Both the position numbers and the translations under genes were made by a program. The notes beneath the pieces were generated by a model. The model did not search any database. It was not told the DNA's origin and saw only the letters and a list, made by a program, of their open reading frames with translations. A stretch of 64,000 nt of DNA from an uncultured Planctomycetales bacterium (GTDB taxonomy: Bacteria; Planctomycetota; Planctomycetia; Isosphaerales; Isosphaeraceae), in contig CAIYJE010000044.1 in the NCBI GenBank assembly GCA_903926465.1, positions 1 to 64,000 of the forward strand, read 5' to 3'. The stretch's first letter is position 1, and every line of letters starts with the position of its first letter. Positions 1 through 64,000 of the stretch are shown one piece after another.

Positions 1-68
1 ACCGGGACTGGCTCCGAGTCCGCGAGGTGCCTGTCCCAGGTTTTGAAATTGCCTCTTAGATGTTTTTA

Positions 69-123
69 GCTCCATGGGTGATCCAATGGAATTGGATCGC
101 CCATGGAGCCCAAGAGTTTTTTT
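69..123 (+). terminator. Intrinsic terminator of a gene upstream of the window
   Basis: A 19-bp inverted repeat (69-87 with 91-109, one G-T wobble, 3-base loop) is followed after seven bases by seven T residues (117-123). This is the layout of a rho-independent terminator for a plus-strand transcript that enters the window from the left. The gene it serves is outside the window. Confidence 0.65.
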
Positions 124-140
124 AGGGAATCAGCTTACCC

Positions 141-293
141 AGCCCGTTGGGCTGGGCTCTCATGAATCGGGCCTTCAGCCCTCAAGACTTACCGCATACC
201 TAGCAACCCTATTTTCAAGCGTGGTTCAGACTTGTGTAGTACAACAAGGGCTGCGCCCTGGGCTCTCTTGAAACGCCCCTTCAGGGCTTCAGA
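141..293. repeat. Two related palindromic intergenic repeats
   Basis: Two units of about 48 bases, at 141-189 and 246-293, share the core GGGCTCTC-(A/T)-TGAA and the later core CCTTCAG. Each begins with a short self-complementary stretch (AGCCC/GGGCT in the first, AGGGC/GCCCT in the second). They resemble REP-like intergenic palindromes. No transposase of the RAYT type is seen in the window, so the mode of spread is unknown. Confidence 0.5.
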
Positions 294-543
294 CAATCCG
301 TCCCCAAGGTTTTTACGGAATTCGGCTGAACGTTTACTTATTTTCATACTTTACGATCAAGACGATGCAACCCTTGAAACCCAACGCCGTGCTGGCGTTG
401 CCCCGGTGGCCTTGATTGCCACGGGATTGAACGCCAGCGGGCCGATCCAAAAGAAGCGAGTGGCACCAGCGGCCCCACGGTTCCGCAAGCTTTCTGGCAA
501 CTGATCCACGACCAATCTCCCCCGTCCCGACGCCGGCACCCGG

Positions 544-1266
544 TTACACCAGGGCCAGGGCTGGACGGGAATGGCTGACCGCCATTGCCACCCCCGCACG
601 CCGGGCCCGGGAACCGGGCTCCGGCGTGGGGTCGAGCGGTCGCTCTGGATCGCCATCGGGGTCATCGTTGGACCCTGGCTGGTCGGCCCAATCGGGATCT
701 AGCAGCGCCTTGAGCCGCTTCCGCGCCGTGTGCAATCGCCGTTTGATGGTGCCCACCGGAGCGCGGTGCCGCTTGGCCACTTCCACGATCGACAGACCGT
801 GGATGTAGAACGCCACCAGGGTGTCTCGATCTAGCGGGGCCAGCCGCTCCAGCCCCGCCCGCAGCAGATGGACCTGTTCCTGGGCAATCATCTGATCCAG
901 CGGTTCCTGCCGGATGGCAGCCGCGTCATCAAGATAAGCCTGGTCCAGGCTGGCGGGCGGGAGCCGCCGGGTGGCCCGGTTAATCGACATCCGCACGGCC
1001 ATTTGCTTGAGCCAGCCGGCAAACCGGTCGGGCTCACGCAACTGACCAATGCGCCTCATGGCGTGGAGGAACACCTCCTGGGTTAGCTCGGCCGCCTCAC
1101 CAACGTCGCCCAGCCGCTGGCGGCAAAGGGCAAACACCGTGGGCTGAAACTGTTCGACCAGGTCGCCGAATGCCTGACGGTCGCCGCTCTGGGCCCGTTC
1201 CACCAGCCAGGCCGTGCGGTCCCACTTCTGCTCACTCAAGCACGCGTTCAGAGAATCTAATGCCAT
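544..1266 (-). CDS. ECF-type RNA polymerase sigma factor
   Basis: A 240-residue sigma-70 family protein of the extracytoplasmic-function type, which would direct RNA polymerase to a special promoter set. Sigma region 2 is around residues 20-90 (with the core FAGWLKQMAVRMSINRATRR) and region 4 around 135-185, with the helix-turn-helix core SIVEVAKRHRAPVGTIKRRL. After region 4 comes a 50-residue Pro/Asp/Arg-rich tail that most small ECF factors lack; it may be a binding or regulatory extension. I chose the ATG at 1266; a GTG two codons earlier is possible. No anti-sigma gene is next to it. Planctomycetes carry many such genes, and the target promoters cannot be told from the sequence. Confidence 0.9.
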   Translation of the reverse strand: MALDSLNACLSEQKWDRTAWLVERAQSGDRQAFGDLVEQFQPTVFALCRQRLGDVGEAAELTQEVFLHAMRRIGQLREPDRFAGWLKQMAVRMSINRATRRLPPASLDQAYLDDAAAIRQEPLDQMIAQEQVHLLRAGLERLAPLDRDTLVAFYIHGLSIVEVAKRHRAPVGTIKRRLHTARKRLKALLDPDWADQPGSNDDPDGDPERPLDPTPEPGSRARRAGVAMAVSHSRPALALV

Positions 1267-1272
1267 AGTCAC

Positions 1273-2560
1273 AAGAAAAGTCCCATCCTCGGGGATCGTT
1301 CAATATCTGGTTCATGTTTCAGGTTTGAATCTGGGGAGCGAGCCCGTGGCTGGGCCAGTGGCGCCCGTGTGCCTGGGGCTTGCAACCGTGCGTTGGCCGC
1401 CACCCGGATGCGGGCAAGCGGCCTGGCTGCACAGGTGCCAAGCGTCAGCAAACAGAAGCGCGAACTGGCCGGACCAAACCACACACTGGCCCGCAAATCG
1501 GGTGAAGCCGGCACCGGGCCCTGTTTTTGCCAGGAACCAGGCGCGAACAGCACCGATCAACGGCCCGGCTGGGGTCTGCCACGGTCGCTCACGTCGGCCA
1601 AGTTCAGTTGCGAGAGCCGGTTTTCAGGAGCTGAAAACCCAGGCTCTGGCAAATCTTGACGCCAGACGCTGCGTGCCGGCGGCCGGTATGAGCGCGAGCC
1701 TGGGACCGGCGGCCGCGTTTGCAAGACGCACCACCAACCGTTCCAGCCCGCGCCCGATAATTAACAGCGGCGATCGCCACGACCCAGGGGCACAGCCACG
1801 CACAAACTCACGCTCCCCACCACCAAACGTGCGGGCCTGAACAGACCCTGAGCGTTTGGAGGCCGAGGCAGCCGTTGGCCGGAGATCGCCCGCAATTCCG
1901 CAAGGAATGAAGGAGCGATACGGTGGGCAAACCGCAGCGACTGATGGGGAAACGCCGTGCGTGGCGTTCTGAATGAACCGAGGATGGGTATGGCGGACCG
2001 GAGCTGAGGAGCCATGGGCCATGTTGACCAGTGCCGCGCAGGCACCCGACAGCGTGCCGCCATTGCCGAGTTCGAGACTCTTGCGGCTGGCAAACACGGC
2101 GCTGGCGATTTTGCGGTTCAACATGGCTGTTACCCTCACTGATGGTCCGCCACCAAGGACGGAAAGACAAATCATCCTGCTGCATGAGGCTCGACGGAAT
2201 GAAACCCGCCGATCAATGCCCTGCCCGCCTGGAAATCAAGCGGCCAGAGCCAAGGAGAAAGCGTGCACACCACCGGTTCTGGACATCAATCCAGGCCCAA
2301 GGCCACCTTCCCCACCTTGCCGGGCCAACCCACTTCAGTGGAGTTACCCAGCCTGACAGCGCCACAACCGGGAGTGGCCGCAACGCTGTTTGACTCACTA
2401 CCTAGATACAAGGATAACGCCCAAGGTTCGCGCATATTCAAAAAAAAATCCGATTCTCACCACAGAGGCACAAGAGGACGGCCAGAGGAGAATCTCTTCA
2501 TAAGCGGCAAACGGGCGGACCGGGGAGCCTTCTTGGGGTTCTGCTTGACGAGCACGCTGC
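1273..2560. other. Long stretch with no supported gene
   Basis: About 1.3 kb between the sigma factor and the ATPase/TOPRIM cassette. Open frames exist on both strands (for example 1624-2175 minus and 1214-1840 plus), but several compete over the same bases, none has a recognisable domain, and their composition (Arg, Pro, Ser and Cys rich) is that of chance frames in GC-rich DNA. It may be decayed sequence. I see no RNA gene or clear regulatory site in it. Confidence 0.5.
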
Positions 2561-2602
2561 AACGGAAAACGAGAGGACATGAACGGAAAACAAGAGGACA
2601 TG
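2561..2602. repeat. 21-bp tandem direct repeat, two copies
   Basis: The 21 bases at 2561-2581 recur at 2582-2602 with a single G-to-A change. The second copy runs straight into the larger dispersed repeat that begins at 2581. It lies just past the 3' end of the TOPRIM-like gene, at the edge of the cassette. Confidence 0.75.
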
Positions 2603-2663
2603 CATTGCGTCTTTGATTGGGGATCAGAACTTGAATATCTTGCAGCGCCTGTCCTTACTTTCT
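2581..2663. repeat. Flanking direct repeat, copy A
   Basis: This segment is repeated in the same orientation at 5664-5744. By hand alignment, 59 of 73 positions from CAAGA to TTTCT match, with no gaps in that stretch. The copies sit on either side of the antitoxin/toxin/ATPase/TOPRIM cassette. It may be the scar of an insertion, a recombination boundary, or a dispersed intergenic repeat family; no transposase is linked to it. Confidence 0.75.
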
Positions 2664-2700
2664 ATTCAGTATTCAGTATCCAGAACTGCCTGAGGTGTAC

Positions 2701-3456
2701 TCAGGATGTTTCCCCTGGGTGGGGTAGATGGCCGATGAGGGGGGCCAGGTATTTTCTGACCTCTTCCAGATAGACTGCCAGGCCATTCTCCTGGCCCCGT
2801 CGTTTCAGGGTCTCCAGGGAAGTCTCAAGCCAGCAGACCGCTTCCCGTTGGGCATCGCCACCGGTCAAGGCCCGTAAGACACGCTTGGGACTCCGAGTTG
2901 CCTGGTCATCTTTGCTCGCCGTCAGTTGCTGGCTGTTCTCATGGGGCTGGAAACCGAGCTTCTGTCGTTCTGCATCAAGCCTGGCTTGCTCAGCGCGATC
3001 TTGCGGCTCGAAACCGGCCAGCACCCAGGCTTCACGCTCGATCACGGCCAACCCTATGACAACCGGCGGGTTACCGTGATGCTGGGCGCAGGCTTGCTCT
3101 AGCCCAAGCCGTCGCTCCGGTTGGTCATCCTGATCGCGGACCAGAACGATTCCGTTGAGATCCTCCATCGTCTTTTCCAGGTACAGCAGCGCGCGACGCG
3201 CGGCCTTCGCATCTGAAAATGCGGTTTGATCTTCGAGATGACCCGCCACGGAAATGCCAGCATCGCGTGCCAGTTGCTTGATCCGGCTCCAGGTGAGTGG
3301 CTGGCCATCAGCCGCATGACTGACCCAGGCACGAACATGTTCGACATGGCTTTCTTCCAGCCATTCGACCGATTCCTGCAGCACCCGATCCGCGAGGTCG
3401 GTCGCGATCTGGAAATCCGCATCGGCTTCATAAACTACGGCGAAAAGCTGGCTCAT
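2701..3456 (-). CDS. TOPRIM-like (OLD/DUF4276-type) partner of the ATPase
   Basis: A 251-residue protein, counting from the ATG at 3456 that overlaps the ATPase stop codon (ATGA); a longer frame to 3537 exists but the overlap favours the short start. Near the N-terminus is VVYEADADFQIATDLADRVL, a beta strand, acidic residue and helix as in TOPRIM folds. Around residue 105 is IVLVRDQDD, the usual position of the acidic metal-binding pair, then an IEREAWVLAGF segment like the IEAWLLAD motif of DUF4276/RloB-like proteins. TOPRIM proteins paired with ABC-type ATPases (OLD, PARIS-like and related systems) are nuclease effectors in phage defence. The family call rests on motif likeness only, and activity is inferred. 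Confidence 0.65.
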   Translation of the reverse strand: MSQLFAVVYEADADFQIATDLADRVLQESVEWLEESHVEHVRAWVSHAADGQPLTWSRIKQLARDAGISVAGHLEDQTAFSDAKAARRALLYLEKTMEDLNGIVLVRDQDDQPERRLGLEQACAQHHGNPPVVIGLAVIEREAWVLAGFEPQDRAEQARLDAERQKLGFQPHENSQQLTASKDDQATRSPKRVLRALTGGDAQREAVCWLETSLETLKRRGQENGLAVYLEEVRKYLAPLIGHLPHPGETS

Positions 3457-4547
3457 TTGCTGGCCACCTCTGGCTCGACGAGCCACCTGTCCCCGAATGC
3501 ACTCCACATCTCGCCTGGATAGAATTCCTCTTTCCACTTTTCGTACTTGGGATGGTCTTTGAGCTCACCACAGTGCGAATGGCCTTGATCATCCAGGGCC
3601 ATGAGGCGGATCTGCTTATGTTCCAGATAATTGAGCAAATGCGATGAATGTGTTGTCGCAATCACCTGAAGGTCTGGGAACTTCTCCAGGATCTGATTGA
3701 TCACCCCCACCATCCGTTTCTGTGCTAGCGGGTGGAGCGCCCGCTCCAAGTCGTCGATCAAGATGACCTTCGGGGGTTGCTGGCCCAGCAGCGCCGTGAG
3801 CATTCCCAGCAGTAAGAGCGTACCTTCACTCACCGCATGGGCAGGTATCCCCTGGGCGTGCTCAAAATCAAATACCAGAGCATATCCCTGATAGGGCCGC
3901 TCAAAATGACGGGTAATCCCTTCCTCTCCGAACCGAACGACTTCACTTTCCTGCTTCAAGACCCGCTCACGCTGGAGCCGGATATCGCGGACCGTGGGTA
4001 ACAGTTCACGAAGTTTCGCTTTGATATCCGCGAAGACTTCCGGGCGTGAGAGCGCCGCGTCTGCCAGAACCGATGCCAGGCCTTCGCCGGTTTCCGCCAT
4101 TGTGGGAATGTTGTCGGCCGAATAAGAGGCCTTGGCTAGCAGGCGGGGATCAAGGCGAAGAAACGAGATGGGAGAGAGTTCTCGGGCGAAATGCACACGC
4201 ATGTCGACGGGATCATGCCGCAACCGCCAGTGGATCTGGTCCTGGCCGTTCGGTTGCCGGGGAACGGCTTCGGAGGGACACGCGAAAAGGCTGAGCCAAC
4301 GCCCTCCGACCTCCAGGGCGATCTCAAGCTCTCCGTCGCCTTCCCGGGTGTAGAGCGTCTCCGGGTCTCGCTCATTCCGGAACACGCCCGAAGGTTCCAA
4401 GGTCAGGGCTTCGGCAAAGCACTCGATGGCTGCCAGCAGACTGCTTTTGCCCGAACCATTGGCACCCACGAACACGGTGAACCGCTCGAACGCCACGTCC
4501 ACGCTGGCCAGCGATTTGAAATTGCGAACCTTGATCACGTGAATCAT
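3453..4547 (-). CDS. ABC-type AAA ATPase (AAA_21, OLD/RecF-like)
   Basis: A 364-residue SMC/RecF-like ATPase with the full motif set. The start IKVRNFKSLASVDVAF is typical of RecF/OLD proteins; Walker A is GANGSGKSS (residues 28-36); an ABC signature-like VSEGTLLLLG, Walker B KVILIDDLERALHP and a switch histidine in ATTHSSHLL follow. Families of this kind form dimers that sense DNA or phage products and gate a partner nuclease. The partner is the downstream TOPRIM-like gene, overlapping by four bases (ATGA), which suggests translational coupling. The upstream toxin gene stops 75 bases before this start and has the same direction, so one transcript may cover all four genes. The partner nuclease rules out a stand-alone recombination ATPase as the simplest reading. 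Confidence 0.85.
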   Translation of the reverse strand: MIHVIKVRNFKSLASVDVAFERFTVFVGANGSGKSSLLAAIECFAEALTLEPSGVFRNERDPETLYTREGDGELEIALEVGGRWLSLFACPSEAVPRQPNGQDQIHWRLRHDPVDMRVHFARELSPISFLRLDPRLLAKASYSADNIPTMAETGEGLASVLADAALSRPEVFADIKAKLRELLPTVRDIRLQRERVLKQESEVVRFGEEGITRHFERPYQGYALVFDFEHAQGIPAHAVSEGTLLLLGMLTALLGQQPPKVILIDDLERALHPLAQKRMVGVINQILEKFPDLQVIATTHSSHLLNYLEHKQIRLMALDDQGHSHCGELKDHPKYEKWKEEFYPGEMWSAFGDRWLVEPEVASK

Positions 4548-4622
4548 CGCCTGGTGTCCTTTTGCTTTGTGAGGTGGCGTACCAGAGCCGTGCGGATTTG
4601 GTTCAGGTCGCAGATCGAGGGC

Positions 4623-5015
4623 TTACCACAGCAAGGGAATGGAGTACGAGGCAAACTTGCGGTCGGCACTCACCAGAGTCATCGTTTCAACTTCGGCTTG
4701 AGCAATCAGCAATCTGTCAAACGGATCAGCATGATGGTGCGGCAATCCACCAACGTGCAAGGCATGTTGCAAGTCAATCGGTAACACCTGAATCTGATAC
4801 GCTGCCGTCCATTTGGCAACGTATTGATCCAGTTGTTCGTTGAGCTTGAGTTGTGGATTGGATCGGCTGGTTTTGATCGACAATTCCCAGACCGAAGCCA
4901 CACTCAGAAAAACAGCATTTGCAGGATCACCCAGCGCCATTTGCGCCGGGGTGCTGAGATTGGGATTTCCGTCAACTAGCCACAGAAACACATGTGTGTC
5001 GAGGAGAAGTTTCAT
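4623..5015 (-). CDS. PIN-domain toxin, VapC-like
   Basis: A 130-residue PIN-domain ribonuclease of a type II toxin-antitoxin pair. It starts LLLDTHVFLWLVDG, with the first catalytic Asp at residue 6. The acidic residue after the central helix is in VASVWELSIK, and a later conserved stretch is HHHADPFDRLLIAQA, with the third Asp. Length and motifs are those of a complete family member with the active site intact. The start overlaps the antitoxin stop (ATGA). PIN toxins of this group usually cut tRNA or rRNA; the target here is unknown. Confidence 0.9.
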   Translation of the reverse strand: MKLLLDTHVFLWLVDGNPNLSTPAQMALGDPANAVFLSVASVWELSIKTSRSNPQLKLNEQLDQYVAKWTAAYQIQVLPIDLQHALHVGGLPHHHADPFDRLLIAQAEVETMTLVSADRKFASYSIPLLW

Positions 5016-5248
5016 TCCATGTACTCCCTCATCTCCTCAAGGGGTTCGTCGAAGTCTGGAGCCATGTAAAGAATGCTACCTTTTCCAAGACCAGGGGGCG
5101 GACGACGAACATGCGGTTCAGATTCACTACGCAGTCGTGCAATCGTTCTGTGTTGCTCCGTGATGATGATTTCATCTCCGGGGGCTAGTTCGTGCACCAG
5201 CTCTTTGAGCCGGGCCTGAGCCTCTTCAATCGTCACGGTGATCGACAT
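5012..5248 (-). CDS. Phd/YefM-type antitoxin
   Basis: A 78-residue antitoxin placed directly before the PIN toxin and overlapping it by four bases. The N-terminal half (ITVTIEEAQARLKELVHEL, then GDEIIITEQHRTIARL) is the Phd/YefM DNA-binding fold, which normally represses its own operon; the C-terminal EPLEEMREYME tail would bind and block the toxin. A strong ribosome site AAGGAG lies six bases before the ATG. As the first gene of the minus-strand cassette, its promoter should lie just upstream of 5248. Confidence 0.88.
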   Translation of the reverse strand: MSITVTIEEAQARLKELVHELAPGDEIIITEQHRTIARLRSESEPHVRRPPPGLGKGSILYMAPDFDEPLEEMREYME

Positions 5249-5663
5249 GGCATTCTCCTTGTGTGGAAACCACGGAATCCGCGAAGAACCAACCCTGGAT
5301 GTCTTCCGCCTCCATGTGGTAGTCGCTCATGGCGTGTTCGCTTCTGGCCGCTGGGTCCGTGCATCCATTTTAACGGCATTGGCCAGGTGAATGTCATGGA
5401 CCCGGTTGCCGGTGAAGTTTTTGCCGCTGTAGAACCAGGGGAAGGCTTGATGGCGGCGGTTTGGCTCCCGGCACGGTTCTTGGTGCACTTGCTGTTCGGG
5501 GGCTTGCGCAAGATGCCGGCAATTTTGAACGGCCAGAGTTCATCCGTACGCCATCGTTGAGGTCTGGGTGCCAGCCGATCGCCTGCTCATGCCGTTGCTT
5601 CTAGCGCGCAAAGATACCGTACGGCGGCTTGCAGGCCACAATTCGTTTCAGCTTCTCTTGCAG

Positions 5664-5744
5664 GGACGAAACAAGAAGATATGCATTACGGCTTGGATTG
5701 GGGATCACAACTTGGGGATCTTGCGTTGCCTCTCTTTACTTTCT
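5664..5744. repeat. Flanking direct repeat, copy B
   Basis: Second copy of the repeat at 2581-2663, in the same orientation, about 81% identical over the gap-free 73-base part. It lies upstream of the antitoxin, so copies A and B enclose the four-gene cassette. After TTTCT at 5744 the two copies diverge. Confidence 0.75.
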
Positions 5745-5967
5745 CATTTCCGCCAGAACAGAGCAGAATAGCACGGATTACAAATAGCCCAAACTGCCCA
5801 GACCTATGGAGCAATTCGGGATGTTCCCATTTCCCTCTGTTGGTCCACCTTTTCAGGGCTCACGACTATCATTTCTAAGACTTGTAACTGCATTGGGCTG
5901 AACGGTTACGAGGTTCGTTAACCGCAAGCCAGATAAACCATTACACGATAATGACTTACGCTTTTAC

Positions 5968-6123
5968 ATGAACACAAACACAGGCACTATAACACCTGAG
6001 GCAGAACGTGCCATGGACCAACAGTTTCAAAATGGGTGTAAGGCGAACGCAAACGAAATTGGACGGCTTTACGCAGTGCGATTCCACAAATCCACCGTGG
6101 TTGGCCTGGGCTCCTCAAACTGA
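5968..6123 (+). CDS. Possible small protein of 51 residues
   Basis: An ATG-to-TGA frame of 51 codons in the BREX leader region, starting MNTNTGTITPEAERAMD and ending VVGLGSSN. There is no clear ribosome site and no family is recognised. It points toward brxA and ends 260 bases before it, so it might be a leader or regulator peptide, or simply chance. Confidence 0.2.
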   Translation: MNTNTGTITPEAERAMDQQFQNGCKANANEIGRLYAVRFHKSTVVGLGSSN

Positions 6124-6161
6124 ATCAAAAGCTCTACCCGCCTACCTCTGACCCTTTGCAT

Positions 6162-6194
6162 GCACTCAGATGGTGAATTTCACCACCTGAGTGC
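6162..6194. promoter_or_regulatory. 33-bp palindrome upstream of brxA, operator-like
   Basis: The 16 bases at 6162-6177 are the reverse complement of 6179-6194 with one mismatch and a single central T. The site is 190 bases before the brxA start. Its size and symmetry fit a dimeric repressor site or a hairpin in the leader RNA. BREX operons are often controlled by a BrxR (WYL) repressor, but no such gene is in the window, so the binding protein is unknown. Confidence 0.6.
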
Positions 6195-6383
6195 AAGCAT
6201 GAGCACAGCGAACGGTTGGAGATTCGCCCAGAGCCCATCACAAAGATTGCGCAAGGCGTACAATTGGTACGTATTCGCGATTTACTCGCTTTGGCTTCTT
6301 GGCATCCTTCGCCAGCCCTGGTAAGTTAGGTAATGTTTGTCTATGTTTTTAAGAGCGTACAAAGCGAAGTCGAGAATTAAGAA

Positions 6384-7184
6384 GTGGAAAAGGTGTCAGA
6401 GCGGCAATGGTCAACCGCACTGTATACGTCGAAGATTATCAAGGCTGGTGCCCTGATCGGGGACACCAAGACCCTTCTTTCCCATTGGGATGTACACTCG
6501 ACGGTTGCTGAGAACATCGATCGGATTCGGCGTGACAATCTGTTTGGCAAGGCTTCGCGTTCCCGTGTTGAAGATATCCTGGCGATCTTTCGCCAGCGAT
6601 ACCTGGTGGAAGACGCTGTCCTCAAGGCGCTGGTTATACTGGTGCAAGGGCGGTTTTCGCCCGCAGCCACCACACAAATTCTCTACTTCCACGCGGCGCG
6701 GGCAGACAGGTTGCTGCACGATGCCGTGACTGAGCTTCTTGTTCCGCTGCATACACGGGGCCTGGTCGATCTTAATGTTCAAGAGTTTCAGCGATCGTTG
6801 ACAACCTGGGTTGCCGAAGGTAAGACGACGGGCCACTGGTCTGCCAATACGATTACAAGAGTGGCAAGAGGATCGCTTGCGGCTTTACGAGATTTTGGGG
6901 TGCTCCAGGGGGTTATCAAAAAAAAAATCTCCCCTGCTTTTCTACCCATCGAGGCCTTTGCCTACATCGCCTTCTACTTAAAGCAGTACCAACCATCGGG
7001 TGCGAGGTTGCTTGAACTGCCAGACTGGAAACTGTTCTTTTTGTCGAGGGAAGGTGTGGAACGCTGCCTGTTTGAAGCGCACCAGCTCGGTTTGCTTGAA
7101 TATCACGCCGCTGGAAGTGTGGCGCGGTTAACCTTCCCCGCCCATTCTCTTGAGGAGTATGCCAGTGTTCTCGCTCAAAGATAG
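6384..7184 (+). CDS. brxA: BREX protein BrxA (DUF1819)
   Basis: First gene of the BREX operon; a 266-residue DUF1819 protein. Family marks are SERQWSTALYTSKIIKAGAL at the start, then VEDILAIFRQRYLVEDAVLKALV, and the later HDAVTELLVPLHTRGLVDL. BrxA is a small helical protein with a winged-helix-like fold reported to bind DNA and required for defence in some BREX systems; its exact role is unsettled. The start is the GTG at 6384 (a GTG at 6393 is the alternative); there is no ATG nearby and the ribosome site is weak. The gene overlaps brxB by 26 bases, so the two are translated together. Confidence 0.9.
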   Translation: MEKVSERQWSTALYTSKIIKAGALIGDTKTLLSHWDVHSTVAENIDRIRRDNLFGKASRSRVEDILAIFRQRYLVEDAVLKALVILVQGRFSPAATTQILYFHAARADRLLHDAVTELLVPLHTRGLVDLNVQEFQRSLTTWVAEGKTTGHWSANTITRVARGSLAALRDFGVLQGVIKKKISPAFLPIEAFAYIAFYLKQYQPSGARLLELPDWKLFFLSREGVERCLFEAHQLGLLEYHAAGSVARLTFPAHSLEEYASVLAQR

Positions 7185-7764
7185 CATCGCTCCTTTGGAA
7201 AGCGACTTGAAGGCTGTCCCATCCAGGATCAGTGTGTACCATGACCTGCCGTTTGCCATCATGCGGTATAACCCTGCCGATGAATGGGAACTACGTCGCG
7301 AACTCAAGCTGCTCGCAACACGTCTGGAATCGGCCGGAATCACCGTCCATCAGGTTCCGATGTCCGAGTTGCTCTGGTCAGCGCTCGAGAAGGTCACAGA
7401 GAAAGACGACGACGAAGGGTTCGAAGCCGTCGTTGCCCTGGAACGCGATCGTGGTTTTGTAGAAGCCCAGCATCAACTCACCACATATCTATCAAGCAAT
7501 GTCTGGGTCCCGCTCTGGGACCTGCTGGCCGAGCGGCTCGCAGCGATCAAGCCAGATAACGCCGTCGTGTTTCTGACCCGTGTGGCCGCGATGTCGCCCG
7601 GAATCTTTCACATGTCGATGCTGCTCGACAAGATGCACGGCCGAACCAGAGTGCCAACGGTCCTGTTCTACCCAGGCTCAATCGAGGGTACCACCGGCTT
7701 GCGGTTCATGGAACTCAAAGACAGAGACGCGCTCGGCAATTACCGGGTCAAAATCTACGGCTAA
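7159..7764 (+). CDS. brxB: BREX protein BrxB (DUF1788)
   Basis: A 201-residue DUF1788 protein, the second core gene of type 1 BREX. I start it at the ATG at 7159, which has TTGAGGAGT just before it; the frame could begin nine bases earlier with TTG. Recognisable family stretches are RISVYHDLPFAIMRYNPADE near the start and PTVLFYPGSIEGTTGLRFM near the end. It has no known catalytic motif. In other systems BrxB is needed for defence and is thought to hold the PglZ/PglX assembly together; that is from the literature, not from this sequence. brxC follows after 17 bases. Confidence 0.9.
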   Translation: MPVFSLKDSIAPLESDLKAVPSRISVYHDLPFAIMRYNPADEWELRRELKLLATRLESAGITVHQVPMSELLWSALEKVTEKDDDEGFEAVVALERDRGFVEAQHQLTTYLSSNVWVPLWDLLAERLAAIKPDNAVVFLTRVAAMSPGIFHMSMLLDKMHGRTRVPTVLFYPGSIEGTTGLRFMELKDRDALGNYRVKIYG

Positions 7765-7781
7765 CTCCAGGGACACTTCGT

Positions 7782-10700
7782 ATGAAAACGATTGGCGACC
7801 TTCTGGCCCGTGACCTCGGCCGCAAGATTGAAGAGATTATCCAGGTCGATCAGGCCGACGAGCAGTCTGTCCACGCTGAGATCTCGGAATATGTGGCCAC
7901 CGATAGTATTCGTGAGCAATATCATCACTTGTTGAAAGCAGTAGCAGAAGCACCCGCCGATCCGCATGAAAGTGTTGGTGTCTGGGTCTCTGGTTTCTTC
8001 GGCTCTGGCAAAAGTTCGTTTGCCAAAAACCTTGGCTACGCTTTGCAAAACCGGAGCATACTCGGCAAGAAGTTCGCCGATCTCTTCAAAGCGCAAATTG
8101 GCGATAGCCGGATCAGCGATTTATTAGACCTCATTAACGCCCAGTCGCCTACCGAGGTCATTTTGTTTGAGGTGGCCAAGGAAGCCGATACCCGCAAGGT
8201 CACCCAGCGCATTGCCGAATTGATGTACACCGTCTTACTGCGTGAGCTGGATTACGCCGAAGACTTCGACGTCGCTGAACTGGAGATCGAACTGGAGGCC
8301 GAGGGCAAGCTCCCTGAGTTTATTGCGACCTGTAAGACCGAACTGAAGAAAGACTGGGAGACCGTGCGGGCCGGCGCACAGAAGCTTTCCCGTGCCAGCG
8401 CCATCCTTCACAAGCTTGATCCCAAAACCTATCCATCGGCCGACTCCTGGGCACATGCTCAACGGAACCGAGATGCGGCAATCTCGGTGAGCAAAGTGGT
8501 GGAACGAACCTTTGAGCTTTGGGGCCGGCGGCGGCCAGGCAAGGCGCTTGTCTTCATCATCGACGAAGTGGGCCAGCACGTTGCACGCAGCGGCGACAAG
8601 ATTGAAGACCTGCGGGCAACCATCGAAGAGTTCGGCAAAGTGGGCAAGAACCTGCTCAAGGCCCGCAAGATCTCAGCGCCCTGCTGGATCGTGGTGACGT
8701 CTCAGGAAAAGCTTGACGAAGTTGTGGCAGCTATCGATTCCAAACGGGTCGAGCTCGCCAAGCTCCAAGACCGGTTCCGCCACCGGGTGGACCTGGCCCC
8801 TTCAGATATTCGGGAAGTGGCAACCAAACGCGTGCTGGCCAAGAAGCCCACGGCAGAGAATGTTCTCAAAGACTTATACAAAAAGAACGAAGGCCAGTTG
8901 AATGCGGCCCTGCGCTTGGAGCGAACCACACGCCGGACCGATATCAACGAAGCCGATTTCCTCCACTTCTATCCCTACCCGCCACACTATATCGACCTGT
9001 GCATTGGCATCATGTCTGGCATCCGGCTCCAGCCCGGCGCGCCTCGGCACTATGGCGGCAGTAACCGTACAATTATCAAGCAAGCCTACGAAATGCTTGT
9101 CTCGGATCGTACGGCGTTTGCCAGCAGGCCAATTGGCGCCCTGGTGACCCTGGATAAAGTGTTTGAACTGGTGGAAGGCAACCTCTCCAACGAGAAACGC
9201 AGCGATATTCACCAGATTTCCGAGCGGTTCAAAAGTGACGCCGAAGACAACGGCTGGGCAGTACGGGTTGCCAAGGCGGTTTGCCTGCTGGAATTTATTC
9301 GTGACCTGCCGCGCACCGAGGCCAACCTGGCTGCCGTGCTTGTGGATGAAGTGGGCAAGGCCACGCCTGCATCTGAGGTCGAGGCCGCCGTCAAACGGCT
9401 GGAGAAAGCCAAGTTCATCCGCAATACCGAGGAAGGCTGGAAGCTCCAGAGTGCCCAGGAGAAGAACTGGACCAACGAGCGCAGTGGACACCTTGACCCC
9501 AGACCCCGCGAGCGGAACGAGCTTACGCGTTCGGCACTGGAACAGATCTTCGATGAACCCGAGTTCAAGACCTACCGCTACCAGAACCGCTCGTTCCGGA
9601 TCGCCATCAGTGTTGATGGCTCTAGCATGGGCGACGAAGGTGAGTTGCCGCTCTCGCTCTCCATCGCAGACGACGACTCGGAACTGGCAAGGCGGATCGA
9701 AGAGATCCGGACCGAGAGCCAGCAGAAGTCGCATGAGACGGACCTTTACTGGCTGTTCGCCCTCACGCCCGAGATTGATGAACTTGTCAAGCAGCTTCAT
9801 GCCTCGCGCAAGATGGTGGACAAGTACAACCAGCTCAGTGCCCAGCAAAAGATCAGCCCGGATGAAGCGACCTGCCTCCAGGACGAACGGAACGCGAAAA
9901 ACGGCTTCGAGAACCGGTTGCGAGACAAACTCACCGAAGCCATGGAACGTGGCACCGGCATGTTCCGTGGCGTTCAAAAAGATGCCTCGGCGCTTGGCAA
10001 GTCCCTGAGCGAGATCCTCAAGAAGCTCTTCGGCCAGGCCATGCCCGACCTGTACCCCAAGCTGCAAATGGGCTCTCGCCCCCTCAAGGGGGATGAGGCG
10101 GAACAGATCCTGAAAGCGGCCGACCTGAAAGCGTTGCCCACCGTCTTCTATGTGGGTGACCACGGACTGGGGTTGGTCATCAAGGATGGCCCCAAGAATA
10201 CCATCTGCACTACCGCCGAAGTTGCCAAGGAAGTGCTGGACTACCTCAAAAGCGAGCACAGCTACGGCAATAAAGAAAGCCGCATGGGCAAGGCGCTTGA
10301 GAGACGGTTCGGAGGCACCCCGTACGGCTGGGAGCGAGACATGCTCCGCCTGATCCTGGCCACGCTCTTCAGGGCCGGCGAGATCGAGGTCACCCACCAA
10401 GGGAACCGTTTCCACAGCTATCAGGACCCGGCCTCACGCGCACCGTTCATCAATAACCCGGCCTTCAAGTCGACGCTGTTTTCGCCCAGACAATCGGTGG
10501 GCCTGAAAACACTCACGCAGGCCGTGCAGCAGCTCGAAGACCTGACCGGCGAGGAGGTCGATGTTGAGGAAGGAGCGATCGCCGCGTCATTCAAGAAAGT
10601 GGCCGCCGAAGAGCTTGAAAAGCTGTACTCATTGAAAGCCACCGCCGAGGCGCAAAAGCTGCCTGTCCTCGACATGCTCTCTGAGTATCAGCAAACGCTG

Positions 10701-11447
10701 GCCGGCATCCAATCGTCTGCATCCGACGACTGCGTACGCATTCTGACCGAAAATGGCGAAGAGTTCGGTGACACCCGCGACAAGGTCCGCAAGCTACGTG
10801 AAACCCTCGACTCCGACGCCATTGATCTATTGAGACAGGCCAGGCAAGCAACCGACCAGGTCTGGCAGCGTCTCTCGGCGCACGGTTCTTCGCCGGAACT
10901 CGAAGCGACGGTCCACAACCTCAAAGCACTACTGGCGTCTGAGCAATTCCTGGATTCCTGGAAGGAGATCACCGGCCAGACCAGGGAGGTGATGGAGGCT
11001 TACCGTTCCGCCTACACCGATCTCTTTAATCGACGCAAGCAGGCCTATGAGTCTGCGCTCGAGGAGATCAAGAACCGGAAGGAATGGGCACCGCTGGATT
11101 CAGGCAATCCCGGGATGGCCTCGTCGCTGCTGTCTTCGTTACAGGCACGGGTCGGCTGCGATGACGATCTGGAAGCTGTCACGCAAGGCAGCTCGCTCGG
11201 CAAGTCCAGCCTGACCGAGATGGAGTCTGACCTGGCTGCCGTGAACGGCCTGAAATCCTCGGTCTTGATCAAGTTGCAAGAGCTCTCCATCGGGACCGAA
11301 AAGAAGGCCCCCGTGCGGAAGGTCCGGGTCTCTGAGTATTTCAATCGGCCGATCCAGACTCAGGAAGAACTCGACAAGGCGCTCGATCTGATTCGAGATT
11401 CACTTCAAAAGTGCATCGACGAAGGTGCCATCATCATTCTGGAGTAA
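7782..11447 (+). CDS. brxC: BREX P-loop ATPase BrxC
   Basis: A 1221-residue AAA-type ATPase, the usual length for BrxC. Walker A is GFFGSGKSS (residues 71-79) and Walker B is FIIDEVGQ near residue 260. After the ATPase part come long helical and coiled-coil regions; the residues 'LYWLFALTPEIDELVKQL' and later sections match the general BrxC plan. BrxC is needed for both modification and phage exclusion in type 1 BREX and likely drives assembly or movement of the complex on DNA. The gene uses ATG with a GGGA-type ribosome site and is GC-rich like its neighbours, unlike the gene that follows. Confidence 0.95.
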   Translation: MKTIGDLLARDLGRKIEEIIQVDQADEQSVHAEISEYVATDSIREQYHHLLKAVAEAPADPHESVGVWVSGFFGSGKSSFAKNLGYALQNRSILGKKFADLFKAQIGDSRISDLLDLINAQSPTEVILFEVAKEADTRKVTQRIAELMYTVLLRELDYAEDFDVAELEIELEAEGKLPEFIATCKTELKKDWETVRAGAQKLSRASAILHKLDPKTYPSADSWAHAQRNRDAAISVSKVVERTFELWGRRRPGKALVFIIDEVGQHVARSGDKIEDLRATIEEFGKVGKNLLKARKISAPCWIVVTSQEKLDEVVAAIDSKRVELAKLQDRFRHRVDLAPSDIREVATKRVLAKKPTAENVLKDLYKKNEGQLNAALRLERTTRRTDINEADFLHFYPYPPHYIDLCIGIMSGIRLQPGAPRHYGGSNRTIIKQAYEMLVSDRTAFASRPIGALVTLDKVFELVEGNLSNEKRSDIHQISERFKSDAEDNGWAVRVAKAVCLLEFIRDLPRTEANLAAVLVDEVGKATPASEVEAAVKRLEKAKFIRNTEEGWKLQSAQEKNWTNERSGHLDPRPRERNELTRSALEQIFDEPEFKTYRYQNRSFRIAISVDGSSMGDEGELPLSLSIADDDSELARRIEEIRTESQQKSHETDLYWLFALTPEIDELVKQLHASRKMVDKYNQLSAQQKISPDEATCLQDERNAKNGFENRLRDKLTEAMERGTGMFRGVQKDASALGKSLSEILKKLFGQAMPDLYPKLQMGSRPLKGDEAEQILKAADLKALPTVFYVGDHGLGLVIKDGPKNTICTTAEVAKEVLDYLKSEHSYGNKESRMGKALERRFGGTPYGWERDMLRLILATLFRAGEIEVTHQGNRFHSYQDPASRAPFINNPAFKSTLFSPRQSVGLKTLTQAVQQLEDLTGEEVDVEEGAIAASFKKVAAEELEKLYSLKATAEAQKLPVLDMLSEYQQTLAGIQSSASDDCVRILTENGEEFGDTRDKVRKLRETLDSDAIDLLRQARQATDQVWQRLSAHGSSPELEATVHNLKALLASEQFLDSWKEITGQTREVMEAYRSAYTDLFNRRKQAYESALEEIKNRKEWAPLDSGNPGMASSLLSSLQARVGCDDDLEAVTQGSSLGKSSLTEMESDLAAVNGLKSSVLIKLQELSIGTEKKAPVRKVRVSEYFNRPIQTQEELDKALDLIRDSLQKCIDEGAIIILE

Positions 11448-11452
11448 GTGCG

Positions 11453-12193
11453 ATGAGCAACAAGACAAATGAGACGATTCAGGTGCCCTGTATCGAATGC
11501 GGAAACAATTACCGGCATCATCAAGTACTTTTTGAATTCAAGAAGACCATCTGTGATCCGGATGATTGCTGGGAGGGGCAAACCGTCCACCAAATTGTTC
11601 AGTGCAATGGCTGTGAGTCTGTAAAGTATAGAGAGTACGACGTCAGCATAGATAACACGGATGAGGAAGGTACCCTTTTACCTTTTAATATAAGTGTATA
11701 CCCGAGTGCTATCGCAACCCCACCTACACGGGCACCATTAGACTTTGGTAATTCCTATGGAACGAGCTCAACCGTACCAGCGCCTGTGGTAAAAATGTAT
11801 CGTGAAACTATATATGCATTGAATTCTAATGCAGTGACCCTGGCCGGTGGTGGTCTTCGAGCGACTGTTGAAGCAGTTTGTCTCGCGCAAGGACTTATAA
11901 ACGGAAACCTCCAAAACAAAATAGATGCGTTGGTTTCTCAAAAACTACTAACTCCCGCGCAAGCAGATTTATTACACGAAGAACGTTATTTAGGAAATGC
12001 GGCGTTGCACGAACTGGCTACACCGGCCAGCCAAGACATCGAGGATGGGTTGCAAATCGTTGAGGGCTTGCTCAATACGATTTATGTTCTACCCGTAAAA
12101 GCAAAGCGCTTACGTGATAGACGTGAAGGGAATAACAAGAAAAAGAAAGTTGCAAAAACCTCCTCTGCGAAACGTAAGACAAAGAAGAGTTAA
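11453..12193 (+). CDS. Zinc-ribbon plus DUF4145 protein inside BREX
   Basis: A 246-residue protein not in the standard BREX set, lying between brxC (5-base gap) and pglX (3-base gap). Cys13, Cys16, Cys51 and Cys54 form a likely zinc ribbon. Residues about 118-215 (ETIYALNSNAVTLAGGGLRA, later LLHEERYLGNAALHELATP) match the DUF4145 domain, which occurs in restriction and other defence proteins with an unknown, perhaps RNA- or nucleotide-related, role. The Lys-rich tail is basic. Parts of the gene are AT-rich (22 G+C in the 60 bases at 11641-11700), suggesting separate acquisition. I start it at the ATG at 11453, eight bases after GGAG. Confidence 0.8.
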   Translation: MSNKTNETIQVPCIECGNNYRHHQVLFEFKKTICDPDDCWEGQTVHQIVQCNGCESVKYREYDVSIDNTDEEGTLLPFNISVYPSAIATPPTRAPLDFGNSYGTSSTVPAPVVKMYRETIYALNSNAVTLAGGGLRATVEAVCLAQGLINGNLQNKIDALVSQKLLTPAQADLLHEERYLGNAALHELATPASQDIEDGLQIVEGLLNTIYVLPVKAKRLRDRREGNNKKKKVAKTSSAKRKTKKS

Positions 12194-12196
12194 GCC

Positions 12197-15100
12197 ATGA
12201 ACCAAGATCTTCGCAACAAGCTCCGGAACGTGGTCACGCAGTGCCGCAGGCTACTGGAAGAGTCGATCTCTCAGGAGCTGGAGGGGAAGTACAACATCTT
12301 CGCGCGGAAGGACCAGGTGACGGCTGATCCTGGTGCCAAGATGAGCCACCTGAGCGAGGAAGAACAAGCATCACGTAAGGACATTCTGGATCACTTCGCG
12401 CACATCAAAGCGCGGGGGTTCAAGCCGAAGGAAGCCCTGGATCAACTGGTGCGGGAAATCGCGTTCACGCATCTGAACCGGCTGTGCGCGTACAAGATGA
12501 TGGAAGCCCGCGAGGTCTATGTGGGCGGGCAGAAGTTTCGTGAGGCGGTCAGTCGGGGCATCAACTCCAACGGCGTGAAGTTCTACCTGGCCGAACACCC
12601 GGAAGATGAGCGGCTCTTCAACACGGGCCAACAGGATGTCGCGTATCGGCATTATTTGGACTGGCTGGGCGGCCAGCTTTCTGATGAGATCGGCGTCTTG
12701 TTCAGCCCCACCGATCCTGCGAACCGGCTGTATCCCAAGCAGAAGACGCTTGATGAGGTGCTAGACCTACTGAACGGCGGGGGAATCAAGGCCGAGGAGA
12801 CAGAGCTGCGCGAGCAGTGGCCCCAGATCTGGGCCCAGGATGAGACCATTGGCTGGGTTTACCAGTACTTCACGCCCAAGGAGCTGCGAGACCAGGCGCG
12901 GAAAGAGAGCCAGGCCCCTCGGAACTCGTATGAGCTGGCGTTTCGCAATCAGTTCTTCACGCCCCGGTATGTGGTGGAGTTCCTGACCGACAACACGCTC
13001 GGGCGCATCTGGTATGAGATGCGCAAGGGAGAGACCCGGCTCAAGGATCAGTGCCGATATATGGTCCGCCGGCCCACCGAGGTGTTCCTGGATAGCGATC
13101 CTGAAGACAAGGAATACAAACCTCAGTTCTGGGAAGCGGTGACTCGGGGAGACTTCACGGCTTTGCCAGAGACGGCCACATGGGACGAGATCAACCATTT
13201 CGCCCTACTCATCGATGGCTACGAAGAATCCGAGCGGCATGGTTTGGGTGATTGCGGCGAATTCGCCAACGCCCGTCTCGCCGCGTTCCGGGAGACCGGC
13301 GAATGGCAAGGGAACGCACTCGAACTTTGGTGCTGCCTCTTCTTCGAGCAACGCCGGTGGCGGCATTTCGGGTATTCCCCAGAAGGAGACGATTTCAAGG
13401 CGATCCTGGCACTCTATCAGGCGCTTCGAGCGGCCCTGAACGAGACGACTGACAGCCTTGGCCAGGACGAACTTCTGAAGCGGCCTGTCTTCATCCCCGT
13501 CCGGCCTCAGAAAGATCCCCGGGAACTCAAGATCCTCGATCCCGCCTGCGGCAGTGGCCACTTCCTGCTCTACTGCTTTGATCTTCTACTCACCATCTAT
13601 GAAGATGCTTGGGAGCAGGGATTGATCGACCGATCCGAGTTCGGCGTGAGAACGGACCCCTCTGTTGTTCCGAGTTCCGTTCGGCTCGATCCCAAAGCTC
13701 GCCCGCGATCAAGCTATTCACAAAAGCTGCTCGATCCCGAAAAGGCTTACGTCGTCGTAACAGATGAGGCCGATTTCGGGGATGGTGTGTCTGCACACCA
13801 GCCATACATTATCGATGAGGGAATACGGTTTCGGGTGCCGTTTCGGCACCGAATTCCGCTGAGACAATTCGATTACGCGCAAGCAATCCAAAGCGGCTGG
13901 TTCTCTACAGAGGTTGGGGAGCGATTTGTCCGCGAAAGCGGTTGTTTTCGCTTCGAGGGCATTCCGATACGCACCGAAGACGAAGCCCACCGTGCATTCT
14001 TACAGGAAGTCCCTCGTCTGATCCTCGCCCATAACCTGCACGGCATTGATATTGACCTGCGGGCCAGCCAGATTGCCGCACTGGCCCTCTGGCTTCGCTG
14101 CCAGCGTGCCTATCAGGAAATGGGGCTCAAGAAAGATCGACCCCGGATCACCCGCTCCAACTTCGTCTGTGCCGAGCCCATGCCGGGCGAAGAGCAGATG
14201 CTCAAGGAGTTTGTGAGCCAGCTTGAACCGAAGGTTCTCGGCCAGGTGGTTGAGGTCGTGTTCGACAAGATGAAGCTAGCCGGCGAGGCCGGTTCACTGC
14301 TCAAGATCGAGGAAGAGATCCGGGATACGCTGGACGATGCCAAGAAGCAATTCGTGAGGGACAGCACACGCGCCAAAGATAAACAGGGCCGCACGTTCCT
14401 GTTTACCCAGGCCGAGATGCGACGAGTGAAAGATGGGCCCGAGCAACTCTCACTGTTTGATCTCTCAGACATCACAGACGAGCAGTTCTTTGAGCAGGCC
14501 GAAGCGAAGGTGATCGAGGCCCTGCGCGCCTATGCTGAGAAAGCGCAGGGCGGGCAACGTCTACAAAAGCGATTGTTTGCGGAAGATGCTGTGCGTGGGT
14601 TTGCTTTTATTGACGTGTGTCAGAAGCGGTATGACGTGGTACTGATGAATCCACCGTTCGGAGAAGCAAGTAAGATCTCCAAATCACTTATAGATCGAGT
14701 GTATCCACGTACTAAGAATGATATTTACGCTGCATTTGTCGAGCTTGGTATCGCAAGACTACTGCTCGGTGGAATCCTCGGAGCCATAACGTCTCGTACG
14801 GGATTCTTTCTTTCTTCATTTCAAAAGTGGCGAGAAGAAGTGCTTTTATATGATGCAAAACCAACCGTGTTCGGCGATCTAGGACACGGTGTTTTAGATA
14901 CGGCGATGGTCGAGACAGCTTTCTACTGCTTGCTCAAACGCTCGGCAACTGTAACAACGAAATTCCTACGGCTATTAGAAGCAGAAGATAAAAAGAAATA
15001 CTTAGAGAAGGCTGTCAAAGCTATAAATCAGTTTAAGCAAATGTCGTATATATTTGAGGTTGATCCGATCTCATTTCGTAAAATCGCCGGGTCACCTTTT

Positions 15101-16942
15101 TCTTATTGGGTTAGCGATCGAGTTCGATCTGTTTTCGAACAGTTGGAATGTCTGGAGTCGAAAGGTCGAGCAGTTAGGCAGGGCTTAATTACAGGGGATG
15201 ATTTTAGATTCATTCGATGCTGGTGGGAAGTGTCGCCGGAAAATACTCTCAGTGCTTTGGATGCGCCATCTTGGCATGGCAAACAGCGAGCATTTCAGGA
15301 TTACTGTCGTAGAGCAACATTCGAGAGAAGGGGCTGGGTTCCGTTCGCGAAGGGTGGAGAATATAGTCCTTTCTACTCTGATTTGCATCTAGTAGTGAAT
15401 TGGTCTAGGGATGGAGCCGAGATTCGAAACATCACGGATGATATTACAGGTAAAAAAGCTTCACGGCCGCAGAACACGGATTTTTATTTTCGTTCAGGTC
15501 TAACTTGGCCACGAAGAACTACTAGCGGAATAAGCATTCGTCCTTTACAGGCAGGCGCAATTTTTTCGGATAAAGGCCCAACTGCATTTACTGGAAATGA
15601 TCTTGCGTTCCTCGGACTCATGCAGTCGCTACCATTTGCTGGATTAGCTTCTCTTAAACTTGCAGCTGCGGATGCAGCAGCTCGTTCGTATGAAGTTGGA
15701 CTAATTCAGGGTATGCCCGTTCCCAAATCTATAGAAAAGCTTGAACATCTAGGTATCGAGGCAATACGAGCAAAGAGATTTGGGAGCATAAATGACGAAA
15801 CGAATCATTACTTCGTGACTGCCTCGCTCTGCCGCCATAGATCAATGTCAGTGGCTGATGCGGTCAGCGAATATGAAGCCGGGCGACTGGAGGCAGAAGA
15901 AATAATCAACAAATGTCAGTTGAATTTGAATCAGATCGCATTCGCGCTATATGGAATCGAGGGTGATGATCGCTTATCATTGCAGCGAAGTGCCGCCGAA
16001 ATAAAAACAGGCGACGATATTGTCGACTCGAATGAAAGTGAGGATAGATCTTCTATTGCCTTGCCCCAGTCCATTCGCCACGCTCAAGAACTCATCTCAT
16101 ACATGGTTGGATGCGTCATGGGGCGATGGGATATTCGTTTTACGACCGGTGAAAAAGATTGCACTTCCCTGCCTGGTCCGTTTGAGCCTTTACCGGTACG
16201 CTCACCAGGAATGCTTCATGTTGGAGTGGAGACGTCACTTGATAAATCATTCAAATCTTACCCTCTTGAGACCGCGATCTCAGGTCTGCTTCCCGATGAC
16301 CCTGATCATCTTAAGGATTTAACACTCCGTATTCGAGATGCGCTCGAGTTTGTTTGGAATGACCGGACTGCAGTCGTAGAGAAAGAATTGTCTGAGATTC
16401 TTGGTGTCGACAATCTAAGAGAGTATTTTCGGAAGCCTGGTCCTGGCGGCTTTTGGGATTGTCATATCAAGAGGTACTCGAAGAGTAGACGCAAAGCCCC
16501 TATTTACTGGCTGCTTCAATCGTCCAAGAAGAACTACGCTCTCTGGCTGTACTATCATCGCCTGGACAAAGACATGCTGTTCAAGGCGCTGGTGAACTAT
16601 GTGGAGCCGAAGATTCGCCTGGAAGAAGAGAAGCTCAAAGCGCTTCTGTCACAGGCACAGTCAGCTGGCAATAGTGGCAAGGAATCGAAACGCCTCGCCA
16701 AGGAGGCGGAGAAGCAGGAAGACTTCCTTTCAGAACTGCGAGATTTTGAAGACAAGCTTCGGCGAGCGGCGAACCTGCACCTTGATCCCGACCTGAACGA
16801 CGGGGTGGTCCTGAACATCGCACCGCTCTGGGAGCTGGTCCCCTGGAAAGAAGCCAAGAAATACTGGGACGAACTGATGGAAGGCCAGTACGAATGGTCG
16901 TCGATCGGGAAGCAACTGCGTGAGAAGGGATTGGTGAAATGA
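12197..16942 (+). CDS. pglX: BREX adenine-specific DNA methyltransferase PglX
   Basis: A 1581-residue N6-adenine methyltransferase that marks host DNA in BREX, longer than the roughly 1200 residues common in type 1. The SAM-binding motif DPACGSG is at residues 448-454 and the catalytic NPPF at 818-821; about 360 residues between them is a large insertion. Residues from about 820 to 1450 are encoded by clearly AT-richer DNA (20 G+C in 15001-15060, against 36 in 12421-12480), which is where the target-recognition domain lies. A charged coiled-coil end with KLRRAANLHLDPDLNDGVVL and APLWELVPW closes the protein, as in other PglX proteins. Its stop overlaps the next start by four bases. Confidence 0.95.
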   Translation: MNQDLRNKLRNVVTQCRRLLEESISQELEGKYNIFARKDQVTADPGAKMSHLSEEEQASRKDILDHFAHIKARGFKPKEALDQLVREIAFTHLNRLCAYKMMEAREVYVGGQKFREAVSRGINSNGVKFYLAEHPEDERLFNTGQQDVAYRHYLDWLGGQLSDEIGVLFSPTDPANRLYPKQKTLDEVLDLLNGGGIKAEETELREQWPQIWAQDETIGWVYQYFTPKELRDQARKESQAPRNSYELAFRNQFFTPRYVVEFLTDNTLGRIWYEMRKGETRLKDQCRYMVRRPTEVFLDSDPEDKEYKPQFWEAVTRGDFTALPETATWDEINHFALLIDGYEESERHGLGDCGEFANARLAAFRETGEWQGNALELWCCLFFEQRRWRHFGYSPEGDDFKAILALYQALRAALNETTDSLGQDELLKRPVFIPVRPQKDPRELKILDPACGSGHFLLYCFDLLLTIYEDAWEQGLIDRSEFGVRTDPSVVPSSVRLDPKARPRSSYSQKLLDPEKAYVVVTDEADFGDGVSAHQPYIIDEGIRFRVPFRHRIPLRQFDYAQAIQSGWFSTEVGERFVRESGCFRFEGIPIRTEDEAHRAFLQEVPRLILAHNLHGIDIDLRASQIAALALWLRCQRAYQEMGLKKDRPRITRSNFVCAEPMPGEEQMLKEFVSQLEPKVLGQVVEVVFDKMKLAGEAGSLLKIEEEIRDTLDDAKKQFVRDSTRAKDKQGRTFLFTQAEMRRVKDGPEQLSLFDLSDITDEQFFEQAEAKVIEALRAYAEKAQGGQRLQKRLFAEDAVRGFAFIDVCQKRYDVVLMNPPFGEASKISKSLIDRVYPRTKNDIYAAFVELGIARLLLGGILGAITSRTGFFLSSFQKWREEVLLYDAKPTVFGDLGHGVLDTAMVETAFYCLLKRSATVTTKFLRLLEAEDKKKYLEKAVKAINQFKQMSYIFEVDPISFRKIAGSPFSYWVSDRVRSVFEQLECLESKGRAVRQGLITGDDFRFIRCWWEVSPENTLSALDAPSWHGKQRAFQDYCRRATFERRGWVPFAKGGEYSPFYSDLHLVVNWSRDGAEIRNITDDITGKKASRPQNTDFYFRSGLTWPRRTTSGISIRPLQAGAIFSDKGPTAFTGNDLAFLGLMQSLPFAGLASLKLAAADAAARSYEVGLIQGMPVPKSIEKLEHLGIEAIRAKRFGSINDETNHYFVTASLCRHRSMSVADAVSEYEAGRLEAEEIINKCQLNLNQIAFALYGIEGDDRLSLQRSAAEIKTGDDIVDSNESEDRSSIALPQSIRHAQELISYMVGCVMGRWDIRFTTGEKDCTSLPGPFEPLPVRSPGMLHVGVETSLDKSFKSYPLETAISGLLPDDPDHLKDLTLRIRDALEFVWNDRTAVVEKELSEILGVDNLREYFRKPGPGGFWDCHIKRYSKSRRKAPIYWLLQSSKKNYALWLYYHRLDKDMLFKALVNYVEPKIRLEEEKLKALLSQAQSAGNSGKESKRLAKEAEKQEDFLSELRDFEDKLRRAANLHLDPDLNDGVVLNIAPLWELVPWKEAKKYWDELMEGQYEWSSIGKQLREKGLVK

Positions 16943-18588
16943 GCCCCCCTCTTCCGACGCGTGAAAGCCTGACCGTGGAATTCAAGAGCGATCGCGATCG
17001 CCTGCCCGATAGGGACTTGATTAACGCGGTGGCCTGCCTGGCCAATACTGAGGGAGGCGAGCTGTATATCGGTGTCGAAAACGATGGCCGGGTGACTGGC
17101 TTGCACCCGGCGCACCGCCATTTCTCCGGCGTGGTGGCCCTGATCGCCAACCGGACCGTGCCCCCACTGAGTGTACGAGCCGAGGTACTGACGGTGGAGG
17201 GGCTGTTCGTCGGTCGATTGACAATCCCCAAGTCGCGGCAGGTTGTGGCCACTTCGGAAGGGATGTTGCTGCGGCGGCGGTTGAAGATTGACGGTACACC
17301 CGAGTGCGGTCCGCTATTCCCGCACGAAATTGCCCAGCGGCAGTCTGATCTGGGCTTGCTAGATTATTCGGCCTTACCCGTACCGGCGGCAACGCTCGAC
17401 GAATTCGACCCACTGGAACGGGAGCGGCTGCGGCAATGTGTTGAACGTTACAACGGCGACCGCACGCTGATCGGCCTGGCAGACGAGGAACTGGTGGGCG
17501 CTCTGGGGCTGGTGCGGCGTGACGAAGGGCGGTTGGTGCCCACCGTGGCGGGGCTGCTCATTCTGGGCCGGGAAACGGCGGTACGCGAACTTTTGCCCGC
17601 GCATGAAGTGGCCTTTCAGGTGCTTGAGGGAACGGAAGTCCGGTTCAATGAATTCCGAAAGATGCCTCTACTGAAGATCTTTGAATGGGTCGACCAGCAA
17701 TTTCGAGCGCGGCTGGTGGAGCAGGAACTCCGGGCCGGATTATTTCGGGTGCCGGTGCCCAACTATGAGCCGAGCGCCTTTCGTGAGGCATTTGTAAATG
17801 CGCTGGTGCACCGGGATTACACGCGGCTGGGGGCCGTTCAGGTTCGTTGGGAAACGGACGGGCTGGTGATCAGCAATCCAGGGGGGTTCGTTGAGGGGGT
17901 CACGCTGGAGAACCTGCTGGTGGTGGAGCCAAGGCCGCGAAACCCGCTACTGGCCGACGCCCTTAAACGGATCGGCCTGGCGGAGCGCACCGGGCGTGGG
18001 ATCGACCTCATTTACGAAGGGCTGCTTCGTTACGGACGCCCTGCGCCCAATTACGGGCGGAGCACCGGAAGTTCGGTGGTCGTGATCCTGCCGGGTGGCG
18101 AAGCCGACCTGGGCACCTTGCAAACCATTATCGAGGAAGAGAATCGGACGCACCATTCGCTTCCGGTTGATTCGCTGATCGCGTTGAGCTTGCTGCGAAG
18201 TGAACGCCGGGTGGATACGAGCCGGCTGGCTCGGAGCATTCAGAAAGACGAAGCAGCCGCCCGCCAGGTCATTGAACGGCTGGTCGAGGCGGGTCTGGCT
18301 GAAGCCCACGGCGTGAAGAAGGGACGCACGTACACCCTGGGCCGGGCGGTGTACCAGCGGATGGGTCAACCAGCCGACTACGTGCGGCAGGCCGGCTTCG
18401 ATTCAATTCAACAGGAACAGATGGTGCTTCAGTTCGTGCGCGTGCACGGCCGAATTGCGCGTAAAGACGCGTCTACACTGTGCCGAATTAGCAGCCTCCA
18501 GGCTAGCCATCTTTTACGTAAACTTTCTTCTAGCAGCAAGTTGCGAACCGAAGGGAGCGGCCGGGGAACGTATTACGTGCTGCCGTGA
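16939..18588 (+). CDS. AlbA_2/Schlafen-like ATP-binding protein
   Basis: A 549-residue accessory protein overlapping pglX by ATGA. Residues 10-110 (LTVEFKSDRD, NTEGGELYIGVENDGRVTGL) are the AlbA_2 domain shared with Schlafen proteins. Residues about 265-385 (FREAFVNALVHRDY, then ISNPGGFVEGVTLENL and GLAERTGRGIDLIYE) are the ATP-binding HATPase_c_4 region typical of this family. The last 150 residues look like winged helices. Such proteins act as ATP-dependent nucleic-acid factors or regulators; related genes are seen in some BREX loci but not in the core set. The role here could be regulation of the operon or DNA sensing. No helicase motifs were found, despite common RecG-like annotation. Confidence 0.8.
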   Translation: MSPPLPTRESLTVEFKSDRDRLPDRDLINAVACLANTEGGELYIGVENDGRVTGLHPAHRHFSGVVALIANRTVPPLSVRAEVLTVEGLFVGRLTIPKSRQVVATSEGMLLRRRLKIDGTPECGPLFPHEIAQRQSDLGLLDYSALPVPAATLDEFDPLERERLRQCVERYNGDRTLIGLADEELVGALGLVRRDEGRLVPTVAGLLILGRETAVRELLPAHEVAFQVLEGTEVRFNEFRKMPLLKIFEWVDQQFRARLVEQELRAGLFRVPVPNYEPSAFREAFVNALVHRDYTRLGAVQVRWETDGLVISNPGGFVEGVTLENLLVVEPRPRNPLLADALKRIGLAERTGRGIDLIYEGLLRYGRPAPNYGRSTGSSVVVILPGGEADLGTLQTIIEEENRTHHSLPVDSLIALSLLRSERRVDTSRLARSIQKDEAAARQVIERLVEAGLAEAHGVKKGRTYTLGRAVYQRMGQPADYVRQAGFDSIQQEQMVLQFVRVHGRIARKDASTLCRISSLQASHLLRKLSSSSKLRTEGSGRGTYYVLP

Positions 18589-18607
18589 TATCCAGAACAT
18601 TGGGCGC

Positions 18608-18626
18608 GCGCGATTTAAAATCGCGC
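18608..18626. promoter_or_regulatory. Short palindrome between the AlbA_2 gene and pglZ
   Basis: A GC-rich inverted repeat (GCGCGAT with ATCGCGC, five-base centre) lies in the only gap of more than 80 bases in the operon before brxL. It could be an internal operator or a hairpin that tunes expression of the second half. It has no T-run, so it is not a clear terminator. Confidence 0.35.
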
Positions 18627-18679
18627 ATGCGCAAAAAATTGCGGTCTGCTTGTATCCGGTTTGAAAGGGAGAGTTATTG

Positions 18680-21277
18680 ATGCCCGTTATCACCGAACAT
18701 CTCGTGTACCTCATCGCCAGACAGGTCGACGACTATGGCCTGGTCGTCTGGTACGACCCTGAGCACGCGTATGGCCCGGTCGCGGCTTCGCTCGCGATTC
18801 CCCGGACCACGGTTGCACTTTACGATGGTAGCTTCTTGAAGCTGCGCAAAGAGGTTGATCTTTTGCTCAATGACGGGCTGCCGCCCCGGCTGGTGGTGTA
18901 CGTTCCCCTGGAACGCGAGAAGACCGACGCGGCGCTGATTGAGCTAGACTGCGCGGGGGTGGTGATGCAGCCACGCCAGCAACCGCCCGCCTGTAATACC
19001 AGGCTTTCGGTTGTGGCTCGCCATGCCCTTAGCCCGCTTCTGGGCGAAGAGCAGCTTGCCGAGATTGAACGGCAGGTGGAGGCCGGCAAGCTCACGCTGG
19101 CGGACCTGAATTCCCTGGCCGAGAAGGGGAAGGATCTTTCCACGGGCGTGCTCGCCCTCATCTTTGGCACGGCCAACCCGCAGGAAGTGGCGCTTGCTTT
19201 CCTGCACGGTGATCAGTTTGACGAAGAGGTCAACAAGAAGACAGCGGCCAAGGAACTGCGGCATCTGCTGCAAGTGAGCTTTGACATTGAGCTAGAGGCC
19301 CATAGCAGCCTGGCCGATTGGCGGGTGAAGCTGGGCCGGCATGTTCTGGTGACAGACTTGGTCAATTCGCTCGCTGACCAGGTGCCACCGTCGCTGGGTT
19401 CGGTTGGCGTGGCTCACAGTTCAGGAGGTGTCGATGCCTGCGTCCGGCTTGCACGGACGTGGCGTGATAGCCGCCAACATCGTGAGAGTTACGTGGCCCT
19501 GGCCAGCAAAACCGAGCAAGACTTTGCACTGGGCCAGCTTGATCTGCCTGTGAAGCCGTTGACCGGCAACGAGACGTTCCGGTGCGTCGAGAATCGGCTG
19601 CTGACCCATGTGGAAAAGGAGCTGCTGGAGAAGCCAACCACCGAGCTGTTGCAACTGGCCGGCCGGCGGCTTTCCTGCTTCTGGGCCGATGTTGAGCCCA
19701 AGATTCAGGCGCGCTGGGCGCTGATCTTGGCGGCTGCTGAGGTATTGCGTGCGGCCAACCGGGTGGGTCAGGAGCTCAAGAAAGCCCCAACCTCGGTTCC
19801 TGCGCTCGTGAGGGCGTACGCCGACGATGACTACCAGCCCTGGTGCCTGCTCGACACCCATCACCGGCACATGGAGAGCCGCAAGTACAACTTCGAGTTT
19901 GCCTCTGGCAACGACCATCAGGGGCTGGAGAAACTGATCAACCGGGCCGAGCAGCGATACACAGAGGTTGGGTCGGCACTGGCCAGGCACTTTATCACCC
20001 AGTTTTCCCAGGCCAAGCACCCGATCAAGGGGCTCTTGCGGCAGCGAGACTGCTTTGAGAAGCAGGTGAAGCCGCTGCTGGGGCAAGGTAAGGTGGCGTA
20101 CGTCTGGGTAGATGCCCTGCGTTATGAGATGGCGAGAGAGCTGTGCCGCCTGCTTGCCGACGACTTCACACTGGAACTCAAGCCGGCCATTGGGACCATG
20201 CCCACAATCACCGAGATTGGCATGGCGGCGTTGCTGCCCAGGGCGCATGAGGATGCCAGGGTTGTGTCGGTGGGTGGGGGTAAACTGGCGCTGGAGATTG
20301 GCGGCAAGGTGATCAAGGATCGGAAGGACCGGGTGGCCTTTCTCAAGGAACATGCGGGGGTGCCGGTTTTTGATGCCAAGCTAGATGACTTGCTGCCGAA
20401 GCCGGGTAAGAAGGTGAAGGATGGCATCCAGGAGGCCCAGTTGATCTTGATTACCTCGCAGGAGATCGACGAGCTGGGCGAGGCGGACAACATGTCTCAG
20501 GCGCGGTTGCAGATTGATGGGGTGTTAAGCCATTTGCGCCGGGGGATGCGGGTGCTGGCCGATCATGGCGTGAAGACGATTGTGCTGGTGGCGGACCACG
20601 GGCACCTGTTTGCCGATGAGATGGGCGACGACATGAAGATTGAGGCGCCCGGCGGCAAGGTGGAAGACCTGCATCGCCGGGTGTGGGTGGGTGTGGGCGG
20701 GAACACAGAGCCTTCGTATCTCAGGATCGCGCTGGATGAGCTGGGGGTTGAGAGTGAGTTCGACCTGGCGACCCCCTGGACGTTTGCGGTTTTCAAGTCG
20801 AAGGGGGGCGGCCGTGCGTACTTCCACGGTGGGCTTTCGCCACAGGAACTGATTGTGCCTGTGGTGGTACTGAAGGCGGTTGATAAGCCGTCGACCTCAT
20901 CGACGGGCATCCACTGGACGTTGACCCCGGGCACGCCGAAGCTGACCACGCGGTTCTTCTCGGTACAGGTCGCGGGGAGCCAGAGCGTATCCAGCCTGTT
21001 CGGGTTTGAACCGCCCAAGGTGCGTATTGAACTGAGGGCGAACAAGAAGTGCGTTTCTCTGCCGGTGAGCGCTTCTTACGGGTTCGAAGATGCCACGGGC
21101 GAGGTGACCTTGAAGATCTCGGAGAGCAATCCCACGCGGATCGAAACGAATACGGTCACCCTGATGGTGAAAGTGGAGGAGATCGGCCAGAAGACCGTGA
21201 GCATCTCGTTGCTCGACGCCAGTACCGGGACTGTTCTTGCGAGCCTCGACAAGATTGAGGTTACCGTTTCAATGTAA
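18680..21277 (+). CDS. pglZ: BREX PglZ, alkaline-phosphatase superfamily
   Basis: An 865-residue PglZ protein starting at the ATG at 18680 after AAAGGGAGAG. Its catalytic domain shows YVWVDALRYEMARELC (Asp478) and VLVADHGHLFADEMGDD (Asp639, His640, His642), the metal-binding motifs of the alkaline phosphatase/sulfatase fold. A C-terminal beta-rich region follows. PglZ is essential in BREX and forms complexes with PglX and BrxB, though the substrate is not known. The start (LVYLIARQVDDYGLVVWYDP) is the usual N-terminal domain. The length suits the variant called PglZ type B rather than type A, but that needs a profile search. Confidence 0.92.
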   Translation: MPVITEHLVYLIARQVDDYGLVVWYDPEHAYGPVAASLAIPRTTVALYDGSFLKLRKEVDLLLNDGLPPRLVVYVPLEREKTDAALIELDCAGVVMQPRQQPPACNTRLSVVARHALSPLLGEEQLAEIERQVEAGKLTLADLNSLAEKGKDLSTGVLALIFGTANPQEVALAFLHGDQFDEEVNKKTAAKELRHLLQVSFDIELEAHSSLADWRVKLGRHVLVTDLVNSLADQVPPSLGSVGVAHSSGGVDACVRLARTWRDSRQHRESYVALASKTEQDFALGQLDLPVKPLTGNETFRCVENRLLTHVEKELLEKPTTELLQLAGRRLSCFWADVEPKIQARWALILAAAEVLRAANRVGQELKKAPTSVPALVRAYADDDYQPWCLLDTHHRHMESRKYNFEFASGNDHQGLEKLINRAEQRYTEVGSALARHFITQFSQAKHPIKGLLRQRDCFEKQVKPLLGQGKVAYVWVDALRYEMARELCRLLADDFTLELKPAIGTMPTITEIGMAALLPRAHEDARVVSVGGGKLALEIGGKVIKDRKDRVAFLKEHAGVPVFDAKLDDLLPKPGKKVKDGIQEAQLILITSQEIDELGEADNMSQARLQIDGVLSHLRRGMRVLADHGVKTIVLVADHGHLFADEMGDDMKIEAPGGKVEDLHRRVWVGVGGNTEPSYLRIALDELGVESEFDLATPWTFAVFKSKGGGRAYFHGGLSPQELIVPVVVLKAVDKPSTSSTGIHWTLTPGTPKLTTRFFSVQVAGSQSVSSLFGFEPPKVRIELRANKKCVSLPVSASYGFEDATGEVTLKISESNPTRIETNTVTLMVKVEEIGQKTVSISLLDASTGTVLASLDKIEVTVSM

Positions 21278-21324
21278 CCAGGGGCTTCACGTCCAGACGC
21301 CTATCGAACACGAGCGAGTACGAT

Positions 21325-22479
21325 ATGGGTGCAGGCAAATTTCCAGAATTGATCGTCCAGGAATGGGTCAGCAAGGACCCCTCCTGGGAAGCGCTGAAGG
21401 AAAGTGGCCAGATCGAGCCACCCACACCGGCGCCTGTCTTCCGGTATTGCCCGCTGTGTTACGAGTGCTTTCTTGCCCATCCTGGTTCTGATTCGGAACT
21501 TACCAACCATATTGCCCGGGTGCATGGTAAGGAGCATATCTATCTCACCGTGGACGGGGTGGTGGTCAGGGATTCCTGCTGGTTGTCCAAACTGATTCGG
21601 AAATGCGAACTGGTGCTGCTGAACGTTCCTGAACTGGAAGTTCAGATCCAGGCTGGCGGGAAAGAGATCGCCAGATTCAGGACCAGCAAAACCTGCTCAC
21701 TCACGCGTTTACTGTCTCCCACCAAATCGTTCGAGGGGAAGATCACGATCAGCGTGATGGGTGGGCCGCGGAAACGGGAATACACGATCTACCGGGGAAA
21801 GCAGCCTGAATTCCGCTCCGTGGAACTCGACAAGGCCATTCAGGAGATTCCGAACTCTCTGATGGCGAAGACTTCGCTTGATCTCGCCAACTTTTACGAG
21901 GTTCACCAGCAGCTTGGTACGAATGAACTGGAGCAGCGGTACCTGAAAGGCATGGTGGAATACTATCACAGCCTGCTGCTGGAGAAACAGGGTCACACTG
22001 TAGGCGTACGTGACAGAATTGAAGCGGCCATGGAGTTACTACTCCCTTTTCGCACCAAGTCCGCAAATGCCGCGCGCTGGGCTCTTGCTCTTCGTATGAA
22101 CTGCTTTAGCTCTTTGAAGAGTTGTCCGGAGGGAACATACTTCGCACAGGCACGGAGCTTCTTTTATGACGCGGCCGAGAAGCTTACTGAGACGCCGGCC
22201 GTGGAATCCAGCATTCTGGTCAATCCGCTCACAGAGGAGCTTCTTTCGGCACTACGTGCCTATTACGGTGGAGACTCCATGGAAGTGCTAGCCTACACCT
22301 CCGGAATTTTCCGTCGAGCCAAACAGCTTGATGCCAATGACGAGATCAAATTGACGCTTCTGGAAGCCCGGACCCACAGGCGAGACGGCAACCGAGAGCG
22401 TGCGCGAGAGGTTTATTCCAGGCTGGTTCATCATCACCTTTTTGGCCCTGAGGCTGATAAGTTCGTCAGGCATAGCTGA
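21325..22479 (+). CDS. C2H2 zinc-finger protein in the BREX operon
   Basis: A 384-residue protein of unknown function, 47 bases after pglZ. Cys42-x2-Cys45-x16-His62-x4-His67 (from YCPLC to HIARVH) is a good C2H2 zinc finger, which could bind nucleic acid or protein. A beta-rich middle part (residues about 75-160) is followed by an all-helical C-terminal half with paired-helix spacing like TPR repeats, a common chaperone-partner fold. It opens the cassette that goes on with the coiled-coil and Hsp70 genes. No family was recognised. Confidence 0.75.
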   Translation: MGAGKFPELIVQEWVSKDPSWEALKESGQIEPPTPAPVFRYCPLCYECFLAHPGSDSELTNHIARVHGKEHIYLTVDGVVVRDSCWLSKLIRKCELVLLNVPELEVQIQAGGKEIARFRTSKTCSLTRLLSPTKSFEGKITISVMGGPRKREYTIYRGKQPEFRSVELDKAIQEIPNSLMAKTSLDLANFYEVHQQLGTNELEQRYLKGMVEYYHSLLLEKQGHTVGVRDRIEAAMELLLPFRTKSANAARWALALRMNCFSSLKSCPEGTYFAQARSFFYDAAEKLTETPAVESSILVNPLTEELLSALRAYYGGDSMEVLAYTSGIFRRAKQLDANDEIKLTLLEARTHRRDGNRERAREVYSRLVHHHLFGPEADKFVRHS

Positions 22480-22538
22480 TATCAACCTATAAACATGCCA
22501 GACCCCGCAAGAACAAACGAGAGTGGAGAGCGGTTTCG

Positions 22539-23849
22539 ATGGACGAAGAGACGTTACTTACGAACAACGAGTCAGAGCCCTTGGCGGCTTGGCAGGAGGA
22601 TCTTCAACCTGGTGTCCAGGCTGAAAGTCCGAGCCAGACGGAGGTGCTTGACCCAGCGGCTGTCCCTGCGGCCGACCAGCCGACTGAGGGCCGGGTGATG
22701 AGGCCTGCTGAGGTTCTAACGCAGCCGCTGTTAGACCAGGGTTCTAAGCCAGATGTCCAGGCATCGGCCGGTAAAGAGAGCTCTTTCACGAGAAAAAGTA
22801 AGGCCAGGCCAGAAGGTAAGCCTACGGCCGAGGAGTTTTTGGAGAATGCCCAGAAGATCGTCAAAGAGGCTCCCAGGAAGTCGGCCCTCGCCTCTCTACT
22901 CAAGCTACTGAAAGCCGGGTATCAACCGCCCCACAACGCAGACCATCTGGAGCAGCTTGAAAACCTGGTTGCAGGCTGGGGGCAGGAATCGAAGCTGGCG
23001 TTGCAGCTCACTGTGCTGTCTGCGGCCGCGCAAAAGACCACGCCCGTTCTGAGGGGGCTTCGTGATCGGTTGCAGCGCAGAGCCTTCCAGGCGGTATCTT
23101 ATCCCAGGCTCGTTGAGGCGGAGCCCAAGCCAGATGCCAACGCTCGGCTGAAAGAGCTTCTTCAGTGGGTTCGACAGGGTGGAAAAACTGAGGAAGTGAA
23201 CCCGAGCAAGCTTGATCCGAACTGGGCCAGGCTGGCTGTCGTTTGCCTGATGGAGGAGCCTGCGCCCATTCGCGAACATGCCCTCTATACGCTTCTGGAG
23301 ACCTGTGTCGAACTCTCAGGGAAGCGTGAGATCGAGCTTATACTGGAAGATGAGGCGGCTCAGTTTATGACCGAGGTTGGGACTGTTCTGGGGGCCGACA
23401 CGCTCACTCCAGCCAAACTACGGTCAGGTCTGCGTTATGCCGCGCCTGCCAGGCTCCGGACGAGGAAGGTTCACCGCGACCTGCTGAATCAAAAGACGCT
23501 CACGACCGAGGCGGCGGAGAAGGCCCAGGGCCTGGCGGCGGAAGTGGACCGTTTACAGAGCGAACTCCTGGCCGCACGAGAAGAAGCCAAACTGCTCTCC
23601 AACGCCGCAGTGGCCAAGCAGAGGCAGCTTGAGGAAGCGGAAAGCCAGCGTGACAACCTTGAGCATCACTTCGAGCAACAGCTTCACCTGAAACTCGAAA
23701 GGCAGGCAAACCAGATCAAGGCCGATCTGGGGCATGAGATCCAGGAAGCGCAACTCGCACTTGATAGTCCCTCGCCTAGCACCCGAATGGCGCTGGAGCG
23801 ATTGAGACGAATGGACCAAGCCCTTTCCAAACTTGTGAAGGACGAGTGA
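22539..23849 (+). CDS. Coiled-coil protein linked to Hsp70
   Basis: A 436-residue protein with an acidic, disordered N-terminal 90 residues, a helical middle and a long heptad-like coiled coil at about 318-430 (EVDRLQSELLAAREEAKLL onward). Its TGA stop overlaps the ATG of the Hsp70 gene by one base, which is strong evidence that the two are made in fixed ratio and work together. A long N-terminal or C-terminal coiled coil next to an Hsp70 recalls nucleotide-exchange or co-chaperone roles (as GrpE or J-type helpers), but no GrpE beta-domain or HPD motif is visible, so the role is open. Confidence 0.75.
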   Translation: MDEETLLTNNESEPLAAWQEDLQPGVQAESPSQTEVLDPAAVPAADQPTEGRVMRPAEVLTQPLLDQGSKPDVQASAGKESSFTRKSKARPEGKPTAEEFLENAQKIVKEAPRKSALASLLKLLKAGYQPPHNADHLEQLENLVAGWGQESKLALQLTVLSAAAQKTTPVLRGLRDRLQRRAFQAVSYPRLVEAEPKPDANARLKELLQWVRQGGKTEEVNPSKLDPNWARLAVVCLMEEPAPIREHALYTLLETCVELSGKREIELILEDEAAQFMTEVGTVLGADTLTPAKLRSGLRYAAPARLRTRKVHRDLLNQKTLTTEAAEKAQGLAAEVDRLQSELLAAREEAKLLSNAAVAKQRQLEEAESQRDNLEHHFEQQLHLKLERQANQIKADLGHEIQEAQLALDSPSPSTRMALERLRRMDQALSKLVKDE

Positions 23850-25351
23850 TGAAAGCGAAGAATCCACCTGCGAAGCCGGACGGTATCGGGATTGATTTTG
23901 GCACCACGAATTCGGTGATTGCCAAGGCCATTCGCAGTGGCCAGGGCGTTACCACCGGTGCCCTCAGCGAACCACATCCATCGGTAGTCTGGTATCAGCC
24001 CAACGAAAGTCCCAAGGTTGGCAAGATCGCCAAGGACAACCTGCTGGGTTTTTCAGAGGCGGCCGGGAATTACTTCGTGAGCTCGGTCAAGCAAACCTTC
24101 GGCAAGGAAAACCGGTTCAGCATCTTCGGTAGGAAGGTCACCAGTACCGATGTTGCCTCCGAGATTTTCACGCATCTGAAGCACAACGCAAAGATCACCA
24201 ATAATCTTGATGTCACGGAAGCCGTTGTCACGATCCCGATCGATTTCGATGGCCGCGCACGGCAGGAGCTGCGAAAAGCCGCTGATCTTGCCGGTATCTA
24301 CATCAAGACCTTTATCCACGAGCCATTCGCCGCGATTGTTGGTTACTGCTACGGGCAGAAAGATCAGCGTACGCTGCTAGATCGTGAGGGTGAGAATATT
24401 CTGGTTTTTGACTGGGGTGGTGGCACCCTGGATGTGACCCTGGGTCGGATCGAGGGCAATAGCCTGGTTGAACTGGGAACGAAAGGGCTTGCGGGTCGGT
24501 CTGGCGATTACTTCGACGGTCGACTTTCAAACGAGGTCAAAAGCCAGTTCATCAAACGGCAGAAGATCTCGGCCGACGAGTTGAAATTGACTGCAAGCAC
24601 CAAGGACCGGCTGCGGGCAGAATGCGAAAAGTGCAAGATTAGCCTTTCCGAACTGACCGAGCATGAGGTTATGGTTGCCCAGTTCTATCGGAATGGGCTC
24701 CATGCGATCAACCTAGAGGAACTTGTTGAGCGCAGTACCTTTGAGGGCTTGATCCGAAATGATGTGCAGGAAGCGATTGGCCTGATTGATAGCGTGCTGG
24801 ATCAGGCGGGACTGAAAGATAGCGATGTGGACCTGGTGCTTCTGATTGGTGGTACATCCCGCATCCCATTAGTGCGTGGTGAGATGTATAACCGGTTCGG
24901 CACGAAGATGGTCCACGTTAAGAATGCTGATACGATCATCGCGGAAGGAGCGGCTGCGGTGGATGCGCTCGGGCTCTACCCAGCACTGGCCCGCACCGTG
25001 TGTGTTGAATTGTCTGACGAATCTCATTACGAAATCTTCAAGGCCGGCGATCTTGCAAAGCCAGACGTCTGCTACAAGGAGGTTCTGTTCTTTTGTACGG
25101 ATAACCGTGATGGCCAGGCCAGGCTGGTGGTCAAGGAGAAGCTGGGCAGAAGCACGACTCGTTTCGAAACCAAAGACGTTTTGTCGATTCCAGTCAGTGC
25201 GGCTTTGCCCAAGCCTTTTAACCACGAGCGAGTGAGGGCTAGCTTTGCTCTGGATGACGACCTGATCTTGCGCGTGTCTGCCAGTGGTGCAATTTTCCCC
25301 GCGGGGGCTCAGACGGAAATTTACGACCTCTGTTTCTCGCTCAAAGCCTGA
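23849..25351 (+). CDS. Hsp70/DnaK-family ATPase in the BREX operon
   Basis: A 500-residue actin/Hsp70-fold ATPase. All three nucleotide motifs are present: phosphate-1 IDFGTTNSV (Asp16), phosphate-2 FDWGGGTLDVTLG (Asp188) and the adenosine motif LLIGGTSRIPLV (residues 331-342). The nucleotide-binding domain spans about residues 10-375; only about 110 residues of beta-rich sequence follow, so the helical lid of DnaK (about 640 residues) and its EEVD-like tail are missing. Such shortened Hsp70s usually serve a dedicated partner. I start at the ATG at 23849, overlapping the coiled-coil stop; a GTG three bases earlier is possible. This is not a housekeeping dnaK: no grpE or dnaJ is nearby. Hsp70 is not part of the canonical BREX set. 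Confidence 0.93.
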   Translation: MKAKNPPAKPDGIGIDFGTTNSVIAKAIRSGQGVTTGALSEPHPSVVWYQPNESPKVGKIAKDNLLGFSEAAGNYFVSSVKQTFGKENRFSIFGRKVTSTDVASEIFTHLKHNAKITNNLDVTEAVVTIPIDFDGRARQELRKAADLAGIYIKTFIHEPFAAIVGYCYGQKDQRTLLDREGENILVFDWGGGTLDVTLGRIEGNSLVELGTKGLAGRSGDYFDGRLSNEVKSQFIKRQKISADELKLTASTKDRLRAECEKCKISLSELTEHEVMVAQFYRNGLHAINLEELVERSTFEGLIRNDVQEAIGLIDSVLDQAGLKDSDVDLVLLIGGTSRIPLVRGEMYNRFGTKMVHVKNADTIIAEGAAAVDALGLYPALARTVCVELSDESHYEIFKAGDLAKPDVCYKEVLFFCTDNRDGQARLVVKEKLGRSTTRFETKDVLSIPVSAALPKPFNHERVRASFALDDDLILRVSASGAIFPAGAQTEIYDLCFSLKA

Positions 25352-25362
25352 GGAGGTGCCCA

Positions 25363-25587
25363 GTGAGCTCAAATCTCAAAGTTCGGTCCAACCTGATGAT
25401 TGACGACCAGGACCACAGGCCCGAACATCGTTATATTCCGGGTGATTACGTGCGTGAGATTAATCCCGGCTTGACCGACAGCCGTGTGATTGACAGGGAG
25501 TTATCCAGGCAGCAAATTGTTGAGCTTGAGCAGTACCTACGGTGCACCCGTTGCCGGAAGGCGTGTGCCGGAACCTGTGGACGCTGA
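25363..25587 (+). CDS. Small Cys4 protein in the BREX operon
   Basis: A 74-residue protein starting with GTG, 11 bases after the Hsp70 stop, with an AGGAGG ribosome site eight to nine bases upstream that supports the start. Its last 14 residues hold Cys61, Cys64, Cys68 and Cys72 (CTRCRKACAGTC), a likely small zinc or iron-sulfur site. The N-terminal part is charged, with RYIPGDYVREINPGL. No family was recognised; by position it is a likely partner of Hsp70 or BrxL. Confidence 0.7.
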   Translation: MSSNLKVRSNLMIDDQDHRPEHRYIPGDYVREINPGLTDSRVIDRELSRQQIVELEQYLRCTRCRKACAGTCGR

Positions 25588-25647
25588 GATCAAGAATTCA
25601 CCCCCCAACCGATTGAGGCCGATAGTGGCCAGGTAGTCGAATTGCTC

Positions 25648-27678
25648 ATGAGCGACGCATTGAATCAGAAAGCCTGTACGGTCTTCGCGGGGAAAGTCGT
25701 CCGTAAGGATCTGGTGCGTAAGGTCAAGGTTGGGGCCAATGTTCCGGTTTTCGTGCTGGAGTATCTGCTAGGTAAGTATTGCGCAACAGACGATCCATTG
25801 GCGATCGAGGCTGGCTTGAAAGTTGTTAACAATACACTGTCTTCCAATTTTGTTCGGTCGGACGAGGCGAACAAGGCCCAATCGTTGGCCAAAGACAAGG
25901 GAAAGCTCACGCTGATTGATAAGGTGCAGGTCCGGTACCTCTCAGACGATGACAAGCACTGGGCCGAACTCAAGAACTTTGGCCACAAGTTTGTTCACGT
26001 GCCTGAGCATTACCTGCGGAAGTATGACCGCCTGCTCATGGGCGGCATCTGGGCCCAGGTGGAACTGAAGCACCAGTACGATGAGGAAGCCAGTGGCAAG
26101 CGGAGCCCGTTCTGGATCGAGGAGCTGAAGCCGATCCAGCTCGCGAGTTTTGACCTCGATGAATACCGCCAATGCCGTACCCAGTTCACGTCTGAAGAAT
26201 GGGTCGACCTGCTCCTGAGAACCGTGGGTCTGGAGCCGGCCCACTTTACCCGCAGGCAGAAGCTGCATTACCTCGTCCGCCTGCTCCCGCTTGCCGAGAC
26301 CAATTACAACCTGATCGAACTGGGCCCACGCGAGACGGGGAAAAGCTATGGTTACCAGGAATTATCTCCCTACACCATTTTGCTGACCGGCCCGACCACG
26401 GTGGCCAATATGTTTGTGAACAATGCCACGGGGAAAATGGGATTGGTGGGAATTTGGGATGCCATTGGCTTTGATGAGGTGGCAGACCTCCAGAAGATGC
26501 CCAAGGAGGTGGTGACCACCCTGAAAACCTATTGTGAGTCTGGAACGTTTGCCCGTGGCAAAGACTCGCTTTCAGGAATGGCTTCAATCGCTATGTTCGG
26601 CAACACCAATCAGCCGGTTGAGGTCATGGTACGCTCATCGCACCTGTTCATGCCCTTGCCCAGTGTGATTCGCGAGGATATGGCGTTCTTGGACCGAATC
26701 CACTTTTACATCCCAGGCTGGGAGATGCCGAAGATGAAAGTGGATTTCTTCACCAACCATTACGGCTTTGTGGTGGATTACCTGGCCGAAGCGCTTCGTG
26801 AGTTGCGCAAGCACACATTTACCGAGGTCCTGGACCGCCATTTCTCCCTTGGTTCGCACCTCAAATCACGTGACGTCAAGGCGGTGAGGAAAACGATCTC
26901 GGGGTTGGTGAAGTTGATTTACCCGAATGGTGAGATCTCAAAAAGTGAGGTTGCCGAGCTGCTGGAGCTGGCGCTCGAAGGGCGGCGGAGGGTCAAGGAA
27001 CAGTTGAAGAAGATGGGTTCCTTTGAATTCCACCAGACCTCGTTCTCGCTGATTGACAATGAAACCCTCGAAGAGCGGTTCATTGGTGTGCCTGAGCAGG
27101 GCGGAAGGGACATGATTGCGCTTGACCCGCTGGCGCCGGGCTCGGTGTACACGTCATCGGTCGATGATCAGGGTAAGGTTGGCTTGTACCGGCTTGAGGT
27201 GGGCTGCTCTCCTGGTACGGGAAAACTAAAAATTGCCGGCGGCGTGGATGGACCAATGCGCGAATCGATCAACCGGGCGTTTGCTTACCTGATGGGCCAG
27301 AAGGTCAAAATGGGGATCGCCCAGCAGGTAGATACCACGGACTTTCATGTCGAGGCGATTGACCTTCTGAGCAACCATGTCCCCTGTGAGGCGGGTATCG
27401 CCCTGGTGGTCGCCATCTATTCCGCCATCAAACGGCAGCCATCCCTGGCTGGCCTGGTGATCCTGGGCGATCTGAGCATCCAGGGGAACATCAAGGCCAT
27501 GCGATCTCTGGCAGAGCCCTTGCAGGTGGCCATGGATAACGGGGCACGCAAAGCCCTGATCCCGCTGGAGAACAAGCGCAACTTCCTGGAGGTCTCTGGG
27601 GACATCGTGGAACGCGTGGACCCCGTGTTCTTCTCTGACCCGCTCACTGCGGCCATGAAGGGCCTGGGGATGACCTGA
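25648..27678 (+). CDS. brxL: BREX Lon-like AAA+ protein BrxL
   Basis: A 676-residue BrxL of the longer type (TIGR02653-like). The central AAA+ ATPase has Walker A GPRETGKSY (residues 226-234) and a Walker B-like WDAIGFDEV. The C-terminal Lon-like domain is present, but the position of the catalytic serine reads PCEAG (Cys580) and the catalytic lysine position reads LAEPL, so the Ser-Lys dyad is missing and peptidase activity is unlikely. Published BrxL work describes a DNA-binding AAA+ machine needed for phage exclusion and not for methylation. I start at the ATG at 25648; a TTG six bases earlier is the alternative. It is separated from pglZ by the four-gene Hsp70 cassette, which is unusual. 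Confidence 0.93.
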   Translation: MSDALNQKACTVFAGKVVRKDLVRKVKVGANVPVFVLEYLLGKYCATDDPLAIEAGLKVVNNTLSSNFVRSDEANKAQSLAKDKGKLTLIDKVQVRYLSDDDKHWAELKNFGHKFVHVPEHYLRKYDRLLMGGIWAQVELKHQYDEEASGKRSPFWIEELKPIQLASFDLDEYRQCRTQFTSEEWVDLLLRTVGLEPAHFTRRQKLHYLVRLLPLAETNYNLIELGPRETGKSYGYQELSPYTILLTGPTTVANMFVNNATGKMGLVGIWDAIGFDEVADLQKMPKEVVTTLKTYCESGTFARGKDSLSGMASIAMFGNTNQPVEVMVRSSHLFMPLPSVIREDMAFLDRIHFYIPGWEMPKMKVDFFTNHYGFVVDYLAEALRELRKHTFTEVLDRHFSLGSHLKSRDVKAVRKTISGLVKLIYPNGEISKSEVAELLELALEGRRRVKEQLKKMGSFEFHQTSFSLIDNETLEERFIGVPEQGGRDMIALDPLAPGSVYTSSVDDQGKVGLYRLEVGCSPGTGKLKIAGGVDGPMRESINRAFAYLMGQKVKMGIAQQVDTTDFHVEAIDLLSNHVPCEAGIALVVAIYSAIKRQPSLAGLVILGDLSIQGNIKAMRSLAEPLQVAMDNGARKALIPLENKRNFLEVSGDIVERVDPVFFSDPLTAAMKGLGMT

Positions 27679-27752
27679 GCGGGGGTGGTTGGTTGCTTGC
27701 TGGGGGCGAGTCAGCTTGATTGAACTGAAAAAGAATACGACGAGAATCAGAT

Positions 27753-29453
27753 ATGAAAACTCCAAAACACTCTCTCCGCAAGATCGTGTCGTTTCTGAAC
27801 AACCCCGACGAGGATGGCGGTTTTTGGTTGCCCAACATTCAGCGTCCATTTGTGTGGAATGAAGACCAGATCTGCCGGTTGTTCGATTCGATCATGCGCG
27901 AGTATCCAATCAGTACCTTACTGATCTGGAAGACCAAGAGCGCTATTCGTCGACGTAAGTTTATTGATAACTTCAGACATGAGATGCTGACTCACTTGAG
28001 CGAATTCTACGTGCCAGAGGATAACAAAAAGAAGTGTCTGGTTCTCGATGGACAGCAACGCCTTCAAAGTCTTTTCATCGGACTGAAGGGAAGTTATGAA
28101 GGGCGAGAATTATACCTTAACATCCTTAGTGGCGAGGTTGCCGCTCCGGATGACGTGAAGTATAAATTCGCCTTTCTAGATCCGCGAACTGCCACTTTCC
28201 CCTTTGTGAAGTTCAAAGAGATCGTTAACAGCACAAAAACGTTACGTGCTGTTGCGCAAGAGATTATTGATGATGCAGGACAAGAATTAAAAAAGCTCCA
28301 GCAGGACAAGATTTCTGATCACGTATCACTCGCATTCAAGACATTCAGGGATGACGATGGTATCTCCTATCAGGAGCTGGATAGTATCGAGAACGAAGAG
28401 CTCTACAGTGAAGATGACGTCGTCGAGATCTTTATTCGAGCCAACTCTGGCGGTACAAAACTCGGCAAATCGGATTTACTCTTCTCACTCTTGAGTTCCA
28501 GTTGGGAAGACGCAGATGAACGGATGGAGGCGCTACTCGCTCAGTTGAACCAACATGGCTTTTCTTTCCCACGTGACTTCGTACTCAAAACCTGTCTCAC
28601 TCTGCTTGACCAGGGAGCTCGTTACGAAGTCGATAAGTTCAGGAAATCTGGTATACGCGAAGAAATTGAGTCCAAGTGGGAAGAAATCTCCTGCGCGATT
28701 CGAGATGTGATTGATTTCGTTCGGGGCAAAACGTTCATTCGATGCGTCAAGGCAATGCCTTCGAATCTAGTACTGATTCCGCTCATTTACGTCCGGTACC
28801 ATTTCCCAGAATCATGGAAACAGGCGAAAGAGATCGACAGATTCCTACTGCGTTCGCTGCTTGCCGGTGCTTTCAGTGGCACACCAGACCAACTGATTGA
28901 CGATCTCGTTGCCAGAATCAATGCGATCAAAGGTTTCGATGTTAACGAGCTTTTCGATGTGATTCGGTCGAAGGGGCGTAGCCTGGAACTGACAGAGGAT
29001 CGTTTCTGGCAGATGGGCTATGGATCGGATACCGTCCATCTGCTTTTCAATCTGTGGTATCGAGGTTTTAACTACACGCCAGCATACGAGAACAACTTGC
29101 CGCAGGTCGATCATATATTCCCTCAGAGTGCCTTGCGAAAAATAAAGATACTGAATCCAAAGACGAACCGTAACGACCTGATGAAGTACAAAGAACCTGA
29201 CAGAAATCAGCTGGCAAATTGCATGCTACTCACGCAGGAAGAAAACGGAGCCGGAGGAAAGAGTGATACGCTTCCCGACCAGTGGTTCGAGGGGAAGGAC
29301 GAGGCTTATCTGGAGAACCATTTGATTCCGCAAGATCCAGCACTTTGGAAATTGGAACGGTTTGAGGACTTCATCGAGGCACGAAAGAAACTGATCCTTC
29401 GCCACTTCGCTTATCTCTTGACCACGACGAAGACGTCAGCGGATGGTTTGTGA
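27753..29453 (+). CDS. DUF262/DUF1524 GmrSD-like restriction protein
   Basis: A 566-residue protein with the plan of GmrSD/BrxU-type type IV restriction enzymes. The N-terminal DUF262 (ParB-like NTPase) part has LPNIQRPFVWNEDQI and the DGQQR motif at residues 99-103. The C-terminal part has VDHIFPQSAL (Asp453-His454), the beta-beta-alpha-metal nuclease core of DUF1524. GmrSD enzymes cut DNA with modified cytosines; BrxU is such an enzyme found with BREX and broadens protection to phages that evade it. It begins 74 bases after brxL and its DNA is AT-richer than that of the core genes. Target modification cannot be told from the sequence. Confidence 0.85.
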   Translation: MKTPKHSLRKIVSFLNNPDEDGGFWLPNIQRPFVWNEDQICRLFDSIMREYPISTLLIWKTKSAIRRRKFIDNFRHEMLTHLSEFYVPEDNKKKCLVLDGQQRLQSLFIGLKGSYEGRELYLNILSGEVAAPDDVKYKFAFLDPRTATFPFVKFKEIVNSTKTLRAVAQEIIDDAGQELKKLQQDKISDHVSLAFKTFRDDDGISYQELDSIENEELYSEDDVVEIFIRANSGGTKLGKSDLLFSLLSSSWEDADERMEALLAQLNQHGFSFPRDFVLKTCLTLLDQGARYEVDKFRKSGIREEIESKWEEISCAIRDVIDFVRGKTFIRCVKAMPSNLVLIPLIYVRYHFPESWKQAKEIDRFLLRSLLAGAFSGTPDQLIDDLVARINAIKGFDVNELFDVIRSKGRSLELTEDRFWQMGYGSDTVHLLFNLWYRGFNYTPAYENNLPQVDHIFPQSALRKIKILNPKTNRNDLMKYKEPDRNQLANCMLLTQEENGAGGKSDTLPDQWFEGKDEAYLENHLIPQDPALWKLERFEDFIEARKKLILRHFAYLLTTTKTSADGL

Positions 29454-29475
29454 TCTACACATGGATTTTTGAGAA

Positions 29476-30858
29476 ATGAACAGCAACCTCATTCAGAGCA
29501 TTTTCTCTCTTCCCGGCGGCAGAGGTCAGTATCACCTCACGCTCATCGAGTTCTCGCGGTGGCTCCAGGAGCAACCGAAGGCCGACCGAAGTGCTGCCCA
29601 GGAATGGTTCCAGTCGCGATTTGGTGCTGGTAAATCGGCGCCTTACTATTTCCCGGTAGTCCGAGACCTGGACGTCATTGAGTACGACCGCGGTAATGAC
29701 GGCCCAATTCGCCTCACGGAAGCTGGACGGACGTTGCTGAACTCAGAACCAGATCAACAACAAAAGCTGCTGGCCGATCGGTTCATGTCGACTTTCGTTG
29801 CCAACCGAGAGATCCTGGACGTTTACCGGCGATCGTCTTCAGCCGTCGGCTTGAACGAGCTGAGGAAAAAGCTCGAACCTGCATTTCCCACCTGGACGAC
29901 CGCGGCTCAGTTTGATTTTCGCCTTCGCTGGTTCGAATCTCTGGGTTTGCTCAGCTCGGCGGGTGGCACGAATTACCAGATCACGCCGTTGGGCCAGGAA
30001 TATGCCAAGCGGTATCCCGTAGACAGAACGTCACCAAAGCCAGATCTCGTTCCTGTATCCACGAAGACTCCATTGGATCTTCTGATCGACGAGTTGCGAG
30101 CAGCTTCGATCGACTCATCTCGTCCAGTACGGTTTGAGACTGCCCTCGCCCAGGCCTTTGAGGCGCTGGGTTTTACTGTGCGGCAACTCGGTGATTCGGG
30201 TGATACCGACGTTTTGGTCCAGGCACCGGCTGGTCATGATTCGTACGTGATTGTGGCTGATGCCAAAGCGAGGGCCTCTGGAAAAGTTGATCAACTTGAG
30301 GTTTTGCATCTCAAGGATCATCAATCTCTGAACAAAGCCGATTACGCGGTTGTGGTTGCTGGGAGCTTTGCGGGCGGGAAGGTAGCTTTTCATGCGGGTG
30401 AACAGGGGGTTACGCTCCTACCGCTCTCTGTTCTAGAAGCTTGGTTGAAGCTGCATGAGTCGTGGCCGCAGGATCTGATTGCCTATCGTTCGATTTTCGA
30501 GATCAAAGGCCTGGTTGAGAAACTGCCGCCGGAACTTCTCAGGCTCAATACCCATCGCAAACGCTGGGGAAAACTGCTGGCAGATATCATCGACCTGTTC
30601 AGCGAAACCTACGAGCACGGCCTGAGCGATCCGCTCTCGTCCCGAGATGTGTTCCGGATGCTGGTGACCCGGAGCCGAGGTGTACCTTACCCAGAGCCAG
30701 ACGTGATTAGCATCCTTGAGCTCTTGAGCCACCCGGTTGTGGGCGCTTTGTCAAGAAAACAGGAAGGCTACAGCCTGGTCATGTCTCGCGAGACCTTGGG
30801 CCTGCGGCTCCGCCGCCTGGCCGAGGAAGTGGAAAGCCTTGACCATGCTGGACGGTGA
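29476..30858 (+). CDS. Restriction endonuclease-like protein, PD-(D/E)xK
   Basis: The last gene of the operon, 22 bases after the DUF262 gene; 460 residues. The first 190 residues contain winged-helix-like segments (GQYHLTLIEFSRWL, and PIRLTEAGRTLL). The nuclease core spans about 215-300: FETALAQAFEALGF, then GDTDVLV with Asp245, then VADAK with Asp262 and Lys264, which fits the D-(x)n-(D/E)xK pattern. The family resembles stand-alone type II-like or Mrr-type endonucleases. With DNA methylated by PglX in the same operon, it could cut unmethylated DNA, or like Mrr it could cut foreign methylation. The gene meets the convergent DUF2079 gene 60 bases later. Confidence 0.78.
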   Translation: MNSNLIQSIFSLPGGRGQYHLTLIEFSRWLQEQPKADRSAAQEWFQSRFGAGKSAPYYFPVVRDLDVIEYDRGNDGPIRLTEAGRTLLNSEPDQQQKLLADRFMSTFVANREILDVYRRSSSAVGLNELRKKLEPAFPTWTTAAQFDFRLRWFESLGLLSSAGGTNYQITPLGQEYAKRYPVDRTSPKPDLVPVSTKTPLDLLIDELRAASIDSSRPVRFETALAQAFEALGFTVRQLGDSGDTDVLVQAPAGHDSYVIVADAKARASGKVDQLEVLHLKDHQSLNKADYAVVVAGSFAGGKVAFHAGEQGVTLLPLSVLEAWLKLHESWPQDLIAYRSIFEIKGLVEKLPPELLRLNTHRKRWGKLLADIIDLFSETYEHGLSDPLSSRDVFRMLVTRSRGVPYPEPDVISILELLSHPVVGALSRKQEGYSLVMSRETLGLRLRRLAEEVESLDHAGR

Positions 30859-30918
30859 CCCTTGAACCACGCCCGGCCCTGAGAAAACTCACCCGCGAAC
30901 CCAGAGACTGCTTGAAAA

Positions 30919-32352
30919 CTACCGCTGGTACACCTGCACGGTCGGTCCGTCATGCAGCACCCTGAACCCCTGGTTCGCAAGCAGATCGGGCTGGATATCG
31001 CCCGGGTGAATAAACACCCACTGAATGGTGGCGGGCAAGTTGTGGGGGTACCCGGCCGGCTTGTTCTGGTCCAAAATGTAGCTGTACAGCCAGCGGCGTG
31101 AAGATAGCGGGGCCGTCAGGTCATAATGGGCCACCACGCCATCGTTGGGTTGCACCTGCGCAATGGCACGCCAGGTCGGTTCCACATCGGCGGCAGCCAC
31201 CAGCCAGGGAATTTGCCGGAACTGGTTCTGTACCACCAAAAACATAGGCACCATCCACACATAACTACCCAGCACCAGTAACGCCCGCAAGCTGCGGGCA
31301 CGCCCAAAACCGGCCGCCCACAACCAGCCCTTGCTGTAGCCAATCAGGCTGGCCGCCAGCCCGCTGGCCAGAAACGGAACCGCGTACCGCACGTGGTGCC
31401 ACGCGGGGTCCGCCATCAGGTGCATGCCGTAACGGCCACTGGCCAGGCTCCACAGCCAGGGCAGCGTCAGCAGAACCAGGCGGGGCACGGCCAGCCCCAG
31501 CACAACCCAGGAACCCAGCCCCAGAATCAAGATCCAGAAGGCCGTGGTCAAAATCTCGCCCAGCGCCAGCTCGCTGCCCTGGAACTGCCTCAGATACTGC
31601 ATCGGAATCGACCAGCCAGACACCGTTACCAGAAACCCAAAGAACGCCACAATTAGCCAAACCAGGCCCACAAACCAAAGCCAGGCGCACCAGCGGAACC
31701 GCCGGGTAATCTCCTCGGGCGCACGCGCTGGCACAAACGCCAGCATGGCCACCCACACCGCAAACTCCTGGCGGCACGCCAGCAACCCCAGCACGCCCAG
31801 AATGGTTAACCCCTTGCACCGGCCACGCACGCCATCCACGGCCCAGATGGCAAACGGTAAGCCTAGTTGCAATTCTCGAAAGTCATTTAACGCCAAGGGG
31901 ATCACCAGCGGCGTCAACAAGATTAACGGTAACCCCAGCACCCCGGCCAGGGCCGAGCCACTCTCATGCCGTACCAAACCGTAGGCCGCCGGCAACACCC
32001 ACCAAAACACCACGCCGTGAATCACCAACAGCGTGACCGGGCTCGGCCAGAGCCGGTAGATGGGCAGCAAGGCATACCGCGCGGGGGACAGGTAGTTGGT
32101 CTTCCAGACCGAGGGCCCTTCCACGGCATACGCGGCAATGGGCCGCACGCTCAAAATGCTGTCGCCATGGGTTATGGCCCAGCACCACTGGTTATAAAAC
32201 GCCAGATCCCAAGACCAGCCGGTTTCAAACCGATGGTACCGTTGAAGGGTAATCCAAAGCGAACCGGCCGTCACCACCACGGTCAACACCAGGGCCACCA
32301 CCCAGCCTGCCAGGTCGGTGCGGCGCATGCTCATGCTTGGATTCATGTTCAC
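30919..32352 (-). CDS. DUF2079 multi-pass membrane protein
   Basis: A 477-residue integral membrane protein of the DUF2079 family with about ten hydrophobic segments, beginning GWVVALVLTVVVTAGSLWI. The family-type stretch around residues 45-110 (WDLAFYNQWCWAITHGDSIL, then YLSPARYALLPIYRLWPS) includes the aspartate expected of GT-C-like glycosyltransferase folds; a role in sugar transfer is only inferred. It may start with GTG at 32352, overlapping the stop of the radical SAM gene (GTGA), or at the ATG at 32346. It looks co-transcribed with that gene. Confidence 0.8.
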   Translation of the reverse strand: MNMNPSMSMRRTDLAGWVVALVLTVVVTAGSLWITLQRYHRFETGWSWDLAFYNQWCWAITHGDSILSVRPIAAYAVEGPSVWKTNYLSPARYALLPIYRLWPSPVTLLVIHGVVFWWVLPAAYGLVRHESGSALAGVLGLPLILLTPLVIPLALNDFRELQLGLPFAIWAVDGVRGRCKGLTILGVLGLLACRQEFAVWVAMLAFVPARAPEEITRRFRWCAWLWFVGLVWLIVAFFGFLVTVSGWSIPMQYLRQFQGSELALGEILTTAFWILILGLGSWVVLGLAVPRLVLLTLPWLWSLASGRYGMHLMADPAWHHVRYAVPFLASGLAASLIGYSKGWLWAAGFGRARSLRALLVLGSYVWMVPMFLVVQNQFRQIPWLVAAADVEPTWRAIAQVQPNDGVVAHYDLTAPLSSRRWLYSYILDQNKPAGYPHNLPATIQWVFIHPGDIQPDLLANQGFRVLHDGPTVQVYQR

Positions 32353-33236
32353 GATAGGGCCTCGCCGGCACGCGTTTCAGGCGGCCCCCATCGCCCGGCA
32401 AAGCCATGAATATGGGTGCCCACCCGGCCCGGCAGATAGCGTTCCGCCAGGCTGGCCATGGCATCTCGGTAGGCAAGCTGCACAGACGCCGGCTCCACGG
32501 CGGCCATGGCCGCCGGCAGCGCGGTCTTCTGGGTGCGCGTGCCCAGCGCAGAGCCATCGCCACCAATGAAGTGATCCAGCACCACGCCGTGGGCCGCCTG
32601 GGCCACGCGGGCAAAGAACTGGTTGGGGTTGGCAATGGGCAGCAAGGGAGAGACCGTGATCACCACCTCTAGCCCGGCCTGTTTCAGCGCCTCGGCCGCC
32701 GCAAATCGCGCGGCTACCGTGGCGGCCGGCGGCGGCAGGCCCGGCAGTCGGTCCCGGTCACTCTCAATCGACACGTGGCACCGCAGCGCACACCGCCTGG
32801 CCAGTTGCACCAGCACCGGCAAGGCCTTAACCACCCTGGGGGAATGGGTCTGAATAATCAGGCCATCGGGCGGAACTTCAAGCATGGCCTCCAGCAGGCC
32901 GCGGGTGATCCCCAGGCGCAACTCTTGGGGCGGGAACGGCTCGGTGGAGCTGGAGAGAAAAATTGTGAAGCTCCCATCATTGGCCCGCGCCCAGGTCCGT
33001 TCCCGGTCGACCGTTTGGCGGTAGACCTCGGCGGCGTTCTGCTTGACTTCCAGAAACGTGCCCCAGGGGCGCTGGCGGGTAATCCAGCCGTTATGGCGCA
33101 CGTAGCAACCCACCCCGCACAGCGACTTCCCAAACGGGCAGCCGCGGTACGGTTGTAAAGAGTGTGAGCACACGGTTTTCAAAAACCCAGCGCTCCGGGT
33201 CAGAATGGAACGCACGGCAACAACCGAGGTCTGCAT
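32349..33236 (-). CDS. Radical SAM protein, SPL-like, odd cysteine spacing
   Basis: A 295-residue protein similar to the spore photoproduct lyase-like radical SAM family. PYRGCPFGKSLCGVGCYVRH holds Cys33, Cys40 and Cys44, a C-x6-C-x3-C layout instead of the usual C-x3-C-x2-C. Later stretches fit a partial TIM barrel: FLSSSTEPFPPQE (residues about 93-105), LIIQTHSPRV and ITVSPLLPI. The start has a near perfect ribosome site, AAGGAGGT, eight bases upstream. The substrate is unknown. The next gene upstream, the dehydrogenase, ends 37 bases away. Confidence 0.75.
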   Translation of the reverse strand: MQTSVVAVRSILTRSAGFLKTVCSHSLQPYRGCPFGKSLCGVGCYVRHNGWITRQRPWGTFLEVKQNAAEVYRQTVDRERTWARANDGSFTIFLSSSTEPFPPQELRLGITRGLLEAMLEVPPDGLIIQTHSPRVVKALPVLVQLARRCALRCHVSIESDRDRLPGLPPPAATVAARFAAAEALKQAGLEVVITVSPLLPIANPNQFFARVAQAAHGVVLDHFIGGDGSALGTRTQKTALPAAMAAVEPASVQLAYRDAMASLAERYLPGRVGTHIHGFAGRWGPPETRAGEALS

Positions 33237-33273
33237 GAACCGTGACCTCCTTCAGAGACGTCTCCAGTCTGGC

Positions 33274-34281
33274 TCACACCGAAAGCCGGCGGCGGCCCTG
33301 GGGAATCAGGTGCAGGTTCACCGGGTTGCGGGGCGTTTGGCCCAGCAACAGTCGGCGGGCTTCCTGGGCCGCCTTCAATCGCATCTCCAGAAACCCTTCT
33401 ACCGAGTAAAACGCCACGTGCGGCGTGAGCAAAACCCGGGGATGGTAGCGCAGGCGGTCGTCGTCTAGCGGTTCCCGTTCGGTAACGTCAATCCCGGCCC
33501 CGCCCACCTGGCCAGAGTTTAACGCGTCTACGAGCGCGTTCTGGTCGACCACTGGCCCGCGCGCGGTGTTGATCAGAATGGCGCCGGGCTTCATGGCCGC
33601 AAAGGCCTGGGCATTCATCAGGTGATGGGAACTCTCATCCAGGTAGCAATGCAGGCTCACAAAGTCACTCTCAGCCAGCAGCTCATGCAGGGTGTCGGCC
33701 TGAATAATTCCAATCGCCTTATCGGTGCCTGGCTTCACGTAGGGGTCATAATATAGCACCCGCATCCCCAGCGCCTTGGCACGCAGGGCCATGGCCGTGC
33801 CAATTCGGCCGCAGCCTACAATGCCCAGGGTCCGGCCTCGCATTCGGGGCGCACCCACAATCAACTGGTGGTCCCAGCCGCCCGCCCGAATGGCCAGGTG
33901 GGAATCCACCAGCCGCCGGGCCACCGCCAGCAACATCATCAGCGCGTGGTCGGCCACATCTTCGGAGCCGTAATCGGGCACGTTGCAGACCACAATCCCC
34001 CGCGCGGCGGCCGCCTCGATGTCGATGTTGTTATAACCCACGCCAGCCCTGATAATTCCCACGCAAGACTCGGCCTGAGAAAACGTGGCATCGCCCAGGC
34101 GGGCCACATCATGATAGACGAGCATGATGTGGGCATCACTGAGCTTGCCCCGGAGGTCGGCCTCATGCGTGGCCAGCAGGGTGTCTATCCGCGCCAGGTC
34201 AGAAAGGACCGGGGTCTCAATGCGGGTCTCGTCCAGGAAGTCGGTTACCACAATGCGATGATGCGGCTTGGGTTTGGACAT
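33274..34281 (-). CDS. D-isomer 2-hydroxyacid dehydrogenase, CtBP-like
   Basis: A 335-residue NAD-dependent dehydrogenase. The Rossmann motif is GIVGCGRIGTAM, and the catalytic set of the family is present: Arg in INTARGPVVD, Glu in TEREPL and His in LTPHVAFYS. Compared with phosphoglycerate dehydrogenase it has no C-terminal ACT domain; the length and the start (IVVTDFLDETRIETPVL) are like bacterial C-terminal-binding-protein homologues. It should reduce or oxidise a small 2-oxo/2-hydroxy acid in the cytoplasm; the substrate is unknown. The HpcH/HpaI-type aldolase across the divergent region could supply an oxo acid, but that link is only by position. Confidence 0.88.
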   Translation of the reverse strand: MSKPKPHHRIVVTDFLDETRIETPVLSDLARIDTLLATHEADLRGKLSDAHIMLVYHDVARLGDATFSQAESCVGIIRAGVGYNNIDIEAAAARGIVVCNVPDYGSEDVADHALMMLLAVARRLVDSHLAIRAGGWDHQLIVGAPRMRGRTLGIVGCGRIGTAMALRAKALGMRVLYYDPYVKPGTDKAIGIIQADTLHELLAESDFVSLHCYLDESSHHLMNAQAFAAMKPGAILINTARGPVVDQNALVDALNSGQVGGAGIDVTEREPLDDDRLRYHPRVLLTPHVAFYSVEGFLEMRLKAAQEARRLLLGQTPRNPVNLHLIPQGRRRLSV

Positions 34282-34472
34282 GAGAGCGTGCCTTCTTCAA
34301 CCATGAATTGGAGCGCGAACCAGCAGCCCTGGTCCGGCAGTTGCTCAAACTGGGCGCTCGGGGCCTGCATTCAAGTTTCGCAGATTTCCGCGCGTTCCGC
34401 GAACCATTCCGTGCCCAAATACGGCGGTTCACGATGGGGCGGCCCAGAGAAACAACCCCAACAGCCAGCCGT

Positions 34473-35126
34473 TCACGCAATCAACAGGGGCGTGGCCTGC
34501 CCGCTTGCCGCAAGGTCTGGCCGCTGAAACCAGGCCAGCACGTCGGCCGGATCGGCCATGGCGAAGGCGGCCTCGGTCCCGTTGCCGGCCCTCACAACCA
34601 GTCGGCCAGGCACTCCCAGCAGCAATGAGCCCAGCGGGGCCCGGCTCACTTTGTGTCGAATGCTGGCCAGCTCGGCACGCCGGAAAACCACGGGGTCGTT
34701 GTGCCAGTTCGAGCCATAAAACGCCAGGCGACGATCGGTCAGCACCAGGGTGCCCGGCACCCAGCCGCACCGCTCGCTGATCCTGGCGCCGCAGGACTGG
34801 AGAACCTGCTCGCCAGACTCCAGGTGAAAGCCCAGGCCGGCGAACCCAGCCCCCGGGCGTGGGTGATACCACATGCCCACCAGCCCGCGCACCAGCACCC
34901 GAACCACCAGGTCCAGCACCACGGTTCCCAGCGCGGCCACCAGCAGGGCCAGCACCAGGGCGTACGGCGTGAATTCCACAAAACCGGCCAGGTGCCTGGA
35001 AATTCCGTGTCCCCGGAACATCTGCCGCGATTTATTGAAGGCAATAAATTGCTGAATGGAAAAAGTGACCAGGTAAATTCTGCAAAACACCGGCCAGAAG
35101 GCCATCCGCAACGGCGGGAAAGTCAT
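34473..35126 (-). CDS. Membrane protein with GRAM/PH-like domain
   Basis: A 217-residue protein with two hydrophobic segments near the N-terminus (around residues 10-27 and 52-78; the second includes ALVLALLVAALGTVVLDLVV). The C-terminal part from about residue 95 has GWVPGTLVLTDRRLAFYGS, the strand pattern of bacterial GRAM/PH-like domains. It is likely a membrane-anchored adaptor with no enzyme motif. It is transcribed divergently from the aldolase. Confidence 0.6.
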   Translation of the reverse strand: MTFPPLRMAFWPVFCRIYLVTFSIQQFIAFNKSRQMFRGHGISRHLAGFVEFTPYALVLALLVAALGTVVLDLVVRVLVRGLVGMWYHPRPGAGFAGLGFHLESGEQVLQSCGARISERCGWVPGTLVLTDRRLAFYGSNWHNDPVVFRRAELASIRHKVSRAPLGSLLLGVPGRLVVRAGNGTEAAFAMADPADVLAWFQRPDLAASGQATPLLIA

Positions 35127-35393
35127 GGCAACACCCTGAAGAGCTGGCGGACAAGTCGGTACGTGGAATCAACGACAGGGCACAGGCGCTTGCGATGCTC
35201 CGCGAAACGACCAGAATGGCATCGTCGCACGCCGCCGGGCATGGATCCAGACTCAGACGCTTACCTCAACGTCCGACAATCGCTACAATCGGCCCATTCG
35301 GCGAAATCGGTTGCCCGTGCGGTAATTTCTGCTCAAGTTCATACGCAAGCCCTGTGCCACGCCCCACAAGAGTCCTTCAGGAGCCCTCTCCCA

Positions 35394-36173
35394 ATGGCGC
35401 GCATCAAGACCCTTCTGGCCGAAGGGAAAACCGTCAGAATGTTCGGGCTCGGTCAACTCTTCAGCTCCAAGCTCATTGAAGTGGTGGGCGAGCACGGCGA
35501 GTTTGAGGCCCTCTGGCTCGATCGTGAACATGGCGGCCTGACCATGCGCGATGTGGAGCTGGCCGTGATCGCCGCGCGAGGGTACGGGCTCGACCCCATC
35601 GTTCGGCTGCCGGCCACCGATTACGCCACCGTGATGCAGATGCTTGAGGCCGGGGCCGGCGGCATTATCGTGAGCATGGTCGGCTCGGCCGCCGAGGCCG
35701 AACAAGCCGTGCGCTGGGCCAAGTTCGCACCCAGAGGCTCACGCGGCCTCAACGGCAGTAACCGCGACGGCCGGTTTGGGCTCGACCCGCTCACCGAGTT
35801 CGTGCCCCGCGCCAATGCCGAAACCTTCGTCGGAATCCAGATCGAAACCGCCGGCGCCCTCGAAGAGGTTGAGAAGATCGCCGCCATCCCCGATGTCGAC
35901 CTGCTGTTTGTGGGGCCCGTGGACCTGAGCCAGGTGCTGGGCGTTACCGGCCAGTTTGAGCACCCCAAATGTCTGGCCGCCCTGGAACGAATTGCCCAAG
36001 CCTGCAAGGCGGCCGGCAAGCCCTGGGGTATTGTTCCCCAGGGGCCTGAGTACGCCGACCGCGTGTTTGCGATGGGCTGCCGGCTGTTCGTCATTGCCTT
36101 TGATATCCGCTGCGTTCATGCCGGCATTCAGGCCACCAAAACCCGCTACGGCTCCTTCTTCAAACCGGCCTGA
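35394..36173 (+). CDS. HpcH/HpaI aldolase family protein
   Basis: A 259-residue class II-type aldolase. The open frame runs on upstream to 34653, but the ATG at 35394 has AGGAG ten bases before it and begins the family-like sequence MARIKTLLAEGKTVRMFG. Family motifs are FEALWLDREHGGL, RLPATDYATVMQMLEAGAGG, VGIQIETAGALEEVE (metal-binding Glu) and VGPVDLSQVLG (metal-binding Asp). These enzymes split or join pyruvate and aldehydes with a divalent metal. The exact substrate (4-hydroxy-2-oxo acid, macrophomate-like or other) is not clear. Confidence 0.88.
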   Translation: MARIKTLLAEGKTVRMFGLGQLFSSKLIEVVGEHGEFEALWLDREHGGLTMRDVELAVIAARGYGLDPIVRLPATDYATVMQMLEAGAGGIIVSMVGSAAEAEQAVRWAKFAPRGSRGLNGSNRDGRFGLDPLTEFVPRANAETFVGIQIETAGALEEVEKIAAIPDVDLLFVGPVDLSQVLGVTGQFEHPKCLAALERIAQACKAAGKPWGIVPQGPEYADRVFAMGCRLFVIAFDIRCVHAGIQATKTRYGSFFKPA

Positions 36174-36284
36174 GCGTGTAAAATCGCTGGTTTCAAACTC
36201 GCCACGGGCCCCAAAACCGCGTGGTGCCCAGCTCTGTGATTTGATCTTGAAATCACCTCTCTCTCAAGAAGTTCAGGGTTTTCC

Positions 36285-37415
36285 ATGAGTGATCACCAGA
36301 ACCAGGCCGGCGATGCTGCCGCCGCCAGTACGCCCGAAGCGCCTCCGCTGCGGAGCTCGCACACCTCAAACTTCCCAGGCCTGCTTGAGCAACTGGGGGC
36401 CTCGCTGCTCATCACCACCTACCAGGCGCAAAAGGTGCTGATGGTTCGCAATGACCAGGGCAAGCTGAACACCCACTTCCGCGACTTCGAGGCCCCCATG
36501 GGCCTGGCCCTGGCGGGCGACAAGCTGGCCATTGGCACCCTCTGGCAAATCTGGGAGTTCCACAATATCCCGGCGGTGGCGGCCAGGCTGGAACCCGCAG
36601 GCACGCACGACGCCTGCTTCCTGCCCCGCTCTTGCCACGTAACTGGCAACATTCAGATCCATGAGATGGCCTGGGGCAAAGACGACCTTTACTTTGTAAA
36701 CACCCGGTTCTCTTGCCTCTGCACCCTGGACCGGATCCACAGCTTTGTGCCTCGCTGGCGACCGCCGTTCATCTCGGCCCTCACGCCCGAAGACCGCTGC
36801 CACCTGAACGGCCTGGCCATGGTGGATGGTCAGCCCCGGTTTGTGACCGCGCTCGGCAAAAGCGACCAGCCGGCCGGCTGGCGGGATAACAAGGCCAAGG
36901 GGGGCATTGTGATCGACGTGCCCAGCGGCGAAATTGTGGCCACGGGCCTCTCAATGCCCCACTCTCCGCGGGTGCATCAGGGGCGGCTCTGGGTCTGCGA
37001 TTCCGGCAGCGGCACCCTGGGCATTGTGGATCTGGCCACCGGCAAGTACCAGCCGGTCACCAGCCTTCCTGGATTCACGCGCGGCCTGGACATTGTGGAC
37101 AACCTGGCGTTCGTCGGCCTCTCGCAGGTGCGGGAAACGGCCGTGTTCAGCGGTATCCCAATCACCGAGAAACTGGGCGAACTCAAGAGCGGTGTGTGGG
37201 TGGTTGACCTCACCACCGGCCAGATTGTGGCGTTCCTTCAGTTCGAAGACGCGCTCCAAGAAATTTTTGCCGTGACCGTGATGCGCGGCCGGCGGTTCCC
37301 CGAACTGATCAACGACGACAAGGAACGGCTCAACAACTCGTTCGTGCTGCCCGATCAGGCGCTCAAGGCCGTGCCAGATTCGTTCCGCAGCGTGGTGGGT
37401 ACCAGCCCAGCCTGA
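36285..37415 (+). CDS. TIGR03032 family protein
   Basis: A 376-residue beta-propeller-like protein of the TIGR03032 family. Signature stretches are LGASLLITTYQAQKVLMVR, FEAPMGLAL, GTLWQIWEF, HDACFLPRSCHVTGNIQIHEM and LGKSDQPAGWRDNKAKGG. The function of the family is not known, though members are often found with TPR proteins and exported-protein gene clusters. The start is the ATG at 36285, 111 bases after the aldolase; the two may be co-transcribed. A hairpin that could end transcription follows. Confidence 0.88.
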   Translation: MSDHQNQAGDAAAASTPEAPPLRSSHTSNFPGLLEQLGASLLITTYQAQKVLMVRNDQGKLNTHFRDFEAPMGLALAGDKLAIGTLWQIWEFHNIPAVAARLEPAGTHDACFLPRSCHVTGNIQIHEMAWGKDDLYFVNTRFSCLCTLDRIHSFVPRWRPPFISALTPEDRCHLNGLAMVDGQPRFVTALGKSDQPAGWRDNKAKGGIVIDVPSGEIVATGLSMPHSPRVHQGRLWVCDSGSGTLGIVDLATGKYQPVTSLPGFTRGLDIVDNLAFVGLSQVRETAVFSGIPITEKLGELKSGVWVVDLTTGQIVAFLQFEDALQEIFAVTVMRGRRFPELINDDKERLNNSFVLPDQALKAVPDSFRSVVGTSPA

Positions 37416-37435
37416 GATCGGGACCGGCTTTGAGT

Positions 37436-37491
37436 GGAAACAAGAAGGGTCATGGCCTCAGTCTCAAGGACCAAGGCCATGACCCGTTTCC
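37436..37491. terminator. Bidirectional hairpin between convergent genes
   Basis: A 12-bp stem (37447-37458 with 37474-37485) is enlarged by an outer six-base pair block (GGAAAC with GTTTCC). It lies between the TIGR03032 gene and the convergent minus-strand gene. There is no long T-run, but the place and strength suit a terminator for both directions. Confidence 0.5.
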
Positions 37492-37519
37492 AAACCAATC
37501 ACGCTCGCTCACCACAGGC

Positions 37520-39163
37520 TCAGCGGGCGTTCTGCCTCAGAATCTCTTCAGCGCCCCGGCGAAGATCTTCACGAGGCACGGAACCATTGGGGCCACTATT
37601 CATGGCGGGCATGCCCCCTTCGGTCCCCTTGGCCCGGCGGTCCTGCACGTAGCGTGCGTAGCCATCAATCACCCGGCGGCGGAGCCGGTCACGGAGCGCG
37701 GGTTCAGCCACGGTCTGGTCAATCCACTGGTAGGCCGAGCGATCCAGGCCGGCTTCGCCCATCGAGGTGGCCAGCAGGTTCAGGGCATTCCCCCGAAGTT
37801 CAGGATTCTGAATCACGGTTGTCACCGCACGGGCGTCATCGAACCGGCGGCCGGCGAGCAGGCTATCGTACAAGATCAGGCCGAACGTCTCACGAATGGA
37901 CGGCTGCTCGATCGAGAACAAGGAATCGAGCGCCTGCTGATAGCTGACCGTGGCCTCGTTGGGCTTACCCAGCTTGATCTGGGCCTCGGCCAGTTGCACG
38001 AACGATTCCAGACGGGAACGGGGCAGTTCAATCGACTGGGCGATCTCGCGGCCACGCTCGAACTGGCCGGAGTCGGCGGCCGATTCCACCAGATCCACCT
38101 TGGCCCGGTTCAACCACTGGGGGTAAGGAATGCGCTCGGTTGTCTGACGGGCCAGCACAATGAAGTTATCGGCCTCACGCATGAGCGACAGCCGCGCCCC
38201 CCCCTCGGGCAGATCGCTTGAATCGGCATCGGCCGGTAGATCGCGGGCGGCATTGGAAGCGGCTGCGCTCAACTTGGCCATGAAGGTGGCCACCTGGGCC
38301 AGCCGATTGCAGCGAAAATCGGGCATCTCAATCCGAGCCGCCAGGTCAGCGGCCAGCTCAAACGCTTCGCGAGCCGGCTGAAGGTAGCGGAGCTGCTGGT
38401 CAGGCGACGTCGAGCCACCCATCTGCATCGGGTCACGCATCCGGGGCGCCAGGGCCGCCAGTTGCAAAGACTGACCCACCGCCACTGCGGTCTCAGACAG
38501 GTTATCGGTACGCACGTCACGCACCGTGGGATCACCAATCAGAGCGGCGGAAACCCGTCCCTGGCGGAGCGCTTCCAGGGCATCGGGGCTGTTGCCAGAG
38601 AGCAAGGCCCGGGCCGCCCGATCAAACGCCAGGGTTCGTTCGGCCGGATCACTGATGACCGAGGCATCCACCAGAATTTGCAGTTCCGCGGCCCGGGTGG
38701 CCAGCGCTTCAGCCTCTTGGGGAAGCGACTCCCGCACCGTGTTCAGCTGGTCAGCCTCAATCCTGAGCTTCTCAGCCTCGGCCTTCAGGCGATCGGATTC
38801 GGTACGGTTATCCTGCACGGCCGGCTCATTGATCCGGGTGCGCAACTGCTGCTGCACCTGCTGAAAGGCCTCACCCATGTTGGCCAGCCCGCTCGTCTGC
38901 CGACGCAGCTCGCTCGCGTCGCGGCGAAGCGCTTGGGGATCTCGACCGGTCCGCCGCAATTCAACGGCCTCTTCCCGGAGCCGGTCCGCCTTTTCCCGGA
39001 TCTGCTTGGACGTTTCGATCAGCGTGATCGGGTCCTGGGGGTAAGACAGGGGCGTGGCCAGCGTGGTGGCCTGCTGGGCCTGCGCCAGGGGGTGGGCACC
39101 AAGCACCAGGCACGAAAGCAGCAGTGGGGACCGAATTGATCGACTCTGAGGGCGGCGGCTCAT
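37520..39163 (-). CDS. Exported coiled-coil/TPR-like protein
   Basis: A 547-residue protein of unknown function. I start at the ATG at 39163, which begins a signal peptide (SPLLLSCLVLGAHPLAQAQQ); a longer frame to 39214 would bury it. Residues 45-170 are charged coiled coil (QIREKADRLREEAVELRRTG, LKAEAEKLRIEADQL). The C-terminal half is helical with repeat spacing like TPR units, e.g. FVQLAEAQIKLGKPNEATVS. It is likely periplasmic or part of the planctomycete envelope. Confidence 0.7.
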   Translation of the reverse strand: MSRRPQSRSIRSPLLLSCLVLGAHPLAQAQQATTLATPLSYPQDPITLIETSKQIREKADRLREEAVELRRTGRDPQALRRDASELRRQTSGLANMGEAFQQVQQQLRTRINEPAVQDNRTESDRLKAEAEKLRIEADQLNTVRESLPQEAEALATRAAELQILVDASVISDPAERTLAFDRAARALLSGNSPDALEALRQGRVSAALIGDPTVRDVRTDNLSETAVAVGQSLQLAALAPRMRDPMQMGGSTSPDQQLRYLQPAREAFELAADLAARIEMPDFRCNRLAQVATFMAKLSAAASNAARDLPADADSSDLPEGGARLSLMREADNFIVLARQTTERIPYPQWLNRAKVDLVESAADSGQFERGREIAQSIELPRSRLESFVQLAEAQIKLGKPNEATVSYQQALDSLFSIEQPSIRETFGLILYDSLLAGRRFDDARAVTTVIQNPELRGNALNLLATSMGEAGLDRSAYQWIDQTVAEPALRDRLRRRVIDGYARYVQDRRAKGTEGGMPAMNSGPNGSVPREDLRRGAEEILRQNAR

Positions 39164-39455
39164 TGAAGCATTCCCCGAACAGGGTGTACCTGACAACTTG
39201 GGCGTATGGATCATTGCTAGCCGTCACCACCAGATTGATCGCAAAACCATCTCGGCGGGCGGAGTCCGTCCAGAAGTAAACATGGACCCCACTTGCCAGT
39301 TGGTCAAGCGCACCGGGCCGGCGAACGGTCCAACCTTGCCTGAGAATCCGCCTGGTCCGATTAGCACGAACAGGCAAGGCGTGCAGGCCGATACCGCTTC
39401 GCCAGGGTCAAAAAGCACGCTAGACTGATCCCAACCCAATACGGCCAGCCAACCC

Positions 39456-39950
39456 ATGGCGTTCCGTTCCAATCCTTTCAGGCCCAGGCAGGACACACCT
39501 CACTTGGCACTTGCAACCCGTTGGCCCCTTCACTGGATCTTGCTGGCTCTGGCCGCCGCCGGCCTGCTGGTGGGGCTGGGGACCCTGGAATTCGTCAGGA
39601 CCGCGCCGATCAGAAGCGGAGTGCGCACCTTCACTCAGCTCATCCAGGCCGCCAACCAAGGAGACCTGGAACAAGCCGCCAGGCTCTGCTCACCCGGTTA
39701 CCTGGCCCGGCACCCCCTGACCAAAAACGAGGAAGGTGGGCTGCGGGGCCTGCCGCGGTCCATCCACAAAAACTACTCAGCCTGGCGCCAGGGAGCCGAC
39801 CTCTGGATCTGCCCCACCAACCGCATCGGCCCCGTGTTCCAACTGGTGCCCGATGGCGCTGGCTGGCTCTTTGATGGCCTGGCCGGCGAACTCTTGCCAG
39901 GCCGCGAATTCGTTCCGGCCGAGCCCGACGACGCTCAGGATCGGGAGTAG
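39456..39950 (+). CDS. Small membrane-anchored protein
   Basis: A 164-residue protein with one transmembrane segment (LLALAAAGLLVGLGTLEF, about residues 30-47) and an outside part that starts FTQLIQAANQGDLEQAARLC. The latter helix, aromatic residues and strands suit an NTF2/DUF4878-like lipoprotein fold, but no active site can be named. It is transcribed divergently from the coiled-coil gene. Confidence 0.6.
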   Translation: MAFRSNPFRPRQDTPHLALATRWPLHWILLALAAAGLLVGLGTLEFVRTAPIRSGVRTFTQLIQAANQGDLEQAARLCSPGYLARHPLTKNEEGGLRGLPRSIHKNYSAWRQGADLWICPTNRIGPVFQLVPDGAGWLFDGLAGELLPGREFVPAEPDDAQDRE

Positions 39951-40199
39951 CCTCGCCCATCCACCCCCACACACACCCAACGCCCAGGATTTTCCGTTCC
40001 CTGGCCGCTCCACACACTCTGGGTTTTGAAGAACCGAGGAGCTCCGCTTCCTTGTGCTTCGGGCTGCGATCGGTCACCAAACCGCACCGCAAACCCTCAC
40101 TTGGCGCACGGCCTGGTCAGATCGTGTAATATTTGTTGAACTGAAGTGGGTCCCGCGATCTGCACGAGTTCACAAGGCCAGAAACGAGGTACGCCCGCC

Positions 40200-43193
40200 A
40201 TGGTTTCCAACAGCAAATGGGGCGGTTGGCTGGTAGCCCGGCTGGCACTCGTTCTGGCAGGCATCTGGCCGGCAGTTCCCACCACCGTCGCTGCCGCAAC
40301 GGCCGATGATGGTGACAGCTTCTTTGAATCGCGGGTCCGGCCGGTGCTGATCAAGCACTGCCTCAAGTGCCACGGCGCCGAGAAGCAAGAGGGCGACCTC
40401 CGGCTCGACACCCGCGCCGGCTGGCAACGGGGCGGCTCGCAAGGGCCAGCGCTCGTGGCTGGCAAACCCCAGGAAAGCCTGCTGATCAAGGCCATCAGCC
40501 ATGACGACAGCGACCTCAAGATGCCGCCCGACCGGCCACTCTCACCGGCCGACCGCGCCACCCTCACGGAATGGGTGAACCGGGGCGCACCCGACCCCCG
40601 CACCGAGGGCCCGGTGCGTTTGGGTGGCATGACGTTGGACGCCGCCCGCGCCTGGTGGTCGTTCCAGCCCATCCAGCCCCCCAAAACGCCCGCCCTGCCG
40701 GCCTTCTCGGCCATTGATGCCTTTTTGCTGGCGAAAATGGCCGAGCGAAACCTGGCCCCCGCGCCTGCCGCCGATCGCCGGACCTTGATCCGCCGGGTCA
40801 CCTATGACCTGACCGGCCTGCCGCCCACGGCTGAGGAGGTGGAGGCGTTTGCCCAGAATGAGTCTCCGCTGGCGTACCGCCGGCTGGTCGATCGGCTGCT
40901 GGCCAGCCCGGCGTACGGCGAGCGCTGGGGCAGGCACTGGCTCGACCTGGTGCGGTATGCCGATACGGCCGGTGAGAATAGCGACCATCCCGTGCCCCAG
41001 GCCTGGCGGTACCGCAACTGGGTGATCAACGCCTTCAATGCGGATCAGCCTTACGATGCCTTCATCCGCGACCAGGTGGCGGGCGACCTGCGTGCGGCCC
41101 GCTCTGAAGCGGGAGATCCCGAGGCGGTGGTGGCCACCGGCTTCCTGGCCATCGCCCGGCGGTTTGGCCATGACATTGATAAGGATATGCACCTGACCCG
41201 CGAAGACGTGGTCGATACCCTGGGCAAGTCGGTGCTGGGGCTAAGCCTGGGTTGCGCCCGCTGCCACGCCCACAAGTTTGATCCGATCTCGTTCGAAGAT
41301 TACTACGCCCTGGATGGCATCTTCTCCAGCACCAAATTCGCCTTCCCCGGCTGCGAGCCAAAGCAAGCGCAACGGGACCTGGTGCCCGCCTACACCGACG
41401 CCCAGTGGAAGCAGTTTGAGAGTGGCCCACGCCAACCGCTAAACGCCCTCGATGCCGAGCGAAAGCAGCGGCAGGAAACGCTCAACAGCCTGCTGGGCCC
41501 GCTCCAAGAAACCACCGCTGCCAACACACGCACGCTCTCTGAAGGTGCCATCGACGATGGCAAGTCGGCCGCGTTCACGGTCAGTGAACCGGTGCAGGTC
41601 GAACCTGGCCAGGCGCTGGTGCTGGCCATCGGTCCTCGCGGCAACCACGGGGCCGATACCACCCGCATTACCTGGCGGATTGAGGCCGAAGATGGCAGCA
41701 AACACTGGGACTCCAGCGAAGACCTGATCCGCAACTTCAACGCCGGCAACCCCCACGCAGACGCCCAGGGAAATGCCCGGGTCTGGTGGCTGCTTGACTA
41801 TCGGGCTGGGTTCCGGCCCCTGGATGAGCCACTTCGTGACCACAACGGCCAGCCTGGGCTCAACGTCTGGCGCAACGGCGATACCCCCTCGGCCGTGGTC
41901 AACGCCACCGATCAGGAAATCGCCGTCTGGACCAAGCTCCCGCCCCAAAGCCTGTTCGTCCACCCGGCCCCCGATGGACCGGTGGCCCTGGCCTGGGTAA
42001 GCCCGGTCTCGGCCCGTGTGCGGATTCAGGCCACCGTAGCCGACGGCCACCCGGGCGGCTCCGATGGCGTGAGCTGGCAACTCAACCACCTGACCACCAA
42101 CCTCCAAGCTCCGCTGGCCGCCGTGGCCGACCAGGCGGAATGGCTGACCGCAAACGCCCAAGAGCGGGCGGCCCTGGAAGCGGCCCTGCCCAAGCGAGAC
42201 TTGCTTTACGGCGTTACCGAGGGAACGCCGGCCGATGCCCCGGTTTTGCTGCGGGGCGACCCCGAAAAGCCTGGCCCCATTACCCCCAGGCGCTGGCTGG
42301 AGGTGCTGGGCGGCACACCGCTGAAAGATAGCGCCGGCAGCGGACGCCAGGAGCTGGCCGACTGGCTCACCAGTCCGGCCAATCCGCTCACGCCCCGAGT
42401 GCTGGTGAACCGGCTCTGGCAGCACCACCTGGGGGCGGGAATTGTGCGCACGCCCAATGACTTCGGCTCACGAGGCCAGGCCCCCAGCCATCCCGAACTG
42501 CTGGACTGGCTGGCCACCGAACTCTTCAGGGCCAACTGGCAGCTCAAACCGCTGCACCGGGCCATCCTATTCTCCAACGCCTACCAGCAGTCCAGCCTGG
42601 TTGACCCCACGGTCGACCCCGAAAACCTCTGGCTGGCCCGGTTCTCACGCCGACGCCTGAGCATTGAAGAACTGCGAGACAGCCTGCTCCAGGTCTCCGG
42701 CACCCTGGAACGCAGCCAGGGGGGGCCGCATCCGTTCCCGGCCGAGTCGTCTTGGGGCTTCTCTCAGCACGGCCCGTTTGCCGCCAGCTACCCCACCAAT
42801 CGCCGCAGCCTCTACATCATGCTCAAACGCAACCGGCGCGATCCCCTGTTCGCCCTGTTCGATGGCGCGGACCCCAACTCCACCACCCCGGAACGATCGC
42901 TGACCACCGTGCCCACCCAGGCCCTCTTCTTCCTGAACGACCCATTCTTCCACGAAGAGGCCGCCAAGCTCGTGGACCAGGTGCTGGCCCGCCATTCCGA
43001 CGAGCAAGCTCGGCTCGAAGACCTCTTTCAGCGCACCCTGCAACGCCCACCACAGGCCGCCGACCTGGCCTGGACCCGGCCGTTCCTGGCCTCCTACCGC
43101 ACGCCTGAAAACCAAGACGATACCGTTCGCCGCGGCTGGCAAGCTCTGGCTCGCGTGTTACTGGGCAGTAACGAATTCCTTTACCTGGACTGA
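40200..43193 (+). CDS. Planctomycete cytochrome C/DUF1549/DUF1553 protein
   Basis: A 997-residue exported protein found almost only in Planctomycetota and relatives. I start at the ATG at 40200, which gives a signal peptide (LVARLALVLAGIWPAVPTTV). PSCyt1 follows with a haem-binding CLKCH (Cys54-Cys57-His58), then PSCyt2/DUF1549 (RVTYDLTGLPPTAEEV, YGERWGRHWLDLVRYADTAG), a central beta-rich insert at about 480-720, and PSD1/DUF1553 (PRVLVNRLWQHHLGAGIV, RRLSIEELRDSLL, STTPERSLTTVPTQAL). It pairs with the DUF1501 gene ten bases downstream, the standard planctomycete two-gene unit. The pair is thought to serve carbohydrate or redox chemistry outside the cytoplasm; the substrate is unknown. Confidence 0.95.
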   Translation: MVSNSKWGGWLVARLALVLAGIWPAVPTTVAAATADDGDSFFESRVRPVLIKHCLKCHGAEKQEGDLRLDTRAGWQRGGSQGPALVAGKPQESLLIKAISHDDSDLKMPPDRPLSPADRATLTEWVNRGAPDPRTEGPVRLGGMTLDAARAWWSFQPIQPPKTPALPAFSAIDAFLLAKMAERNLAPAPAADRRTLIRRVTYDLTGLPPTAEEVEAFAQNESPLAYRRLVDRLLASPAYGERWGRHWLDLVRYADTAGENSDHPVPQAWRYRNWVINAFNADQPYDAFIRDQVAGDLRAARSEAGDPEAVVATGFLAIARRFGHDIDKDMHLTREDVVDTLGKSVLGLSLGCARCHAHKFDPISFEDYYALDGIFSSTKFAFPGCEPKQAQRDLVPAYTDAQWKQFESGPRQPLNALDAERKQRQETLNSLLGPLQETTAANTRTLSEGAIDDGKSAAFTVSEPVQVEPGQALVLAIGPRGNHGADTTRITWRIEAEDGSKHWDSSEDLIRNFNAGNPHADAQGNARVWWLLDYRAGFRPLDEPLRDHNGQPGLNVWRNGDTPSAVVNATDQEIAVWTKLPPQSLFVHPAPDGPVALAWVSPVSARVRIQATVADGHPGGSDGVSWQLNHLTTNLQAPLAAVADQAEWLTANAQERAALEAALPKRDLLYGVTEGTPADAPVLLRGDPEKPGPITPRRWLEVLGGTPLKDSAGSGRQELADWLTSPANPLTPRVLVNRLWQHHLGAGIVRTPNDFGSRGQAPSHPELLDWLATELFRANWQLKPLHRAILFSNAYQQSSLVDPTVDPENLWLARFSRRRLSIEELRDSLLQVSGTLERSQGGPHPFPAESSWGFSQHGPFAASYPTNRRSLYIMLKRNRRDPLFALFDGADPNSTTPERSLTTVPTQALFFLNDPFFHEEAAKLVDQVLARHSDEQARLEDLFQRTLQRPPQAADLAWTRPFLASYRTPENQDDTVRRGWQALARVLLGSNEFLYLD

Positions 43194-43203
43194 GGTGCTT
43201 GCC

Positions 43204-44607
43204 ATGGATCGCTCTCCCCTGCTCCAGTCGCGCCGAACGTTCTTGCGATCGAGCGTGGCCAGCTCGTTGTTGATGCCTGGGCTGGTGCATCAGCTCATGG
43301 CCGCCGACCAGGCGGCCGACCCCCTGGCACCACGGGCGTCTCACTTTCCGGTGAAGGCGAAAGCGGTCATTTTCCTGTTCATGAGCGGTGGGGTTTCCCA
43401 TGTGGATACGTTTGACCCCAAACCCAAGCTGACCACCGACCATGGCAAGAAGGTCACCTTTGACCACCCCGAAACCCGCAACCGGCCGGGCTATGAGTCC
43501 ATCTACCTCAAAAAGCCAGACTGGCAGTTCCAGCCCCGGGGGGCCAGCGGCATTGAGGTCAGCAGCCTGTTCCCAGAGGTGGGCGGCTGCGTGGATGACC
43601 TGTGCGTGATTCGCTCCCTGCACACCAGCCACTCCAACCATTACAACGCCACGCTGGGCATGCACACCGGCTCGTTCGCGTTCACCAGGCCCAGCATCGG
43701 CTCATGGGTCAGCTACGGCCTAGGCACAGAGAACCAGAACCTGCCCTCGTTTGTGGCCATTGCCCCGCAAATGCCCTACGCAGGCACACAGGTCTGGGGC
43801 TCAGACTTTCTGCCAGGCGCACACCAAGGGACCCGGGTGGTTCCCGGCCCCGAGCCCATTCTGGACCTGGCCCAGCGCCTGCCCACAAACCAGCAAGCCC
43901 GCGAGCTGGCCGCCCTACGCGCCCTGAACGCCACCCACCAGGCCGACCGACCCGGCGATCCCCAGCTTGCCGCCCGCATCCGCTCTTTCGAGACCGCCTT
44001 TGGCATGCAGTTCGAAATGCCAGACGCACTCAACCTGGACCAGGAGCCAGACGAAACCCTGGGGCTTTACGGCCTGAAACGCGGCCAGACCGATGGCTTT
44101 GGCTGGCAGTGCCTGGCCGCGCGCCGGCTGGTGGAACGCGGGGTGCGGTTCGTGGAACTGATCCACTCCGGCTCCAGCGGCAACTGGGACAGCCACGGCG
44201 ATATGGCCGACCATGGCCGGCTTGCCCCCCAGGTCGACAAGCCAATTGCCGGCCTGCTCCAAGACCTCAAGCGCCGGGGCCTGATGGACGAGGTGCTGGT
44301 GGTCTGGACCACCGAGTTCGGCCGCACCCCCTTCAATAACACGGCCGATAACAAGGGGCGCGAGCACCACAACTGGGCCTTCACCTCCTGGCTGGCAGGT
44401 GCCGGCGTCCGCCCAGGCATGGTGCATGGCGCCACCGATGAGCATGGCATCCGCGCCGTCGAAAAACCGGTGCATGTTCATGACTTCCATGCCACCATTC
44501 TGCACCTGATGGGGCTGGACCATACCAAGCTCACCTACCGCCACGCCGGCCGAGATTATCGACTGACCGACGTGCATGGCGTGGTAACCCACGACGTGCT
44601 GGCGTGA
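43204..44607 (+). CDS. DUF1501 protein, Tat-exported
   Basis: A 467-residue DUF1501 protein with an alkaline phosphatase/sulfatase-like fold. The N-terminus SRRTFLRSSVASSLL is a twin-arginine (Tat) signal, so it is exported folded. Family stretches are HFPVKAKAVIFLFMSGGVSHVDTFDPK, NHYNATLGMHTG, NLPSFVAIAP and VVWTTEFGRTPF, followed by REHHNWAFTSWLAG. I prefer the ATG at 43204 to the GTG at 43195. It follows the DUF1549/DUF1553 partner by ten bases and is likely made with it. Confidence 0.94.
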   Translation: MDRSPLLQSRRTFLRSSVASSLLMPGLVHQLMAADQAADPLAPRASHFPVKAKAVIFLFMSGGVSHVDTFDPKPKLTTDHGKKVTFDHPETRNRPGYESIYLKKPDWQFQPRGASGIEVSSLFPEVGGCVDDLCVIRSLHTSHSNHYNATLGMHTGSFAFTRPSIGSWVSYGLGTENQNLPSFVAIAPQMPYAGTQVWGSDFLPGAHQGTRVVPGPEPILDLAQRLPTNQQARELAALRALNATHQADRPGDPQLAARIRSFETAFGMQFEMPDALNLDQEPDETLGLYGLKRGQTDGFGWQCLAARRLVERGVRFVELIHSGSSGNWDSHGDMADHGRLAPQVDKPIAGLLQDLKRRGLMDEVLVVWTTEFGRTPFNNTADNKGREHHNWAFTSWLAGAGVRPGMVHGATDEHGIRAVEKPVHVHDFHATILHLMGLDHTKLTYRHAGRDYRLTDVHGVVTHDVLA

Positions 44608-44620
44608 ACCGGGCCTGCCA

Positions 44621-44845
44621 TCAAGACCAGTCAAACCCGCGCTGGGACAGTGCCTGAAGAATGGCTTCGCGGGCCCGCAGGCTATTCCAATCGCTCACCG
44701 AGGGGGCAGAGACGGCCGACTGCTGAACCACGGCTGTGGCCACCGGGGCCGGGGCCGGCTTGGGTGCCACCGGGGTGGGGGCGGGTGCGGCTTTTCCGGC
44801 GTTGGATCGACCCGAGACCCGCATGGCGAGAGATGCACGCGACAT
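44621..44845 (-). CDS. Small Ala/Pro-rich protein
   Basis: A 74-residue protein, convergent with the DUF1501 gene 13 bases away. The ATG at 44845 has AAGGAG nine bases upstream. It has a low-complexity APAPTPVAPKPAPAPVATAV run and a helical end, SDWNSLRAREAILQALSQRG. No family is recognised. The ribosome site and sensible ending are the reasons to accept it. Confidence 0.5.
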   Translation of the reverse strand: MSRASLAMRVSGRSNAGKAAPAPTPVAPKPAPAPVATAVVQQSAVSAPSVSDWNSLRAREAILQALSQRGFDWS

Positions 44846-45288
44846 CACGAAACTCCTTGAGAAGAGAGCCGACCCACCGTACCACCATTCCCAGCGCCGC
44901 ACGGCCTCATCCTGGGCCGCAGACGCGGTTCAAGCCTATGGGGCCAACGGGCCATCCCTGAATCCCCAACCATCCTCGCTGACCAGGTGGCCAGAACGAG
45001 AACGAGCCTGCTACGGTCGACTGTCTCTTGATCCAACCTTTTCGGCATTTCCCCTGAGCCACTTGAGGCAAATCAGGGGCTCGGCCGGAATCCGCTCTTT
45101 TTTTGATCGCAATTCACAATGGGGTCGCACAGGCAGAACAGCCGCCCCCGGCCGTCTCTTGGTGTTTATTTGTGCCTGCAACCCATTCCTGAGCCGCTAT
45201 CGCTGAACCCTTGGGCCAGACCAGACGAACCCCAGGTCCTCGGCCTTGGGCTGGCGTGCAACCCCCACCCCCCGTTCAGCCCACCTGA
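44846..45288. other. Intergenic region, nothing recognised
   Basis: About 440 bases between the start of the small minus-strand gene and the 3' end of the FkbM gene. Only short overlapping chance frames are present. The minus-strand small gene should have its promoter here. No RNA gene or repeat was found. Confidence 0.4.
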
Positions 45289-46029
45289 TCAGGCGATATT
45301 CTTCAAGGTACCAGGCACCTTGGCGGGCAGCCGTTCCTTGAGCGCAAACAGGGCGTTCACGACCGTGCTCCCCAACCGCAGATTGAAATACTGGGAATAC
45401 AGGGTCACGCAGCAGAACCCAGCCTTATTAAGCACTTCCAGAACGTCCAGGAAATCGGTATGTGGCATCTCGGCATTCGGCTGCAAAATACATTCGATCA
45501 CCAGAAAGCGAACCTTCTTCTCGGCGAATAAACGCACGGCCCCTTTGAGCACTTCGAGTTCAAACCCTTCAACGTCAATTTTCAACAAGTCAATCTGATC
45601 CAGGGATAGCGATGACACAATATGATCGAGCGAGTCCAGGGGAACCTCGATCACGCTTGTCGAGTCTTTCACCTTGACGATACTATTGAGTTGGGAATCG
45701 TCGCCCACGTTCATGAAGACTGTACCGGTAGACGACCCCACGGCCATCTGAAACGCCTTGACCCGCGGCAGATTTGCCACGGCCGATTGCAGTTTGGCAA
45801 ACGAGGCGGGCACCGGCTCAAAGGTGTAAATCTGAGCCTGGGGAAAGTAAGACGTATACTCACAGGCGGTCTGACCCACATTCCCACCCACGTCCAAAAC
45901 CACGCGCACGGGTTCTTGAGCGCTCAAGCGAATAATATCATTCTGGAGATCGATGCCAAGCCGCTGAGGGTTGATGACCTGGTAACCGAAAAGCCGAGCC
46001 GCTCGCTGAACAATACTGGCAAGTCCCAT
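45289..46029 (-). CDS. FkbM family methyltransferase
   Basis: A 246-residue SAM-dependent methyltransferase. The SAM site is VVLDVGGNVGQTACEY (residues about 62-77), followed by the acidic strand end IYTFEPVPASFAKLQ. The family mark DLLKIDVEGFELEVLKGA is at about 160. FkbM enzymes methylate hydroxyl groups on sugars, polyketides or other small molecules; here the acceptor is unknown. It is a stand-alone gene. Confidence 0.9.
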   Translation of the reverse strand: MGLASIVQRAARLFGYQVINPQRLGIDLQNDIIRLSAQEPVRVVLDVGGNVGQTACEYTSYFPQAQIYTFEPVPASFAKLQSAVANLPRVKAFQMAVGSSTGTVFMNVGDDSQLNSIVKVKDSTSVIEVPLDSLDHIVSSLSLDQIDLLKIDVEGFELEVLKGAVRLFAEKKVRFLVIECILQPNAEMPHTDFLDVLEVLNKAGFCCVTLYSQYFNLRLGSTVVNALFALKERLPAKVPGTLKNIA

Positions 46030-46208
46030 GTGCGGCTAGAGCCTTTCTTGGAGTCTTTCAAGTACACGGAATTCAACAGGAATTGTGGTCTTCAGTGTCC
46101 CATGGTCGTTCGGTTACACCTGATGAATTCTAGCAAATCCAGTCCGAGAAGTTCAACGAACCTGACCATTCCTGAATTCCGCAGTCTCCGCGTGCATCAG
46201 GATGACCC

Positions 46209-46595
46209 ATGACACCTCCAGATTTCCTACAGCGGGCCAACTTTGCGCAGATTCTGAGAATCTTGGGTCTGGCCGCCATGGTGATCGGGGCTATTGACCC
46301 CTTGGAAGGCTCGGTCCTCATCTGGCTCGGCAACGCCTTGGCGGCGCTGGGGGCCTGGCTGGTCAAAAACCGGTATCAAACCTGGCTGATCTGTGCCTGG
46401 CTGCTGGTAACGCTTGGGGTCGGCCTCTTGTTCGGCTTTAGCGCCCTCGGAGGCTTCGGTGGAACCACCGGGCGGCCCCTGTGGTGGGCCCTGGTCTTGC
46501 TCCCGTACCCCATCGGCTGGATCATGGGTCTTCTGGGCGCCGCTCGCAGCCTCTGGGAACGGCCCGACTCTACCACTCAACACATGCCAGCTTGA
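46209..46595 (+). CDS. Small multi-pass membrane protein
   Basis: A 128-residue protein with about four hydrophobic segments (ILGLAAMVIGAI; LIWLGNALAALGAWLV; LICAWLLVTLGVGLLF; ALVLLPYPIGWIMGLLGA). No family is recognised. It lies 18 bases before the SUI1 fusion gene and is likely in the same transcript. Confidence 0.65.
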   Translation: MTPPDFLQRANFAQILRILGLAAMVIGAIDPLEGSVLIWLGNALAALGAWLVKNRYQTWLICAWLLVTLGVGLLFGFSALGGFGGTTGRPLWWALVLLPYPIGWIMGLLGAARSLWERPDSTTQHMPA

Positions 46596-46613
46596 ACAAA
46601 GGAACCTGGGATC

Positions 46614-47291
46614 ATGGCCAAGCGGGTGCTGAAAACGGTCCTGTTTCTTGGGCCTGGAAACGATGACCGAAGTCCGCTCGCAGAACGCCAGTTCAACGCG
46701 GTGGCCGGCAAGTTCGGGCTCCCCTGGCAGGCCTTGGCTCGTGGCTTGCCCGGCACCGGAACCGGCAACCCGCCCCTGATCGTGGCAACCGCCGACGAAT
46801 TTCAAGCGGCCGATCGCCTGATCTGCTGGAAGTCGTCGGAACCCGAACTCCTGACCACCCTTCAAGATCCGCTCGCCGCCCGCGCCGATCCGGTGGAATT
46901 CTGGGACATCCCTGCCACCAAGAACGCCGCCACGCAGATCGAGCCGGCCGTGGCTAGCCTGATCGCACGCATCTTGGGCGGCGGCCAGGCCCGTGAGAAT
47001 ACAACCACAACTGCTCCCACGCCCGGGCAGCAAACCCAACCGATCGCCAAACCGGTAACCGTGAAGGTCGGCCGAGAAACAGCAGGCCGCGGCGGCAAGT
47101 GGGTCACCACCGTGTTCGAGGTCCCGCTGAACTCTGATCAGCTCAAAGACCTGGGTGCCACCCTCAAACAGCGGTGCGGCACCGGAGGCACCGTCAAAGA
47201 CGGCCGAATTGAAATTCAGGGCGACCAGCGCGAACGGGTGATTGCCGAGCTCGAAAAACTAGGCTACAAGGTGAAACGCGTGGGCGGCTAA
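46614..47291 (+). CDS. SUI1 domain fused to a dead LMW-phosphatase-like domain
   Basis: A 225-residue two-domain protein. The C-terminal 80 residues (VTVKVGRETAGRGGKWVTTV, DLGATLKQRCGTGGTVKDG, VIAELEKLGYKVKRVGG) are a complete SUI1/YciH domain, the bacterial relative of eIF1, which tunes start-codon choice on the 30S subunit. The N-terminal 120 residues look like a low-molecular-weight tyrosine phosphatase: VLFLGPGNDDRSPLAE lines up with the usual VLFVCTGNICRSPMAE. The catalytic Cys is Gly13, although Arg19 stays, so it is probably not a phosphatase. Between the two is a Thr/Pro-rich linker. The tRNA-Sec gene lies convergently 10 bases downstream. Confidence 0.85.
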   Translation: MAKRVLKTVLFLGPGNDDRSPLAERQFNAVAGKFGLPWQALARGLPGTGTGNPPLIVATADEFQAADRLICWKSSEPELLTTLQDPLAARADPVEFWDIPATKNAATQIEPAVASLIARILGGGQARENTTTTAPTPGQQTQPIAKPVTVKVGRETAGRGGKWVTTVFEVPLNSDQLKDLGATLKQRCGTGGTVKDGRIEIQGDQRERVIAELEKLGYKVKRVGG

Positions 47292-47301
47292 CCCACAGCA
47301 A

Positions 47302-47397
47302 CGGGAGCGGATGGGAATCGAACCCACCAGAAGCCGCTCTCGCGACCTCTCAGCGATTTTGAAGATCGTGCGTGGCACCAGCCAACGAAACACTCCC
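47302..47397 (-). tRNA. selC: tRNA-Sec (anticodon UCA)
   Basis: A 96-base selenocysteine tRNA on the minus strand. The anticodon arm is CGAT-CTTCAAA-ATCG, placing TCA in the loop. The long variable arm is an 8-bp stem, GAGGTCGC with GCGGCTTC, closed by GAGA, as only tRNA-Sec, Leu, Ser and Tyr types have. The T arm is GTGGG-TTCGATT-CCCAT, and the acceptor pairs GGGAGTG with CGCTCCC. The CCA end is not encoded. This predicts that the organism makes selenoproteins; selA, selB and selD are not in the window. Confidence 0.87.
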
Positions 47398-47634
47398 CTG
47401 ATACTCCGCTCAGAATACGCCAGAAAGTGAGCGTTTGGCCAGCCCTTCTCTTGCCCAAAAGGTTCTGCAGAACCAAGCAGCACAAACGCACCCCTGCACC
47501 ACCCGCTACACCCGGGCCCGCGGCTGGGTCATAATGCACCTGGATCTCCGGCTCACGCCCGCGATGCTCCACGTGCAACCCACCGACCGGAAGCCGGACC
47601 CACGCCTTCACTCTTCCCCTTGAGGAACACACCC

Positions 47635-48315
47635 ATGCAGCTTCGTACCTCCCTTCTGGGCGGGCTACTCGTCCTTGCCGGAACCCTGGTGGCGCACTCT
47701 GGACCCGCCGAAGAGCCGGCCTGGACCGCGCTTTTTGACGGCAAGACCCTGGATGGCTGGAAGGTTGAAGGGGGCACAGCCACCTACCGCGTTGAAGACG
47801 GCACCATTGTGGGCACCACGGTGGAAGGCAGCCCCAACACCTTCTTGTGCAAAGGGAACTACGGCGATTTTGAGCTGGAGTTTGAGGTCAAATGCAACCC
47901 GGCCCTGAACTCGGGCGTCCAGGTTCGCAGTCATATCTACGCGCAAGATGGTCCTGATCCGCTTGATCCCAACAAGAAGCGAACCAAAGGGGTTGTGTAT
48001 GGCCCCCAGTGCGAGATTGCCCGCCAAGACACCGCCTCGGCCGGCCGGTTTTACGATGAAAGCCGTCGCGACAAGTGGATTTGCGAACTCCAGCCCGACG
48101 CCGGCACCGCCTTCAAAGACCAAGACTGGAACCAGTACCGGGTTGTGATTCAAGGGAACCATTACCAGTCATTCGTCAACGGCGTAAAGTGCGCCGATTT
48201 CAAGGACGAGGTGGACCACTCGGGGCTGATCGGCCTGCAGGTGCACGGGATTGCTAAAGGCGAAGGCCCATACGAGGTCCGCTGGCGGAACGTCCGGCTT
48301 CGCCCCCTCAAGTGA
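47635..48315 (+). CDS. DUF1080 (3-keto-disaccharide hydrolase-like) protein
   Basis: A 226-residue exported protein. The ATG at 47635 gives a signal peptide (SLLGGLLVLAGTLVAHSGPA); an upstream TTG in the frame is less likely. The mature protein is one DUF1080 domain, a concanavalin-like beta sandwich: WTALFDGKTLDGWKVEG, FLCKGNYGDFELEFEVKC, NSGVQVRS and GLIGLQVHG. The family acts on glycosides, including 3-keto-disaccharides, outside the cytoplasm and is greatly expanded in planctomycetes. Confidence 0.9.
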   Translation: MQLRTSLLGGLLVLAGTLVAHSGPAEEPAWTALFDGKTLDGWKVEGGTATYRVEDGTIVGTTVEGSPNTFLCKGNYGDFELEFEVKCNPALNSGVQVRSHIYAQDGPDPLDPNKKRTKGVVYGPQCEIARQDTASAGRFYDESRRDKWICELQPDAGTAFKDQDWNQYRVVIQGNHYQSFVNGVKCADFKDEVDHSGLIGLQVHGIAKGEGPYEVRWRNVRLRPLK

Positions 48316-48363
48316 TCTCTCGGAAACCCGAGAGCAGACATCGGTAACGGCTCGCACGTCGTG

Positions 48364-48391
48364 ATCGTCCGCTCCTTTGCGAGCGGACGAT
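48364..48391 (+). terminator. Hairpin after the DUF1080 gene
   Basis: An 11-bp perfect stem (48364-48374 with 48381-48391) with a six-base loop, lying between the DUF1080 gene and the esterase gene. Only a short T-poor tail follows, so it may be a weak terminator or a stabilising 3' end. Confidence 0.45.
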
Positions 48392-48424
48392 TCTCCAGCT
48401 TTGGAATCTTGCAGGGAGAATCTC

Positions 48425-50092
48425 GTGAATCACGTTGGTCACAAAAAGCGTGCGATTTCTCTGGTGCTGAGTGCATCCCTCATCCTTTGCCTGCGGCTCG
48501 GCAGTCTTCGGGCAGACGAGGTCACTCGCGTTTTCCTGTTCGCGGGTCAATCCAACATGGTGGGTGCCGATGCTCACGCCGAACAGATTGATAATTTCCC
48601 CGAGTTTCGAGGAGCCGGGGCCACTCAAGACCAGGTCCTCTATTCCTACATCATGGGTTCCGGTGACGAAGCGTCCCAGGGGTGGCGTTCGCTGCAGCCC
48701 CTGAGTTCGTTTGGACCCGAACTCACGTTTGCGCGCATGGTGACGCGCCAGACCCAAAGCCCGATCGCCATCATCAAATCGGCCGTGGGCGGAACCACGG
48801 TTGCGTTTGACTGGAACCCCGATGCCCCAGACAAAGGGCAGAAGCTCTATCCCCGCACCCTGCAGCTCATTCGCGAGTCTCTGCAAGCCCTCGATCAGCG
48901 CGGCATTCGGTATCGGCTTGAGGGGGTGATGTGGCACCAGGGCGAAAACGACATGCTCGACCGCACCCTTTACAAGCAGTATGCCGAGGGCCTGACCAAG
49001 CTGATCGCCCGCCTGCGGGAAGACCTGAACGCGCCCGACCTGAAGTGGTACCTGGCCGAGGTCAGCGAAAAGGGAATCTGGGGAATGGACCACCGGAGCA
49101 ACCTGGGCATTCTGCGTGCGCAGCAAGAGCAGGTTCTGAAAGCCGATCCCCAACGGCTGCGCTGGGTGCCCACGTCGCACCTGGCGTTTGAGGTGATGGG
49201 CAACGGCCAGCCGCACTACCACTTTGGCACACAGGGCCAACTTCAACTGGGTGAAGCGTTTGCCGCCGCCTATCTGCGCGAGATCGGCCGGCCGCTTCCC
49301 TCCCTCGAACACCCCTTCCAGAAAGAACTGCCAGCTCTCCCCAAGGCACGCGTGCGGCTTTTCATCCTGGCCGGCCAGCGCAACATGGAGGGGGAAGATT
49401 CCCACGTCTCAGAACTTGCCAGTGTGCCCGAATTCGAGCCCCTGGCCAAAGACCAGACCGACGTGATGACCCGCTATTCTCTGGGTGGCGGGGTGAAGGT
49501 GTCATCCCAGTGGCAGCCGCTGGGCCCGCTGGAATTTCTGGGCAACTTCGGGCCCGAGCTCAGCTTTGGTGCCACGCTGCGGAAAGCGATCGACCCCCAG
49601 GACGGAGTGGCCATCGTCAAGTTCACCCACAGCGGAGCCCAAGGGCCCGACTGGTTCCCCCAGGGGTCGCCCGAAGCCCATCGCAACCTGTACCCCAAGT
49701 TTGTTGCGTTTGTGCAAGAAGCCCAGGCCGACCTCAAACGTCGGGGATTCGACTGCAGCCTGGAAGCCATCTTCTGGCACTCTGGAGAGAACGATACCGA
49801 CTTTGCGCCTTACGCACAGAACACCGGCCCCTGGATGAAACAGTTGATCCAGCAGGTCCGCACCGATCTCGATCAACCGGATCTCCCCTGGTTCATCTCT
49901 GCACAGCCCAAGCAGGCCCCCTGGCCCAACGTGGAACGGGTGAACACAGCCCTGAACGAGCTGGCTCAATCGGTTCCCCATGTCTCCATCATCTCAACCT
50001 CAGACCTACCCCACACACGCAACTTCTTCGGCACCCAGGGCACGCTTTTGCTGGGCCAAAAAATGGCCAGAGCTTACCTGAACAAACCGTAG
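48425..50092 (+). CDS. Tandem sialate O-acetylesterase (SASA) protein
   Basis: A 555-residue exported protein with two SASA/DUF303 domains in tandem. I start at the GTG at 48425, with AGGGAGA seven bases upstream, giving the signal peptide ISLVLSASLILCLRLGSLRA. Domain 1 (about 33-300) has FLFAGQSNMVG with the nucleophile Ser43, WHQGENDM and HYHFGTQGQLQLGEAF. Domain 2 (about 308-552) has ILAGQRNMEG, with Arg319 where the catalytic Ser should be, then HSGENDT and NFFGTQGTLLLGQ. So domain 1 should remove acetyl groups from sugars outside the cytoplasm, and domain 2 is probably inactive and may bind substrate. Confidence 0.88.
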   Translation: MNHVGHKKRAISLVLSASLILCLRLGSLRADEVTRVFLFAGQSNMVGADAHAEQIDNFPEFRGAGATQDQVLYSYIMGSGDEASQGWRSLQPLSSFGPELTFARMVTRQTQSPIAIIKSAVGGTTVAFDWNPDAPDKGQKLYPRTLQLIRESLQALDQRGIRYRLEGVMWHQGENDMLDRTLYKQYAEGLTKLIARLREDLNAPDLKWYLAEVSEKGIWGMDHRSNLGILRAQQEQVLKADPQRLRWVPTSHLAFEVMGNGQPHYHFGTQGQLQLGEAFAAAYLREIGRPLPSLEHPFQKELPALPKARVRLFILAGQRNMEGEDSHVSELASVPEFEPLAKDQTDVMTRYSLGGGVKVSSQWQPLGPLEFLGNFGPELSFGATLRKAIDPQDGVAIVKFTHSGAQGPDWFPQGSPEAHRNLYPKFVAFVQEAQADLKRRGFDCSLEAIFWHSGENDTDFAPYAQNTGPWMKQLIQQVRTDLDQPDLPWFISAQPKQAPWPNVERVNTALNELAQSVPHVSIISTSDLPHTRNFFGTQGTLLLGQKMARAYLNKP

Positions 50093-50142
50093 AACCGACG
50101 TGCCCTTGTAAGAATATCCTTACATTTTCACGAATACAGACC

Positions 50143-50937
50143 TCACACCTGCCTGCCGCTCACCTGCTCTACCCAGGCGCGGTCGCCCAAAGAAAGTGCC
50201 ACCGATTCCGGCAACGGGGCCTCACGCCGCAGCGTTCGCTCATACCGACCCAGGTTGTAAACCCGCGTCACCAATGCACCCAGGTCAATCTTCACATCCG
50301 GATCCGGCTCACGCAACGGAATCGGCAGACTCGGCAACCGATCTCGCACACTCCACAGATACACCTCAGCCACCGGCAACCGGGCACCACGCGCCACAAT
50401 GGCATAGTACGCACCCGGCGCAATCCGCTGCTTCATGGGCAATGGCGCTCCGCCCAGCAACAAATCTATCTCCACCAGGTTCACCCGCGCCGCATGAAGC
50501 TGGTCTCGCTTGTCCAGATACGACTGACGCCCCTGCCACGCCTTGTTCACAGGCGAAAGCACCTCCACGGCCGTCACCAGCTCCAGATCCGGCAAGGCCC
50601 GAATTTCTACCCAGGTCATCCGCAACTCTTCGGGATCGCGGTCCAGCACCTCCACCAGCTTCGGCTCCAGCGTGGCGGCCAGATGGCCCGCGGTTACCAC
50701 CACCGGGGTGGCCGGCCCCTCATCAAAACGACCCACCAAAACGTCAGGCCGATACGAACGGGGCGGCCCCAGACCCGAGCTTGCCACCTCTACCCGCTCA
50801 TCCACCCGCGCAACGTAAGACCCCGGTAACGCAGCGCCCAGTTCGTTACAGACCTCGGCGATCAAGCGATTATGGAAGTCGGGCCAGGCGGCCTCAAACT
50901 CCAGGTACGGGTCCATTCCCGGAAACGGTCCTGCCAT
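50143..50937 (-). CDS. DUF4058 family protein
   Basis: A 264-residue protein. The start MAGPFPGMDPYLEFEAAWPDFHNRLI is the family hallmark (shown here in part as GMDPYLE and WPDFHNRLI). Later stretches are YRPDVLVGR, VEIRALPDLELVTAVEVLSP and KRDQLHAARVNLVEIDLL, a strand pattern close to PD-(D/E)xK nuclease folds (VTAVEVLSP, then KR). Members are common in planctomycetes and cyanobacteria with no proven activity. It is convergent with the esterase gene. Confidence 0.9.
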   Translation of the reverse strand: MAGPFPGMDPYLEFEAAWPDFHNRLIAEVCNELGAALPGSYVARVDERVEVASSGLGPPRSYRPDVLVGRFDEGPATPVVVTAGHLAATLEPKLVEVLDRDPEELRMTWVEIRALPDLELVTAVEVLSPVNKAWQGRQSYLDKRDQLHAARVNLVEIDLLLGGAPLPMKQRIAPGAYYAIVARGARLPVAEVYLWSVRDRLPSLPIPLREPDPDVKIDLGALVTRVYNLGRYERTLRREAPLPESVALSLGDRAWVEQVSGRQV

Positions 50938-51070
50938 ATTGAGCCTTCCCGTTTGACGTGGTTCTGGATGGGCTAGATCAAGCTACAACGGCTGGCCTAC
51001 GGTGCGCTTGGCTACCTCTATTTTAGCCTTGAGAACCAGGCACGCGAAAGATTTTCAGAATTCGCGCGGC

Positions 51071-52006
51071 TCACGAGCCTGATTGGGGGGATTTTCGCTT
51101 GAGCAAGCCCCGCTGGTCTAGCCACTCACCATAGCGCTCAATCCAGTGGTCGATGGGCAGGCCCCTGGGTGTCATGCCGAAACCATGGCCCCCTTTCTCA
51201 TACAGGTGCAACTCGGCCGGCCGGTTCGCCGCCCGCCACTGCGCGTACAGGTTCACGCTGCTGGTTGCCGGCCCGGTATCATCGGAAGCACACAAGATGA
51301 ACAGCGGCGGTGCATCGTCGGGCACCGGGGCACCGCCCGTGTTACCCCCGTAAATCGGCGCGGCAAAGTTGGGCTGAGAGTCTGCATCGTGGTCCATCAC
51401 CACGCCCATCGTCACCACCCCGCCGGCCGAGAAGCCCAGAATGCCAATGCGATCGGCCTGGATGCCCCAATCGCCGGCGTGCTGCCGCACCACCTTGAGC
51501 GCCTGGCGACCATCGGCCATGGCCAACTCACGCAGTTGCTGCTCCTCCTCGGTGGGCTGGGGGCCGCGGTTGGCCAGGCCGCGCAGGAACGCGTCTCGTT
51601 CCAGGCGAAACTCATCTTCGCCGGCAGCCGTCTGATGGAGCCGGTACTTGAGCACGAACGCCGCCACCCCGCGCGCCCGCAGCCACTCGGCGACAGCCGT
51701 TCCCTCGCTCTGCCAAGAGAGCCAGCGGAACCCGCCGCCCGGGCAAATCACCACGGCGGTCCCCGTGGCCTTGGCAGGGTCTGGCAAGAACGCCGTCAAC
51801 GTGGGCGTGACCACGTTCCGCACCATCGCCCGCTCGCCGTTGCGGTACTCGATCTCCTGATGCGTCCAGCCTTCCGACCCCGGCGCCACCCCTGGCCAGA
51901 CCGGAATCACCTGCCCGTCCTGAATCGCCGGCTTGGCGCCAGCGCCTTGAGCCCACGCCGAACCCGAGAAACCCAGCATGAACGCCGCAACAATCAGGAG
52001 ACGCAT
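51071..52006 (-). CDS. Exported alpha/beta-hydrolase (esterase/lipase)
   Basis: A 311-residue hydrolase with a signal peptide (LLIVAAFMLGFSGSAWAQG). The oxyanion region is ICPGGGFRWLSW, the nucleophile elbow is GFSAGGVV, the acid is in LFILCASDDTGPAT and the histidine is in GGHGFGM, so the catalytic triad looks whole. It resembles the acetyl-xylan-esterase-like/Aes group of planctomycetes. The natural ester is unknown. Confidence 0.9.
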   Translation of the reverse strand: MRLLIVAAFMLGFSGSAWAQGAGAKPAIQDGQVIPVWPGVAPGSEGWTHQEIEYRNGERAMVRNVVTPTLTAFLPDPAKATGTAVVICPGGGFRWLSWQSEGTAVAEWLRARGVAAFVLKYRLHQTAAGEDEFRLERDAFLRGLANRGPQPTEEEQQLRELAMADGRQALKVVRQHAGDWGIQADRIGILGFSAGGVVTMGVVMDHDADSQPNFAAPIYGGNTGGAPVPDDAPPLFILCASDDTGPATSSVNLYAQWRAANRPAELHLYEKGGHGFGMTPRGLPIDHWIERYGEWLDQRGLLKRKSPQSGS

Positions 52007-52031
52007 CTGAAACTCCTCACACCTGTCGCGA

Positions 52032-52071
52032 GGCCGGCCAGGAGGTGAAGATCATCACCACCTGGCCGGCC
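52032..52071. terminator. Strong hairpin after the sigma/partner operon
   Basis: An 11-bp stem (52032-52042 with 52061-52071), then one mismatch and five more pairs around a six-base loop. It lies between the end of the minus-strand LolA-like gene (stop at 52101) and the start of the minus-strand hydrolase. It has no T-run, so termination is inferred from position and strength only. Confidence 0.45.
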
Positions 52072-52100
52072 CAAAGAACTCTCTGTGACGATGTCCCAGT

Positions 52101-53720
52101 TTACCGCTCCTGTCCCATTGCCGGCAGCATGTCCTCGGGGCGCAGGTCGCGAACCTCGTCAAACTGGCGCAGGTCGTCGATCCCGCGCTGGATGGCCGCG
52201 GCGAACTCGGCGTCAGAAACCTCGGGACCGATCTTTGAAAGGGGCCGCTGCACGTTCGGCTGAAATGGAATCCCGGGTGCCACGCCCAGCAAGCCACCGG
52301 CGCAATTCACATTCATCAAGGCCACCTCACGCTTGGCACGCGCGGCTACCTCTTCCAGCGTGGTGGGCGGGCGATCGGCCGGTAGATCCACTTTCACCCA
52401 GGATGATTCCTGTTGCGGAACTCCCCGGGCATCACGGTGCTTCTCATCCTTGTACGTGGCCACAAGCGGTAAACGGACCTTGCCCGGCACGTCATCCAGT
52501 TGCCCTGGTTCACCCGGCATGAACGACGCATCATTGCGCGGCTCATCCACACGCTGGCCGTCCTTGACTCTGTACATTCGCCGTGGGAACACCAGCCACC
52601 AGCTATACTCCACGCCGTCACGCGCCAGAGTCGCCAGCACAACCCGGTCATACTTCGCGCCTTCAATCCGGTTCGCCGCTGGCTGAAAACAAACGTCGTA
52701 AGACCTCTTCAACTCAGGACGGCGGTCTTTCTGTTGCTTATCAAGGTCTTGAATGAGCTCCATGGTCGGCCGCACGGAGGTCACCACGTAGAACCCTTCC
52801 ATCTCCTGCAACGGCTGCACATCATGCACGCCGAACAGCAGATCTCCACGTTTGACGAATTCCAGGCCACGCTCCACGCGATGGGTATTGGTGAACGCGT
52901 CAATACCCGTCTTATCCACCACCCGCGCCCCCTCGGGAAGGGTGGCTGCAACCTTTTCAGGTGGCACAGGCGTTTCCTGATCGATATCGGCCACACCAAC
53001 GCGGTACCAATCGCCGTTTTTGCGGCGAAACTGCGTCGTCATCTGGTGTACACGACCGCCCGGCTCGGCCAGTATCTGCATGCGATATTCTGGTTCTACT
53101 CTTTGACCAGCCGGCCGTTCGCCCTTTTCTTCCCATTTTGTCAACGTGTACCCCTGGCAGTCCTTGCCATGAACGGTCCGGTCCCATTCTGGTACGCGAA
53201 CAATGGTTACTTCATCGTCCAGGTCGGAGAGCCCTGGCAGAGACAGCAGCTTGGGGAATTGCGCCATCCATGGCGAACTCTCCCGACGATGCACTTCTGG
53301 ATGATCCTCTGCGGCCTTGGACCACGTCCACTGCATTTTGCCGTCATCGATAGTGATCTCGTCTGAATTCTCCATGCGGATCCCCTCTCCACGGCGGTAC
53401 CAGAGCTCTTGCTGGCCAGACGGAGTATCGTCCTTATCCCAGGCGGTGATCACCACATGCGCCGAGGATACGTTCGCCAGGTCTTTCTGCATGGCGGCCA
53501 GGAGTGAGGGCGGCCTGTGGAAGACCATCAGCCAGGCAACCGTGCATGCTGCCACCAGTAAGCCCGACGCCGCGACCCCCGCAAACACACGGCGGCGGCG
53601 GTGGACCGGCGCAACAGCTCGCGTCTCGATCCGGGCCATCACGTCGTTCACCATCGAACCGACCGGCCAGGCCGCGCCAAGCTGGGCCAGGCGAACTTCC
53701 AGATCGTCGATTTCGCTCAT
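52101..53720 (-). CDS. Membrane partner of the ECF sigma factor, LolA-like domain
   Basis: A 539-residue single-pass membrane protein. The N-terminal 45 residues are cytoplasmic, then a membrane segment lies at about 46-68 (VFAGVAASGLLVAACTVAWL), and the rest is outside with an initial part (LLAAMQKDLANVSSAHVVIT, WYRRGEGIRMEN, WDRTVHGKDCQGYTLTKWEE) that resembles LolA/RseB-like lipoprotein-binding folds. Its ATG overlaps the sigma factor stop (ATGA). The layout, a cytosolic end, one membrane pass and a sensor-like outer domain directly after an ECF gene, is that of an anti-sigma regulator, but no ZAS motif is visible. Confidence 0.75.
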   Translation of the reverse strand: MSEIDDLEVRLAQLGAAWPVGSMVNDVMARIETRAVAPVHRRRRVFAGVAASGLLVAACTVAWLMVFHRPPSLLAAMQKDLANVSSAHVVITAWDKDDTPSGQQELWYRRGEGIRMENSDEITIDDGKMQWTWSKAAEDHPEVHRRESSPWMAQFPKLLSLPGLSDLDDEVTIVRVPEWDRTVHGKDCQGYTLTKWEEKGERPAGQRVEPEYRMQILAEPGGRVHQMTTQFRRKNGDWYRVGVADIDQETPVPPEKVAATLPEGARVVDKTGIDAFTNTHRVERGLEFVKRGDLLFGVHDVQPLQEMEGFYVVTSVRPTMELIQDLDKQQKDRRPELKRSYDVCFQPAANRIEGAKYDRVVLATLARDGVEYSWWLVFPRRMYRVKDGQRVDEPRNDASFMPGEPGQLDDVPGKVRLPLVATYKDEKHRDARGVPQQESSWVKVDLPADRPPTTLEEVAARAKREVALMNVNCAGGLLGVAPGIPFQPNVQRPLSKIGPEVSDAEFAAAIQRGIDDLRQFDEVRDLRPEDMLPAMGQER

Positions 53721-54229
53721 CGGATCACCCCCTTATAGACTTGCTTCAACCGCTGCACGGCTCTGGAAAGTTGCTTGGTCACCGTGCCCACCGGCCGACC
53801 CAGGGCCTGGGCTATCTCGGCCACCGCGTAACCATGCAGGTAGCGGAGTACAACCACCTGCCGCTCATGCTCAGGCAGCCCGGCCACGGCCTCCACCAAT
53901 TCCTCGGACTCGGCCGGCAAGCTGGTCGCCTGCTGCTCGCCCGTGTGCTCCCGCACCTCGTCACGCTTCCGCTGCTTCGCCAACCGGACCGACTCCCGGC
54001 GCACAATCCGCAGCAGCCAGACGCCAAACTGTTCAGGATCACGCAGATCCCCCAGCCGCTGATAAGCCTGAAGGAACGCCTCTTGCCCCACGTCGGCCGC
54101 CGCGTGATCATCTTTCAATACCCGCCAGGCCGTGGCCCAGACCATCCGTTCATAGCGGGCCACCAGCACCGCAAACTCCGCGCGGTCGCCGCGAAGCACG
54201 GTCCTGATCAGCTCGGCATCTGACACCAT
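53717..54229 (-). CDS. ECF-type sigma factor
   Basis: A 170-residue ECF sigma factor. I start at the ATG at 54229 (MVSDAELIRTVLRGDRAEF); a longer frame to 54259 has no family support. Region 2 is around residues 10-80 (VARYERMVWATAWRVLKDD, FGVWLLRIVRRESVRL) and region 4 at 110-165 (LPEHERQVVVLRYLHGYAVA, GRPVGTVTKQLSRAVQRL). It is transcribed with the membrane protein it overlaps by four bases, which probably controls it. Confidence 0.92.
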   Translation of the reverse strand: MVSDAELIRTVLRGDRAEFAVLVARYERMVWATAWRVLKDDHAAADVGQEAFLQAYQRLGDLRDPEQFGVWLLRIVRRESVRLAKQRKRDEVREHTGEQQATSLPAESEELVEAVAGLPEHERQVVVLRYLHGYAVAEIAQALGRPVGTVTKQLSRAVQRLKQVYKGVIR

Positions 54230-54419
54230 CGGCAACCCTCCCATCCCTGCAGAGTTCAACTCCTACAACCAAAGAGAGGCGCCCGGGCCCCCAAATGCGA
54301 CAAGGTTCCAAAATTTCTCCCAAAAAACGGATTCCCGTCGTGGTGGGAATTGCCGGGGGGTTCATCGTAGAATCAAAAGTGTAAACCAGAGCGTACCCGA
54401 CGAGAGGAGCAACACTGCC

Positions 54420-54995
54420 ATGTCCTTGACCAGACGCCACCTCCAGCAGCGCATCCTGGGATTTCTCGGGATCGCAGCCCTCAAGCTACCCGCCAGCGCA
54501 ACCGCATCCCCTCCTGCCGAGGATGTCGCCATCCCCTATCACCGCATCGGCATGGATGCGTACCAGAACTTCCTGGTGAACTGGGAGAAACAGCCAGTCC
54601 TCTACGCCCTGATCCAAACCCCTGCCCAGTACAACGCCCTGTTCCACCCCGCAGGCGTGATGGACCCCAAGCGGCCCTACGCTCCGCCTGACTCACTGTT
54701 TGATAAGGAACAGATTCTGGTGGTCGCCCGGGTGGTGACCGCCGGCAGTAATCCCGATAAGGTGTTCGAAGCAGTCAAACTCAGGAATAACCAGCAAACC
54801 CTGGAACTGCACTACCGCTTCCAGGCCCCCAGAACAGACGCCGGCACCAGCCAGGAAAAAAACTTTCTGGCCCTGCGCATTCCCAAGCAAAACTTCAAAA
54901 CTCTGCTGGTCTTTGAGAACAATCAAAAAGTAGGCGAACTCAAGCTTGACTCCGGACAATGGTCAGTGCCAGCCATGGTGGTGGAACCCGATTGA
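54420..54995 (+). CDS. Exported protein of unknown function
   Basis: A 191-residue protein with an N-terminal signal (LTRRHLQQRILGFLGIAALK), whose RR pair hints at Tat export. The rest is one beta-rich domain (DAYQNFLVNWEKQPVLYALI; KNFLALRIPKQNFKTLLVFE). No family is recognised. It is divergent from the ECF gene. Confidence 0.65.
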   Translation: MSLTRRHLQQRILGFLGIAALKLPASATASPPAEDVAIPYHRIGMDAYQNFLVNWEKQPVLYALIQTPAQYNALFHPAGVMDPKRPYAPPDSLFDKEQILVVARVVTAGSNPDKVFEAVKLRNNQQTLELHYRFQAPRTDAGTSQEKNFLALRIPKQNFKTLLVFENNQKVGELKLDSGQWSVPAMVVEPD

Positions 54996-55040
54996 GAACA
55001 CCACAGGATACTCATCAGGTGAGTAATACAGGCTTTTCAA

Positions 55041-55541
55041 TCAATTCCCGGACCTGTAATCTTCCAGGGGAGATGGCTCACTCTTGCTCGAAGTGGCTCG
55101 ACGGATCATCCGGGCCACATCGGGACTGGTGTTGATGGCGATCACGTCAACCTCTGGATGGCTGTGCTTGAAGACACGAAATATCTCATCCGCAAACGCC
55201 TGGCCAATTGAGCTTACCCCCTTGAAATCCAGTAAAACTTCCTGAAAACGATCGAGTCGGCTCAGAACCCGCTTGGCCTGGGAGCGGGAGATTAGTTCCT
55301 CGTCTTTATATCTGGCTAATGACAGGGGTACAGGGGTCTTGGAAAAAGCGAGATCGTCTGACTCCAGGTTCGTGTATTGATCAAATACTTCTTTCGATGT
55401 TGTCACGGAATTGGTAGCGATCTTCATCACGACGGCTGTTCCAAACCGAGCAGTACGATCGGTTTCCAAGAGCCAATCGTCTTTGTCTCGCCGATGAATG
55501 AAACCAAGTCCGTTCGCCATCAAGTGAAATTCATCGAACAT
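55041..55541 (-). CDS. STAS-like (DUF4325) half of a split protein
   Basis: A 166-residue DUF4325 STAS-like protein: RYKDEELISRSQAKRVLSRL, then VLLDFKGVSSIGQAFADEIF, VDVIAINTSPDVARMI. The frame opens with MFDEFHLMANGLGF, which in related one-piece proteins comes right after the GIFFT end of a HATPase domain. Here the HATPase domain is in the overlapping upstream frame and shifts out of phase at eight A/T bases (55552-55559). Removing one base joins the two into one protein of about 350 residues. This half may therefore not be made alone. Confidence 0.8.
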   Translation of the reverse strand: MFDEFHLMANGLGFIHRRDKDDWLLETDRTARFGTAVVMKIATNSVTTSKEVFDQYTNLESDDLAFSKTPVPLSLARYKDEELISRSQAKRVLSRLDRFQEVLLDFKGVSSIGQAFADEIFRVFKHSHPEVDVIAINTSPDVARMIRRATSSKSEPSPLEDYRSGN

Positions 55542-56106
55542 GCGTGCCGTGAAAAAAAATCCCCTGACCAGAATGGCGATCAGGGGCGGTGGTCAACTTG
55601 CCTTTAGACAGTTCAAGGACCGCCATTCGAGTATCATGAAGCCCAAGACTAGTCCTGATTTTCTCGAAGATGCCAATCCCATTATCAATGATCACAATCG
55701 AGCAATTCCGGGCACTAATGGCAAGGTAAACCTCCGCTTTGGTTCCACCCGAGTGATCAATCGCATTATTAAACATTTCCGTAAAGCCGTAATGACAAAT
55801 TCTCTGAATGTTCTCCCGAAAGTTCTCAAATAACGGCGCAAGAAGTTCGCGATAAACGACATCCTCCTCCTGATTTTGGTTTAGCGGAAGTTCGAAGTGA
55901 TATTTCTTTTCAACGAGCGCGTAAGTACGCTCTGAAGTCTTACCTTTGGCCTCGATAACCTCGTCTTCAATCAATGTTTTGACATGCCGATTGACCGCTT
56001 GCCTTGTCAATCCAAAACATTCCATCGTCACCCGCACGATATCACGTGGATGTTGTTCGATGTGCTCTGTGATGAATTGCTGAATCTCTTGACTTTTGGC
56101 GGCCAT
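55531..56106 (-). CDS. HTH plus HATPase half of a split protein
   Basis: A 191-residue protein starting at the ATG at 56106, with GGGGAG six bases upstream. Residues about 5-70 are a winged HTH (ECFGLTRQAVNRHVKTLIED). Residues 95-190 are a GHKL ATPase domain: FTEMFNNAIDHSGG (N box), IIDNGIGIFEKI (G1 box) and DRHSGQGIFF (G2 box). It ends in HGTHVR, just after an eight-T run, where relatives carry on into TARMFDEF and the STAS-like domain. Either a frameshift has split the gene, the read has an error, or slippage on the run is used to make both forms. The likely role is a regulator with ATP-controlled DNA binding. Confidence 0.8.
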   Translation of the reverse strand: MAAKSQEIQQFITEHIEQHPRDIVRVTMECFGLTRQAVNRHVKTLIEDEVIEAKGKTSERTYALVEKKYHFELPLNQNQEEDVVYRELLAPLFENFRENIQRICHYGFTEMFNNAIDHSGGTKAEVYLAISARNCSIVIIDNGIGIFEKIRTSLGLHDTRMAVLELSKGKLTTAPDRHSGQGIFFHGTHVR

Positions 56107-56129
56107 TGGGACTCCCCCCATATTAAATC

Positions 56130-56168
56130 TTGACAACAAGCCCTAGATTAAAATCTAGTAACTGTCAA
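56130..56168. promoter_or_regulatory. Nested inverted repeats upstream of the HATPase gene
   Basis: TTGACA (56130-56135) pairs with TGTCAA (56163-56168), and inside them CTAGAT (56143-56148) pairs with ATCTAG (56153-56158). The site is 24 bases before the HATPase start, and the outer arm read on the minus strand is a consensus -35 (TTGACA). It may be the operator of the HTH domain of that protein. Confidence 0.5.
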
Positions 56169-56297
56169 CTATTTCTAAAGGCTTTAGCAACATTACCACG
56201 ATAGCTTATCGACCTGATCCATGGTCGTTGATCGCTTGCTACGCATTCGATCATTCGTGACATACCGTTTCCTGAGCTTCCCAAGTACCCTGACACC

Positions 56298-56522
56298 TCA
56301 CCACTCTTCAAGCTGGAAGATCTGCTCGATGGATTGACCGAACACCCGGGCAATCCGCAGCGCCAGCGTGAGCGACGGCGTATAATTGCCCCCTTCCAGC
56401 GCCACAATGGTTTGCCGTGTCACTCCCACACGGTCTGCCAGCTCTTGCTGGGTCATGCCGGCCGAAGCCGTACGCAACGCTTTCAGACAATTCTTGAGCC
56501 CTGGCTCCTTCTTACGCGGCAT
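56298..56522 (-). CDS. XRE-type transcription regulator
   Basis: A 74-residue, single-domain helix-turn-helix regulator. The motif is MTQQELADRVGVTRQTIVAL, followed by SLTLALRIARVFGQSIEQIF, the common short form of the family. It overlaps the end of the membrane protein gene before it by 11 bases, so they form one operon. The promoter of that operon carries a matching dyad site (56970-57014), so self-regulation is likely. Confidence 0.9.
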   Translation of the reverse strand: MPRKKEPGLKNCLKALRTASAGMTQQELADRVGVTRQTIVALEGGNYTPSLTLALRIARVFGQSIEQIFQLEEW

Positions 56523-56919
56523 GCGGCCTCCGGTACAAAACCACCGCAGCCAGCCCCTTCACACCATAAAGCACCGCAAACGAGATCCAGATCAGCCAGG
56601 TCAAGATGCGAGTGGGAACCGCATCCGTGTGAGAATAGCCGGCCCAGACCACCAGAATTGTAAGCACCAGGAACAGCGTGAACCATGCGGCGCTGATGCC
56701 AAAACTGGTTGCCACCCGCTGAATCTCAGTATCTCGCTCATCGGTAATCACGCGGTTGCCGCGCCGCCTCAGAAACAGCACGGTAAAACCCAGGAACCCG
56801 AGCAGGCCAAAGCCACCCACCGCCCGGTCACCCAGCCAGGGGACCAGCAAACCCACGGCCGCCAGCGCCGTCACGCACACCAGCAGCTCGGCCCAGGCCA
56901 CCTTCTCCATGGCGTTCAT
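56512..56919 (-). CDS. Membrane protein paired with the XRE regulator
   Basis: A 135-residue protein with four hydrophobic segments: LLVCVTALAAVGLLVPWLG, GFGLLGFLGFTVLFL, AWFTLFLVLTILVVWAG and ILTWLIWISFAVLYGVKGLA. Between the second and third is RVITDERDTEIQRVATSFG, the loop typical of DUF2178-type proteins that are encoded beside small XRE regulators. I prefer the ATG at 56919; the longer frame to 56964 has no support and would lengthen the N-terminus with a charged piece. Confidence 0.75.
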   Translation of the reverse strand: MNAMEKVAWAELLVCVTALAAVGLLVPWLGDRAVGGFGLLGFLGFTVLFLRRRGNRVITDERDTEIQRVATSFGISAAWFTLFLVLTILVVWAGYSHTDAVPTRILTWLIWISFAVLYGVKGLAAVVLYRRPHAA

Positions 56920-56969
56920 CACGCACCTCCCCCATCTCCAGGCCACGAACTTGCCCAACCCCACGCCCT

Positions 56970-57014
56970 ATGTATGATAAACCAGACATTCTAGATGTCA
57001 AGCTTATCATACAT
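56970..57014 (-). promoter_or_regulatory. Promoter with symmetric operator for the XRE operon
   Basis: On the minus strand a consensus -35 TTGACA (57001-56996), a 16-base spacer and a -10 TATCAT (56979-56974) precede the membrane protein by about 50 bases. Over this lies a two-part palindrome: outer arms of 11 bases (56970-56980 with 57004-57014) and inner arms GACAT/ATGTC (56985-56989 with 56995-56999), all on one centre at 56992. A repressor bound here would cover the -10 and sit next to the -35. The obvious binder is the XRE protein of the operon. Confidence 0.75.
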
Positions 57015-57058
57015 GGCTACTAGAAGCCGACCACACTTGAGGCGCAGGCGAATAACCG

Positions 57059-57094
57059 CTTCTCCCGCACTGCGGGAGAAGGTGGCCGAAGGCC
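57059..57094. repeat. REP-like double hairpin
   Basis: An 11-base arm (57059-57069) is matched by 57071-57081, followed by a second hairpin GGCC-GAA-GGCC at 57084-57094 and GGATGAGGG. This kind of element, a CTCCCGC...GCGGGAG hairpin followed by GGCCGAAGGCCGG, is a widespread intergenic repeat in bacterial genomes, as I recall from general experience. One copy is seen in the window. Confidence 0.55.
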
Positions 57095-57934
57095 GGATGA
57101 GGGCGACCGGGCCGGGATTATGAGCGCCGACCACGCGTGTAACAACGCACGCGTTCTCCAACCCGAAGGGCGAACCAAACGTGAGGCAAGGGCGCATATT
57201 CAGAAGAAGAGATCCACGGCCCCGCCCAACCCACCAGCGAGGGGATGCTTCTCTGCCGGCCCGCCCGGCACAGAATTCAGCCTGGCCCAACCGCCGGCAC
57301 ACCCCCACAGAGCCAGCCCATTCCACCCATATCGCCTATTCCCCAGCCAGCACCGATCCAGCGAGCAGCCACCGGGCGGAAACTATTTTTCCAAGCCGCA
57401 ACATCTAACCTGAAAACGCGTTACGTCCGTTTTTATACCCCGAAATCCCGGGTTTTCCAAGATTCGTGTTCGTTTTTAGGCCCCAGGCGCATCTTAAGGA
57501 TAACCGAGCAACTGAGCCGGCGCCGCCAGCCACCCCTAAACACACGACCAGGCACCCAGACCACCAACACCCAGATCAACCCGTTTCCCACCCAGCCGAA
57601 ACCGCCAGCCATGCCCCTTGAACCCTTGACCGGCTTCCCCAAACCACCCGCGCCTGCACGCATGCCGAACCGCCCGGGCGACGTACCCAGCGGCAACCAT
57701 GAGCACATGAGTGCTGGCGCACGCCTGCGACCAACCCCGAAAAAAACCTGGGATACCTGCGAGGGTAGGACCGTAGTTGTCCTACCCCCCTCGGTAGTAT
57801 CAGCACCCTGGGCCGTACCGGGGCACAAACTGGCGTTTATTCAAACTCGCGAAGGAAGGATTGCCGTGCTACTGCTTGAAACGCGATTCGAACAGGCCAC
57901 GGCCCAAGCCAGCCCAGGAAGAAACAGTATGAGG

Positions 57935-57954
57935 CCGCGGCCTTTCGGCCGCGG
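57935..57954. repeat. Perfect 8-bp GC hairpin
   Basis: CCGCGGCC (57935-57942) pairs with GGCCGCGG (57947-57954) around a TTTC loop. The flank is AAATAAG, with no T-run. It is of the planctomycete short-hairpin kind and may be a repeat or RNA structure; no function is clear. Confidence 0.4.
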
Positions 57955-58180
57955 AAATAAGAACGAGGTGATCCCAGAGGAACGAAATCATTCTTCAATG
58001 GGGCCGGGATGTGTGCCCGGACACCGTTTGGGCAATCTCAGATTACTGCACATTGACACCACCGTCAATCCTCTTGATGATATCTTTACTATGTGATCAG
58101 AAAATTTTGAACCAAAAATACACGGCAGCCACGTCATACCTTTAGAGCAAACGACCCGCGAGTCTTTATGGAGCACGCAA

Positions 58181-58690
58181 GTGACGCCTGCCAAAGTTTA
58201 CCCGTCACCGCTCGGCCAATTTCAGGCACTGAGGAACGTCATTGTCGGGATTGGTGGCCAAAACGATGGAGAAGATCTGTACCAGGATCTTTTCATCAAA
58301 ATGGTGCTCGTCCACAAAAAGGAGAATCAAAGCCCAGGTGCCATCGTCCTGGCTGCGCATCGCCTCCACATTGACAACCATCGCAAGCAAAAGAGGACTC
58401 AGAACTTTGAGGAATTTCCTGAGCCTCATACGACTGATGCGTGCCCACTCATATCGCTAGACAACCAAGAGAAAAAAGAACGCTTGAGAAAAGCATGTGA
58501 ACAATTACTACCACCCTACAAAGAAGTCATCTACGCCCTGATACGTGGCGAAACAGACCAGGAGACCGCCGCTCACTTAGAGTGCAGCGTGGAAACTGTT
58601 CGCACCCGAAAAAAAAGGGCCACAGAAAGGCTCAGACGCCTGGTTGCTGACACTTTCAAAAACCCAACCACCGCCACACAACCCGCGTGA
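58181..58690 (+). CDS. Sigma-70-like factor upstream of CRISPR-Cas
   Basis: A 169-residue sigma-70-family protein starting with GTG, seven bases after GGAG. A short region 2 lies at about 10-75 (GIGGQNDGEDLYQDLFIKMV, AIVLAAHRLHIDNHRKQKR) and region 4 at 105-165 (LRKACEQLLPPYKEVIYALI, ETAAHLECSVETVRTRKKRA). The region 2 DNA-melting stretch is atypical, so it may be a distant ECF factor. It ends 77 bases before csb1, points the same way and no other gene lies between, so it might direct or sense CRISPR expression. It could also be an unrelated neighbour. Confidence 0.75.
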   Translation: MTPAKVYPSPLGQFQALRNVIVGIGGQNDGEDLYQDLFIKMVLVHKKENQSPGAIVLAAHRLHIDNHRKQKRTQNFEEFPEPHTTDACPLISLDNQEKKERLRKACEQLLPPYKEVIYALIRGETDQETAAHLECSVETVRTRKKRATERLRRLVADTFKNPTTATQPA

Positions 58691-58767
58691 GCCAACGCCG
58701 GTTGACTCGTTCGTTCTTCCGTTTCGCTGTTCGGTTCGTTTCGTAACTCAGAAAGAGGAGAGTTCCC

Positions 58768-60054
58768 TTGTCGAAGACACTCGATTTCGAAACCTTGGCC
58801 CATGCCGTGGCACAAGGTGTGGCGTTCCGCTCGTCCGCAAAGCTCCAACCCGCTGGCGGTGAGGGGACCAAGGTCTTCCCGCCCACCTATGCAGGCGCGC
58901 TGTATGCGACAGAAAAACGGCGGCTTCCCGGTCGGCCTGAACCTGTGGAGTGCGTGCTGCTAGATAGCGTGCAAAGCCAGGCCAACCGGATGGAAGAGGC
59001 GCTCCAGGATGCAATTGATAGCGGGCGGATCTCCATGCCCTTGGTCGAGGTAGATTTCACCCCTTACTACCCAGGCGAAAACCACAAAACGGAAATGCGG
59101 CTCAAGGATCCCGTGGGTAAACTCACCGCCCTTCAGGCTCCGCACCGGATCGCAGACGCCATCCTGCGCGATAGCTTGCTCAAGGGAACCAAGTTTCGCG
59201 AAACCGAAATCGGCAAGCGAATCAACATGGTGAGCGCACGTGACGCCACCGCTTTGCTGGAATTCTGCCCCACAGCCTTGGTCTTTGGCATGTGGGATTC
59301 TACCGGTCCAAAGGGAGGCCTTGGCGCCAAATTCGAACGAGCCTTGGTGGCCGAAATCGTGGGAATTGACGCCGTTTATGGTGTCAAAACCAGTAGCCGC
59401 ATCGACCCGCTTGGCATTCAGCTCAAAGCCGGTCCGCTCTACACACGCACAGACGACATCGGCTGGACCCTGGATGAATCCCTGGCCAAAAAGGAAAAAG
59501 GCAAACCGGTCACGCTTGGCAAAGATGGCCGCCCTTCCGAGGCCAATCACGGAAACATTGCCCCGTCCCTTTCAGACCGAAGCAAGGAAACCAAGGAATT
59601 TCTGGCCGGCGGCGTGACCATCACGCATGCCGAGCAAACCATTGTTCTTTCCCTTCCTGCGCTCCGCAGACTGCGGTTCCCAATCGGTGGCAAGACCAGC
59701 CCTGAACTTGATAACGCAGCCCGAACCGTACTGGCCGCTCTTGCCCTGTGCGCTTCCTCATTGGCTGCAGAGGCCGGACTCGATCTCCGCTCACGCTGCC
59801 TGCTCTGGCCCGTGGAACCACTGACCTGGCAGCTTCTGGGCAAACCAGGCGAGCCACCAGCCGAGTTCAAGCTGACGGCCGATCAGGCGATTGCACTGCT
59901 TAATCAGGCGATCAAGAAGGCAACAGCCCTGGGCCTCCCCTGGCCTGTAGAACCGATAGAACTCACCCCGTCTGATGCCCTCGTGCAATTGGTCGCCAAA
60001 AGCCAGGCCCTGGCTGAACAGCAGGGCGGCGACTCTGACGAAGGGGGTGACTGA
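58768..60054 (+). CDS. csb1: Type I-G CRISPR Cas7 (Csb1/GSU0053)
   Basis: A 428-residue Cas7 backbone protein of the type I-G (former I-U) interference complex, matching the Csb1/GSU0053 family: FETLAHAVAQGVAFRSSAKLQ, CVLLDSVQSQANRMEEAL, SPHRIADAIL-type stretch (APHRIADAILRDSL), and ALVFGMWDSTGPKGGLGAKF. The start is a TTG at 58768, with AAAGAGGAG seven bases before it; no ATG is near, so the TTG is the likely true start. It forms the crRNA-binding filament. The stop overlaps the next ATG by one base. Confidence 0.92.
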   Translation: MSKTLDFETLAHAVAQGVAFRSSAKLQPAGGEGTKVFPPTYAGALYATEKRRLPGRPEPVECVLLDSVQSQANRMEEALQDAIDSGRISMPLVEVDFTPYYPGENHKTEMRLKDPVGKLTALQAPHRIADAILRDSLLKGTKFRETEIGKRINMVSARDATALLEFCPTALVFGMWDSTGPKGGLGAKFERALVAEIVGIDAVYGVKTSSRIDPLGIQLKAGPLYTRTDDIGWTLDESLAKKEKGKPVTLGKDGRPSEANHGNIAPSLSDRSKETKEFLAGGVTITHAEQTIVLSLPALRRLRFPIGGKTSPELDNAARTVLAALALCASSLAAEAGLDLRSRCLLWPVEPLTWQLLGKPGEPPAEFKLTADQAIALLNQAIKKATALGLPWPVEPIELTPSDALVQLVAKSQALAEQQGGDSDEGGD

Positions 60055-61790
60055 TGTCCTCACTGACCATCGCCTGGGAATACCTCACCGGTTACGCCGT
60101 GGCCACCGACCCTTCGACCCGCGACCGGGCCGAGTGGCCACCGCATCCCGCGCGTATTTACATGGCTCTCGCGGCGGCTTGGTTTGAAACCGAGCCGCCG
60201 CCGGAAGACACCGGAGCGCACGCCGAATGGGCCACGGAAGGTGCCGCGCTCCGCTGGCTGGAATCGCTGGGTGATCCCGAGTTGATTCTGCCGGAAGTCG
60301 ACCACCAGGCTGAACGATCACTGGTCACGGTTTACGTTCCCGTGAACGATAAAGCCGGCCCGTCAGCAGCCAGTCTTCAATCATGCCCGGCTTTGACACG
60401 AAGTAAACAACCCCGGACCTTTCCACGCATCTGGGTGGGCCATGAAGTGTGCATTCTTCACTGGCCCAATGTCCAAACCCTAGCACCCCACCTGGGACCA
60501 CTGGCCAGGCTGTGCCAAAAGGTCACACGCATTGGCCACTCCTCGTCACTCGTCGCCATGCGGCTGGCTGACCCAGCCGAAGAGCATCCCGAGCATGCCG
60601 AAAGGCTGCTGCCAGAGCCGCTTCTGGGAGATACCCGTGCCCGTTCGATCAGCACGGGTACGCTCGAAATGTTAACCGAACGCTACGGAGAGACCGCGCG
60701 CCGCCAACACGCGGCGCTCGGCGTACAGATCAACACCCTCAAAGGCCAGCAGAAAGCCATCAAAGGTAAGGGGGCAACCGAGGCTAAAGCTGCTCTTGGC
60801 GGTGAGATCGAGCGACTCGAAGCCGAAAGAGCCACAGTGCCGGCCCGCCCATCGGTTCGGCCTATCAACGGGCTTTGGACCGGCTACAGGCGAGACCGAC
60901 AACACGCCGCTAGCCTGCCAGCCACCCAGGGGCTGTTTGACTCGGAATTGCTGGTATTGGCACGGGCAGAAGGGCCAGATTTACCCGTCGTTTCCACCCT
61001 GGCCGTTACCAGGGCGTTGCGGAACACCATCATGGCCAGTAGCCCACAGCCGGTTCCAGAGTGGGTCAGCGGGCACAGCAACGATGGCGCTCCGCTCCGC
61101 GATAAACAGGGGCATTTGGCGCTCGTGCCGCTGCCGTTTGTGGGGCATGACCACGCAGACGGCCACCTGCTGGGCATGGCCGTGGTGTTCCCTTCGTTCG
61201 TGCCATTGCCAGAACGGGGCCGCGTACTCGGCCCCCTGCTGCTTAACGAACAGGGAGAGCCCATACCGGTCAGACTCACGCTCGGCTCACTTGGGGCTTG
61301 GACCCTCTCCAAACGGAACTGGCAAGAGTCTCGCCTGGCCCTTGATCCCAACCAGTGGACGGCCGCAGCCAAGGGCGGCGCCACAACCTGGGCGTCTGTC
61401 ACCCCGGTTGTGTTGGATCGCTATCCCAAGGCCGACCGCCACGCGCCTGGCCAACGGCCAGCCTGGGAACGCGAGGTCCGCGCCATCATATCCGAGGCAT
61501 GCACACGCAGCGGCTTGCCAGAGCCCACCGCCATTGATATCGACACCACAAGCTGGCACCTGGGCAGCCCGCGTGCCGTTGCCAAAAAACGGCCGCTCCG
61601 CGGCCAAACCGGTTCACCACACGGAACCATGGCGCTGCTGGGAGATGGCTTCCCGGCGTACCCCGCCAAGGGCACCAACGCACCGAGGCCACAAATTCAT
61701 GTTTGGCTAGAGTTCCCAAGTCCCGTTCTTGGCCCTGTGCTCTTGGGCGCGGGCCGGTTCCAGGGCTACGGGCTTTGCAAGCCCCTCTGA
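60054..61790 (+). CDS. csb2: Type I-G CRISPR Csb2 (Cas5-Cas6 fusion)
   Basis: A 578-residue Csb2/GSU0054 family protein, a fusion of Cas5-like and Cas6-like RAMP parts in type I-G. The N-terminus WEYLTGYAVATDPSTRDRAEW with PHPARIYMALAAAWFETE is a family hallmark. The C-terminal part (HVWLEFPSPVLGPVLLGAGR, ending FQGYGLCKPL) has the Gly-rich loop expected of Cas6-like crRNA processing enzymes. It should cut the pre-crRNA and cap the complex. Its ATG overlaps the csb1 stop (TGATG). Confidence 0.9.
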   Translation: MSSLTIAWEYLTGYAVATDPSTRDRAEWPPHPARIYMALAAAWFETEPPPEDTGAHAEWATEGAALRWLESLGDPELILPEVDHQAERSLVTVYVPVNDKAGPSAASLQSCPALTRSKQPRTFPRIWVGHEVCILHWPNVQTLAPHLGPLARLCQKVTRIGHSSSLVAMRLADPAEEHPEHAERLLPEPLLGDTRARSISTGTLEMLTERYGETARRQHAALGVQINTLKGQQKAIKGKGATEAKAALGGEIERLEAERATVPARPSVRPINGLWTGYRRDRQHAASLPATQGLFDSELLVLARAEGPDLPVVSTLAVTRALRNTIMASSPQPVPEWVSGHSNDGAPLRDKQGHLALVPLPFVGHDHADGHLLGMAVVFPSFVPLPERGRVLGPLLLNEQGEPIPVRLTLGSLGAWTLSKRNWQESRLALDPNQWTAAAKGGATTWASVTPVVLDRYPKADRHAPGQRPAWEREVRAIISEACTRSGLPEPTAIDIDTTSWHLGSPRAVAKKRPLRGQTGSPHGTMALLGDGFPAYPAKGTNAPRPQIHVWLEFPSPVLGPVLLGAGRFQGYGLCKPL

Positions 61791-61898
61791 TCCCCCGTTC
61801 CGGCCTCGTGGACGCCTTGCCCACCTGGCCATCGGCATGGGTACGCCAGACTAACCCAACACCATGTCCACATGCTTTCAACCAAGGAACACGGACAG

Positions 61899-64000
61899 AT
61901 GAACCCGGTTTTACCCGACCAGTTCCAGGCATTCTTTGAAGCGCTTCACAACCACCCGCCTTACTCATGGCAAAAACGGCTCGCCGCCACAGCCGTGGAA
62001 GGCCAATGGCCAGGTGCCATTGACTTGCCCACCGGAAGCGGGAAAACCGCCTGCATTGATATCGCCATCTTTGCCCTGGCCTGCCAGGCCAGCCGCCCGG
62101 TTCCAGCCCGCACCGCACCCCGTCGCATCGTTTTTTGTGTGAACCGCCGTGTGATCGTTGATGAAGCCCATCAGCGGGCCAGGGCCATCGCCAGGCAGCT
62201 CTGGGAAGCTGAACGAGATACCACGGCAACTCCCAGTGTGCTTCGTAACGTGGCCGCTGCCCTCAGGCACCTGGCAGGCACCAGACCCAAAGACGATATT
62301 CCGCCCCTCGACGTCCTGGAATTGCGTGGTGGCATTTATCGAGACAATCGCTGGGCACGCTCCGCCGCGCAACCCACCGTGCTTTGCTCAACCATCGACC
62401 AGATTGGCTCCCGCCTCCTCTTCCGTGGTTACGGGGTCTCGCCCAACGCCGCCCCAGTTCAGGCGGCCCTGCTTGCGTACGATAGCCTGATCCTGCTGGA
62501 TGAGGCCCACATCAGTAAGCCGTTTCTGGAAACCCTGGCCAACGTCCAAGGTTTACTTCAAGCCGACCGCTGGGCCGAACAAAGTATTGGTGCCCGGCCC
62601 ATGACGGTCGTCCCCATGACGGCCACCCCACCCGAAGGGATCGATCGCTCCAAAATCATCCGCCTGGACGAGATCGACCAAGCAAACCCGGTTCTCCAAA
62701 AGCGGCTTGCGGCCGCCAAACCGGCACGCTTGCTCAAAGTGCCGGATGTTGCCAAGGCATTGATCAGCCTTGTCAAAGAGCAGGCAAAAGCAGCACCCAT
62801 TTCCGTGGGTGTGTTCGTCAACCGGGTCCGATCAGCCCACGAAATTTATGAACATGTCCGCACGGCACTCCCAGACGTCAATTGCGAACTGGTGATTGGC
62901 GCTATGCGGCCCATTGACCGCGACGTCCAGGCCACCCGTTTAGCCCCGCGCATCGGACCCAACCGACCCGAAACCACCGCCCACACAAACATCACCATTG
63001 CAACCCAGTGCCTGGAAGTTGGGGCCGATTATGACTTTGACGTGTTGCTGACCGAATGTGCCTCGCTTGATGCCCTTCGGCAACGGTTGGGACGCCTCAA
63101 CCGCAAAGGACGAGCAATCCAGGCCCAGGCCGTAATTGTGATCAAGGAAAAAGATATCAAGGCAGAAGCAGCCCTTGATGATGAAAAACCGCTCGACCCA
63201 GTTTACGGCAACGCCGCCGTACGAACCTGGAACTGGCTATGGGAGCATGCACAACTAGACCAGGTTCCAGATCATTCCGGCGAGAAACCCATCAAGGGCA
63301 AAGCCAAAGCCTTGGCCGAATCACGCACGCTCGACTTTGGCATTCAGGCGTTTCAAGCCTTGCTCGACGAAAAACTGCCAGACCCTCGTGCGTGCCGCGA
63401 ACTTCTAGCCCCCAGCGCAAAGGCACCAGCGCCGGTCTTGATGCCGGCCTATGTCGATGCCTGGTGCCAAACTTCCCCTAAGCCGGCACTTGAGGCCGAC
63501 GTCTCCCTTTTCTTGCATGGCGAACAAGACCGCGAACCAGACGTCCAAATATGCTGGCGCGCCGACTTAACCGAAAACCAAACTGGCAACCGCGAAACCT
63601 GGTGCGAAATTGTGGCGTTGATGCCACCCACAAGCGCCGAGTGCATCAGCGTGCCAATCTCACAGGCACGCCGCTGGCTGAATGCCGCACCAGACGACCC
63701 GATGGATTCAGACGCAAGTGACCTGCTGGGGGTTGCCAGAACGCCGGTTGAAGAACACGACAAACATGAAAAAGCCAACAACTCGCCCCTTTTACACACC
63801 GGCGTTCTTTGGCGAGGTGCCTCACACTCCACACTGCTTACAACCGCCAACGACCTGAAACCCGGTGACACGCTGGTTCTGCCCGTACAAGCCGGCCACA
63901 AGAACCTGGGTCATATTCCACAAACCACCAACAGCGCAACCAGCCAAGCTCCAAGTATTGACGTTGCGGAAGCCGCCTTTGTTCAAGCAAGAGACCGTAT
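61899..64000 (+). CDS. cas3: Type I-G CRISPR Cas3 helicase-nuclease (3' end cut off)
   Basis: At least 700 codons, open to the end of the window. It is a superfamily 2 helicase: Walker A DLPTGSGKTACIDIA (about residues 45-58), DEAH box LLDEAHIS (about 202-209), motif III MTATPPEG, and motif VI QRLGRLNRKGR (about 400). In type I-G Cas3 the HD nuclease is at the C-terminus, so it should lie outside or near the window end; it is not visible here. The ATG at 61899 has AAGGAAC ahead, and the gap from csb2 is 108 bases. Cas3 unwinds and cuts the DNA found by the crRNA complex. The order csb1-csb2-cas3 differs from the cas3-first order of the Geobacter example. Confidence 0.93.
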   Translation, partial: MNPVLPDQFQAFFEALHNHPPYSWQKRLAATAVEGQWPGAIDLPTGSGKTACIDIAIFALACQASRPVPARTAPRRIVFCVNRRVIVDEAHQRARAIARQLWEAERDTTATPSVLRNVAAALRHLAGTRPKDDIPPLDVLELRGGIYRDNRWARSAAQPTVLCSTIDQIGSRLLFRGYGVSPNAAPVQAALLAYDSLILLDEAHISKPFLETLANVQGLLQADRWAEQSIGARPMTVVPMTATPPEGIDRSKIIRLDEIDQANPVLQKRLAAAKPARLLKVPDVAKALISLVKEQAKAAPISVGVFVNRVRSAHEIYEHVRTALPDVNCELVIGAMRPIDRDVQATRLAPRIGPNRPETTAHTNITIATQCLEVGADYDFDVLLTECASLDALRQRLGRLNRKGRAIQAQAVIVIKEKDIKAEAALDDEKPLDPVYGNAAVRTWNWLWEHAQLDQVPDHSGEKPIKGKAKALAESRTLDFGIQAFQALLDEKLPDPRACRELLAPSAKAPAPVLMPAYVDAWCQTSPKPALEADVSLFLHGEQDREPDVQICWRADLTENQTGNRETWCEIVALMPPTSAECISVPISQARRWLNAAPDDPMDSDASDLLGVARTPVEEHDKHEKANNSPLLHTGVLWRGASHSTLLTTANDLKPGDTLVLPVQAGHKNLGHIPQTTNSATSQAPSIDVAEAAFVQARDR

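Follow-up and report, generated by a model that had tools for sequence, protein, structure and literature searches.

The four genes found between pglZ and brxL in the window (the whole stretch of 64,000 nucleotides of planctomycete DNA analysed here) are best explained as a divergent representative of a widespread module that had no name before, consisting of a zinc-finger protein (ZnF), a coiled-coil protein (CC) and an Hsp70, which moves between bacterial defence islands. The account we favour, with moderate confidence, is that a mobile three-component Hsp70 module was inserted in the accessory region of a type 1 BREX operon, and that the tail of its Hsp70 is now a separate gene. The genes of the operon and of the cassette are listed below by their positions in the window.

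6384-7184, + strand: brxA, type 1 BREX core, recognised by Pfam, PADLOC or NCBIfam
7150-7764, + strand: brxB, type 1 BREX core, recognised by Pfam, PADLOC or NCBIfam
7782-11447, + strand: brxC, type 1 BREX core, recognised by Pfam, PADLOC or NCBIfam
11411-12193, + strand: DUF4145 gene, in the upstream part of the BREX operon (6384..18588)
12197-16942, + strand: pglX, type 1 BREX core, recognised by Pfam, PADLOC or NCBIfam
16939-18588, + strand: Schlafen/AlbA gene, in the upstream part of the BREX operon
18677-21277, + strand: pglZ, BREX core, directly 5' of the cassette (PADLOC PglZ, E=1e-99)
21325-22479, + strand: cassette gene 1, ZnF protein, 384 aa
22539-23849, + strand: cassette gene 2, CC protein, 436 aa
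23846-25351, + strand: cassette gene 3, Hsp70, 501 aa from GTG 23846 (500 aa from ATG 23849)
25363-25587, + strand: cassette gene 4, Cys4 protein, 74 aa
25642-27678, + strand: brxL, BREX core, directly 3' of the cassette (TIGR02653, 1041 bits; Pfam BrxL_ATPase, 6e-131)
27753-29453, + strand: GmrSD, accessory nuclease downstream of brxL
29476-30858, + strand: Mrr/HindIII-like REase, accessory nuclease downstream of brxL

The operon named as BREX in the first-pass annotation is a complete type 1 system, with brxA, brxB, brxC, pglX, pglZ and brxL, i.e., all six core genes, recognised in one operon. The four co-directional ORFs between pglZ and brxL were confirmed on the + strand, and their tight spacing was found as described. 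The junctions measure 47 bases on the pglZ side, 59 between the ZnF and CC genes, 11 between the Hsp70 and Cys4 genes and 54 on the brxL side, while the CC and Hsp70 genes overlap by 4 bases with the GTG start at 23846 or by 1 base with the ATG start at 23849. Promoter and terminator scans within the cassette gave results at or below chance.

The product of the third cassette gene was matched by Pfam HSP70 (E=3e-52) and by an HMM of cassette Hsp70s built without the window (E=1e-113). It consists of a full nucleotide-binding domain and SBD-beta and ends there, without a helical lid, in agreement with its first description as a lidless Hsp70. The equivalents of DnaK D8, T11, K70, D194, T199, D201 and G341-G342 are all present, which bears out the claim that the ATP motifs are kept, and the same positions are invariant in all 83 other Hsp70s of the family except for K70, found in 82 of them. 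Since the ATP-site residues are conserved, the window Hsp70 is probably an active ATPase. In the family Hsp70s the DVLLLD interdomain linker is substituted by sequences such as LAKTVEL; from the kept ATP-site residues together with the replaced linker we infer that ATP would be hydrolysed with altered coupling. The place of the window Hsp70 within the family is uncertain because of its very long branch (3.9) in the Hsp70 tree. Nearly all relatives have Hsp70s that are approximately 90-140 aa longer and end in a Cys4 motif, e.g., YYEPCxxCGRxSNDPLCxC. The separate 74-aa protein of the window was matched by the Hsp70 family HMM (window excluded) at E=4e-7, and a phmmer search with it matched the fused-tail Hsp70s of loci L092, L096 and L099 at about 8e-4. 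By these matches the 74-aa Cys4 protein is the C-terminal zinc-tail of the Hsp70 in detached form, and no independent fourth component. The cassette therefore counts as a module of three components in which the Hsp70 has undergone fission, so that of the four-component cassette first proposed, the conserved and Hsp70-centred character stood and the number of components did not. A sequencing error or frameshift behind the 74-aa gene was rejected as the likeliest reading, because the gene has its own Shine-Dalgarno sequence, GGAGG, a few bases 5' of its GTG start, and because the Hsp70 tail is likewise detached, in another frame, in the Chloroflexia locus L083. In a different locus, L087, a poly-A frameshift at the same place does look like an error or slippage.

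The ZnF protein carries an N-terminal C2H2 zinc finger (Cys42, Cys45, His62 and His67), a central beta domain and C-terminal TPR-like helical repeats. It was matched at E=3e-17 by an HMM from 69 other loci (window excluded). The finger seen in the first pass is well founded, as C42, C45, H62 and H67 are invariant across the family and a profile of 47 family members matched PDB structures of classical C2H2 fingers with E=5e-18. The AF2 model of the protein (pLDDT 80) contains the beta domain and a C-terminal helical-repeat region. The TPR co-chaperones FKBP51/52 and XAP2 were among its top structural matches, none of which was significant (best E=0.065), and assignment of a TPR fold was rejected. 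The CC protein of the window has a low-complexity N-terminus and a C-terminal coiled coil, and fits the middle gene of the trio by position and architecture. The family HMM (window excluded) reached it only at E=0.098, and its membership was therefore placed on position and architecture, the protein being too divergent for proof of homology by sequence. Thus, when each protein was searched with profiles, as the first-pass annotation had suggested, the ZnF, Hsp70 and Cys4 proteins were matched at the values given above, with the CC protein left at 0.098. The AF2 model of the CC family member from L045 (pLDDT 88) consists of a helical-bundle domain followed by a helix of approximately 110 residues. 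A structure search with this model gave no match at E<=0.001, and GrpE was absent among the matches listed. A C-terminal motif of the CC protein resembles GrpE by eye, and a role as GrpE-like exchange factor was considered and rejected, as hhalign of the CC family against 16 GrpE proteins returned a probability below 1%.

The 294 planctomycete genomes searched besides the window's own gave no match to the ZnF protein at E<=1e-3 and none to the Hsp70 at E<=1e-50. Viral contigs scanned with single proteins gave no match either, nor did searches of plasmids with the window ZnF and CC proteins. With the window Hsp70 as tblastn query, plasmids yielded one good relative, from Paenarthrobacter (32% identity over 97%, E=6e-54), where a coiled-coil gene lies just 5' of the Hsp70 gene and the Hsp70 has an extra C-terminal tail. 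An alignment of these two Hsp70s recovered two further Hsp70s from viral contigs, and a four-row Hsp70 alignment brought up 228 relatives when run against 84,980 species genomes. The 80 with the best scores, which are not a random sample, were taken as the genome loci analysed. Protein-guided search gave 84 related loci, spread over many phyla. By simple longest-ORF calls, a typical relative encodes a C2H2-finger protein of approximately 370 aa, a coiled-coil protein of approximately 350-500 aa and an Hsp70 of approximately 590-640 aa, on one strand and in the same order, with junctions that are mostly 4-base overlaps or a few bases. Under a strict definition of the trio (size, adjacency, order ZnF-CC-Hsp70, one strand) 70 loci were retained, including the window. 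Under looser clustering the Hsp70 was present in 84 loci and the ZnF protein in 76, and the coiled-coil proteins fell into two clusters (66 and 14). Pairwise protein distances within the trio were correlated across 69 loci with rho of 0.82-0.88; the three proteins co-evolve and are evolving as one unit.

About 15 of the 84 loci had BREX genes in their fetched flanks. These flanks were up to 10 kb long and often ended at a contig edge, so that the counts of loci without BREX are to be taken as upper limits. BREX-flanked loci were L028, L033, L038, L040, L045, L049, L054, L057, L058, L064, L067, L079 and L084. Also counted were L022, with pglZ at the contig edge and almost identical to L045, and L094, in which brxA, brxB and brxC are divergent. 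The BREX genes of L045 were confirmed by PADLOC/NCBIfam, its PglZ being NCBIfam type B. The order brxC-pglX-trio-pglZ-brxL was found in L028, L045, L049 and L079; in L028 a GmrSD-like gene lies between the trio and pglZ. Neighbours outside BREX included genes of type I RM, GmrSD-like, DUF499/DUF1156, SNF2 helicase and integrase types. A dynamin-MIT_C gene was located directly upstream of the trio in 6 loci, and a dynamin-family GTPase was encoded nearby in 8 loci. AAA_5 had one match among 24 operonic neighbours of the related loci, and 20 of the 83 loci had no operonic neighbour. In actinobacterial loci a gene for approximately 446 aa was seen directly downstream of the trio.

These distributions bear on the role proposed in the first-pass annotation, a chaperone dedicated to BREX, in which the Hsp70 cassette assembles, unloads or resets complexes of PglZ, BrxL or BrxC. 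Such a role would fit the position of the cassette, which is embedded among core genes both in the window and in roughly a dozen further BREX operons, and the co-occurrence expected from it was found as far as the same gene order and recurrence in BREX operons are concerned. Most loci, however, were without BREX in the fetched flank, and the cassette in other genomes without BREX is one half of what had been named beforehand as speaking against a dedicated role. The slot also varies among BREX loci, trios being placed mostly between pglX and pglZ and in the window between pglZ and brxL. Conversely, most BREX genomes sampled were without the cassette. Full-length BrxL (above 590 bits) was encoded in 14 genomes of the planctomycete sample, and 13 of them lacked the cassette, the exception being the window genome. 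Among 274 genomes of the class of L045, 8 had PglZ type B above the cut-off, and all 7 others were without the ZnF protein (E<=1e-5), by which the idea that every PglZ-type-B BREX includes the cassette was rejected. BREX without the Hsp70 module is therefore common. Mapped onto the Hsp70 tree, the BREX label requires 11 changes. Well-supported branches force 10 of these, so that there are at least 10; linkage to BREX has been gained or lost repeatedly. The trio also tracks PglZ weakly in BREX loci. Hsp70-PglZ distances had a correlation of 0.40 over 12 loci and of 0.26 over 10, and in those 10 the Hsp70-ZnF correlation was 0.85. The Hsp70-BrxL correlation of 0.66 is as high as that of PglZ-BrxL (0.51), and the module is thus still co-inherited with BREX to some degree. 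In L045 and L079, moreover, the Hsp70 stop and the pglZ start overlap by 4 bases, which suggests tighter BREX integration in that lineage. Because of this tight coupling to pglZ in one lineage the dedicated chaperone is kept as an explanation, weakened by the above and in our judgement unlikely.

Judged by its gene neighbourhoods, the module is thus best read as an autonomous and mobile unit that would have been plugged repeatedly into BREX and other defence operons. How it might act can be outlined from its parts. A nucleic-acid or protein signal may be sensed by the zinc finger and TPR-like repeats, or these may act as adaptor for it; the coiled-coil protein may scaffold or regulate the Hsp70; and during invasion the Hsp70 could go through ATP cycles to bind or remodel a client protein. 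The module would then form an autonomous second layer, co-expressed with BREX and no part of the BREX machine. Neither a nuclease nor a toxin domain occurs in the trio, and for this reason an autonomous defence effect is not obvious, and the module would have to act on proteins directly or via a neighbouring effector. We put forward tentatively, as a real possibility, that it is an undescribed, autonomous anti-phage module that is mobile. Its ATPase-competent Hsp70, together with a dedicated zinc-finger adaptor and a coiled-coil partner, would detect or remodel an invader protein, and the module would have been recruited repeatedly as an exchangeable layer into BREX and other restriction operons. 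The missing effector domain would also suit stress-response or housekeeping chaperone genes that came to lie in defence islands by chance, and the genome does encode a DnaK of its own as well as a further Hsp70 accompanied by a GrpE-like gene. We find such hitchhiking quite improbable given the repeated siting beside restriction systems and integrases, the patchy distribution, and a cassette that has no DnaJ or GrpE partner and whose dedicated partners co-evolve.

In phage biology chaperones are known as hosts or targets, and a few predicted conflict systems include them. If the anti-phage module works as proposed, it would offer a testable example of immunity recruiting a protein-folding machine, and the conserved gene order offers a family of more than 200 candidates for testing. 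Genes within a BREX operon need not be parts of BREX, which matters for reconstitution experiments as well as for automatic annotation.

Comparison with databases gave few matches. The window and family members matched nothing in PADLOC beyond marginal coiled-coil/TPR/NTPase models, in NCBIfam the cassette matched only generic DnaK/HscA below curated cut-offs, and Pfam and PHROGs gave generic Hsp70 models and marginal coiled-coil or TPR matches and no others. The main text of the 2026 BREX survey PMC12839542 does not mention Hsp70, DnaK, chaperone or heat shock. The view that the genes stand outside the described BREX accessory sets holds to the extent that the cassette proteins are not listed as BREX-associated in PADLOC, NCBIfam or that main text. 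The module is apparently undescribed in Pfam, PADLOC, NCBIfam, PHROGs and the literature searched (main texts of open-access papers, with a few preprints), and an Hsp70 as the conserved core of a mobile defence-island module was not found in these sources.

Among known systems, type 1 BREX is one of the closest, as the cassette sits among the core genes of a complete operon of this type; it differs in being outside the core gene set and mostly found without BREX. With DnaK/DnaJ/GrpE it shares the nucleotide-binding domain, with ATP-site residues by conservation, and SBD-beta, whereas the cassette Hsp70 is without a lid or canonical DVLLLD (VLLLDV-type) linker and has the Cys4 tail instead, and by profile the coiled-coil protein shows no likeness to GrpE. 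Conflict systems that centre on a GTPase and include HSP70 have been described as DO-GTPase/tubulin/HSP70 and as GAP1-N2 with HSP70-GrpE (PMC7159879). The likeness lies in an Hsp70 within a prokaryotic conflict system and in the dynamin-family GTPase near the trio in the 8 loci; the cassette is, however, without tubulin, GrpE and DnaJ, and only a few loci have the GTPase, which the window operon lacks. CoCoNuT type III has CnuD Hsp70-like proteins, type III-B also CnuA coiled-coil proteins, and its superoperons can include BREX (PMC11090510), so that an Hsp70-like protein encoded with coiled-coil partners is common to both. By analogy with what has been proposed for CnuD and CnuA, RNA or ribosomes might be the targets of the Hsp70 and coiled-coil protein of the window. 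We regard this as very doubtful, since the window operon has no recognised McrB GTPase, McrC or UPF1-like helicase, and no McrB/McrC or CnuH among its annotated genes, and since CoCoNuT Hsp70s, compared here by the description of CnuD only, have degenerate Walker A-like ATP motifs (PMC11090510), while the ATP-site residues checked here are intact. The fixed C2H2-finger component is, in this comparison, a feature of the ZnF-CC-Hsp70 trio.

Several genes recurred beside the trio of zinc-finger (ZnF) protein, coiled-coil protein and Hsp70 in related loci from other genomes, plasmids and viral contigs. A dynamin-family GTPase gene directly preceded the trio in six loci (L032, L035, L040, L042, L047 and L050), with which it apparently shares an operon, and such a gene was also located near the trio in L033 and L038. 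These GTPases are 967-987 aa long with an MIT_C domain at the C-terminus, and this MIT_C-bearing end is also matched by a PADLOC BrxL model. A gene of ~446 aa, confined to actinobacterial loci, was found directly 3' of the Hsp70 in L003, L051, L052, L053, L061, L063, L075, L078, L080 and L101. Its product contains a coiled coil and gave no match in Pfam; possibly, it is a lineage-specific fourth component.

In the Paenarthrobacter plasmid (L003, 8457-10375), an IS3-family transposase appears to interrupt the ZnF gene. In L087 (~10360-10800), a run of A is followed by a frameshift parting the Hsp70 from its C-terminal Cys4 tail, which could represent an error, slippage or a genuine split. The genome of the window encodes a second Hsp70 besides DnaK, adjoined by a divergent GrpE-like gene (G000 C129).

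Within, after and upstream of the BREX operon, the window carries the following genes:

11411-12193, + strand, DUF4145 gene, overlapping brxC, shortly 5' of pglX
16939-18588, + strand, Schlafen/AlbA_2 and HATPase_c_4 protein, flanked by pglX and pglZ
27753-30858, + strand, GmrSD-type (HEC-05) gene and Mrr/HindIII-like nuclease, directly 3' of brxL
2701-4547, - strand, gene pair resembling HEC-01A/B or PARIS-like systems by model matches

The DUF4145 gene was not matched by PADLOC models. The Schlafen/AlbA_2 gene overlaps pglX by 4 bases, and Schlafen-family genes are among the BREX accessories already described, according to PMC12839542. In the upstream pair, the OLD-type AAA ATPase matched HEC-01A (2e-39) and AriA (2e-29), and its 278-aa partner matched HEC-01B (6e-5).
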